Assembly: GCF_026151205.1 (NCBI RefSeq)
Contig: NC_087072.1
Coordinates: forward strand, 441,501 to 505,500
DNA length: 64,000 nt
Reading direction: 5' to 3'
Origin: Bolinopsis microptera
Lineage: Eukaryota > Ctenophora > Tentaculata > Lobata > Bolinopsidae
Each line of letters opens with the position of its first letter. The first letter of the stretch is position 1. The translations under genes were made by a program, and so were the position numbers. This document shows, one piece after another, positions 1-64,000 of this stretch. The notes beneath the pieces were generated by a model, which was given only the letters and a program-made list of their open reading frames with translations, searched no databases and was not told the origin of the DNA.

Positions 1-1090
1 TTGTAACATCACACCCTACTGGGGAGCCGGATGCAGACCCGGACCAGATCCCCACAGTGACTATATTCGGAGGGAGCCCGGCTAAACCCAAGGAGTTCCC
101 ATGGAACGTGCTGATAGAGTTTAGCAAGGGGCGGTTCTGCGGAGGTTCCATCATCAGCAGAGAGTGGGTCCTCACAGCGGGGCATTGTCTCCTCGATAAC
201 TTCTACCAGCGCTGCAACAACAGACTGGACCCGGGCTGCAACACCATGTCTAAGAACGATGTGAGGAAGGTGATCGCTGGGATGTACGACAGAGACTCCA
301 ACAACGAGCAGAGACAGATCAGAACAGCTACCGACCTCATACTGCACCCTTACTTCACCTCTCAGGTACTAGTTACCATAGTTACCATAGCTACACTACT
401 AGTTACCATAGTTACACTAGAACTTAATATAGTTACACTACTAGTTACCATAGTTACACTACTAGTTACCATAGTTACACTACTAGTCACCATAGTTACA
501 CTACTAGTTACCATAGTTACACTACTAGTTACCATAGTTACACTACATAGTTACACTACTAGTTACCATAGTTACACTACTAGTACCTTATATGAGTTAT
601 ACTTCACCCTTACTTTTCCTCTCAGGCCACTTACATAGACTTCGATGTGGGACTAATCAAGGTAAACGAGCCCTTCACCTACAACGAGATGGTGAACAGA
701 GTGTGTCTACCTAAGGCAGGGGCGGGCACTCTGGTGGGCAACCAGAAACTAGAGATCTCAGGCTGGGGTAAAACCAACTCCTCGAGTGACTCGTCCATCA
801 TGTTGAAGACCAAGGTTCCGTACGTGAGCAGGGAAGTGTGTAACGAGGACAGATCGTACGGAGGGGTGGTTACAGAGACTATGTTCTGTGCTGGCTTTCA
901 GGCGGGGAGAAAGGACGCGTGTCAGGGAGACAGTGGGGGTCCGCTCGTCTACCTGGGCTCTAACGGTACCTTCGAGCAGGGCGGCATTATCAGCTGGGGG
1001 CGGTACTGTGCCGCCGAGAACTTTTACGGGGTTTACACGAACTTGCCCTACTTTTACGATTGGATCATGAACTATATAATTGAGAACTAA
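1..1090 (+). CDS. Trypsin-like serine protease (S1 family), 5'-partial, two exons
   Basis: Exon 1 is open from the window edge (frame starting at base 3) to 365; exon 2 is 626-1090 and ends in TAA. The phase-0 intron has GT..AG ends. The catalytic domain starts at IFGG (usual IVGG activation site), with the His in TAGHC, the Asp in FDVGLI and the Ser in GDSGGP, so the whole triad is present. Asp lies six residues before the catalytic Ser (DACQGDSGG), which in this family predicts trypsin-like cleavage after Lys/Arg. One oddity is Tyr where a Gly is usual in the WGxGC segment (here WGRYC). The upstream signal/propeptide exons lie outside the window. It is probably a secreted or digestive/extracellular protease; no transmembrane segment follows the domain. 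The next gene (1466-8029) is convergent. Confidence 0.93.
366..603 (+). repeat. Minisatellite filling the protease intron
   Basis: About eleven imperfect copies of a roughly 21-bp unit (ctagttaccatagttacact) begin at the splice donor and run almost to the acceptor. The intron has little else in it. The array therefore sits exactly between the two coding exons. Confidence 0.9.
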
Positions 1091-1465
1091 GTAAAAGCTT
1101 ACCCGTTACCATAGTAACTGCAGCAGTTAACCTGGGACTCCCGGAATTGAAGTAGTGCCTGTTGTTCCTGATGCTGGCACTAATCTTGTGACTTTTAACG
1201 GATGCGTGTCAGGGCACAGGGAACATGCCTAATTAATCAACTGATTAGGGTTCTAAGAATTGAGAAAATGATTGCAGTAATGAGTAAATAATTTAAGAAT
1301 TTGGAGACGTTAAATTATTTCCACATCTGAGTAGCATCAAGGCTGAATGCAGTGATTGACAAATGACAATGGGAAATAAAACTTTTAATTTGCTATATCT
1401 ATTCGTTACAAACATCAAAATCAACATAATCAATGAGAACTTAGAATAGCAAAAAATAAGTGTTT
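1091..1465. other. Intergenic spacer between convergent genes
   Basis: No coding signal is seen. It contains one isolated gttaccatagtaactgcagc motif related to the array at 1.75-3.14 kb, and an AATAAA-like signal near 1376 that could end the protease mRNA. Confidence 0.5.
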
Positions 1466-8029
<6,564 letters not shown>

Positions 8030-8539
8030 GTTGTCCAAGTTGTCTGTTCGTTTGTCTGTTCGTCTGTAACCACTGTTCTATTATTAGCTAGGTCCCTTTG
8101 TTCTTCAAGTCCTCATGACATAACCTGTCAGGAAGTTATTGGACAAGGTTACCATGGTAACTGCAGCAGGTTATCATGGTAACTGCAATGCGAATCAAGG
8201 CTAAACGTTTGTTGGAGCAAAGAAGAGATATCTTACCTGAAAATGGGTTACAATCATTGATGCGATGGAAGTTAAAATTTATCTCATTTTTATCAAAACT
8301 AAAAATGAACCTTTGTACGGCACTTTGAGTCATGGATCGGGAAAAAATCAAAAACAACAATAAGATATGTTTAAAAGTAACATAAAAGTGAATCCACGGT
8401 ACAAAATTGACAGAAATATCAAACTGATTAATTCAATTAAAGTACAATATATAAATATTTCAAATTAATGTAACCTTATGCATAATAACAAATTATTAAA
8501 ATAATAAAAGCTGACAAACAATAAAGTTTAACGGTTTTC

Positions 8540-9243
8540 TCAAACAGGCTCCTCTATCCTGGTGTTGTTATTGTACAGACGATGAGAACAGAACAGATAA
8601 CTAAGAAGAGACAACGCCCACAAAACACCCGCGAACACGAAGGGAATCCAGTTCTTGTTCTCGCACTTTAACATCCCTGACTCTTCGTCCAGAACACATT
8701 TGTCGCTCCTAGGGGTGGTTAAGTGTTAAACATTTGTCGCTCCTAGGGGTGGTTAAGTGTTAAACATTTGTCGCCACTATAGTGCACTATAGGGTGCACT
8801 ACTAGGGTCTTTCCTTGAAATATTTCACAGTAGATGTGACAAGTCACTGAGAATGGCACAAGACACGATTGAGGTACTCAAAGTTCTATTCCCAAAGAAA
8901 GCTTTGATATTTAACAGGAAATCATCAGAATATAAAAAGATATTTTGGAATAGTTTTGAAGAGGAACTTTTCTGCCGTCCCTTTGACCAAAATTTCGCGG
9001 TTTTGACCGATTTTTGTTGTTGACCGAATTGATGCTTAGGTGGTTAAATGTAAAGCATCGGTCACTTAAAATATATTCAAGAACCAAGATGGGAAATGCA
9101 GAATAGTAAAAAAACTTACTCATAACAACATATAGACTGTACGAAGTTCATACAACATTTCATTGCGGGAGAACAGCACAAGTGAGGGTAAACTTGACTT
9201 CCACAACACTCCCACCCTGAGTCACAGCACCCTGAACCTACAC
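8540..9243 (-). CDS. Cys-pair-rich type I membrane protein, 3' part (last two exons)
   Basis: Penultimate exon 9243-9120 enters in phase 1 and leaves in phase 2. It codes a run of Cys pairs: GCCDSGWECCG, LCCSPAMKCC, SICCYE. The last exon 8708-8540 codes SDKCVLDEESG.., a transmembrane helix (about WIPFVFAGVLWALSLLSYLF) and a short tail ending EEPV. Exon phases and the pattern CC..ECCG..ICC..C.LD..C match the complete paralogue at 41557-43325 and the last two exons at 1466-4464. No 5' exons are seen next to it; upstream lies the 76-bp array that repeats this exon's acceptor and first 45 nt. The first two exons at 38019-40667 are phase-compatible and may belong to it. Its function is unknown; it is predicted to be a disulfide-rich cell-surface protein. 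Confidence 0.75.
8696..8770 (-). repeat. Duplicated acceptor of the transmembrane exon
   Basis: A 34-bp unit containing ccacccctag|GAGCGACAAATGT (3' splice site and first 13 nt of the exon 8708-8540) is present twice in tandem, with a third partial copy near 8763. Either acceptor could be recognised. Confidence 0.85.
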
Positions 9244-9301
9244 CTGAGGGGGCACAAGTCAGGGTAAACTTTACTTCCACAACACTCCCACCCTGAGTCA
9301 C

Positions 9302-9914
9302 TAGTGTAAAATAAGGTAGGCACCAGAACAGTCCTCCCGAGGCGTACCAATGGTATACAGTGCCTGCTCACAAGTCTCTCACTACACACTATACTCTCAG
9401 TCGTCGTAGCGACTGACAACTGCAATAACTCACAATAACTAAGTATTGAACTCTACGTTAATACGACAATCACGATAACTTGTATTGCCAATTACTCTGA
9501 TATGACTACTACATACATGCAACTAAGTGCGGTACTGTGAATCAAACGGTTCAAATGCTACAATTCGGTCCTAAGCTAGAGTTGAACAAAGGAAACAGTT
9601 GAATCGAGTAATAACGTTCGAATGATGAATATAAAGATATTATCAACAATCACAACTTAAACTGTGGCAAGACGGGCCACGTTTGGCGTTCTAGATCAGC
9701 GGTTAACACTTTGATTAAACACGTCACCTAAAGAGCTTTTCCAGAACTAATCCTAACGTGTCCAGAAATGCGTTATCGACACGCGCCACGTGATACCACG
9801 TGGTCACTTAACTACCTAAATCTACACTCATTACTAACGGTCATAATAATCACTAAATTACAATCTACACAACTGCTAAAACTACTCTAAAACTGCAGCC
9901 TACATATTACACTA
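9302..9914 (-). repeat. 3' LTR of the gypsy element
   Basis: 613 bp, with 8-bp inverted ends TAGTGTAA and TTACACTA. It contains two close CACGTG motifs (about 9787-9803, ccacgtgataccacgtgg). More acgtg-type motifs follow at 10050-10190, outside the LTR. No second full LTR exists in the window for comparison, so the limits rest on the terminal inverted repeat and the neighbouring purine tract. Confidence 0.75.
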
Positions 9915-11295
9915 TATCCCCCGGGAAAATTTAATCGATTTCGTCAATATCTCCAGGAGGTATTGACAAATTCGACTAAATCCCCCCTACCTACTACATC
10001 CTTTAAAAAAATCCTAAAACTCCCTCTTAAACAAACTACCCTAAAAAATTTACACGTGCTACAAAAATATAAAATTTTTAAAAAAATACGTGTACCATCA
10101 CGTACCAAATCTGAATAATTAAAACTACACGTGAAATCTCACGTGACACAATACAAATAAATTATAAAAACTAACGTGATACACTTCACGTTACAAACTT
10201 CAACTACTTCAAAATATTTACAAAACTTGCTACCCTACTAACTGTCCTTCTCCTAAACTGTCCCTCCTACTTCCCTTACTTCTTCTGCTGTTCTGTCGAA
10301 GTCGTAGCACCGTCTACCATCCACCGTCTCTGTCCACACCACCCGTTGTTGAACACGTCCTCCACAACCATACTCCTAATCCAGGTACCGTACATCTAGG
10401 CACGAACCTACACTTACACCATTATTTCCGTACACCTAGTTACGAACATAACTTACACAATTATCTCCGTACACCTAGTTACGAACATAACTTGCATAAT
10501 TATCTCCGTACACCTAGTTACGAACATAACTTACACAATTATCTCCGTACACCTAGTTACGAACATAACTTGCATAATTATCTCCGTACACCTAGTTACG
10601 AACATAACTTACACAATTATCTCCGTACACCTAGTTACGAACATAACTTGCATAATTATCTCCGTACACCTAGTTACGAACATAACTTACACAATTATCT
10701 CCGTACACCTAGTTACGAACATAACTTGCATAATTATCTCCGTACACCTAGTTACGAACATAACTTACACAATTATCTCCGTACACCTAGTTACGAACAT
10801 AACTTGCATAATTATCTCCGTACACCTAGTTACGAACATAACTTACACAATTATCTCCGTACACCTAGTTACGAACTTCACATAAGTCACTGCAGACCGT
10901 CATATTTATAGATATGAAGTCAAATCATCTAGATTAAACCTTATCGGCACATGATAAATCCAGTCATCTAAAGGCAAACCTAGGCATCAGGAGCGATGCT
11001 CTACCGGAACTCAAGGTGACTCACGCTCTACTCTTCTCCACGGTTCAATCAACTACTCCACCTCTAGCAAACTCTCCACTCTCCAGGGTAGCAAGCCCTT
11101 CAAAATAAAAACCAGACATCACTCAACCATATCAACCGATAATAAGGACACCAGGCGAACCCTTAGCACGGCGGGAGATAAGAAATGCAACGATGACCAC
11201 CTTCCACAGGTTCCAGGTAGTCTGCAAAACATGACAAATCGTCGTATCTGCCCGAGCAACAGGTAGTTAACTGGCATCCCTTGACCAGCAATCCT
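9915..11295 (-). repeat. Non-coding 3' region of the gypsy element with a 39-bp minisatellite
   Basis: At about 10405-10880, roughly 12 copies of a 39-bp unit (gtacacctagttacgaacat plus flank) alternate between two variants, cttgcataa and cttacacaa, giving a 78-bp dimer period. The plus-strand open frame through it arises only because 39 is a multiple of three. No env-like gene is seen. Confidence 0.85.
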
Positions 11296-14200
11296 CTAAA
11301 AACCAAGTAAACTATCCTTTACCACCTTCAATACAACACTAATTCTCGACACCGGTCTGTAGTAATCCGGCTTCTTTAATTCTGCTCTATTCCTTAGAGA
11401 ACGTCCTCCACTGACTACAGGTGTACTCTGTTCCTCAGGTGAGTAAGCTAGTGTACTGTTACTCTCCCCCAGTATGACAGGACTCAAACTATCCTCCATC
11501 CGGGATGTAGGTTCCTCAACCCCTCTGCCCCACCCGGGTGTGTGGAAAGATCCAAAACTCGATTCTGTCTCCTGGATAGGTGATGAAATATGAATAGGAG
11601 TGTTAACCCTAGCTGGTGTCTGAGGGTCATGTTGGATTGAAATGTCCTGACTTTCCGTTCTGAAGGGAAGTGAATATTCCGGTGATAGAGGTACGTCAGG
11701 AATATCAATATTCTGACTAGACAAGGTACTCTCTCGAACCACAGAACTCCCTCTCTCCACATGCTCAGGCATCCACTCCTCATCACTACTGCTATCACTA
11801 TCATCACTATCCCTTCTTACTGGGTCTTTTCTCACCGGCTCCACAGTATCTCTGCTGTCCTCACGAATCACTACTCTTTTCTCCGAGAATCTGTTCATCT
11901 CGTAGTGCTTCATTTTACAAATGTTCGTGACCTTCTCTAATCCAGGTCCGTACTCCACCACATACAAGTGATCATTTAGTACCTTCTTCACCTTGCACGG
12001 ACCCCTAAATCGTGGAGCAAACTTGTGTTTAGGACATTGCACTAACACGAAACAAAAGTCGTTCTCCTTAAAGTAAGGACCATGCAGGTTTCGATCATGT
12101 TGCCTCTGTGCATACATGAAATCTACATTAGCACTCTCTCTCACTCTCCTGATGATCCTCTTCATTTCTCTGTGAAGCTCGTACGCCTCCCTGGCAGCGG
12201 CGTTCCTCGTATCTGGCTGATGCTTTTCTCTATCATCTAACATCAGATTCAACGGCAAGTTGACCTCTCTGCCAAATATCATCTTGTGAGCAGAATACCC
12301 AGTTCTCCGGTTCTTCAAACAGTTCAAGGCAAATGTACTCTTGTCCAGGTACATATCCCAACAGTTCTCCTTTCCCCTAGGAATGCATGCACGCAACGCT
12401 CGATTTGTTCTCTTGTTGTTGCTCTCAGCACGGGCCGTGCTAGACGCTTTATACGATGTTCCGTGAGTTTTCTTGCACTCGAAAAACTCCCAAACTTCCT
12501 TGAAGAATTCTGCTCTGAACCCGGGGTGATTATCCACAATTAACTCCCGACACATTCCGAACTTTAATACCCAGTTCTTCATTATTGCTGCTATATTCTC
12601 CTTAGCAGTTTGACTCTTGACTGGAACTGCTACCAGATAGTTTGACCAGGCATCAGAGATAGTAAGGATGTATCGATATCCTCGGGGTGTTCTCTGATTT
12701 GCTGTCGGTACTATGTGATCAATTACAATAGCGTCATTGAAATGGTGGAAGAACAAATGCTTTAACGGTGCTTTCAGATAAGCTTTCGGCTGCTTCATCT
12801 CTCCGCATCTTATGCACGCTTTGATGTACATTTTGAAGTCCTGCTCCATCTTTGGCCAGTAGAAGTACTCCCTGCATTTCTCCACACAGGTGCTGATTCC
12901 CGGATGACAGTTGGTGATGTTGTCGTGAAACAGTCTCATGATCTCCTCTTCATAGCTGTCTGGTATCACGATTAACTCTCTCGAATCCTTCTCTTTTCTT
13001 GAAACCCACTTTCTCTTCAAGAGTCCGCTTTCATCCACTTTCATCAAGCTAAATTGGGTCCAATAGGTGATCAATTTGTCTGGCACACGGTTCACCTGGA
13101 TTGTTCCCCGGGCGCCGTCTTTAACCCACTGTTTCACAATCCTCAATATTGGATCCAAGTTCTGCTCTGTCTTGATCCTTTCTAAATCTGGTAAGCATTG
13201 GTTGTCTGTCTCTGTATCTGGTACTGCAAAGGTAACCTGTTTACAATTACCCTGCTTCTTCTGAAGTCGTGGCATCACATCGATGCTGCAAATACATACA
13301 GGAACATCCTTCTCCTTGAGCTTTACCATCCCCACATGTCCATCATGATTGTCCTCGAACAGGAGTTGTAGATCACTTTTCTCCGTTTGATCTCTCTTAG
13401 TCACCCCGTTCTCATCATGCTCATCAATTATCATCGCATCTGTACTCTGCTCTCTCCATATCTCATTCTTCCAGCCATTTATCCCCTCACTGATTACTAT
13501 CTCGCTCCCACTACTACACACTCTACTGTTCTCTCCCATACCGCACATGACGTTATCAGCGTCACTCACCGCACCAAAACTCTTCTCAGAGGATTCACTA
13601 ACGTCAGGAGCGTTATGACTCGGAATGGTATCGACACCCAGAGACCTGGTAAACTCCTCTCCTCTCGATCTCTCCGCTCCACTGACTTCTGTCTGGCATG
13701 ATGCTTCCACGAATTTCCTTCTGAATGGAAATCTGCTCAAAAAGTCACACAGCGTGTTCTCTTTTCCTTCAATGTGCACGATATCAAAGGAGTAGTTGGA
13801 GAGCTCCTGGCACTTCCTGATTAAGGCAGGATCTGATTTTGAGAACAGGGTGTCGCTCGCTGATAGGAGACTCTTACAGTCCGTTATAACTTTGAACTTG
13901 GTGTTTCTGAGATACATCTTCCAGTGATCAATGGCTATCACCATGGCATCAAATTCTAGCTGTGTCTGGCTCCTTTCTCTCTTGTAGGGTGGTACAGCTT
14001 TACTATAGAATGCTACTATTCTCCTCTCTCTCTTTCCATCTCGTACTATCTCCTGGCTCAAGGTAGCTCCGTATCCATGTTTGCTAGCGTCCACTGTCAG
14101 GTGATATGACTGGAATGGGTCCTCTGTATCAGGTATAGCCAACATCGTACTCTCCGCCACCGCTCTCTTTAGCTCCTCAAACGCCTCCTGGCACTCACTT

Positions 14201-16013
14201 GTCCACTCAAACTTGGCTTCCTTCGCTGTGAGCCGGTGAAGAGGCTTAGCGATTACACTGTACCTGGGTATCCACTTCCTCACGTAGTTCAAGGCACCTA
14301 ACACTTCCTGAACCCTCTTCACGGTGGTGGGAACAGGTAGGGCAAGTAGATCCTTAACCCTGTCCTCTGTGATCTGTACTCCGTCCTCGCTGATCGACAC
14401 ACCCACGAATGTAACTTTCTCCCTCAGTAGCATACATTTCTTGGGGGTCAATGTTAGATTTGCTTGAACCAGTCTCATCAGCAAGATCTCCAATCTGTCA
14501 AGATGTTCGCTCACAGTCTTTGAACTCAGGAACAGGTCGTCGATGAAGAATATTAACTGTTCTATCGGAACTGTTGCCAGAAGTTTCCACATCACCTTCG
14601 AGAACACGCCACTGGAGTTCTTGTGACCCATGATCATACGAGCCCAACAGTATGACCTTCCCCTGTGCATGAACGCTGTAACCTTCTTCGAATCCTCAGA
14701 GTATGGTATCTGCCAGAAACTCTTGGAGAGATCGAAGCTTGAATAAATAGAATCTGATCCTATCGTGTCTAACACGTGATTCAAGTTGGGTAACGGGTAT
14801 TTCTCATCCATGCAGACTTTGTTGGTACCCCTCAGGTCTGCTACCAACCTCCATGATTCAGGATCTGTATTCTTCTTTACCAGAAATATAGGATGGTTGA
14901 AGTCACTGGGTCCTTTCAAGGGCTCTGCTATTCCCGCTTTCACCATCTGTTCAATTTGGCGGTCCATCTCTGGCTGAAGTTTGTACGGGGTAGGTATAGG
15001 ATATGTCCAGCTGGGCGACTCTCCCTCCTTCATCTTGATCTTTGCTTCATACATATTGCAGCACCCGATATCAAATTCATCATGTGAGAAGCAGTCCCTG
15101 AATCTCCAGATTATCTCCTTCAGTCTGGTTCTCTCAGCGTTAGACATTGCCACCTCTATCTCGTCCAGCCCGAGTCTCTCAAACAACTCTCTCTGAATCC
15201 ATTTCTCCCCACCTATCTGTCCTGCTTTACTCCTGGTCTCCTGAGCTTGGTCATCAATTGTAGTCCCTCTCACTCCGACATCGTGACTCCTGCTCCTTTG
15301 CACGCCGTGTATGAAATCTTGATCGCCTACCGGCTTCAACAGTGCAATGATCTTGTTCTTGTGAATTGTTATCGGCTCATCAGTTGCGTTAATACACTTC
15401 ATCGGGACCAGTCTCTTCTCAGAGTGCACAACTGCATGAGCGAACAGAATTCCTGTCTCTCCAATACCTTTCTTGTACTGTGGCTCAATCAAACCCTTGA
15501 AGTCCACTCCTTTCGCCTGCAGCTTTCCACTGATGTATTGCACCGTGTTTGGAGGAATGACTGTGACTCTGCTACATCTCACTTTTATCTGCTGCTTAAC
15601 ATTCTCCGGCTTCTCTGTGAACGGCACATCATCTCCGTTATGCAGCACCAATCTGCACTTGTTATAATCCAGCGTCACTCTATTCGATCTCAAGAAATCG
15701 TCTCCAATCAGGAACTCTGTGTCTAACAGATCAGTTACCACGAAAGTGTGCACAAACTTATTTCCAGCAACCACCACTTCCATCTCTAACTCTCCTCTGA
15801 TTTGTATCGTGTCTTGAGAAAATGACTTCAAGGTCATGTCACACGGTCGGATCCCGCTCTCTAGTCTCAGTCCTCTCACAAAACCCGTGGACACAATACT
15901 CACAGCCGACCCGCTGTCAACAAAAAGGTAGGCTGCCACTCCTCTGCAACTCCCAGCCACCAAGATGTGTTTCCAGTTCACCGCATTCACCTCCTTCTGC
16001 TTCCCATATGATT
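11296..16013 (-). CDS. pol: Gypsy Pol polyprotein: protease, reverse transcriptase, RNase H, integrase
   Basis: An open frame of about 1564 codons runs from 15990; the frame is open further upstream, overlapping the end of gag in the -1 register, so a frameshift may express it. An aspartic protease signature VDSGSA is near residue 25. The reverse transcriptase has FIDD in place of YxDD and the conserved VTFVGVSI..LGALNYVRKWIP region (about 320-600). RNase H shows TVDASKHGYGA. Integrase has an HHCC zinc region (IKACIRCGEMK) and a DDE core: D in VIDHIV, D in IVDNHPGF, E in ARAESNNK. The order PR-RT-RH-IN marks Ty3/gypsy. The tail after integrase is acidic and Ser-rich. The frame is intact over its whole length, which suggests a fairly recent insertion. 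Confidence 0.93.
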
Positions 16014-17376
16014 TTAATTGCGACTGATGGGAAATGAATTTTGTCCAGTCGCACGCCCGTTTAAATGGTCTCTCTGCATTCCATGCTGTTCATTCACTGT
16101 GGGTCTGTACTGCCCTCCTCGTTCTCCAGATTGCCCTCTGTTGACGTTACAGAATCTCTGAATGTGTCCCTCACCCTGACAATTATAACAAATCAATGGC
16201 CTGCGACTCTCTCCTCTACTCGCACCTCCACTCGCCCCTCTACTCGCACCTCTACTCGCACCTCTGCTACTCCGCTCAACCGGACTCACTCTACTCCTAC
16301 AAACACTGGCAACATGCCCTTTACCTCCACACAGCTGGCACACAATATTGCTCCAACACGAGTCAGCCTTGTGACCCTTCTTCCCACACATTTGACAGTC
16401 ATTCTCATCCTCTTCTTTCTCACCTTGCCTGCCAACACCATAAGTAGGTGCCCGGAATTCCAGTGTATTTATTGGATCACTGTCAAGCTCTCCCTCTACT
16501 GCCTTGGATATGTGTTCCTCCTGTACAGCTAAACGGATCACACTATCAAAATCCTCTGTCTCCGTGTTCATCTGAAGGAGCCGTCTTTTAATAGCAGGGT
16601 CTCTCACGCCCTGTATCAACACAGTGATACCTGCACTCTCTCTCCACAGCTCTCGGGTAGATCTTCTCAGCAGTATCCCGTATTCTCTCTGCGAACTGCT
16701 CCACGCTCTCCAACACTTCCTGCTTCATCTTATGGAACGTTGTCCTCATTATTCTTGCATCAGTAGCGGGATATAGCTCTCTTTTCACCGCACCAATCAG
16801 CATCTTCACGTCACCTCTCTCATCACTGGATAGCCGGATGTTCTTCACTTTCTTGAACTTTGCATCGTCTTCTATCTGATTTGCAAGCCTCAAGTCGAGA
16901 TTGTCCTTTACTCCGCATAACAGGACCCACTGCTCGAATCTCTGCAGAAATGTACAGAAATCATCATTTTTCCTGTACCTCGGCGCCTTACATTTCATCG
17001 TGTACTCTCCCTTATCTCTCTCTGTATTTCCGGGTTGCAAATCACCACTATCAGTTGTTCTCGCTCTTTCTTGCAACAAGTTGCTCGTTCTCTCCATCTT
17101 TACATCTTGTTCCCTCATCAATCTCTCTCGCTCAAGCTCTGCTTCTTCTCTCCACCTGTTCATATCTCTCTCCAACTCTCTCACTCTGCTCAAACACTCC
17201 TCTCTCTTCTCGCTCAAATCAAACAACTCCACTTTGCTCTCTTTTATCTCCGCCTCTTTCTCACTTGTGTCCCAAGACTTCATTTCCAATTTCACCTCCA
17301 CAATCTGATCCACAACCCGTTTTTCCTCCTCTACTAGTTTTCTCATCTCCTGCTCCATGTTTGTGAGTCCAGACAT
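16014..17376 (-). pseudogene. gag: Gypsy Gag with one frameshift
   Basis: The start ATG is at 17376, only about 27 bp from the LTR remnant. The N-terminal half is a Glu/Arg-rich coiled coil followed by a capsid-like region. The frame breaks near 16655, at a ctctctctc run on the plus strand, and resumes in a second frame (16622-16014). That second frame holds three CCHC zinc knuckles (CQMCGKKGHKADSC, CQLCGGKGHVASVC, CYNCQGEGHIQRFC) and a small GASRGASR repeat. Knuckles are the nucleic-acid-binding part of Gag. An indel in the dinucleotide run explains the break; a sequencing error is possible. Confidence 0.85.
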
Positions 17377-17412
17377 AGTACCACTTTCCTAGGTTCTCCA
17401 GATAGTGTAAAA

Positions 17413-20400
17413 GCACCCTGAACCTACACCTGAGGGGGCACAAGTCAGGGTAAACTTTACTTCCACAACACTCCCACCCTGAGTCACAGCACCCTGAACC
17501 TACACCTGAGGGGGCACAAGTCAGGGTAAACTTTACTTCCACAACACTCCCACCCAGAGTTACAGCTCCCTGAACCTACACCTGAGGGGGCACAAGTCAG
17601 GGTAAACTTTACTTCCACAACACTCCCACCCTGAGTTACAGCACCCTGAACCTACACCTGAGGGGGCACAAGTCAGGGTAAACTTTACTTCCACAACACT
17701 CCCACCCTGAGTTACAGCACCCTGAACCTACACCTGAGGGGGCACAAGTCAGGGTAAACTTTACTTCCACAACACTCCCACCCTGAGTTACAGCACCCTG
17801 AACCTACACCTGAGGGGGCACAAGTCAGGGTAAACTTTACTTCCACAACACTCCCACCCTGAGTCACAGCACCCTGAACCTACACCTGAGGGGGCACAAG
17901 TCAGGGTAAACTTTACTTCCACAACACTCCCACCCTGAGTCACAGCACCCTGAACCTACACCTGAGGGGGCACAAGTCAGGGTAAACTTTACTTCCACAA
18001 CACTCCCACCCTGAGTCACAGCACCCTGAACCTACACCTGAGGGGGCACAAGTCAGGGTAAACTTTACTTCCACAACACTCCCACCCTGAGTCACAGCGC
18101 CCTGAACCTACACCTGAGGGGGCACAAGTCAGGGTAAACTTTACTTCCACAACACTCCCACCCTGAGTCACAGCACCCTGAACCTACACCTGAGGGGGCA
18201 CAAGTCAGGGTAAACTTTACTTCCACAACACTCCCACCCTGAGTTACAGCACCCTGAACCTACACCTGAGGGGGCACAAGTCAGGGTAAACTTTACTTCC
18301 ACAACACTCCCACCCTGAGTCACAGCACCCTGAACCTACACCTGAGGGGGCACAAGTCAGGGTAAACTTTACTTCCACAACACTCCCACCCTGAGTCACA
18401 GCACCCTGAACCTACACCTGAGGGGGCACAAGTCAGGGTAAACTTTACTTCCACAACACTCCCACCCTGAGTCACAGCACCCTGAACCTACACCTGAGGG
18501 GGCACAAGTCAGGGTAAACTTTACTTCCACAACACTACCACCCTGAGTCACAGCACCCTGAACCTACACCTGAGGGAGCACAAGTCAGGGTAAACTTTAC
18601 TTCCACAACACTCCCACCCTGAGTCACAGCACCCTGAACCTACACCTGAGGGGGCACAAGTCAGGGTAAACTTTACTTCCACAACACTCCCACCCTGAGT
18701 CACAGCGCCCTGAACCTACACCTGAGGGGGCACAAGTCAGGGTAAACTTTACTTCCACAACACTCCCACCCTGAGTCACAGCACCCTGAACCTACACCTG
18801 AGGGGGCACAAGTCAGGGTAAACTTTACTTCCACAACACTCCCACCCTGAGTCACAGCACCCTGAACCTACACCTGAGGGGGCACAAGTCAGGGTAAACT
18901 TTACTTCCACAACACTCCCACCCTGAGTCACAGCACCCTGAACCTACACCTGAGGGGGCACAAGTCAGGGTAAACTTTACTTCCACAACACTCCCACCCT
19001 GAGTCACAGCACCCTGAACCTACACCTGAGGGGGCACAAGTCAGGGTAAACTTTACTTCCACAACACTCCCACCCTGAGTCACAGCACCCTGAACCTACA
19101 CCTGAGGGGGCACAAGTCAGGGTAAACTTTACTTCCACAACACTCCCACCCTGAGTCACAGCACCCTGAACCTACACCTGAGGGGGCACAAGTCAGGGTA
19201 AACTTTACTTCCACAACACTCCCACCCTGAGTCACAGCACCCTGAACCTACACCTGAGGGGGCACAAGTCAGGGTAAACTTTACTTCCACAACACTCCCA
19301 CCCTGAGTCACAGCACCCTGAACCTACACCTGAGGGGGCACAAGTCAGGGTAAACTTTACTTCCACAACACTCCCACCCTGAGTCACAGCACCCTGAACC
19401 TACACCTGAGGGGGCACAAGTCAGGGTAAACTTTACTTCCACAACACTCCCACCCTGAGTCACAGCACCCTGAACCTACACCTGAGGGGGCACAAGTCAG
19501 GGTAAACTTTACTTCCACAACACTCCCACCCTGAGTCACAGCACCCTGAACCTACACCTGAGGGGGCACAAGTCAGGGTAAACTTTACTTCCACAACACT
19601 CCCACCCTGAGTCACAGCACCCTGAACCTACACCTGAGGGGGCACAAGTCAGGGTAAACTTTACTTCCACAACACTCCCACCCTGAGTCACAGCACCCTG
19701 AACCTACACCTGAGGGGGCACAAGTCAGGGTAAACTTTACTTCCACAACACTCCCACCCTGAGTCACAGCACCCTGAACCTACACCTGAGGGGGCACAAG
19801 TCAGGGTAAACTTTACTTCCACAACACTCCCACCCTGAGTCACAGCGCCCTGAACCTACACCTGAGGGGGCACAAGTCAGGGTAAACTTGACTTCCACAA
19901 CACTCCCACCCTGAGTCACAGCACCCTGAACCTACACCTGAGGGGGCACAAGTCAGGGTAAACTTTACTTCCACAACACTCCCCCCCTGAGTCACAGCAC
20001 CCTGAACCTACACCTGAGGGGGCAAAAGTCAGGGTAAACTTTACTTCCACAACACTCCCACCCTGAGTCACAGCACCCTGAACCTACACCTGAGGGGGCA
20101 CAAGTCAGGGTAAACTTTACTTCCACAACACTCCCACCCTGAGTCACAGCACCCTGAACCTACACCTGAGGGGGCACAAGTCAGGGTAAACTTTACTTCC
20201 ACAACACTCCCACCCTGAGTCACAGCACCCTGAACCTACACCTGAGGGGGCACAAGTCAGGGTAAACTTTACTTCCACAACACTCCCACCCTGAGTCACA
20301 GCACCCTGAACCTACACCTGAGGGGGCACAAGTCAGGGTAAACTTTACTTCCACAACACTCCCACCCTGAGTCACAGCACCCTGAACCTACACCTGAGGG

Positions 20401-23400
20401 GGCACAAGTCAGGGTAAACTTTACTTCCACAACACTCCCACCCTGAGTCACAGCACCCTGAACCTACACCTGAGGGGGCACAAGTCAGGGTAAACTTTAC
20501 TTCCACAACACTCCACCCTGAGTCACAGCACCCTGAACCTACACCTGAGGGGGCACAAGTCAGGGTAAACTTTACTTCCACAACACTCCCACCCTGAGTC
20601 ACAGCACCCTGAACCTACACCTGAGGGGGCACAAGTCAGGGTAAACTTTACTTCCACAACACTCCCACCCTGAGTCACAGCACCCTGAACCTACACCTGA
20701 GGGGGCACAAGTCAGGGTAAACTTTACTTCCACAACACTCCCACCCTGAGTCACAGCACCCTGAACCTACACCTGAGGGAGCACAAGTCAGGGTAAACTT
20801 TACTTCCACAACACTCCCACCCTGAGTCACAGCACCCTGAACCTACACCTGAGGGGGCACAAGTCAGGGTAAACTATACTTCCACAACACTCCCACCCTG
20901 AGTCACAGCACCCTGAACCTACACCTGAGGGGGCGAAAGTCAGGGTAAACTTTACTTCTACAACACTCCCACCCTGAGTCACAGCACCCTGAACCTACAC
21001 CTGAGGGGGCACAAGTCAGGGTAAACTTTACTTCCACAACACTCCCACCCTGAGTCACAGCACCCTGAACCTACACCTGAGGGGGCACAAGTCAGGGTAA
21101 ACTTTACTTCCACAACACTCCCACCCTGAGTCACAGCACCCTGAACCTACACCTGAGGGGGCACAAGTCAGGGTAAACTTTACTTCCACAACACTCCCAC
21201 CCTGAGTCACAGCACCCTGAACCTACACCTGAGGGGGCACAAGTCAGGGTAAACTTTACTTCCACAACACTCCCACCCTGAGTCACAGCACCCTGAACCT
21301 ACACCTGAGGGGGCACAAGTCAGGGTAAACTTTACTTCCACAACACTCCCACCCTGAGTCACAGCACCCTGAACCTACACCTGAGGGGGCACAAGTCAGG
21401 GTAAACTTTACTTCCACAACACTCCCACCCTGAGTCACAGCACCCTGAACCTACACCTGAGGGGGCACAAGTCAGGGTAAACTTTACTTCCACAACACTC
21501 CCACCCTGAGTCACAGCACCCTGAACCTACACCTGAGGGGGCACAAGTCAGGGTAAACTTTACTTCCACAACACTCCCACCCTGAGTCACAGCACCCTGA
21601 ACCTACACCTGAGGGGGCACAAGTCAGGGTAAACTTTACTTCCACAACACTCCCACCCTGAGTCACAGCACCCTGAACCTACACCTGAGGGGGCACAAGT
21701 CAGGGTAAACTTTACTTCCACAACACTCCCACCCTGAGTCACAGCACCCTGAACCTACACCTGAGGGGGCACAAGTCAGGGTAAACTTTACTTCCACAAC
21801 ACTCCCACCCTGAGTCACAGCACCCTGAACCTACACCTGAGGGGGCACAAGTCAGGGTAAACTTTACTTCCACAACACTCCCACCCTGAGTCACAGCACC
21901 CTGAACCTACACCTGAGGGGGCACAAGTCAGGGTAAACTTTACTTCCACAACACTCCCACCCTGAGTCACAGCACCCTGAACCTACACCTGAGGGGGCAC
22001 AAGTCAGGGTAAACTTTACTTCCACAACACTCCCACCCTGAGTCACAGCACCCTGAACCTACACCTGAGGGGGCACAAGTCAGGGTAAACTTTACTTCCA
22101 CAACACTCCCACCCTGAGTCACAGCACCCTGAACCTACACCTGAGGGGGCACAAGTCAGGGTAAACTTTACTTCCACAACACTCCCACCCTGAGTCACAG
22201 CACCCTGAACCTACACCTGAGGGGGCACAAGTCAGGGTAAACTTTACTTCCACAACACTCCCACCCTGAGTCACAGCACCCTGAACCTACACCTGAGGGG
22301 GCACAAGTCAGGGTAAACTTTACTTCCACAACACTCCCACCCTGAGTCACAGCACCCTGAACCTACACCTGAGGGGGCACAAGTCAGGGTAAACTTTACT
22401 TCCACAACACTCCCACCCTGAGTCACAGCACCCTGAACCTACACCTGAGGGGGCACAAGTCAGGGTAAACTTTACTTCCACAACACTCCCACCCTGAGTC
22501 ACAGCACCCTGAACCTACACCTGAGGGGGCACAAGTCAGGGTAAACTTTACTTCCACAACACTCCCACCCTGAGTCACAGCACCCTGAACCTACACCTGA
22601 GGGGGCACAAGTCAGGGTAAACTTTACTTCCACAACACTCCCACCCTGAGTCACAGCACCCTGAACCTACACCTGAGGGGGCACAAGTCAGGGTAAACTT
22701 TACTTCCACAACACTCCCACCCTGAGTCACAGCACCCTGAACCTACACCTGAGGGGGCACAAGTCAGGGTAAACTTTACTTCCACAACACTCCCACCCTG
22801 AGTCACAGCACCCTGAACCTACACCTGAGGGGGCACAAGTCAGGGTAAACTTTACTTCCACAACACTCCCACCCTGAGTCACAGCACCCTGAACCTACAC
22901 CTGAGGGGGCACAAGTCAGGGTAAACTTTACTTCCACAACACTCCCACCCTGAGTCACAGCACCCTGAACCTACACCTGAGGGGGCACAAGTCAGGGTAA
23001 ACTTTACTTCCACAACACTCCCACCCTGAGTCACAGCACCCTGAACCTACACCTGAGGGGGCACAAGTCAGGGTAAACTTTACTTCCACAACACTCCCAC
23101 CCTGAGTCACAGCACCCTGAACCTACACCTGAGGGGGCACAAGTCAGGGTAAACTTTACTTCCACAACACTCCCACCCTGAGTCACAGCACCCTGAACCT
23201 ACACCTGAGGGGGCACAAGTCAGGGTAAACTTTACTTCCACAACACTCCCACCCTGAGTCACAGCACCCTGAACCTACACCTGAGGGGGCACAAGTCAGG
23301 GTAAACTTTACTTCCACAACACTCCCACCCTGAGTCACAGCACCCTGAACCTACACCTGAGGGAGCACAAGTCAGGGTAAACTTTACTTCCACAACACTC

Positions 23401-26400
23401 CCACCCTGAGTCACAGCACCCTGAACCTACACCTGAGGGGGCACAAGTCAGGGTAAACTTTACTTCCACAACACTCCCACCCTGAGTCACAGCACCCTGA
23501 ACCTACACCTGAGGGGGCACAAGTCAGGGTAAACTTTACTTCCACAACACTCCCACCCTGAGTCACAGCACCCTGAACCTACACCTGAGGGGGCACAAGT
23601 CAGGGTAAACTTTACTTCCACAACACTCCCACCCTGAGTCACAGCACCCTGAACCTACACCTGAGGGGGCACAAGTCAGGGTAAACTTTACTTCCACAAC
23701 ACTCCCACCCTGAGTCACAGCACCCTGAACCTACACCTGAGGGGGCACAAGTCAGGGTAAACTTTACTTCCACAACACTCCCACCCTGAGTCACAGCACC
23801 CTGAACCTACACCTGAGGGGGCACAAGTCAGGGTAAACTTTACTTCCACAACACTCCCACCCTGAGTCACAGCACCCTGAACCTACACCTGAGGGGGCAC
23901 AAGTCAGGGTAAACTTTACTTCCACAACACTCCCACCCTGAGTCACAGCACCCTGAACCTACACCTGAGGGGGCACAAGTCAGGGTAAACTTTACTTCCA
24001 CAACACTCCCACCCTGAGTCACAGCACCCTGAACCTACACCTGAGGGGGCACAAGTCAGGGTAAACTTTACTTCCACAACACTCCCACCCTGAGTCACAG
24101 CACCCTGAACCTACACCTGAGGGGGCACAAGTCAGGGTAAACTTTACTTCCACAACACTCCCACCCTGAGTCACAGCACCCTGAACCTACACCTGAGGGG
24201 GCACAAGTCAGGGTAAACTTTACTTCCACAACACTCCCACCCTGAGTCACAGCACCCTGAACCTACACCTGAGGGGGCACAAGTCAGGGTAAACTTTACT
24301 TCCACAACACTCCCACCCTGAGTCACAGCACCCTGAACCTACACCTGAGGGGGCACAAGTCAGGGTAAACTTTACTTCCACAACACTCCCACCCTGAGTC
24401 ACAGCACCCTGAACCTACACCTGAGGGGGCACAAGTCAGGGTAAACTTTACTTCCACAACACTCCCACCCTGAGTCACAGCACCCTGAACCTACACCTGA
24501 GGGGGCACAAGTCAGGGTAAACTTTACTTCCACAACACTCCCACCCTGAGTCACAGCACCCTGAACCTACACCTGAGGGGGCACAAGTCAGGGTAAACTT
24601 TACTTCCACAACACTCCCACCCTGAGTCACAGCACCCTGAACCTACACCTGAGGGGGCACAAGTCAGGGTAAACTTTACTTCCACAACACTCCCACCCTG
24701 AGTCACAGCACCCTGAACCTACACCTGAGGGGGCACAAGTCAGGGTAAACTTTACTTCCACAACACTCCCACCCTGAGTCACAGCACCCTGAACCTACAC
24801 CTGAGGGAGCACAAGTCAGGGTAAACTTTACTTCCACAACACTCCCACCCTGAGTCACAGCACCCTGAACCTACACCTGAGGGGGCACAAGTCAGGGTAA
24901 ACTTTACTTCCACAACACTCCCACCCTGAGTCACAGCACCCTGAACCTACACCTGAGGGGGCACAAGTCAGGGTAAACTTTACTTCCACAACACTCCCAC
25001 CCTGAGTCACAGCACCCTGAACCTACACCTGAGGGGGCACAAGTCAGGGTAAACTTTACTTCCACAACACTCCCACCCTGAGTCACAGCACCCTGAACCT
25101 ACACCTGAGGGAGCACAAGTCAGGGTAAACTTTACTTCCACAACACTCCCACCCTGAGTTACAGCACCCTGAACCTACACCTGAGGGGGCACAAGTCAGG
25201 GTAAACTTTACTTCCACAACACTCCCACCCTGAGTCACAGCACCCTGAACCTACACCTGAGGGGGCACAAGTCAGGGTAAACTTTACTTCCACAACACTC
25301 CCACCCTGAGTCACAGCACCCTGAACCTACACCTGAGGGGGCACAAGTCAGGGTAAACTTTACTTCCACAACACTCCCACCCTGAGTCACAGCACCCTGA
25401 ACCTACACCTGAGGGGGCACAAGTCAGGGTAAACTTTACTTCCACAACACTCCCACCCAGAGTCACAGCGCCCTGAACCTACACCTGAGGGGGCACAAGT
25501 CAGGGTAAACTTTACTTCCACAACACTCCCACCCTGAGTCACAGCACCCTGAACCTACACCTGAGGGGGCACAAGTCAGGGTAAACTTTACTTCCACAAC
25601 ACTCCCACCCTGATCCTGAGTCACAGCACCCTGAACCTATACCTGAGGGGGCACAAGTCAGGGTAAACTTTACTTCCACAACACTCCCACCCTGAGTCAC
25701 AGCACCCTGAACCTACACCTGAGGGGGCACAAGTCAGGGTAAACTTTACTTCCACAACACTCCCACCCTGAGTCACAGCACCCTGAACCTACACCTGAGG
25801 GGGCACAAGTCAGGGTAAACTTTACTTCCACAACACTCCCACCCTGAGTCACAGCACCCTGAACCTACACCTGAGGGGGCACAAGTCAGGGTAAACTTTA
25901 CTTCCACAACACTCCCACCCTGATCCTGAGTCACAGCACCCTGAACCTATACCTGAGGGGGCACAAGTCAGGGTAAACTTTACTTCCACAACACTCCCAC
26001 CCTGAGTCACAGCACCCTGAACCTACACCTGAGGGGGCACAAGTCAGGGTAAACTTTACTTCCACAACACTCCCACCCTGAGTCACAGCACCCTGAACCT
26101 ACACCTGAGGGGGCACAAGTCAGGGTAAACTTTACTTCCACAACACTCCCACCCTGAGTCACAGCACCCTGAACCTACACCTGAGGGGGCACAAGTCAGG
26201 GTAAACTTTACTTCCACAACACTCCCACCCTGAGTCACAGCACCCTGAACCTACACCTGAGGGGGCACAAGTCAGGGTAAACTTTACTTCCACAACACTC
26301 CCACCCTGAGTCACAGCACCCTGAACCTACACCTGAGGGGGCACAAGTCAGGGTAAACTTTACTTCCACAACACTCCCACCCTGAGTCACAGCACCCTGA

Positions 26401-28836
26401 ACCTACACCTGAGGGGGCACAAGTCAGGGTAAACTTTACTTCCACAACACTACCACCCTGAGTCACAGCACCCTGAACCTACACCTGAGGGAGCACAAGT
26501 CAGGGTAAACTTTACTTCCACAACACTCCCACCCTGAGTCACAGCACCCTGAACCTACACCTGAGGGGGCACAAGTCAGGGTAAACTTTACTTCCACAAC
26601 ACTCCCACCCTGAGTCACAGCACCCTGAACCTACACCTGAGGGGGCACAAGTCAGGGTAAACTTTACTTCCACAACACTCCCACCCGGAGTCACAGCACC
26701 CTGAACCTACACCTGAGGGGGCACAAGTCAGGGTAAACTTTACTTCCACAACACTCCCACCCTGAGTCACAGCACCCTGAACCTACACCCGAGGGGGCAC
26801 AAGTCAGGGTAAACTTTACTTCCACAACACTCCCACCCTGAGTCACAGCACCCTGAACCTACACCTGAGGGGGCACAAGTCAGGGTAAACTTTACTTCCA
26901 CAACACTCCCACCCTGAGTCACAGCACCCTGAACCTACACCTGAGGGGGCACAAGTCAGGGTAAACTTTACTTCCACAACACATCCACCCTGAGTCACAG
27001 CACCCTGAACCTACACCTGAGGGGGCACAAGTCAGGGTAAACTTTACTTCCACAACACTCCCACCCTGAGTCACAGCACCCTGAACCTACACCTGAGGGG
27101 GCACAAGTCAGGGTAAACTTTACTTCCACAACACTCCCACCCTGAGTCACAGCACCCTGAACCTACACCTGAGGGGGCACAAGTCAGGGTAAACTTTACT
27201 TCCACAACACTCCCACCCTGAGTCACAGCACCCTGAACCTACACCTGAGGGGGCACAAGTCAGGGTAAACTTTACTTCCACAACACTCCCACCCTGAGTC
27301 ACAGCACCCTGAACCTACACCTGAGGGAGCACAAGTCAGGGTAAACTTTACTTCCACAACACTCCCACCCTGAGTCACAGCACCCTGAACCTACACCTGA
27401 GGGGGCACAAGTCAGGGTAAACTTTACTTCCACAACACTCCCACCCTGAGTCACAGCACCCTGAACCTACACCTGAGGGGGCACAAGTCAGGGTAAACTT
27501 TACTTCCACAACACTCCCACCCTGAGTCACATCACCCTGAACCTACACCTGAGGGGGCACAAGTCAGGGTAAACTTTACTTCCACAACACTCCCACCCTG
27601 AGTCACAGCACCCTGAACCTACACCTGAGGGGGTACAGGTCAGGGTAAACTTTACTTCCACAACACTCCCACCCTGAGTCACAGCGCCCTGAACCTACAC
27701 CTGAGGGGGCACAAGTCAGGGTAAACTTTACTTCCACCACACTCCCACCCTGAGTCACAGCACCCTGAACCTACACCTGAGGGGGCACAAGTCAGGGTAA
27801 ACTTTACTTCCACAACACTCCCACCCTGAGTCACAGCACCCTGAACCTACACCTGAGGGGGCACAAGTCAGGGTAAACTTTACTTCCACAACACTCCCAC
27901 CCTGAGTCACAGCACCCTGAACGGGGGGAATGCAACGTCAATTTATGTCAATTAATGTCAATTAATGTCAATTAATGTCAATTAATGTCAATTAATGTCA
28001 ATGTCAGTTTTGCAAAATTTTGGAATACTGACATTAATTGACACGATATTTTTCGACCACAGATTATGTAGTTCTACCATATTTTTAGCACTTTAGAACG
28101 TTTATATCATCAATTTATTCACTACTATCACATATGGAAATGAGAAATGTGAAAAAAATTCAGATCATTAAACAATAAAACTAAAATAATACGGTTTTCC
28201 GAAATTTAATTTTCTTAAATGGGCGTGGCCATCCAAGGGCGTGGTTCTCAACATCATCAGAACTTAAAACCCACATTAAACGAAATGCCTTCATGACATT
28301 TATATTTGAATAACGAATCTTAAACAGCTAACATTACTCCTTCATACTAAAAAAGCCGATTCTAGATATTTTACCTGTATAAGAAACCAATAAAATATGG
28401 GCGTGGCCGGTGGGGACCGAAGATGGAAGAGTTGGAAGCTGAAATTTTTTTGGTGGTCTTTAAACCTAAGGATCAACAGATAAGAACATACTCATAATTA
28501 TTCAAGGACATTTTGTTTTTTTGAACCGGTCTAACTTACATAGACGTGAATATCTTGAATATTTATCGAATAATGATAATCTCAAATTTCAAGACAAATT
28601 AATGTCAATTAATGTCAATTAATGTCAATTAATGTCAATTAATGTCAATTAATGTCAATTAATGTCAATTAATGTCAATGTCAGTTTGGGGTTTTCATGG
28701 AATACTGACATTAATTGACGTTGCATTCCCCCCCCCCCCTGAACCTACACCTGAGGGGGCACAAGTCAGGGTAAACTTTACTTCCACAACACTCCCACCC
28801 TGAGTCACAGCACCCTGAACCTACACCTGAGGGGGA
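17413..28836 (-). repeat. Giant 76-bp tandem array (about 140 units)
   Basis: The period is exactly 76 bp through 17413-27922, resuming at 28745-28836 after an inserted element; 1.6 more units lie at 9180-9301 beyond the gypsy element. Most units are identical or differ by one base (gagtcac/gagttac, gcacc/gcgcc, ggggca/gggagca). On the minus strand a unit reads: acceptor-like GTGCCCCCTCAG, 45 nt equal to the start of the Cys-rich exon 9243-9120 (GTGTAGGTTCAGGGTGCTGT and on), then GTAAAG, donor-like. It is therefore a multiplied 3' splice site plus exon start, not a satellite of unrelated origin. The array probably represents intron sequence. Its true length may exceed what the assembly shows. 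Confidence 0.96.
27923..28736. mobile_element. TIR element inserted in the 76-bp array, 8-bp target duplication
   Basis: Inverted ends ggggggaatgcaacgtcaat are flanked by the direct repeat ccctgaac (27915-27922 and 28737-28744), and the array continues in phase after it. An 8-bp duplication fits hAT-like elements. Both subterminal zones carry tandem attaatgtca repeats followed by an inverted pair aatgtcagt..actgacatt. No transposase is found in 814 bp, so it is non-autonomous. Confidence 0.85.
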
Positions 28837-29027
28837 GAGCCAGAGAGCCTGACGTTATTCATCAAGATTTAAGGAAAACTAAAACAAATCACTAATACAA
28901 AAAGATAGAATCATTATACGTATAAGAAGGAATTTGAGAAACAAAAAGATCTTCGACAGAGTTTCTAATCCAGCTGTTTAGTTAGCCTATTTGCCGAGTC
29001 TGCCTACGCTAGCTAACCCTTCAACTA
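28837..29027. other. Short unassigned spacer
   Basis: AT-rich sequence between the end of the 76-bp array and the TIR element at 29028. I looked on the minus strand for a phase-1-ending exon to precede the array and saw none. Confidence 0.4.
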
Positions 29028-29523
29028 CCTTAGGTGAAAAAAATTTAATGCCGAAAAATTTCAGCTAAACTCAAAACGCGGACGAAATTTTCCGGCATTT
29101 AATTTTTGTCGACGAAATTTTTGAACGACGAAATATTTGGGACGCCTACTTTTTTGGTATTTTTTGCATCATTAAATTTTGAAAGTTAAAATTGAGTACA
29201 TACGAATTAATTCAACTTCAGTTAATAATCTAATTTGGAATGATTCATATTTCATACAGTATAAGAATTGAAACATTTCATACCAAAATGATCATAATAT
29301 CGTAATATCATAACATTTCTCGCCAATTCTACATTAAATCCGCGAATGGATCCAGTTCACTGACAAAGTTTTCAGAGGCGGCATCGGTTATTCCTGCTTT
29401 GGAAAACCCTTTAATTATGTCGTCTTTTCTAGTTGATAGAAAGTTGTAGGTGTCTAATGTCTATGATCCATTCCGGCTCACAATTCCGCCTTTTCACACT
29501 AGCAATTGTTTACGTTCAAGTTC

Positions 29524-30015
29524 ATGTCAGTAGAAGCTGTTTTTAAAACTGTTATAGCCAGTCGTGGCTTTCATGTTTACATGAAATCGACATGGCCGAA
29601 GCCGGATCTTAGCGACAAGCTCAAAGTTCAACTGGATAAAGATAACAATGACGACCCTTTTGCGGTAGCTGTTATTAAGATCAATAACACGAAAGATAAA
29701 TCAGCAGCTGGAGAAGTGGTGGGACACTTTCCGAGAGAAATAGGCAGGCATGTTCATTTCTTCATAAAGTTAGGCGGGAAAGTCGATGTCTATGTTTATG
29801 ATGTTAAATTACATAAAAGTTTGACAGCCTTGAAAGGTCTTGAAATACTACTGAATGCGTCGTTCAGAATCTCTGGGGCGAAAAAATTCGCAGTACTCGA
29901 GAGGCTTAAAGATCACATAGAGGCGGAAGCTCTCGATAGTCGATACGGGAGGTACGTATCGAGAATGACTCAGACCGAAAATTTTCTAAGTCAAAGTTTT
30001 TCAAAGTTTTTCTGA
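29524..30015 (+). CDS. HIRAN-like domain protein
   Basis: A single 163-codon frame. I use the ATG at 29524 rather than the upstream TTG. The core matches the pattern of HIRAN-like domains: GFHVY near the start, then NNDDPFAVAV, GEVVGHFPREI and a closing GLEILLNASFRISG. HIRAN domains bind DNA ends in helicases. Stand-alone versions of this kind are, to my knowledge, often found beside transposable elements in animals, which fits its place within the TIR element at 29028-32055. The C-terminal tail is short and Ser/Phe-rich. A small downstream frame at 30397-30585 shows nothing recognisable. Confidence 0.6.
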   Translation: MSVEAVFKTVIASRGFHVYMKSTWPKPDLSDKLKVQLDKDNNDDPFAVAVIKINNTKDKSAAGEVVGHFPREIGRHVHFFIKLGGKVDVYVYDVKLHKSLTALKGLEILLNASFRISGAKKFAVLERLKDHIEAEALDSRYGRYVSRMTQTENFLSQSFSKFF

Positions 30016-31194
30016 AAACCACTTTTCTCCACGTTTCAATTTCATGCTACCCGGCCCTGTTCATTATTAGCCAACATTTTGTTTTGGTTTTTCAAACTCC
30101 GCACCGTAGTGAAACAAAGCACAATAGTTCCCGATTAAGGGCACAATTGTACCTTTATAACATGCATGCGCACTTCACTCGATTTCTTTGCCAGTCTGGT
30201 AATCTAACTATTCAATGATGAACCTCTCATTATTAGGGCAGTGTTTTATATCAACAGTATAGTTTTAATAATGCCCCTTTACTTGACAATACACAAGTTG
30301 AAAGATATACAAATAAACAAGTCGTGATGCCGTCACAAGTTTACTGCTTTTTGTTAACAATGTTATTTTGACTAATTAGATCGTGGTAGCGCCTGTGTGG
30401 CTAAATGTAATTTGCACCGTAATTATAAAGTTTCTGCAGAGGAAGATTGGAAATCTTTGTCAGTACTTCAGATCGTTGATCTTGAGCAGAATAAATTCAA
30501 TTATAATATAATGTCACCTCAATTTATCGAGGACCGGAATTTTTCAAATAACTCCGCAACCCAAAAGTTCTTAACTTTCGTTTGATGACGAAATTGTTGC
30601 GCGTATATAAACCCAAGTACAAATTTCGAGGAGAGCTTACATATTATGAACAGTCACTAACTGGTAAACAGCAGTGACTGATCTTTAAGCAGCATTATTT
30701 TTGTCACAACATTTCTACACGTATAAGGTAGTTTTTAAAAATTTCTTATCGGGAGAAATGTTGTGTCTTAAATGCTACTTTACTAATTTTCAGACGCATT
30801 TATTCGGAATACAATAGTTTGCAACCACGCTTATGAATTTTACGTTCATATTTAATTATTTTGCCTTGTAAGATTTCATATTTAAATTAATATTTATTTT
30901 CCTGTAATTCATTCTATTGTTAACAAACTTGGAGCCAACTGGGAGCCGATCGGACATTTGGTTCGTTCACTGATCCGGTCTGCTTTCATTTTCAATATCT
31001 TGCTCTGTCGAACTTGTTTATTGAACAATCAGGAGTTGAACAATCAGGAGTTGCTAAAAAAAAGCTGTCACAATTATATTGACAAGAATGTAAAATTTCA
31101 TCTATCAACCGTAACTGTAACTGTAAGTGCCACACTGTGGTCCACACTGACACACTAGAAGTATCCCAGTTTGTTTTAGTTATCATAGGATTTG

Positions 31195-31310
31195 ATGACT
31201 ATTATAGAGTTCAACTAATCTTGCTATATATAAAGCGAGACGATATATATCCGTACCATTTTACTGACACCACGGCATCAACTTTAACACGATTTTCCGC
31301 AAAAACCGTA
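31195..31310 (-). repeat. Dispersed repeat, second copy at 62770-62880
   Basis: About 115 bp, with ctatatataaagcgagacga, acaccacggcatcaacttta and gcaaaaaccgtaa, recurs in inverted orientation at about 62770-62880 with few mismatches. It is a transposon-derived interspersed repeat of unknown family. Confidence 0.8.
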
Positions 31311-31311
31311 A

Positions 31312-31797
31312 GGGGTCGTTTACATATTACGTAATCAATATTTTAGCAAATTTTACCCCCCTCCCCCCTTCCGTAATCAACCGTAATCAAGACCCAACCC
31401 CCCCCCCCTCCTGACAGCAATATGACGTAATCATGGCCTGACCCCCCCCCCCCCCCCCCTTGACTTTTTTCCTAGAAAAAACTTTTCGCTACGTTTCATG
31501 ATCATGCTATCATGATGAGCCGAAATCATTGTTATGATATCCGGCCAAGCACCTTCTAAAATACTTACTATTATAGCCGGATATTCGATCAATTTCTAAA
31601 TTTTATCACTATCAGAGTGAAATTGAGTGGAATTTGAATTAAAATATTGTCAAATTGTTATTATTCTAGAGGGTAAAAAAGAAAATTTTGATTACGTAAT
31701 CAACGGCCGAACCCCCCCCCCCCCCCCCCGTAATCAACCGTAAGCATTTGGAAACCCCCTCCCCCCTCGGCTGATTACGTAATATGTGAACGACCCC
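31312..31797. mobile_element. MITE with TAA target duplication (Harbinger-like)
   Basis: The ends ggggtcgtttacatattacg and, inverted, ggggtcgttcacatattacg are 23+ bp terminal repeats. TAA flanks both sides (31309-31311, 31798-31800). A 3-bp TAA-type site is typical of PIF/Harbinger elements. The interior has long C runs and no ORF. It is nested in the 29028-32055 element. Confidence 0.8.
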
Positions 31798-32057
31798 TAA
31801 TGAAGGAGTAGTCAGAAATTCCCCGGACAAAGTTGATAAGGTTGTCTACTACCAAATTTCTGACGATAGTAGCTCCGACTGTTCTGATTTAGAAGTAATT
31901 TTTGATTAATTTATTTTGAAATATTTGTTTTATTGGTTTCCTAAATGTCTAAATTTGACAAAATAAGACGAAAGTTTTGTAAGCAATTGACGAAATTTTT
32001 CGGACGAAATATTTCGGAATAGCTTTTTTCGCGACGAAATTTTTTGCATCTAAGGTA

Positions 32058-33400
32058 TTATAGATTCGTCCGGGTTTTTGAGTGAGAATTCGCGGGAAGA
32101 GCCGGGATATCAAATAGAGCGATAGACACCCACGCAGAATCTCTCTATAGCACATTTTCCACTTGTCAAGCCTATCTAATTAAATTTAATCCATTCCGTT
32201 AATTATTGACAGTGGCTCCTGTAAGATGTGTAATGTGATACGTGCGCATGATACAATATAGTGTGTAATATATAGAGCACCACTGTTATTTGTTTTGAAA
32301 CTTCCCGCCAGCTAGTCTGAGGTGACTCCCGGACTCATCTATAAATACAGATCATTTTATTTCAATGAAAATTCGCCGAATGACTTTTCATGCCTTGACA
32401 AGTGTACCGAGTGTAAACAAAATTAGGGACACCGAAACACCACACAATGGTGTGATAAAAATTAGTTTATTTCGTGTGATAAAATTTAGTAAAATTCGTG
32501 TAGTCAGTGTAGCTTACGTTGCAATTATCGAGCTCTCTTATCTTTTGTTACTTGTGACAAGTTCAGTTTGCTGCTACCGTGTAGTTAGCCTTTGCGTGTG
32601 TACTTGCACATTATTATACAAGCACACCATGGAGGATGATCTGAATTTGACCCGATCTCAGGAGAAATCAAGGATTGTTGCGGAATGCGGCTAGGTAGCA
32701 GAATAGCATATACATTATACATACATGATACATACATGATACACGTCATGTGTAAATACACCTGATTTTAATTGTCCATAACAAGTTTTCTGTTGGTTTT
32801 TTTTGAACCGACAAGATTACCATCAGATATAAACCATTATATTTCACATATCTTCCTAAATTTGGTTTACAGCGATTAATCTAGTTCCTACGAGCAATTC
32901 AAGAGAGGTCACCTCATAGAACTTGAATGTAGCACGATCAGTGTTCAATTTGTTTACTTTCGTAATGTACGGTCTTTGTACTCTAACGCTCGCAAATGTG
33001 CGCTTTCTTGAATAACGTGTATACCCTGTATAGTAATGTGTAGACACGAACCTAACATATGCATACGTACCCCGGCCCGTAGATAAACAGTCCTTCTTCA
33101 AATTTTCGCTTTTGTTGTTGACTGTGTTTTTAGGGTATAGTAGTAGCTCAAACTTTGTAATTATGAAAATACTAAATATATTAGTTTATCTTCATTCCCT
33201 TATTCGCTATATCACTGCAACAACTCTTTACTAGTTAAACACTGAAGAAGCTAAGCAGATTTGTCTAATACATGCCTCTAGCTAGGATAAAAGCATGTAC
33301 AAATCTCCTGTAACAAGTTTCTACATTGCAGTGGATTATCATTACACATTCTAATTATTGTGTGGTGCATTTGAGCAGCAAATTAGCTGTTTGGATGGCA
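32058..33400. other. Spacer upstream of the Ly6-like gene; nothing recognised
   Basis: There is a 109-codon frame at 32365-32694, but its sequence (Val/Ile/Ser-rich, then Cys-rich) matches no family I know and its codon use looks random. No repeats of note apart from short catacatgata runs near 32720. Confidence 0.4.
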
Positions 33401-33411
33401 ATTTGTTAATG

Positions 33412-33419
33412 TATAAATA
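33412..33419 (+). promoter_or_regulatory. TATA box of the Ly6-like gene
   Basis: TATAAATA lies 82 bp upstream of the ATG at 33501, placing the start site near 33443 and leaving a short 5' leader. The position is consistent with the gene model. Confidence 0.5.
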
Positions 33420-33500
33420 GCTGAAGTTTTGATAAGTTTAATTGCTATTCAAGTTTTAACCACTCTACCCCCAATAGCTGATCCAAGACACCAAGGTAAG

Positions 33501-36500
33501 ATGAACTCTCTACTTCTTTTACTTGCACTCTTCACTATTGGTTACGGTTTTCAGTGCCCTAAATGCGTTACTAACGACTACTCTAATGTGAGCGGTTTTT
33601 CGGAGGAGATGAAGACCCTTATTGAGTCAACTCAAGCTGCATCTGGAGGTAAGTGTAGCCTAGTAACCAGTAGCCTAGTAACCAGTAGCAAAGTAACCAG
33701 TAGCATGGTAACCAGTTAGTAACCAGTAGCCAATAAGCCTAGAAACCAGTAACCTAGTAACCAGTAGCCTAGTAGCCAGAAGTCTAGTAACCAGAGGCCT
33801 AGTAACCAGTAGCCTAGTAACCAGTAACCTAGTACCCAGTAGCCTAGTAACCAGTAGCCTAGACCCTAGTAACCAGTAGCCTAGGCCTAGTAATCAGTAA
33901 CCTAGTAACCAGTAGCCTAGTAGCCTAGTAACCAGTAGCCTAGTAACCAGCAGCTGTAGGTAAGTGTCATCTCGTATTCAATTCTTTTCAACTTTTTTGC
34001 TTCGTATGAGTGAAGTTGTCATGATTTCTTATCGACCATCAATTTTCCGGCCTTTTGTTTTTCATGCTTTTACTGTTTCCTCATTCATGAAATTTGTTAA
34101 ATCGTGCAAATCGTGTAAAATATTTTTAAAGATCTGTAATGATTTCTGCTTATTTGATTCAGTAATGATAGTACGAGTGTGTCTAAAGGGAGTTCTGTAA
34201 TGTGTCTGGAGGGAGTTCTGTAATGTGTCTGGAGGGGGTTCTGTAATGTGTCTGGAGGGGGTTCTGTAATGTGTCTGGAGGGGGTTCTGTAATGTGTCTA
34301 GAGGGGGTCCGGGTTCTGTAATGTGTATGGAGGGGTTCTGTAATGTGTCTGGAGGGGGTTCTGTAATGTGTCTGGAGGGGGTTCTGTAATGTGTCTGGAG
34401 GGGGTTCTGTAATGTGTCTAGAGGGGGTTCTGTAATGTGTCTGGAGGGGGTTTTGTAATGTGTCTGGAGGGGGTTCTGTAATGTGTCTGGAGGGGGTTCT
34501 GTAATGTGTCTGGAGGGGGTTCTGTAATGTGTCTAGAGGGGGTTCTGTAATGTGTCTAGAGGGGGTTCTGTAATGTGTCTAGAGGGGGTTCTGTAATGTG
34601 TCTGGAGGGGGTTCTGTAATGTGTCTGGAGGGGGTTCTGTAATGTGTCTAGAGGGGGTTCTGGAATGTGTCTGGAGGGGGTTCTGTAATGTGTCTGGAGG
34701 GGGTTCTGTAATGTGTCTGGAGGGGGTTCTGTAATGTGTCTGGAGGGGGTTCTGTAATGTGTCTGGAGGGGGTTCTGTAATGTGTCTAGAGGGGGTTCTG
34801 TAATGTGTCTAGAGGGGTTCTGTAATGTGTCTGGAGGGGGTTCTGTAATGTGTCTGGAGGGGGTTCTGTAATGTGTCTGGAGGGAGTTCTGTAATGTGTC
34901 TGGAGGGGGTTCTGTAATGTGTCTGGAGGGGGTTCTGTAATGTGTCTGGAGGGGGTTCTGTAATGTGTCTAGAGGGGGTTCTGTAATGTGTCTGGAGGGG
35001 GATCTGTAATGTGTCTGGAGGGGGTTCTGTAATGTGTCTGGAGGGGGTTCTGTAATGTGTCTAGAGGGGGTCCGGGTTCTGTAATGTGTATGGAGGGGTT
35101 CTGTAATGTATCTGGAGGGGGTTCTGTAATGTGTCTAGAGGGGGTTCTGTAACGTGTCTGGAGGGGGTTCTGTAATGTGTCTGGAGGGGGTTCTGTAATG
35201 TGTCTGGAGGGGTTCTGTAATGTGTAATGTGTCTGGAGGGGTTCTGTAATGTGTCTAAAGGGGTTCTGTAATGTGTCTGGAGGGGGTTCTGTAATGTGTC
35301 TGGAGGGGGTTCTGTAATGTGTCTGGAGGGGGTTCTGTAATGTGTCTGGAGGGGGTTCTGTAATGTGTCTAGAGGGGGTTCTGTAATGTGTATGGAGGGG
35401 GTTCTGTAATGTGTCTAGAGGGGGTTCTGTAATGTGTATGGAGGGGTTCTGTAATGTGTCTGGAGGGGGTTCTGTAATGTGTCTGGAGGGGGTTCTGTAA
35501 TGTGTCTAGAGGGGTTCTGTAATGTGTCTGGAGGGGGTTCTGTAATGTGTCTGGAGGGGGTTCTGTAATGTGTCTAGAGGGGGTTCTGTAATGTGTCTAG
35601 AGAGGGTTCTGTAATGTGTATGGAGGGGTTCTGTAATGTGTCTAGAGGGGGTTCTGTTATGTGTCTAGAGGGGGTTTTGTAATGTGTCTGGAGGGGGTTC
35701 TGTAATGTGTCTGGAGGGGGTTCTGTAATGTGTCTGGAGGGGGTTCTGTAATGTGTCTGGAGGGGGTTCTGTAATGTGTCTAGAGGGGGTTCTGTAATGT
35801 GTCTGGAGGGGGTTCTGTAATGTGTCTAGAGGGGTTCTGTAATGTGTCTAGAGGGGGTTCTGTAATGTGTCTGGAGGGGGTTCTGTAATGTGTCTGGAGG
35901 GGGTTCTGTAATGTGTCTAGAGGGGGTTCTGTAATGTGTCTGGAGGGGGTTCTGTAATGTGTCTGGAGGGGGTTCTGTAATGTGTCTGGAGGGGGTTCTG
36001 TAATGTGTCTGGAGGGGGTTCTGTAATGTGTCTAGAGGGGGTTCTGTAATGTGTCTGGAGGGGGTTCTGTTATGTGTCTAGAGGGGGTTCTGTAATGTGT
36101 CTGGAGGGGGTTCTGTAACGTGTCTGGAGGGGGTTCTGTAATGTGTCTGGAGGGGGTTCTGTAATGTGTCTGGAGGGGTTCTGTAATGTGATTCCCTTTC
36201 AGCTGACTGTGATGCCCCGGAGATGGCAACGTGTGAGGATAACGACATGGAGTGTGTGACACTATCAACGAAAGTCAGGTACTTTCTGATAAATACAGTA
36301 ACCAGTAACCTAGTTACCAAGAAATCGGTAACCTAGTAACCACTAACCTAGTAACTTAGTAACCAGAAACCTAGTAACCAGGAACCTATTGAATCCCCAT
36401 GGTTGCCCATGAGAAGGAACCTAGTAACTAGTAGTCTAGTTACCAGTAGCCTAGTAACGAATAGCCTAGTAACCATGAACCAAGTAACCGGTGCACAGTA

Positions 36501-37194
36501 GCATAGTAACCAGTAATACCACACTGATCAATTCAATAACCCTGCAATATTTGAAACACCTGATTGTCAAAATGCTTAATGTAATTTGATAATTTAAATT
36601 AAATTTAACACTGAAATCAAATTCTACAGCTACGAAGTGAGCTCTGAGAATGTGGAGATGGAGAATGTTTCACATCTTCAGAAGGAATGCGTGGCTCGCT
36701 CGGCAACATGTTCTGACATGCAGACTGGGTTTGACTATGTCAACCAGATGCTGGAGGGAGCCATGGTTATGAAACTGCAATATTGTGAGTTTTTAATTAC
36801 TAACAATAGTTCAAACAATAGTTCAAATGTCACTGATAACTATCCCGGGTTGGGTCTGAAAGTGATGATATCACCATAAAAAAGAAAACCGCAATAGGTT
36901 TTATAATTGTTTCTGAGTTAAACCATTCTGTACTATATTAGTCTATAGTAAAACCCCGGTTTACCACACACCCCCGATTTACCGCAAACCCCGATTTACC
37001 GCTGCTTTTTCCTTTCTTCCATACTGTAGTAGTTAGTGCTCCTCAATATTTCTCAATTTATAACTCTTTCAGGTAATATCCAGTTTGAGCCTAATAATAG
37101 GTATACTAACACTGAGTCTGACACTGAGTCTCACGCTGTCTCGTTCTCCTTTTCACTGGCTGCAGCTCTACCTCTACTCGCCCTACTACTTTAG
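33501..37194 (+). CDS. Secreted GPI-anchored Ly6/uPAR-like protein
   Basis: Four exons (33501-33648, 36203-36278, 36630-36784, 37073-37194) join to 167 codons with phases 1, 2, 1 and consensus GT/AG ends. The protein starts with a signal peptide (MNSLLLLLALFTIGYG) followed at once by FQCPKC, the usual start of a Ly6/uPAR three-finger domain. It has spaced Cys (DCDAPEMATC, DMEC, KEC, SATC) and YCN near the end of the domain. The C-terminus is a Ser-rich stretch plus a hydrophobic tail (SLAAALPLLALLL) with no basic anchor, as in GPI attachment signals. A cell-surface role is therefore predicted; the ligand is unknown. The classical CC..CN end is only partly kept (YCN). Intron 1 is 2.55 kb and almost wholly minisatellite. 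The gene is antisense to a possible 28.8-kb intron of the Cys-rich membrane gene. Confidence 0.82.
33655..33966 (+). repeat. cctagtaaccagtag repeats ending in a second donor
   Basis: About twenty irregular 10-15-bp units begin right after the exon-1 donor (GAG|gtaagtgtag) and end with tgtag|gtaagtgtc at 33955-33966, a duplicate of that donor. Similar taaccagtagcctag repeats occur in intron 2 (36293-36515) and just after the gene (37215-37270). Confidence 0.85.
34190..36190 (+). repeat. 23-bp G-rich minisatellite in intron 1 of the Ly6-like gene
   Basis: Some 87 copies of ctgtaatgtgtctggagggg plus gtt run up to the polypyrimidine tract of the exon-2 acceptor (gattccctttcag). Variants include tctaga, tatgga, a one-G deletion and a longer tccgggttctg form at 34308 and 35070. 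The shared rare variant marks a block duplication. Confidence 0.95.
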
Positions 37195-37558
37195 AGACTA
37201 TTACTAGTCAATGAGTTATTACCTAGTAACCTAGTAACAGAGTAACCAGTAGCCTAGTAACCAGTAACCAGTTTCGTTAAAGATTTTGGATTTTAATTTC
37301 GATCTTATAGAATAACAAAGTTGAATGTTTGGGCGATTGTTAACTAGCCGCATAGAATATATTGAATGTTAATTATTTCATCTTATTTATCAGCTTGACT
37401 GTTGACCGAATTATTTTCTCAATATTTTGGATATTACTTCTGATGAAGCTGTGATCATTTCTAACTTTCTAATTAAGTCGTTGTGTTTATTTGTTAATAT
37501 AATAACTCAAGGTATTAACTCCAACCTAGCATAATATTAAGACAATTAACCGCGAAAT
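37195..37558. other. 3' flank of the Ly6-like gene
   Basis: A few taaccagtagcctag repeats, then AT-rich sequence with no coding signal on either strand. I searched here on the minus strand for the missing 3' exons of the gene at 38019-40667 and found none. Confidence 0.4.
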
Positions 37559-37990
37559 AATATAACAGTAATATTAGTAATATTAGTAATATCAGTAATA
37601 TTAATAACATTAGTAACATTAGTAATATTAATAACATTAGTTATATTGGTAACATTAGTATTATTAGTAATATTAGTAACATTAGTAATATTAGTAACAT
37701 TAGTAATATTAGTAACATTAGTAATATTAGTAATATTCAGTAATATTCAGTTATATTCAGTAATATTCAGTAATATAAGTGTAATTAGTAATATCAGTAA
37801 TATTAATAACATTTGTAACATTAGTAATATAAGTAACATTAGTAATATTGGTAACATTAGTAATATTAGTAACATTAGTAACATTAGTAATATTAGTAAC
37901 ATTAGTAATATTAGTAATATTCAGTAATATTCAGTAATATTCAGTAATATTCAGTAATATTCAGTAATATAAGTGTAATTAGTAATAATA
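37559..37990 (-). repeat. (AGTAATATT)n / (AGTAACATT)n minisatellite
   Basis: About 45 units of 9 bp, some as 11-bp cagtaatatt variants. It starts about 20 bp after the donor of the minus-strand exon 38323-38019, inside its downstream intron. The open frames through it (repeating NISNIS) are artefacts of a 9-bp unit. Confidence 0.92.
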
Positions 37991-38018
37991 GTAATATAAC
38001 TAACTGAGCGTGTCTGAC

Positions 38019-40667
38019 CTGACTGAAAGCAGCAAGAAGGCTGGTCTCCACACCTCCCCTGCTCCGAATAAACACCAGCTAAGAAGTTCCAGCACTTCTC
38101 CTCGTCCCCCACGGCCCCTAACGGCCCCGGACTCTTCTCCGGGGGGTGCTGGTTCCAGGTAGTCGGGTCCGGTCTCTGGGTAGGGGTGTCCGGGGCCTTC
38201 TCCGTCACTACTGATACAGTCGCAGTGGGGGAGGTGGTGTTTTTAGCTTGTGTCCAGGGTGTACTGGTTACTAGGTTACCAGGTGTACTGGAGGGCGACG
38301 CTTCAAATCCTGTGCTCAATTCCCTGACGGTGAAAACACTTAATCATAGATTAGGTTTCATATCTTATCCGTAAACTAACACCATACCATTTAGACTAAC
38401 AACATACCATTACACTAACAACATACCATTAGACTAACACCATACCATTAGACTAACAACATACCATTAGACTAACAACATACCACTAGACTAACAACAT
38501 ACCACTAGACTAACACCATACCATTACAGGCACGTAGCCAGGGGGGGGGGGGGGCACACTGCTGCCATGGGCCCGACCATGCCAACTGTCCGTTAAAGTG
38601 AGATAATTAGCAAATTCTTAACTCAGAAATCCTCACTACAAGACAATTTCCCTAAAAGATCTGACAGCACCATCTAACTATGTAATACCACTCACACACT
38701 GTTCTTGTTTCAATATGAGCTTTATTTCTCTTCGGTGGCACCTCTCTGACTATTGAAGCAGAGACCTTCGTCACCGAAACCTAGAAGACTAACAAAGTAT
38801 ATTGTATAATCTATCTTGAACGAAGGGACACGCAGGGCTCTGTGGTCAGAATATAACTCTTACCATAAAAGACGTTGCCAATGTTAAATTGTTATGCTCA
38901 ATGCTCATGTTATGCGCATAATATTTGTGGGCAGAGCATACCCATTGTTAACGAGCACCAACAACCCCTGCTTCAACAGCTCAGTAATGATCTAGTTTTT
39001 AATACTAGTACTACTAACATAATAGAATCTGTCCCAGTCTACTAAAAGTAAAAATAGCGTCCCTTTTCTCGGGGGCCTCCATATTATCAGCTCAGCAGCT
39101 ATTGTCCAATATTGCAGGACCATCTAACTCGTTACTCCTTAACCTTAGGAGAGGTAGTATCTGAGAAGAGGTTGGGTCTGGGGCCAGGGACCCAGTTAAG
39201 CGCAACCAAGCACCAGTTTTGTCGTTTACAGAGTTGTTTATGTGGCTCCGCATATTGTCCCCCATTTGGGAAAGTTTCGCTATAAGGGTCCTCCGCCGTA
39301 GGGTCCTCCGCCGTAGTGTACCATTTTTATAGCGTCGTTCAATGCGTGACATTAATTTTGATCGTATAGATAAATTGCTAAACGATATTTTTACAGAATG
39401 AGATTCAAGTTAGTCATATTTGTGGTCTTGCTTGTGGGATGTAATGGAATTAACACAGGTGAGGTTTCACCCCCCCCTCCCTTTCACCTTCTAATCAGGG
39501 GTTACAAAAACGTGTGTTCAAAAAGTCTGTTCTAGTATTGAGCTGAGATATTACAGCTTTGATTGTCTCAGAGTTTAGTATGTAGTTTATCATTACATAA
39601 CATCATATTATTTCTCCAGGCCCTATTTTCACTCCGGTCACCCGAGATACCTTTATCTACGTGGACCTAGAGAAGGAGGATCTGTTGATAAGATCTGATG
39701 ATACCAGCTGGGAGACCGGGGAAAGGGTTTTTGTCATGATCTTTGATGAGACAAATTACAAGAAAATCAGTGCTTTCGCTCTTCTCTTCAGCGGAAATGA
39801 ATACACGTATCGTGTAGGGATGTGCTCAGACTGGTCAATGCCGTGGCAAAGCTTCTCGGGTAATATTCCAGAGGAGCAGAATAAAACTTGGAGAATATCA
39901 GAAAGATCAGACAGTCTGGTAGTTTCATGCAACAATGTTCAAGTTGCGGAGTATAAATTCTCCCACGGTGCTATGGGTCAATGTGCTGCACAGTGGGGTC
40001 TGGATGCAGCTAGGATCAAATTTCCAAGTTATCATACAGCTTCTGTTAGTTACGCTGTCGAACCGAGAATTGATACCGGTAAGCTCTTGATTTGAAAGAT
40101 TTACACAATCATATGTAAATGTACACTATCCCTAAATAAGCCATGACAACCCATGACCCTTGACCCCTTTTTTAATCCTAACATATTACATAAGTAATAC
40201 CTCCCCCCCCCCCCTATTCCTTCAATTACTATTTATCACTTAACTCCGATATCAATTGACGATTATCAGATCAATAATCCTGGAGAATTTTGAATTAAGA
40301 ACGTTTTTTTAGAGAGGCTGGGCCTGGGTGGCCCACGAGAGGATAGCATGTGGATGCTTTGCCTACCTCTGGGGTGTGGCAGTCCTATGGGAGGATGCAG
40401 GTCGCAGGAGGAATCAGAATGTGTAATATGGATGATGGTAAGTGTTGTAAGATGTGTCGTGTATGAACGCTTATGGGACATACACCCAGGCACGTAGCCA
40501 AGGGGGGGGGGGGGGGGGCCAAGGGGTATTATAAAAAAAATCCTGGCTACGTCCCTGTACCAGACTAACAACATACCACTACACTAACAACATACCATTC
40601 GACTAACAACATACCATTACACTTACCAGCAAATGCTGGACCACACTGCAAAAAACGTAAAGCTCAT
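38019..40667 (-). CDS. Cys-rich membrane-protein family member, 5' part (signal and mucin-like exons)
   Basis: Exon 1 (40667-40627) codes a short signal peptide MSFTFFAVWSSICW and ends in phase 2 with GTAAGT. Exon 2 (38323-38019) enters in phase 2 and leaves in phase 1 (CAG|GTCAGA, a weak donor). It codes a Thr/Pro/Ser-rich mucin-like stalk (TSTPWTQAKNTTSPTATVS..) and then EKCWNF..GRCGDQPSCCFQS. Signal exon, stalk exon and phases match the complete gene at 41557-43325. The two 3' exons expected (Cys pairs, transmembrane) are not found downstream until 9243-8540, whose phase fits. Intron 1 holds the taatggtatgttgttag array and, inside it, an inserted element bearing another gene. It may be a truncated gene if the distant exons are not joined. 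Confidence 0.62.
38377..38526 (-). repeat. 19-bp intronic minisatellite, split by an insertion
   Basis: Units of actaacaacataccattag lie here and again at 40558-40625. The second block starts exactly at the exon-1 donor (GTAAGTGTAATGGTATG on the minus strand). The two blocks were probably contiguous before the 38527-40557 segment was inserted. Confidence 0.8.
38600..39396. other. Unassigned interior of the bracketed segment
   Basis: No gene recognised. A minus-strand open frame at 39352-39092 contains a duplicated CGGCGGAGGACCCT-type 14-mer and no known domain. Confidence 0.35.
39398..40078 (+). CDS. Secreted protein of unknown domain family, 3' end uncertain
   Basis: Exon 1 (39398-39458) is a signal peptide (MRFKLVIFVVLLVGCNGINT) ending in phase 1. 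Exon 2 (39620-40078) enters and leaves in phase 1 and ends at ACCG|GTAAGC; if that donor is not used, the frame stops after five more codons at 40095. The exon codes about 153 residues rich in aromatics and Gly with three Cys (VGMCSDW, VVSCNN, GQCAAQW), resembling a beta-sandwich carbohydrate- or lipid-binding domain, but I cannot name the family. Both junctions fall in a similar NTG/DTG motif, so the exon is a symmetric module. It lies in an inserted segment within an intron of the opposite-strand gene. Confidence 0.6.
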
Positions 40668-41214
40668 TTTAATCCTCATATCTGTCCTTCAAACCGCTGC
40701 CAGTGCGTCTGTTTTTAATATTTCTTGTTCTTTTTTAATATTTCTTGTTCTTTTTTAATATTTCTTGTTCTTAGACTTTGTCCCTTGCTTAAATCATAGT
40801 TATTTGTGAGAAAGATTTATTCTTAGTCGAGAAATTCAAATTATTGATTGTAATAAAAACATTACCAATCGATTGAATCTGGAAATTGGCAAGATCAAAC
40901 TTCTAAGCAATTTCTTTTAATTCAGAATTGAAAACAAAATGTTAAGCTTCGAATTAAATAATATTGTAATAATGTGTCTTATCTACAGAAAACTATAAAA
41001 TAATTTAACAGATTCCAAAATGTTCCTCGGCCTGATCCAAACATATATACAGTATATTATTTATACATAACAGTGAATCTTTTATAGTCAGGGGGCAACA
41101 AGCAGGGATAATTAATTGTTGAATAATATAAATAATTATATAGCAGAATCACAGAATATAGTGGTATATTTTATGATCATATAATTAGGATAGAAAACAA
41201 ACTGTGTGAACTAA
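40668..41214. other. Spacer between two Cys-rich protein genes
   Basis: AT-rich. It contains three copies of a 21-bp tttaatatttcttgttcttt unit at 40715-40775. No coding signal seen. Confidence 0.45.
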
Positions 41215-41556
41215 GTAGGTAGGTTACCAGGGTTACCAGCCAGTAACCAGGGAACTAAGTAGTAGGTTACCAGGGTTACCAGCCAGTAACCAGGGAACTA
41301 AGTAGGTAGGTTACCAGGGTTACCAGCCAGTAACCAGGGAACTAAGTAGTAGGTTACCAGGGTTACCAGCCAGTAACCAGGGAACTAAGTAGTAGGTTAC
41401 CAGGGTTACCAGCCAGTAACCAGGGAACTAAGTAGTAGGTTACCAGGGTTACCAGCCAGTAACCAGGGAACTAAGTAGTAGGTTACCAGGGTTACCAGCC
41501 AGTAACCAGGGAACTAAGTAGTAGGTTACCAGGGTTACCAGCCAGTAACCAGGGAA
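41215..41556 (-). repeat. 43-bp repeats in the 3' UTR that copy transmembrane-coding sequence
   Basis: Eight units of aggttaccagggttaccagc plus cagtaaccagggaactaagt start at the stop codon of the gene at 41557-43325. The first half matches 41680-41713, which codes the transmembrane helix (AYWLVTLVTYLV). The second half contains the stop-codon context ctaagtag. The unit thus joins two parts of the same exon. Confidence 0.85.
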
Positions 41557-43325
41557 CTAAGTAGCGGTAGTGAAGGTAGGGTTAGTGACAGTGAACTGAA
41601 CATTGCCGTTAGCTAACCCCGAGCTGCCCACCATCACACTCTTCTGTCCCATTCTCCTCAGCTTCCTATTCAGGACCAGGTAGGTTACCAGGGTTACCAG
41701 CCAGTAAGCAGGGATGGAGGTCAGGGAGATCCAATGTTGGTGGTGACAGTAGAACGACTTTCCGTACTGGTCAAACTTACACTCCGACGTCCTGAGATTA
41801 AGTAGCTTTTAATAGGGAGCTTATCACGATTTACACATGTATTTTGAAAGCTCCTGCTAAAAAACAAACTTTTCGTATCACTTATATGTTTTAAATAATC
41901 CCCCTCCAAGGGAGCTTTTCTTAGATAAGAGGTGGACTAACAACATATCATTACACAATGTACCAGAGGTAGATATACATTGTAATACAGAGTATCTTCG
42001 TTCTGTCCTTTCGTGGGCCTCTTAGATAAAGCCTTTCTTTTTAAAAGTAACTTATTGAGGAGTACTACCCACCAGTGCAGGGGGGGGGGCGCCAAATCGT
42101 CGTTTGAATGTGGGACAATTTTGAAAAACTGAACTAAGGTACTAGCAAAATTGCGCGTTTTGCTCCAGAAACACACTTTTTTAGAGATTTTACCGGCGTA
42201 TCCTCTACAGTCTACATTTTCGGCGGGGTAGGAGCGCCAACAGGCAACGCTAGCTACTAATAAAGTAACTCACTTGTGACTACAGTAACTTACTTGTGAC
42301 TACAGTAACTTACTTGTGACAACAGTAACTCACTTGTGACAACAGTAACTCACTTGTGACAACAGTAACTTACTTGTGACAACAGTAACTTACTTGTGAC
42401 TACAGTAACTTACTTGTGACTACAGTAACTTACTTGTGACAACAGTAACTTACTTGTGACTACAGTAACTTACTTGTGACTACAGTAACTTACTTGTGAC
42501 TACAGTAACTTACTTGTGACAACAGTAACTTACTTGTGACAACAGACTGCATCTTTAACGTTGCCACAGCAAAAGTGTTGCTTCTCACAGCACCCCCGGG
42601 TAAACTTGTCTCCAAGGAAACAAGTATCAGTTTCTGTGCGGTTAATCTTACAGAACTTAGATACATCTCCAACTGCCTCCCCTCCGGGCGATTCCGAACT
42701 TGTATGATTATCTGAAAGCATAGTATGTTATATATTTTTATTTACAAATAAAGTTGTGAAAAATAAAGTTGTGACAATATGTGAGAGATGAGTTACTTGT
42801 GGGAGATGAGGTTGGGGAAGAAGAGGTTGAGGAAGAAGTTGTAGTTGAGGAAGAAGAAGTTGAGGAAGAAGAAGTTGAGGAAGAAGTTGTAGTTGAAGAG
42901 GAAGATGTATTTGAAGAAGATGAAGCGTTAGTGAAAGGTATTGGAGTGGTCTGCATGATGAACAACCTGTGATAGTGAATGTTGTCAGTACTACTGCTGT
43001 AAAATGAATTGTGAAATCTAAGGATCTGGTTGAAAGTGAAGGGCAAGCATAGCCCATTTGTCTTCAACATCAGAGTGTTGTTTTCTCTACTACGATAGTA
43101 AGGAATGTGCTAATGTAACGATAGTAAGGAATGTGCTAATGTAACGATAGTAAGGATTGTGCTAATGTAACGATAGTAAGGATTGTGCTAATGTAACGAT
43201 AGTAAGGAATGTGCTAATGTAACGATAGTAAGGATTGTGCTAATGTAACGATAGTAAGGAATGTGCTAATGTACTCACATGAGAGTGACGAGTGTGCAAC
43301 ACAGTGCTGCGTTCCTAACCGCCAT
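41557..43325 (-). CDS. Cys-pair-rich mucin-like type I membrane protein (complete)
   Basis: Four exons (43325-43279, 42966-42797, 42711-42534, 41791-41557) give 210 codons with phases 2, 1, 2. Residues 1-23 are a signal peptide (MAVRNAALCCTLVTLMLFIM). Residues 25-72 are a nearly pure Ser/Thr stalk (likely O-glycosylated). Residues 73-150 are Cys-rich: KFCKINRTETDTC, RGCCEKQHFCCG, VCCHKTSECKFD and FYCHH. A transmembrane helix near 152-172 is followed by a tail rich in basic, then Thr/Val residues. The same phase plan and Cys pattern occur at 1466-4464 and 8540-9243, defining a local family. I do not recognise a named domain; CC-x5-CC spacing faintly recalls granulin but does not fit it. It is head-to-head with the EVC-like gene, with 741 bp between start codons. 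Confidence 0.82.
42262..42533 (-). repeat. 20-bp tandem repeats each carrying the exon-3 donor
   Basis: About 14 copies of acagtaacttacttgtgaca. On the minus strand each reads TGTCACAAGTAAGTTACTGT, that is, the last bases of exon 42711-42534 and its GTAAGT donor. So the real 5' splice site is followed by a ladder of equal-strength copies every 20 nt. Confidence 0.93.
43085..43272 (-). repeat. 26-bp minisatellite starting at the exon-1 donor
   Basis: Seven units of taacgatagtaaggaatgtg plus ctaatg (alternating aatg/attg variants) start directly behind GTGAGTACATTAGC, the donor of the signal-peptide exon 43325-43279. Confidence 0.9.
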
Positions 43326-44066
43326 TACCTTCCTTACAATGATAATGCTGTTAAAACCAAGCTAAATTGTTACGTCTTTTAATGAATTGTGATAAGGCTG
43401 AAGATGTAATTTACAATCATATAATGAATATCATAACTGTTAAGAAGATAAAATTGAGGTAGAATTGACGAAAGATTGACGAAGATTCTGCAGCATAAGA
43501 CCTGGCATATTGTTTACAATTAGATTACATGATAACTCCGTTGCTTTACGCAACTACTACACTAGTAGCACCAACACATGTCCCCTGAAGTTACACAGAA
43601 CGTGGTGATAGCTGCGATGTAGTTTGCGACAACTCTGCTTGCTTTCTCTCCTCATATAATCAGACAGAAAATAAAAGTACATTGAGCGAGCTTGTCACAC
43701 TGTACTAGTCTCTCGGAATAATGTTCTGAAGATCTTGTTCTGATTGCATAAAGCAGATGCGAGTTGTACTGCAAGCAAGCAACACTGGTCACGTGGGCAC
43801 CGTATGATACGTGCTTTCCAAAACTTTGCATGCTAGTGTTTCCAAATTACAGTTGCTATGGTTGATAATCACTGCTCTTGCAAAATCAATGTTAATTGTT
43901 GGCAATTTCATCGTTTTAAGCCTTGTTTCGACCAAATTTTAATTTGCCAAACGTTTTATTAGTAGCAGGAAGCTTTGTTCGACATTATCTGCCCGAAATT
44001 ATGAAAAATGAATGTTTATTTTTTATTTAAACAAGCAAAACAGCCCGCAGTAGAGTCCCATGTAGC
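43326..44066. promoter_or_regulatory. Bidirectional spacer between divergent genes
   Basis: 741 bp separate the start codons of the minus-strand Cys-rich protein and the plus-strand EVC-like protein, so promoters must lie here. A gttgctatggttgataat sequence at about 43852-43869 is a partial X-box-like match; no clear TATA is seen. Assignment rests on position only. Confidence 0.4.
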
Positions 44067-47000
44067 ATGAATACGGACTCAAACTCGGTGGCGCTCTTCA
44101 TCGAGCAGGATGGCAACCAATACAATGACCTGTGGCTTGCCATGGCTGTCATCTTCGGAGTCATGTTGGGATTCTTCCTCGGGGTTTTCATCCTTTTCAT
44201 CATCAGGAGAAACTTCCCTGCCATGTACACCAAGGTAACATCAATAAAATTAATAAGATTGATAAGAGGTGCTCTTCACTTTAAAACCAATATCATCAAG
44301 ACAAGTGGCTACAACTACTACAATGATAACAAATGATCTCTTAATAGGCGGACGCTCAAAGAATAGCAGAGTCGGGACTTCAGCCCGAGGAGATGGAGGA
44401 GATGGGGACCAAACAGGATCCTGACACCTACTCGGAGATTGTTCCGCCCGTGAGTCCTTGTGTATTACTAGCAGTACCACATTAAATGTAATCAAAATAG
44501 TTGCCCCTTAGTCATGTCATTTAAGAGAAGTTTCTCAACCTTTACCAATCACCTTCCAGGGAGTTGGTCCACAGCAAACGATTCTATCAGCAGACCCTAA
44601 GTCAAGACCTCTGTCCTGGGTAAGAAGACAGTCTACCATAGACCTGGGAGAGGAGGCTGACAATGACGGCATGATCGACGCTCTGGCTCAGGATTCTTGG
44701 TAAGTGGTACTGTCCCATATTAATATTCTATCAGTACAGAGACTACATTCACTGAACTTCCAACTCACGACGTTTGCTCTATACTAACGGTTATACTAAC
44801 GGTTTACCCTTCAGTGTACAAATGCAGATGGCTACGATATCCCAAGAATTCACCAAGATCGTAAAGTACGAAGAAGACCTACAAAATCAGTACAGAATAA
44901 TCTTCCTAAACCTCATCAACATCTACCTGGACAGCTTGGTGCAACAGAAGATGATCGAACCTGAGCATAAACAAGAAATGTCCGACGAGTTTAGTGCCCG
45001 ATTGAGGGAAACCGAATCGGAGTGGAGAAGCAAAATAGCAGCTTCGATTCGCGTAAGAACCTTGCCCCTTTTGTATTCAACAGCGATTCGTCTTTGCTAT
45101 TTACAGGGCCAGTTTGCAACTATATTCAGATCCGAAAACTACTCTGTCCTTTAGTAATGCAATTAACAAGTTTACCTGATTATGAAATATCATGGTTTCT
45201 AATCTGTATTTACTGGACGGCCACGGCCAAAACAATCAACACATAACCACATATAGCAACGCTATCTTATTAGACACGGTAACCTAACTAAGGCAATAAA
45301 CTAAACGATCCAATAACGACAGGATTACGAGAGGATGACTGGAGACTCCCTTCAAGCAAACCACATCGAGGAGCTAAGGTACCAAGCTGCCATGGATCTG
45401 GAGACGGAAATGCTTGACATTCGGGAGAGTCTCAGACTACAGCTAACTGAGAAGACACCACTCAAAAACGAAGAGGTAGTTTCAGCTTCCTATATGATGA
45501 CAAATTGTTTAGCTTTGACACATCACTTTTTGTACCATACTATCACAATCGTAAAATAATTGCTGTGATTTATCAGATCGAGTTTATGGAAGAAAAACTG
45601 GTTGAGAATCTCACAATGTTATGCGAAATTATCAACGGAGAATACGTGTCTGCGTCCAAGGCTCAAACAGGAAGATTTGAAGTTATGAAGAAAGCTGGCT
45701 GCCTACAGTTCCCTAGCGCCGTCTACGTAAGTACAACTTTGGAACACTGCCAACAGAAGAACCAGTAGCACATGAAATTTCTGTTCATGTTGAAAGAACC
45801 TAAAGGCTAGTTCGTTTTCGTGTCTTCTATAGATTATAACATGTTCTCTGTGTAGGAGCCGGAAGAAGTAGAGGTCATGATACAGAAATTCAAATTGATG
45901 CTAAATGACCTGAAAACTACGGCTAAATTGAGTGGATCTATAGTTACCAAGTTGGTTAAAACCTTCGAAGATAGGATCCGGGCCGCTGACACCAAACTCT
46001 CAGAAGGTTAGAAAGCTATTACGGAATACTACTAGTTACCATAGTTACGGAATTTGGACTCAACCAACGTTACAGACTTGTATTCTAGAGAAAATGAAAA
46101 CATCAGCCAAGTTGATATCAGGGATGAAGTATTAAAATTTCACATCCAAGTTTTCAGAATTCGACCAGAAGCTTGGAGTTAAGCAGACGAGTTGCGCAAA
46201 GGAGCGTGTGACAGAGATGAAACGGATAAAGACCTGGAAGAGAAACACGGAGATAGCTTCAACTGCTAACCAGTCTTACCAGGCTGCAGTGGACGGTCTC
46301 ATCGAACCATCACGCTACATCCAGACTCTGCACGAGCTGCAGCAGACCGTCAGACTTGACAAGATGCTGGCTATCAAACGGATAGACGTCAAGGAGGGAG
46401 AGTCGTACGAAAAGTTGATCCAGGAGAGGATAGACGGAAAACGCAGGTAAGAATTTTCCTGTAGAAAGATTCAAATTTGGTTAATTTGGTTAATATATCT
46501 CGGGTGAATCACTTGAATATTAATGGTAGCGACAATTTGGAACGTCAACATAACTTGGCTCAGGAACAGATGAGAAACATTCGATTGTCTAAAAGAGCCG
46601 CACTCCGCACGCATTCGCTGCAAACACGCATGTTATTTAGCTCACTAATAAGAACAACATATCATTTATAAAACAAAATAATTTACACGGAATTTTTCAG
46701 ATATTATCAGGATATTCTGTCGGATGCGATTGGAACAATAAAACTTGAGAAAAATATGGACGGTGCGATGTTAGACAAGAAGTCAAAAAAATTCCAGGAA
46801 GATATGGCAAAGCACAGAGGTATTCAGGGTTAATTTTCTGAAAATTCCAGCTGACACTTTAGAATTTTGGACTGCGGAAATTTCTTCTTATTGTTGAATC
46901 CCATAACACTTAGTATTAGTAAAGATTCCGCTAACATAAAACTATCCTTACGATGAATGAAGTAGAGGGATACATGATTGAGCAGAGGGATAAAATTTTA

Positions 47001-49296
47001 TGAGTTACAAAAAACCCAACCCAACACATTCCACCAGCTGAAAGAATTGGGGTACTGAAGAAGGAGATAGAGAAGCAGCTGGACGAGAACGAGGCTGTGA
47101 GGGAGAGGCTGGACAGGGAGATCAGGAGACAGAGTGCAGATCAGGAGGAGTTACTGGGAGAACAGGAGGACGCAGTCAAGGAGGTCCTCCAGACCCAGAG
47201 CGGCCTTACTGAGATGTGAGTCCTTACATTTCACACTCATCTTTAGTAGCCTTACTGAAATGTTTGTCATAAGTCCTTACATTTCACACTCATCTTCAGT
47301 AGCTTACTGAGATGTGGCTCCTTGCATTTCACACTCATCTTCAGTAGCCTTACTGAAATGTTGGTCATAAGTCCTTACATTTCACACTCATCTTCAGTAG
47401 CGTGGAGTTGTTTACACAATTTACTGCCATTTACATTCATGTTAAGTCAGTTCTAGCACTCCTACGTTTAAAACCTCAATCCACGCATGTTGCAAGCTGC
47501 TGATTTGCTAGTTTAAATGTTTACTGTACAATTTTGTCATGCTCACGTCATGTTGTTGCTTCAGAGACCGAGAGCAAATGATGGCAATACATCAGCACCA
47601 AGCGCTGGGAGTTATCAACATGCTATTCATGAACAGAATGAGGGTGGTGAAGCGAGTGGAGATGTTGAGGTTACAGCACAATGAGGAGCTCAGGGTACTG
47701 AACAGGTCAGAGAAGACTGAGATTGATGCTGTGGCGGTCACCTCTGGTTCCAAACCACTGAACAAGAAACAGCAGAAAGCAATTCAGACCATCGAGCAGA
47801 AATACGTGAGTTTGAGAAGTTATAATTTACAGAAACAACGTAAGACCCTGGTAACTGGTAAGGCAGCTTGGGGCCGGGGGCCAGTTATGTTTATCCACAA
47901 GAACTCCGATTGTTGGGCTTATCGTCCCATACTTTTACCAGATGCAAATAAAATGAAACATTTCCTGAATCGTAGTATTACAAATCATCAGGCCGTCATA
48001 AGAGAAGAAAAGAAAAAGGATTTCATACTCGATGGAGATCAAGCTATCAACGAAGTGCGCCAGTGAGTTGCAGTTTGATCACCTTTCTCTGATGATAAAC
48101 ATCTTTGTTGATAATATTTCACATTACATGCACGATCCACTCTCAGTTCATTGTTATCAATTACGAGACAACATTTTCCAGGAAGATATTCGAGGTGACC
48201 AATCAAATTCTGAGTCAGTTTGACGAGCGAATGGGTGTCCTGCTAGCTAAACTGCAGGTGTCTCATGCTAGGAGAGAGGGAACAAAGGTGAAAACCACCC
48301 AGGTCCTCAATAAGATCAAAACCAAGCTGGTCGACATCATCTGGACTGATGGGTACATTTCGGAGACTGCCTGCAAGAAAACCCTCCAAGATCACCACAA
48401 GGTAGTACAGGATGTGAGTGACAAGTTCGCTGTCAAACGAACCACCAACCTCGAGCAGATTAAGAAGGTCTCGGCGGAGAAGCGATATAAGAGGGAAACT
48501 TCGATGAATGAAGACATTCAGGAGCTAATAGAAAATTATAAGGCAAAAGAGCATTCCAACTATGGACGAACGCAGCCGCTGTGGGAGAACTGGTCTAGCA
48601 TGAAACAAGAGGTAACTTTATTTGATGATAGTCAGTGAGAACTATGAACCTCTACTGGGCTACTGTAACTTTCGTTGAATTTTATAGAGACTGACCGTAA
48701 AACGAACCTCAGATCGAGAAGCACAACACAAGCATGGAGCTAACACGACAAGTTCAAGACCTCTACAACGCCACTGAGGACGAGTTCGCTTCCAACCTGC
48801 AGGACGAGGAGATCAACATCATTCTAGAGCTGGTCAAGATGGGTAGGATGGACATCAACGAGTTCGACAAGATAATCAAAAGCTCAGTCACCGGTAGGGA
48901 AATTTTAGGATCCCCTCAATTAGAGTGATGTGTACAATAATGTAAACCATGACAATGGTAATATAATGGCAATGGTCATATTTTGTACGTAATGCTACAA
49001 GTTTTCGATCTGCACTGCGACTAAGAGTAAGACAAATTATAAAAACTGGCGGCAAAATTTATATGGGAATCATTTCAGCGTGTGTAGGTGGAGACAAGTT
49101 GTACAAGGAGCTGAGCACGCCTCTTCTGGAGAAATACGGTCCGACAGCCAAGAGAGCCGACAAAGCTATGGATTTCTGGCAAGTTGCCACGGATCAGATG
49201 GCCCCGCCTAAAGACCCTAAACTAGCAGCCGAGAGGGCAGCTGAGGTGTGGAGGGCTAGGCTGGGAATATACGGAGACAGTAACGAACAACGATGA
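44067..49296 (+). CDS. EVC/EVC2-like single-pass coiled-coil protein
   Basis: Fourteen exons, all phases compatible, give 1002 codons: 44067-44234, 44348-44449, 44560-44699, 44815-45052, 45323-45475, 45577-45726, 45856-46006, 46158-46446, 46701-46819, 47038-47215, 47565-48062, 48182-48611, 48713-48893, 49088-49296. There is no signal peptide; a transmembrane helix spans about residues 22-46 and a basic stop-transfer (IIRRNF) follows. Nearly all the rest is charged alpha-helix and coiled coil. Size (EVC is about 990 aa), topology and short local resemblances to EVC (the region around KTFEDRIRAADTKL and the QHQALGVINML segment) suggest this family, which acts at the ciliary base in Hedgehog signalling. 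A generic coiled-coil protein is the alternative. Exon 11 contains a 27-nt in-frame GT..AG segment (47806-47832). Confidence 0.72.
47216..47400 (+). repeat. Tandem copies of the exon-10 end and donor
   Basis: After the exon end CCTTACTGAGAT|GTGAGTCC come three partial copies (near 47250, 47305 and 47346) of agccttactgaaatg with the following gtccttacatttcacactca. One copy (47305) keeps gagat|gtggct. The unit is about 50 bp. Confidence 0.8.
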
Positions 49297-50077
49297 AACT
49301 TGCTCTTGTTAAACTAGATCATTGAAAGTACAAGTGTTGTATTCTGGGTATGCCAGATAAACGACTTCGAGCCCAGCGGACTATTGTGTAATGTGAAGAA
49401 CTGGTTTTCATGGAAACATGTTACTATAGCAGCAAACCTCAGATAAACATGGTGTTTTAGGTATTGAAACCAACTCTAAGACTGGTTGTCATGGTAACAA
49501 CTCTAACCTGCTTCTTGCTATGAGGAAGTAATGAACTTACATTTTTATAACTACTTTGGGGCGATGTGTTGAGACGAAGGTTAACAAAAACTCACAAAGA
49601 ATCATACAAAATATCTATCAAGTGAACATTTACATTATCAAAAGAGCAAAAGCTCAAAATCACACAATTCTATGGCCTTAATTTCGGTGCTCTATGTAAT
49701 TTATTTGAAATCGTTGTTATTTTAAATCTTCGTTTCTTCTGAGTTGCGAAAAACTGATTATTACATGTACTCTTGAAACTGTTACTAGAGTAACGGTTGC
49801 CAGAGCAACCCACATCTTATATTTCTTCCTAAACCAGCAAAGTGCAAATCTATCTCCCTGTTATCTTTTCACTGTAAAACATCGTACGCAACGACCGCTT
49901 CATTTAACACTCAACTTTAACTTGCAAAATGCAAATTCAAAGTGTGCCGTATATCGTATTACAAGCAATAACTTAATCATTTTTAAAGCCAGCAGAAATT
50001 GCAGAAACTTCGAGAAGTTAAACGGTCGAGACGGCGATGTTTCACAGTAAAAGAGCAGTAATACTAAAGTCCGAATC
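49297..50077. other. Intergenic region between convergent genes
   Basis: No coding signal. It has a few ggtaaca-type motifs and otherwise AT-rich sequence; the 3' UTRs of the EVC-like gene and of the lectin-sushi gene must lie here. Confidence 0.5.
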
Positions 50078-53000
50078 TCAGTTAGCCACAAACTTCTCAC
50101 AGATAAACTCCCTGAAGGAGTCGCAGCCCTCATCGTTCCACCGTCCCGTACTCAGGTCCATCTCCACGCAGTCCTCCTGCTCCCACACGTACAGCCCGTT
50201 ATTCGGCTCTCCGTCGTTAAAATTCTGCGGGTTTGTTCTGGTTAACATATGTAGTACTTTATTAAGCTTAAAATTCTGCGGGGTTGTTCTGGTTAACATC
50301 TGTAGTAATTTATTAAGCTTAAAATTCTGCGGGTTTGTTCTGGTTAACATATTCTGTAGTACTTTATTAAGCTTAAAATTCTGCGGGGTTGTTCTGGTTA
50401 ACATCTGTAGTACTTTATTAAGCTTAAAATTCTGCGGGTTTGTTCTGGTTAACATATTTTGTACTTTATTAAGCTTAAAATTCTGGGGGGTTGTTCTGGT
50501 TAACACATTCTGTAGTACTTTATTAAGCTTAAAATTCTGCGGGTTGTTCTGGTTAACATCTGTAGTACTTTATTAAGCTTAAAGTTCTGCGGGGTGGTTC
50601 TGGTTAACATCTGTAGTAATTTATTAAGCTTAAAATTCTGCGGGTTTTTCTGTTTAACATCTACACAACGGGGCACGTTTAACCAAAGAATTTAGCTCAC
50701 CTTGTAAGACACCGCCGAACTATCGACCCATTCCCACACACCTTCGGAAGGCCTGAAATATCGGTATTATTACTGAAATGTCTAGCCTTATTATTTTCTA
50801 ACAATTCCCTATCTGTATACAGGGGTTCTGTCCTTTGTTTTTTAGCAGTGATCTCTCAAAAAACTGCTTAAAATAAGGCCAACCAATCAGGACTTTGACT
50901 GCTCACGTGACATAGCCAGGTCACATGTGACATAGCCAGGTCACGTGACATAGCCAGGTCACGTGACATAGCCAGGTCACGTGACATAGCCAGGTCACGT
51001 GACATAGCCAGGTCACGTGACATAGCCAGGTCACGTGACATAGCCAGGTCACACGTGACATAGCCAGGTCACGTGACATAGCCAGGTCACGTGACATAGC
51101 CAGGTCACGTGACATAGCCAGGTCACGTGACATAGCCAGGTCACGTGACATAGCCAGGTCACGTGACATAGCCAGCTCACGTGATATAGCCAGGTCACGT
51201 GACATAGCCAGGTCACGTGACATAGCCAGGTCACGTGACATAGCCAGGTCACGTGACATAGCCAGGTCACGTGACATAGCCAGGTCACGTGACATAGCCA
51301 GGTCACGTGACATAGCCAGGTCACGTGACATACAGGGGTTCTGGTTGGCTTGCTTGAAAAGACACCATTATTTGATTTGGATAAAATTCTGAAAAAGAAA
51401 ACTAACACGTCGTGTAGTCCTATCCAGATGTTGGTTGTCTTGTTAGAGAGTTGTTGCAAGAGTGCGTTCTCGGATCTGCTGTTGATTGCTACCAGTCGGC
51501 TCTGAAAAAGTAGTCATGGTAACGCAGTGTGAGGGTTAGTTTAGTGTTAGTTTGCGACAGGGTGTCCCAAAAAACACTACCCAATAAGAAACCCTCCTAA
51601 TTGTCTCAGTTTAACCTCATTGGTTTTCCCTGGTTTTGATCTCTTAATATGATTTTCTAGAGGGTTAGGAGACTTTTTTAGGACTTTTTGATGGGCAACA
51701 TTTTTTCGATGTTAAAGATAGCGAAGAAATCTTGGTATGATCCCAGAATAGGTGATAGTTTTCGTCCATGATGGAATCCTAGTTTTGAAACGTTTAGACT
51801 GCCCCAAGTTGTAAATCAGCCATATACAGACACAATGGAAAGTATTCTTCACAATGAGAACTGAAATGGAGGTTTTTGATATGGTCCAGCATGTTTTGGG
51901 AGCATTTTCGGGCCACACCTTTTTTTAACCTTTAACTGCGTAATTTTGTCCTATTTTCATATTATTTTAAATTTTTGCCTACCTTGATCTGTCAGTACAC
52001 TTACCAAGAAACATATGCAACCATCAAAGCTAGAAAATTAGCGACTTTCGCATAAAAAATTGCATAATTTATGCAAATTCGGCCTATCGTCCATTTTTGG
52101 GTTTCAGGCCAGCTGGGAAATGACCATTTGTGAGCACCTCTTGGGACTTTTAGCATTAACTGTGGTGTTCGGGAGTTAGATGAGACAAAAAGGAACAGTT
52201 TGCAATCAAATTCATGACAAAAGTTTTTTTCCTCTTGGCTCAGCGCTCCGAATGGTGGACAAGTCCATAATTTGAGGACTATTCCGGACAATTTTTGACA
52301 TTTTTAAAATGAGGACTTAAAATAGTTTGCTTAAGTTTTCAGAAGTCTCAAACAAATCTCCCAACCCTTTATGTAAACATACTAAGACATGAGTACCATT
52401 AAAGGAAAATTGAGAAAATTAGGAGGATTAGTGTACTAGTCGGCTCTGAAACGCACAGCGTGAGGGTTAGTTTAGTGTTAGTAGTCATGGTAACGCAGCG
52501 TGAGGGTTAGTTTAGTGTTAGTAGTCATGGTAACGCAGCGTGAGGGTTAGTTTAGTGTTAGTAGTCATGGTAACGCAGCGTGAGGGTTAGTTTAGTGTTA
52601 GTAGTCATGGTAACGCAGCGTGAGGGTTAGTTTAGTGTTAGTAGTCATGGTAACGCAGCGTGAGGGTTAGTTTAGTGTTAGTAGTCATGGTAACGCAGCG
52701 TGAGGGTTAGTTTAGTGTTAGTAGTCATGGTAACGCAGCGTGAGGGTTAGTTTAGTGTTAGTAGTCATGGTAACGCAGCGTGAGGGTTAGTTTAGTGTTA
52801 GTAGTCATGGTAACGCAGCGTGAGGGTTAGTTTAGTGTTAGTAGTCATGGTAACGCAGCGTGAGGGTTAGTTTAGTGTTAGTAGTCATGGTAACGCAGCG
52901 TGAGGGTTAGTTTAGTGTTAGTAGTCATGGTAACGCAGCGTGAGGGTTAGTTTAGTGTTAGTAGTCATGGTAACGCAGCGTGAGGGTTAGTTTAGTGTTA

Positions 53001-56000
53001 GTAGTCATGGTAACGCAGCGTGAGGGTTAGTTTAGTGTTAGTAGTCATGGTAACGCAGCGTGAGGGTTAGTTTAGTGTTAGTAGTCATGGTAACGCAGCG
53101 TGAGGGTTAGTTTAGTGTTAGTAGTCATGGTAACGCAGCGTGAGGGTTAGTTTAGTGTTAGTAGTCATGGTAACGCAGCGTGAGGGTTAGTTTAGTGTTA
53201 GTAGTCATGGTAACGCAGCGTGAGGGTTAGTTTAGTGTTAGTAGTCATGGTAACGCAGCGTGAGGGTTAGTTTAGTGTTAGTAGTCATGGTAACGCAGCG
53301 TGAGGGTTAGTTTAGTGTTAGTAGTCATGGTAACGCAGCGTGAGGGTTAGTTTAGTGTTAGTAGTCATGGTAACGCAGCGTGAGGGTTAGTTTAGTGTTA
53401 GTAGTCATGGTAACGCAGCGTGAGGGTTAGTTTAGTGTTAGTAGTCATGGTAACGCAGCGTGAGGGTTAGTTTAGTGTTAGTAGTCATGGTAACGCAGCG
53501 TGAGGGTTAGTTTAGTGTTAGTAGTCATGGTAACGCAGCGTGAGGGTTAGTTTAGTGTTAGTAGTCATGGTAACGCAGCGTGAGGGTTAGTTTAGTGTTA
53601 GTAGTCATGGTAACGCAGCGTGAGGGTTAGTTTAGTGTTAGTAGTCATGGTAACACAGCGTGAGGGTTAGTTTAGTGTTAGTAGTCATGGTAACACAGCG
53701 TGAGGGTTAGTTTAGTGTTAGTAGTCATGGTAACGCAGCGTGAGGGTTAGTTTAGTGTTAGTAGTCATGGTAACGCAGCGTGAGGGTTAGTTTAGTGTTA
53801 GTAGTCATGGTAACGCAGCGTGAGGGTTAGTTTAGTGTTAGTAGTCATGGTAACGCAGCGTGAGGGTTAGTTTAGTAGTCATGGTAACGTGAGGGTTAGT
53901 TTAGTGTTAGTAGTCATGGTAACACAGCGTTACGGTTTCAACTCTGTCTTTGTGGGAGGGATACCACTACAGGATACTACATAACCAGCTATAGTATATA
54001 TAACAGAATATATCAGTACTAGTAGCACTGTATCAAGCAGGTTAGCCGCAGTTAGCCACGAAGGTTGTACTTCAGCCACTCAAGAGGTTTATCTGCAATG
54101 AAAATGGTAGTGGTAGTAGTTAACCATAGTAACCATAGTAATACTGGTCACTAGTAGTGAGTAGCCGGACTCCACACTTAACTTTCTCACCCACAGGTGG
54201 ATATTATATTGTTATACTAGTAGTACTACTAGTATTATATTGTTATACTGCTGTAGCTTTGTAGTGCTCGTTTTTATATCTATATATCTAGTTGGGTCAT
54301 GACTTGATGACTTGCGATCAGATAAATGTACCGCTGTAGTAATGGTAACCAGGTATGCATTCCCATCCCTAAAATTCAACTTAATCCGACCTAGATTCAA
54401 GAGATTTTAGCTTAAGAAATGACCTATTTAAACTTAGGGATTTCGCCTTCAAAAGAAAGGAGTGGCCAGCACTTGGTTACCATGACTACAAGTAACACTT
54501 ACTGTCATTGTAACACCATGTTACCATGACTACTAGTAACACTTACTGTCATTGAGGAGCGACTTGGTTGAACGGGCGGGTTTAGCCTTCAATTATAATG
54601 ATTTCTTAATTTTAGAGCAAAACAAGTTTTTATATTAATATAAGTACTTAATTTTATTATACACTTGCATAATAAAATTAACTTCAACTTTTACAAATCG
54701 AAGGGATAGTCAGACATCAATGTCAAATGTCTCTGGTATAATTTATTCATTCAGTAATAATATTATAATTTTATAGTCCCGCCAGCTAATTTAATCTGTA
54801 CCAGCTGACAGCGCTTGTCACACGTGTATTAGAGGCTAAATCCTCTTGTCACATAAGGTACTCTTAGTAGGTACCTATCTTAGGTACATATGGATAAACT
54901 AGACCTGCTTGAGCCAGAGGTAATCAGGATAGTTATAATCCTCGAGAGCAGGATAGTTATAGAGAGCGGCTCAAGATAAACGACAGTTTTATAGTTTAAT
55001 ATGTGTCCTCCGTTGTCTTACTCCGAGCAGATTATGTGTTTAACACCGTGTTACCATGACTACTAGTAACACCGTGTTACCATGACTACAAGTAACACCG
55101 TGTTACCATGACTACAAGTAACACCATGTTATCATGACTACAAGTAACACCATGTTACCATGACTACTAGTAACATCATGTTACCATGACTACAAGTAAC
55201 ACCGTGTTACCATGACTACTAGTAACACCATGTTACCATGACTACTAGTAACACCATGTTACCATGACTACTAGTAACACCATGTTACCATGACTACTAG
55301 TAACACCGTGTTACCATGACTACTAGTAACACCGTGTTACCATGACTACTAGTAACACCATGTTACCATGACTACTAGTAACACCATGTTACTATGACTA
55401 CTAGTAACACCATGTTACCATGACTACAAGTAACACCGTGTTACCATGACTACTAGTAACACCGTGTTACCATGACTACTAGTAACACCGTGTTACCATG
55501 ACTACAAGTAACACCATGTTACCATGACTACTAGTAACATCATGTTACCATGACTACTAGTAACACCATGTTACCATGACTACAAGTAACACCGTGTTAC
55601 CATGACTACTAGTAACACCATGTAACCATGACTACTAGTAACACCTAGTTACCATGACTACTAGAACTCACCCAGTCTCCACCCAGTGTTTGACATCGTG
55701 TGTCAGCGTCGTGCCACGTCATCAGCTCAGACACGTAGCGATAACAGTAGTTATTGTGAGCCACCCAGCCTGGTTCACATTCCGGACCTGGAATTAATTA
55801 AAACAGTTAATTACCAGTTAATTTCCATTAATTAGCAGTTAATTACCAGCTTATTATCAGCTTATTAGGAGTTAATCGACAGTTAATTGACAGTTAATAG
55901 TCACTACTTTATTACAAGTAATTTGATGTTAAATAAGGACGAATTTGTTTCTGGCTGTCTCGTTAAGGTTTAGGCTCAATGGAACCTTGGTTACCAATGA

Positions 56001-59000
56001 AACTAAGGCTCAAACTTTGCTCAGCTTTCACGCTAAGAATGTATTATTTCTATTCGTTTATAGTAGTAGTAGTATATATCCTAACGGACGATGAAAAGGT
56101 GCAATTTCATATGCAAGACAAGGGTGCAAGCACTTACAAAAGTCACGTGATAGTTACCATGACAACACGGCTAGAGGGTCCCCCCAATATCACAGCTGCG
56201 CCCAATGAAAAGATAAAAAACAACCGCCTATACGGGCATATCGGCACTCTGAGAACAGGACAAGGGCCAGCGTGATAGTTAGTTGCTCATAAGGAAACAG
56301 GTATGCTTTCATATGGGAAATAACTTGGAGTTACCTTCGTTAAAGTTACTCAGGAGTGATATTCGTGAGATAGGGACCTCTAACCTCCCTTTAACATAAC
56401 CTCCCTTTAACATAACATATCCCTGATAACTAATCAATAACTCCGGCATCTCTTCCCCCGAACATTGCAATATTATTACCATAACAACACTAACATTACC
56501 ATGACAACACTACCATTCCTGCAGCTATTGCACAATGCACAAGCCTCAACTATAACTATTTTGTAAAGAGAGAAACACACAGCTTACTCTTACTCTTAAA
56601 TACAGTTGAGAACCTTACACAGACCCAGCTTACTATTACTCTTAAATACAGTTGAGAACCTTACACAGACCCAGCTTACTATTACTCTTAAATACAGTTG
56701 AGAACCTTACACAGACCCAGCTTACTATTACTCTTAAATACAGTTGAGAACCTTACACAGACCCAGCTTACTATTACTCTTAAATACAGTTGAGAACCTT
56801 ACACAGGACTGCTTTGCACAATCTGGTTAACTTTAAACTGATTCTGGTGCTAAAACAGAGTGTATAACTCCTCCTTTCCAGTCAATCTGATGATTGCACA
56901 CAGCATAGGCAATGGATATTGTCGAATATGAAAACGATAATATGGATATTGCATATTACAAACCACTGATACTGATTAGTGTGTACTCGCCTGTAGTACT
57001 AAATCATCTTCATCTCACTTTTTATTCGACCATTTGAATAAGTTTAAGGTAGTTCTAGTGCCTTTTTATTCGACCATTTGAATAAGTTTAAGGTAGTTTT
57101 AGTGCAGTCTCGCAGCCAACCATTGTAAGCCTTGAATAAAGACATAAATAAATCAGTCATCCTGCAGCTATTACCACGGCAACATATTGCTTTCATAACT
57201 GCAATATTGCATCAGAGGATTGCACTTACATTTGCTCCTTCATAACATTTACTCCTTCATTTAAACATTTATGCTTGCTCGCCGTCCCCAATCAATAATA
57301 TTCCGTTATACCGCTATATTATAAGCACGCAGCATATTCCTTCAATAGCACTACAAGCGACCGTGAAGACCACATTTTTTATTTGGATTTTTGCTGGGTT
57401 GTGTATTGTACCCAGCTTTGTTTTCACTGTTTATTAGACAGCCGTCGCAATGAGAGTAAAATTTATCCATTATTAATCGCTATTAATACTCATTTTTCAT
57501 TTTTTTATGGGGACCCGTATCTATTTCAGGTAGACCCCGCAGAGCGGGAGTCTATCGCGAGACAGCATAGAGTACCCCAGGGCCCGGTGTTTGTCTTTGT
57601 GGGAAGAAACACTATGGTTACTATGGTTACTATGGTTACTACTCTCACTTTTCAAGCAAATAGGAGGTAATCTTAACAACCCTAACAAAAGTGCTGAATA
57701 AAGAAACACTATGGTTACTGTGGTTACTATGGTTACTACACTCACTTTTCAAGCAAATAGGAGGTAATCTTAACAACCCTAACAAAAGTGCCGTATAAAG
57801 AAACACTATGGTTACTATGGTTACTAAGGTTACTACACTCACTTTTCAAGCAAATAGGAGGTTGATCCCAGACCCCGATGGGAAGCCTGGAGTCCATGTC
57901 CCTGCAGTCACTGACAGCGTTTCCTCGCAGCATGTACCCTATATCACACTGGTACCTGATCTTAGAGCCCACTGCGTACGGCTGAAATAGTGAGTAGGTA
58001 ACATGAATATTGTGGAAGTTAGTTATTTCCACTAGCAGCTGGTTTGCTGAAAGAAATTATTTAGATTTATTTAAATATTAAGTATTTAGCTTTAATATAT
58101 GCTGCTATATATTTGTTATATATAACAGATAATTTGAGTTCCGATGAAGCGGTTGTGAGAAATGATTAATTAACTATTTGGGCGTATACTGATTATACTG
58201 ATTATACTAAATATACTAAATATACTAATTATACTAATTATACTAATTATACTAATTATACTAATTATACAAATTATATGAATAGCTATCAGCATATAAC
58301 AGTCGCCCAACCATTCATTTCGGCAACACTATAGTATTGTAAAGAAGAGAGTAGTTGTTTCAAGTTGAGAGTATGAAAATGAAAAATTTTGGCCCTGTTC
58401 GAATTCTGAGTTTAATCAGAAAGTAGCAGAAAACGTTTCTTACAAGGCTTCAAGTGTTCTAGAAAGTTCATTGTCAAATTGCAACCTGGGAAAAAAATAT
58501 AGCAACTCTTGATCTTACTCTATATAATATATAATATCTTACCGAGGAAGAAATATAGCAACTCTTGATCTTACTCTATATAATATATATAATATCTTAC
58601 CGAGGAAGGCGGGTCCACGTAAAACTTTCCGTTGTGTAGTCTGGAGTTGGAGGGGTCCCGACAAAATATTTCTGAAATTAATTAGCTGTTTATGGTGATG
58701 AGACATTTATCTCTATATTATGTGAGATTGTAGTATTCGAACTAGGGTGGGTTATCTGACATAACGTTGTTATGGAAACGTGTCCTTATTATATATCTTT
58801 AAAAGGGAGCTACTCGACATGTTGTCTTCATTTCAGCTCTTGTTCTTCATCTTACGTGGCAAAGTTCTTGTCACGTGACCAAATGAGCGTACTGAGCACT
58901 GTGATCATAGAGTGGGAGTGGGCACTGTGACCATGACTCTTATCTCTCTATATTCAGCTTAATATGATGGCCATACAAATACACATTGTCAACGTACGCC

Positions 59001-61642
59001 CATACCACTGGCGTTACCATGGTTACACTGGCGACTACTGTTACCATGGTTACACTGGCGACTACGCCCCTGTCACTGGCGGAGTGTGGCTTTTATAATT
59101 AATCAAACTTGTTGCGACGGTTTTGAGCAGCTGAGCAGTGACCATACAGCTTTATATCTATCAACCTCAACACTCAGACCTATAATGAATTAAATATCTT
59201 CCCTGCTTTGACTTTCACCGTTTCCTATTTATTTCATAAAAGGGATCAGGGTTACCCAGTTGGTTGAACCTGGCACAATTGGTAACCATGGTAACCTGTG
59301 ACCCGCTGTGCGAGATTCAACTTCCTCCGGTTCGTTGTCCGGAATTAATAAGATCCAGGTGATGTGTTCATTGCAAGATATTTGCTCTACAATCTCCAAG
59401 ATTAACAAATAAGTTCAATAGCACGTGGAGGATATACAAACTATCGGGGTAAAGCGGTTGCTTGGTGACCATAAAGCACTGTTACCATGACAATGCAGTT
59501 CCGTTACTCATATCTCCACAAATCTCACACTACCTATCACACATTTAGCGCTTAAGTCTAAATAAAATATTATTCCATAAAGAGCAATCAGATTGTGTTG
59601 CTGTTTTAGTGTAATATGGTATTAAACTAGTTTAGTGCTCAACCATGGGGCGTTATATAATTTTTCCTGCAGTACCCAGCAATCACCCGATTGTTTTCCA
59701 GGTCACAAAAATATCCTTTTGTTTGATTCGTTTGGCGATGTGCCCATTGCTTAACGTCTCGGAGAACAATTTGTTAACAATTTAATCGCCAGAACGATTT
59801 CAGCAAACACTATATTATTATGTTTAGTCGCTTTCCGTTCCTAGCCATTTAGCAAAACTGAATCCTTGTTTAGGTGGCCATTATTTCACTTGCAATCGTT
59901 AGTTTCACACACCTTGATAAAAACTTGCTCAATCGTCTAAATAAGAAACCACCTGATTCATTTAACCCCCGTTACTATGGTAACCCCCTCAGTTGGTTAA
60001 CATTTGTGCTACAGTGTTAGAATATGACGTACCAGTACACTTGACGTTGTCAAAAGACCAGGTCCCGTCTGCTTGACAAGTTGTTGATGTGGTGGCGTTC
60101 TCAGGGCGGTATCCAACCCGACACTTGGTATCCACGGTAACGGAACTCCCGACAGGAACTATACTGGATGTTGCGTTGGCTGGTAGCGTGTAACCACTCA
60201 GTTGGCTCGCGTCGCATCCAATCGCTGCAGAGTCAGGGTCAGTAAACACCGTCTTAATAAATGTGTAAACACTAGCATATTACTGGGGTTGCCCGCCCAC
60301 CACCATTACTATGGTTATTATGGTTACTATGGTTACTATGGTTATTATGGTTACTATGGTTACTATGGTTACTATGGTTACTACTCACTCTTCTGGCGGA
60401 CATAAGAGTGGAGAGAGTTGTCCCCCCCCCCCCCCCCCCCCCCCCCCCATTATTAATATGGTTATTGGTTACTATGGTTACTACTCACTCTTCTGACAGA
60501 CGTAAGAACGGAGAGTTCCCATCCCTGATTACTATGGTTACTTATTACTATGGTTACTATGGTTACTACTCACTCTTCTGGCAGACATAAGAGCGGAGAG
60601 AGTTGCAAGTCTCGTCATTCCATTTCCCTGAAGCGTCCTCTATCTCGGCACACTCTTCTGATCTGAAGGGCCAGAACTGATTGTTGGGTTCTCCAGCGGC
60701 CCAGTTCTTGAAGGAAGCAGCCCGGCTCACTACACTCCACTCCCAGGCTTGAGTTGAGGTGTTCCTGAAAATATAATATTATACCACCATGACAACACAA
60801 GACTCTTTGAAAGCACAGCAATTAAACAAAATATAGGTCGAGGTGGGCCAATTTGAGATTGAACAACAAATAGGCGGAACCCTTAAGTCAGTCGGAGGGT
60901 TTCCGTTATTAATCTAACAAACTGTCGTACTCACTGATTGTGAAGTCCAATCCAGGATCTGAAACCTCTCGAAACGTTGGTGGTGATGAACTCGTTGGTT
61001 TTTATACTCGGTATCACGGCTAGCAGGGCTCCCTGTCCGACACAACTGAAGGAATATTATTATCACCATGACAACACAAGACACAACTGAGGAAATATTA
61101 TTAGAGAAATTCAAAACATACTCAAAATCGAGATATAAGCTCTTAGCAACGTGTTGCACTTTAGGCTGACAAGGATTTTAAGTCTAACTATATTTGTGGC
61201 TAAGTATATACGCAGTTCATTACAAAAGTAGGTCACCTATTTCTAGCATCTTTCCAGGCGAGAGAGGCGGGAAAGAAGCGGTAACAGTTGCTTGAGTGGG
61301 GGTCTTGAAGCCAACCTAGATCACAGGTCCTGCTCCCTAAACATTCTGCACCTGAAATACCCTCCGTTACACACAGATACACTGTTACTATGGTTACACA
61401 CACACTGTTACTATGGTTACACACACTCTGTTACTATGGTTACACACCGCACATACCTACTGTGTACGGGTGTTATTTGAGAACTTATCAGTATGTTTAA
61501 ACCAACTCATAATGATATTTATAGTACTTTATTACATAATTTAATAATTTCACTTACTTTAAAACTTAATAAAGAGATAAAACTCACCTTGGAATACGGA
61601 AAGAAACACAACAAAAAAAGCTAAAACTACGCTAAAATACAT
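50078..61642 (-). CDS. Secreted C-type lectin / sushi protein (CTLD-CCP-CCP-CTLD)
   Basis: Eleven exons join in frame to 428 codons: 61642-61588, 61351-61237, 61045-60935, 60764-60574, 60224-60033, 58671-58601, 57981-57843, 55787-55672, 51501-51407, 50752-50701, 50224-50078. Exon 1 is a signal peptide (MYFSVVLAFFVVFLSVFQ). Exons 2-4 form a first C-type lectin domain with WIGLHN, AGEPNNQ and KWNDETC. Exon 5 is one sushi module; exons 6-7 are a second (KIRYQCDIGYMLRGN). Exons 8-11 are a second lectin domain with WIGLHD, DGEPNNG and RWNDEGC. Both lectin domains keep EPN and WND, the mannose-type calcium/sugar site. No transmembrane segment follows, so it should be secreted, perhaps an immune or adhesive lectin. 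Most introns hold minisatellites, several copying the adjacent splice site. Confidence 0.87.
50225..50660 (-). repeat. About 51-bp repeats carrying the last-exon acceptor
   Basis: Eight units of aaaattctgcgggtttgttc plus tggttaacat..tattaagctt lie immediately upstream (minus strand) of exon 50224-50078. Each reads AACCCGCAG|AATTTTAA on the minus strand, a copy of the real acceptor and first 8 nt of the exon. Confidence 0.92.
50905..51335 (-). repeat. 18-bp minisatellite with GTCACGTGAC in each unit
   Basis: About 23 copies of tagccaggtcacgtgaca in the intron between exons 9 and 10 of the lectin-sushi gene. The 10-bp palindrome GTCACGTGAC is kept in nearly all units. Long open frames here exist because 18 is a multiple of three. 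Confidence 0.95.
51550..52432. mobile_element. Unidentified insertion interrupting the intronic repeat
   Basis: The gtgagggttagtttagtgttag unit at 51528-51549 is separated from the main array by about 880 bp of unrelated AT-rich sequence that starts gcgacagggtgtcccaaaaa. Near its ends ccctcctaattgtctcagttt and, inverted, tcctcctaattttctcaattt form imperfect inverted repeats. No ORF of note. Confidence 0.4.
52433..53935 (-). repeat. 40-bp minisatellite in intron 8 of the lectin-sushi gene
   Basis: About 37 nearly perfect copies of tgagggttagtttagtgtta plus gtagtcatggtaacgcagcg. The first copy (52437) also contains tagtcggctctgaaa, matching the exon-9 acceptor and exon start at 51497. Homogeneity points to recent expansion. 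Confidence 0.95.
53936..55034. other. Remainder of intron 8
   Basis: Mixed sequence with scattered ggttaccatgactac motifs and AT-rich blocks. No additional exon was required by the gene model, and none with correct phase was seen. Confidence 0.45.
55035..55670 (-). repeat. 26-bp minisatellite starting near the exon-8 donor
   Basis: About 24 units of ttaccatgactactagtaac plus accatg/accgtg, running up to the donor GTGAGTTCTAGTAGTC of exon 55787-55672. Two more units lie at 54475-54550. Confidence 0.94.
55788..57600. other. Intron 7 of the lectin-sushi gene
   Basis: It contains five copies of a 46-bp unit (56583-56806, cttactattactcttaaata plus cagttgagaaccttacacag) and a 51-bp direct duplication at about 57010-57100. 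A plus-strand frame at 55979-56275 has no recognisable domain. Confidence 0.6.
57601..57870 (-). repeat. About 98-bp repeats copying the exon-7 end and donor
   Basis: Three copies, the last being the real exon end. Each contains CCTATTTGCTTGAAAA|GTGAGTG on the minus strand (exon end plus donor) and a variable run of ggttactat. The two extra copies are intronic (near 57650 and 57750). Confidence 0.9.
58195..58272. repeat. tactaatta 9-bp microsatellite-like tract
   Basis: Nine or so copies of tatactaat/tatactgat in intron 6 of the lectin-sushi gene. Confidence 0.8.
58495..58606 (-). repeat. Duplicated exon-6 donor
   Basis: A unit of about 53 bp (aatatagcaactcttgatct..atcttaccgaggaag) occurs twice. 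The end ttaccgagga is the GTAAG donor plus the last nucleotides of exon 58671-58601, so an extra donor with a 6-7-nt exon stub lies near 58548. Confidence 0.88.
58680..60030. other. Intron 5 of the lectin-sushi gene
   Basis: Mostly unique AT-rich sequence, with two tandem copies of gttaccatggttacactggc at about 59013-59065 and scattered X-box-like ggttaccatgg motifs. No exon seen. Confidence 0.5.
60300..60573 (-). repeat. Repeats copying the exon-4 end and donor, with ggttactat runs and a C tract
   Basis: tactcactcttctgNcNgac followed by ataagagNggagag occurs at about 60380, 60478 and at the real exon end (60568). On the minus strand this is exon end GTCTGCCAGAAGA plus donor GTGAGTAG. Between copies lie ggttactat repeats and a run of about 28 C at 60421-60448. 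Confidence 0.88.
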
Positions 61643-61936
61643 TATAACTAAAACTAAATGCTAAACGGATTTACGACGTTGCAGAAAATCAAAGCAGTGT
61701 AGTTTGAGGAAGGCATTTATACACACGAGTGCGTTGCTTATCTCGCATAACGTCAGGGTAACACCCGATACCATGCGTTGTTACGTGTCCTTCACATAGT
61801 ATTCAGCTGCCGATAAGAGAAAGGGAAGCGCCCTTCAGTTACCATGGTTACCTTCACTATACAGTCACCTTGTGGACAAGGAGGCGCCTTACAGCACTGT
61901 TACCATGGTTACCACTGCATTACCATGGTTACTACA
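61643..61936. other. Upstream flank of the lectin-sushi gene
   Basis: Presumed promoter region of the minus-strand gene; no TATA identified with confidence. It contains X-box-like ttaccatggttac motifs at about 61838-61928. Confidence 0.4.
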
Positions 61937-61937
61937 G

Positions 61938-62088
61938 CACTGTTTCAAATGTCCAGCATCAGGATCCACTGAGCGCATATTGGAGACACATGTTCGGGAG
62001 GAACAGTCTGCAGCAGACTTGCACTCTTCAGCACTCTTTTCATGGCAACAGTCCCCAGTGTTCTGCAAATCTAGGTGTCATTCTTCCG
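61938..62088 (+). CDS. Possible isolated Ly6-like exon
   Basis: After an acceptor-like ttactacag the plus strand reads HCFKCPASGSTERI.., with later FCKSRCHSSG and a donor-like GTAGGT. The CFKCP start resembles the first Ly6 loop, as in the gene at 33501. No signal-peptide exon or following exon was found, so it may be a relic or chance frame. The acceptor context acagcactgtt is duplicated 47 bp upstream. Confidence 0.25.
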
Positions 62089-63178
62089 GTAGGTATTAAT
62101 TTTCCATTGTTTGCAGATAAAGAATTAACGAATTGTTGAGTCGCGTGTCGCACTTGGCAGTTCCTCCTTGTTAGTTTTCTGCGTAATAACACATATTTGA
62201 AAAACAACTTCCGGAATGATGAGGGCAAGTGTATTCTTGTATTTTGATCGCGTCATTTTTTATCGACAAATTACATTTATTAAAGATATTGATCAGATAA
62301 ATTATGTTGTCTAGTTGATAAAATGTGTAGGAGTCTCCACAGAATTTACGGAAAATGACGTGATCTGAGAGCCCAGTCTTCCCTCAGCTAACCGATAACT
62401 AATGCTAACTACTAGTTTCAAGTATGGTTACTATGGTTACTACTAGTTTCAAGTATGGTTACTATGGTTACTAATAGTTTCAAGTAATCTTTAGGATTTG
62501 AGAGTGACCTGTGCTTGAAACCCCCTCAATCATCCACTACGTCAATATACTTATTATACAAACTAGCAGGAACCCGTATAATATAACCCTGAACGGTGTC
62601 AAGACTCAAGAGACTAAAATAATTATTACCTATTTAATTCGCGTTTTTGACACCACTAAAGGGTCCAAATTTTGGGCTCTAAAATCCTTATTCCTTGACA
62701 TATTTTTTATTTTTTCATGCTGATTTGGAAGCCATTAAAGCATTTGACCCAGTCAAAAAAGTTTCAGTTGTATATCTTTTACGGTTTTTGCGGAAAGTCG
62801 CGTTAAAGTTGATGCCGTGGTGTCGGTAAAATGGCACGGAAAACTATCGTCTCGCTTTATATATAGTAAGATATAGAAAAATATAATAATCTAAAATTAC
62901 TTATTGGTCTAGTTTGGTGACACAGGAGAGCCCAGTTGAGTTTTAGTTTAGGTTTAGGTTTTAGATCATAGTTCAAAAGGTTAGCCATGTTTCATGGCAG
63001 AGAGAGATATCATGTGTGCAGAGCCGTACCGGATGTAGAATTTGAGATATAATATAGATTAGTTACCATGTATTAGGGTCATCTCGATTTTGGAGGGATA
63101 GCAAGTGCTTTTTAAGGTTAGATTTAATAATACCTGACGAGGCTGATAAGTCTGAATTTTTGGAAGAACCCGGGATTA
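62089..63178. other. Spacer with repeats, no gene recognised
   Basis: Three copies of a 31-bp tagtttcaagtatggttact unit at 62412-62485, and the second copy of the dispersed repeat described at 31195 (62770-62880). Short open frames here show no family features. Confidence 0.5.
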
Positions 63179-63862
63179 TTATCCCATCTTCATTAGCATC
63201 ACATATTTCGGGCTGAGGTCATTCCAAATTTTCGTAGAGGTGTACAAAACGTTCTGTTGGGAGATATCTAACCGCAGTAATGGGACAATCAGACGAAGTT
63301 TTTCATTTCTAGGACAGAACTTGAAAAGATCTTTATTCGACTGGGGAACATCAAATTTAAGAATTTTGAATAGTTCCATAAATGTGTGGTACATGTGCAG
63401 ATTCTCCAGGTTCATAATTTTCTGCTCAGTGAATAGCGGTTTAGTGTGTTCAAGACAGTAGTTCTTGCTAGCCATATGTTCGTTATAAGTTCTTGAACGT
63501 GCACAGGTTAAATAGTATTCTTTATGATCAAAATTGGGAATGTTACCAAATAGCAGTCTTATACATCGTTTTTGAATTGCAAAGATTTTATTCAGCTTAT
63601 GTTTAGGGATCCCACCCCAGCAACTTATACAATAGCTAAGATGTGACATAAAAAGAGCATTGTATAGTTTCAAATATTCAGATTTGGGAATGAATTTGCA
63701 AATTCTCTTAATCGATACAATACTGGAGTTCAGCTTTAAAGATAAATGATTAAGATGTGGTTCCCAGCTTAGCTGTTCGTCTATTATCACCCCAAGAAAC
63801 TTTGTACATTGAACTTTTTCTAGCTTTTTGCCATCTTTTAAAATCGTTAGATTCCTGTTAAA
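63179..63862 (-). pseudogene. C-terminal fragment of a non-LTR (LINE) reverse transcriptase
   Basis: The frame is open from about 63862 to the stop at 63179 (some 227 codons). It carries the motif found after the RT fingers/palm in Jockey/CR1-like LINEs: CTKFLGVIIDEQLSWEPHL, then YNALFMSHLSYCISCWGG and an LNKIFAIQKRCIRLLFG segment, ending in KIWNDLSP. The catalytic YADD region and the endonuclease are absent, so the copy is 5'-truncated, as is usual for LINE insertions. A hairpin-like aaagggccgtgttctggccc lies near the truncation point. Confidence 0.85.
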
Positions 63863-64000
63863 GGGCCGTGTTCTGGCCCTTTTAAACCCATCGAAAAATA
63901 TTGTTCCTAGTCGGATTTATCGCTGGTCAAGGTTGCTTGTGAGCAATTGTATTGCGCGAGCGATTTTCAGGTTATGTTCTAATGATCATTTAGAAGAGAT

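Follow-up and report, generated by a model that had tools for sequence, protein, structure and literature searches.

A 76-bp minisatellite array of about 140 units at a proposed intron/exon boundary in the ctenophore Bolinopsis microptera: a probable very large mirage

Introduction

Minisatellite duplications of an intron/exon boundary, called mirages, have been described in amphioxus in Adh3, in the globin genes BflGb6 and BflGb9 and in the troponin C gene, and they are reported to leave splicing undisturbed (PMC3087553, PMC3902484). Additionally, tandem arrays and internal gene duplication have been associated with intron gain (Rogers 1989, Zhuo 2007, Gao and Lynch 2009, all cited by PMC3087553). 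At the level of titles and the first lines of abstracts, in mostly non-subscription literature, no animal besides amphioxus with mirages or minisatellites at splice sites was found.

Here we analyse a tandem array of 76-bp units in Bolinopsis microptera, in a window of 64,000 nucleotides (NC_087072.1, contig C1 below, positions 441,501 to 505,500; coordinates below are those of the window, unless a locus or contig is named). The amphioxus mirages, as reported, and this array both have a unit that crosses an exon-intron boundary, so that the splice signal is repeated, units that are homogenised in the cluster and less so at its boundaries, and the authentic gene copy at the array edge. In amphioxus both acceptors and donors are affected, as in this window (PMC3087553, PMC3902484).

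Results

The 76-bp array and its interruptions

An earlier note, made from the letters of this DNA, had given positions 9120-28836 for the array, but not all of this stretch is array, which is broken by a Ty3-type retroelement (9302-17411) and by a TIR element (about 27923-28738). From its upstream end, the region is composed as follows.

28739..28835, minus strand: first array unit (acceptor 28835-28827, unit from 28826) followed by the beginning of the second (28750-28739), both ahead of the TIR element
27923..28738, no strand assigned: TIR element inserted in one unit, with inner ends AATGCAACGTCAATT / AATTGACGTTGCATT behind G and C runs
17412..27922, minus strand: tandem array of 76-bp units, 137 of them whole (27852-17430), with parts of both element-split units
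9302..17411, minus strand: Ty3-type retroelement of 8.1 kb inserted in one unit; matches above the Pfam cut-off for RT, RNase H and integrase zinc-binding
9244..9301, minus strand: remainder of the Ty3-split unit, adjoining the terminal copy

TRF gave a period of 76, 138.2 copies and 99% matches at 17412-27922, and unit-by-unit alignment resolved the 137 whole units at 27852-17430 into 21 types, with 105 of the 137 identical to the consensus; two units carry a 6-bp insertion (82 bp). With the first unit and the TIR- and Ty3-split units included, the total comes to 140 units plus the copy inside exon 9243-9120, which is our own tally from the sequence, the alignment and the element edges, and agrees with the roughly 140 tandem units claimed before. 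The TIR element lies inside the second unit and the Ty3-type element inside the last unit ahead of the exon, and the whole is one original array, later split by two mobile elements.

The consensus unit reads GTGTAGG...GGAA/GTAAAG...CCCCCTCAG, that is, the acceptor CCCCCTCAG, then 45 nt, then GTAAAG, exactly the make-up that the earlier note had given. Its other structural statements were likewise confirmed: the 45 nt enter and leave in phase 1, successive 45-nt blocks are separated by 31 nt (107 nt if one unit is skipped), and the terminal copy in exon 9243-9120 has GTCAAG where the consensus unit has GTAAAG, the exon then running on to GTAAGT after 9120. The unit and this exon are alike over 68 nt, as far as 9176, apart from two differences, so that a unit consists of 8-9 nt of intron end and 67-68 nt of the exon. 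The label 'microexon' is one reading of this structure. Among the genome matches listed (264.65-Mb assembly, 232 contigs; repeat counts being 'at least' values), all fell within the array or exon 9243-9120. A structured RNA from the unit was rejected, as its fold does not surpass that of shuffled sequences (z 0.02), and no Rfam family reached the gathering score within the 64-kb window.

The TIR element has an apparent 6-bp target duplication (GTTCAG), its exact ends being ambiguous within the G run, and AATTAATGTC arrays lie close to both of its ends. In the Ty3-type element, the protease and rve matches are below the Pfam cut-off, and the gag- and pol-like frames are open, with the gag-like ATG about 30 nt from the element edge. 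No direct repeat of at least 40 nt pairs its ends and no target duplication was found, while the 9-nt TTTACACTA is present at both ends; it is possibly an unusual LTR-poor element.

Gene B and its local paralogs

The array lies in intron 2 of what is probably a gene, here gene B, for a small cell-surface protein, and it has two neighbouring paralogs.

40627..40679, minus strand: proposed gene B exon 1, signal-peptide-like by eye, phase 2 exit
38019..38323, minus strand: proposed gene B exon 2, P/T/S-rich and then Cys-rich, phase 1 exit at AGTCAG/GTCAGA
9120..9243, minus strand: gene B exon 3 (Cys-pair exon), phase 1 entry, phase 2 exit at GTAAGT, its first 68 nt being the terminal unit copy
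8540..8708, minus strand: gene B exon 4, transmembrane-like by eye, with stop; acceptor within a 34-bp x2.3 array (8696-8774)
41557..43325, minus strand: gene A, a paralog encoding 209 aa in 4 exons; a 20-bp x14 array (42264-42545) contains the end of its Cys-pair exon and the donor there
1466..8029, minus strand: gene C, a paralog encoding 389 aa in 9 exons; it has five LDLa domains (Pfam E 7.8e-32), a Cys-pair exon and a transmembrane-like exon

Without any unit, gene B is open through its four exons for 216 aa. Together the three models have 17 exons, which join in phase into open frames with AG/GT at all internal edges, an agreement that is not fully independent because the edges were picked by eye with phase as one guide. 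The three genes share a common plan of a signal-peptide-like exon (phase 2 exit), a Cys-pair exon (in all three phase 1 in and phase 2 out at GTAAGT) and a transmembrane-like exon with the stop, the signal peptides and membrane spans being called by eye. Judged from these models, exon 9243-9120 is very probably a genuine exon.

Residues 31-176 of A align with residues 26-205 of B (E 1e-13, helped by low complexity), and the transmembrane-like exon of B aligns without gaps with that of A (3e-7) and more weakly with that of C (0.001). Searched against the genome, the gene A transmembrane-like exon matched only itself and gene C (2.1e-4), gene B being absent, and therefore A, B and C appear to form a small local family of diverged membrane proteins, for which a role in adhesion or recognition would be a guess. 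The Cys-pair peptides of A and C gave self matches only in the genome. Neither gene B nor its Cys-pair exon has a Pfam match, on which ground granulin or another known Cys domain was rejected for this exon.

Two further features were observed in these genes. The Cys-pair exon of gene C holds, at 4241-4441 (minus strand), an in-frame 42-bp x4.8 repeat (14 aa); it is a candidate for a stalk of variable length, encoded with no need for splicing. In a gene B intron, on the opposite strand, a single open frame at 29503-30015 (plus strand) has a sub-threshold HIRAN match (E 0.0021).

Frame, donor and spacing of the units

The earlier note held that units could be joined without breaking the frame, and this is supported: the proposed exon 2 exits in phase 1, and when one 45-nt unit is conceptually joined between exons 2 and 3, the frame stays open into the transmembrane-like exon. 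However, a unit has this phase and open frame because it copies coding sequence, so that the GTAAAG donor is the only thing extra.

On a generic matrix made for this analysis, the unit donor scores 0.13, the authentic donor after 9120 1.86, that of gene C 2.45 and that of gene A 5.73; the authentic donor of gene B scores just 1.86 because its exon side is poor, and the matrix sets it apart from the unit donor only modestly. An out-of-phase GT inside the unit scores 1.76, and an in-phase donor as good as 0.13 was found in 36% of codon-shuffled exon heads. Of 32 sushi exons that have a single possible donor, 8 carry an A at donor position +5, as GTAAAG does; outside this tally are 38 exons with more than one candidate, 2 lacking any and 18 in which the frame does not close within 90 nt. 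As for spacing, the smallest of the 14 introns in the A, B and C models is 85 nt, against 31 nt between neighbouring units, which is therefore below spliceable length by this measure, and 107 nt when a unit is skipped.

Mutation pattern within the units

The units hold 21 distinct substitutions, of which 9 are nonsynonymous, 2 create stops, 2 are synonymous and 8 fall in the intronic 31-nt part, where 8.6, 1.0, 2.9 and 8.6 are expected under neutrality. Synonymous changes make up 2 of the 13 exonic types against an expected share of 0.233, which gives no sign of constraint on the exon units in a test of low power (13 exonic changes in a young array). The spectrum is thus indistinguishable from neutral. 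Further variants are a one-base deletion that shifts the frame and one lost acceptor AG, and 8 units have a Cys number other than four. As microexons, 5 of the 137 units are broken and 132 are unbroken (the two 82-bp units stood outside this count), which indicates that the array is young and the selection test weak; youth rather than disuse could be the cause of the neutral spectrum. Variant units are scarce in the middle half of the array (7 of 32; shuffle p 0.0003) and the ends are more varied, as unequal exchange predicts.

Other arrays at splice sites

Ten arrays that straddle an exon edge were picked by eye, and not blind, in C1:421501-505500. Five lie in the window, namely the 76-bp array, the 34-bp array at the gene B transmembrane-like acceptor, the 20-bp array at the gene A Cys-pair donor, and two more:

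50217..50662, minus strand: 51-bp x8.7 array spanning the acceptor and the first 8 nt of a C-type-lectin-like exon (by eye)
5829..5965, minus strand: 25-bp x5.5 array holding the acceptor of the gene C LDLa exon 5835-5713

The others, of 38, 54, 79, 83 and 91 bp, are at exon edges in loci L022-L023, where the exons are sushi by eye or by scored matches. The paralogous LDLa exon of gene C at 4902-4783 has a single acceptor copy, and the two exons suggest the states before and after array growth, with one copy and 5.5 copies, respectively.

Several arrays deserve description in their own right. At 7048-7179 (minus strand), an orphan array repeats the 25-bp LDLa acceptor unit 5.3 times and no LDLa exon follows. 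Directly at the gene A Cys-pair exon, 42264-42545 (minus strand) holds fourteen tandem splice donor copies, and a 26-bp x7 array at 43092-43273 (minus strand) begins about 5 nt past the gene A signal-peptide-like exon. In L022, a 54-bp x44 array (7031-9427, plus strand) consists of a sushi-like exon end and a GTAAGT donor (by eye), has long open frames on both strands, and is a second very large array of the boundary type nearby. In L023 (466-1101, plus strand), the 83-bp unit at a sushi acceptor carries a 12-nt inverted copy of part of its own exon (GCATGCGACTAC / GTAGTCGCATGC), perhaps from template switching before the tandem expansion.

The ten arrays found by eye suggested a special enrichment at splice sites and hence a dedicated mechanism, for which sushi loci were surveyed. 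From 150 scored matches, 90 loci were taken, the best 30 and 60 more picked down the list blind to arrays; long open frames account for most of the matches left out and near-duplicates for some, certain loci overlap, and L062 was kept despite a stop inside its match. Arrays with a period of at least 15 occur at 33 of the 90 loci. Straddling arrays occur at 4 of the 90 (L040, L050, L099, L112), where 3.47 would be expected if the founding unit were placed at random, with edges set by eye and arrays listed when ending at most 25 nt before or starting at most 90 nt after the domain, so that some may be missed. Three of the four are at C1:0.39-0.44 Mb, near the 76-bp array, and L040 and L050 were already on the by-eye list. 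The sample therefore gives no support to a special mechanism, without being firm evidence against one. None is needed, because in a genome rich in minisatellites some exon edges will be struck by chance, and those arrays survive that leave a working edge.

Discussion

Based on these findings, we propose that the array is likely a very large mirage, a skippable and drifting minisatellite rather than a working store of protein modules. The tandem unit spans an exon-intron boundary, where the exon status comes from the gene models; the authentic boundary stands at the array edge, the terminal copy running into exon 3 and the proposed gene B remaining intact with 216 aa; and a homogenised array (105 of 137 units identical) whose variants lie towards the ends (the middle half holding 7 of 32, p 0.0003) points to minisatellite turnover. 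The neutral-like spectrum of the units, the comparable arrays at other splice sites and the anatomy shared with the amphioxus mirages speak for this reading as well. First, a 76-bp segment across the boundary of intron 2 and exon 3 of gene B would have been tandemly duplicated, and unequal exchange would then have expanded and homogenised the duplication to about 140 units, into which the TIR and Ty3-type elements would later have inserted. In the mature mRNA, the terminal copy (9243) would follow directly on exon 2 (38019), because the terminal acceptor alone opens the full 124-nt exon with its GTAAGT donor, and the spliceosome would presumably pass over the upstream units because their in-phase donors are weak and the gaps too short. 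The remaining units would be at most weak decoys, their occasional inclusion being noise. The missing GTAAAG donor of the terminal copy could hint at selection, and either direction of change is possible. Points against the mirage reading are the small matrix difference between authentic and unit donors, the few exonic changes in a young array, and the fact that the gene B transmembrane-like exon is missing from the genome matches of its gene A counterpart.

An alternative, which we hold to be unlikely, is that the field of decoys is regulatory, with some 140 acceptors in competition and an intron just under 29 kb long slowing or lowering productive gene B splicing or, where a unit acceptor is chosen, giving truncated soluble forms that end at the stop in the next unit. 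The consensus unit does have a C-rich acceptor and, about 15 nt ahead of the exon, CTGAC, which we take to be a branch-point-like motif, and an unspliced phase 1 reading from a unit reaches a stop after 31 codons. However, the neutral spectrum gives no sign of acceptor upkeep, and amphioxus mirages reportedly do not disturb splicing (PMC3087553, PMC3902484). The earlier note had itself named decoy acceptors as the alternative to its main reading, and of the two this fits better, although we see the units as weak decoys at most.

That main reading, a maintained reservoir of units behind a length-variable surface protein, fared worse, and we regard it as highly improbable. Some units would be spliced in as symmetric 45-nt exons, with at least one skipped each time to leave a 107-nt intron, and the protein would vary in its number of VGSGCCDSGWECCGS blocks. 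The open frame of the one-unit join, the mere 5 broken units among 137, the +5 A donors in 8 of 32 sushi exons, the nearness of the unit donor to the authentic one on the generic matrix (0.13 vs 1.86) and the in-frame 14-aa repeat in the Cys-pair exon of paralog C all speak for it. Against it stand the neutral spectrum, the variants crowded at the ends, a weak donor that 36% of codon-shuffled heads equal, and a spacing of 31 nt where the smallest of 14 introns has 85 nt; additionally, the unit length is a multiple of three in only 2 of the 10 nearby straddling arrays (51 and 54 bp), which is no sign of frame selection. Slighter still is the chance that gene B is a length-hypervariable surface receptor, whose copy number differs between animals or somatically and whose spaced units are spliced; if this were true, cells or individuals would carry different numbers of four-Cys, 15-residue stalk blocks, and the mirage would be an intermediate towards new repeat exons.

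That the copy number is partly a product of assembly has next to no probability, since the variants ordered towards both ends and the insertions of two different elements argue for a real long array, even though near-identical 76-bp units are hard to assemble and one amphioxus mirage was apparently misassembled in a draft genome (PMC3087553).

Two uses follow from the array. About 140 near-identical acceptors ahead of one exon are a natural experiment on acceptor choice by the spliceosome, and they offer a test bed for the proposal that boundary arrays seed new exons and introns. The survey of sushi loci, a single sample in which hits on exon edges were roughly as frequent as chance placement would give, suggests that mirages are a by-product of dense minisatellites.

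Compared with known systems, the 76-bp array resembles insect Dscam, where numerous similar exon-like units likewise lie between a pair of constant exons. The alternative exons of Dscam have diverged, are under selection and have ordinary introns between them, whereas the units here are nearly identical, under no visible selection and 31 nt apart. With the systems proposed for intron gain, the array has in common a duplicated segment whose AG/GT signals could make new exons or introns, but here the units would have stayed intronic. The closest likeness is to the amphioxus mirages, from which the array differs in its ctenophore rather than cephalochordate host, in its two mobile-element interruptions, in a splicing pattern that we infer, and in scale, with about 140 units and more than 10 kb, where the two BflGb6 haplotypes have 6 and 3 units. 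Judged from genomic sequence, the array would extend the mirage phenomenon, seen in amphioxus alone in the literature searched, to a ctenophore and to a much larger scale.
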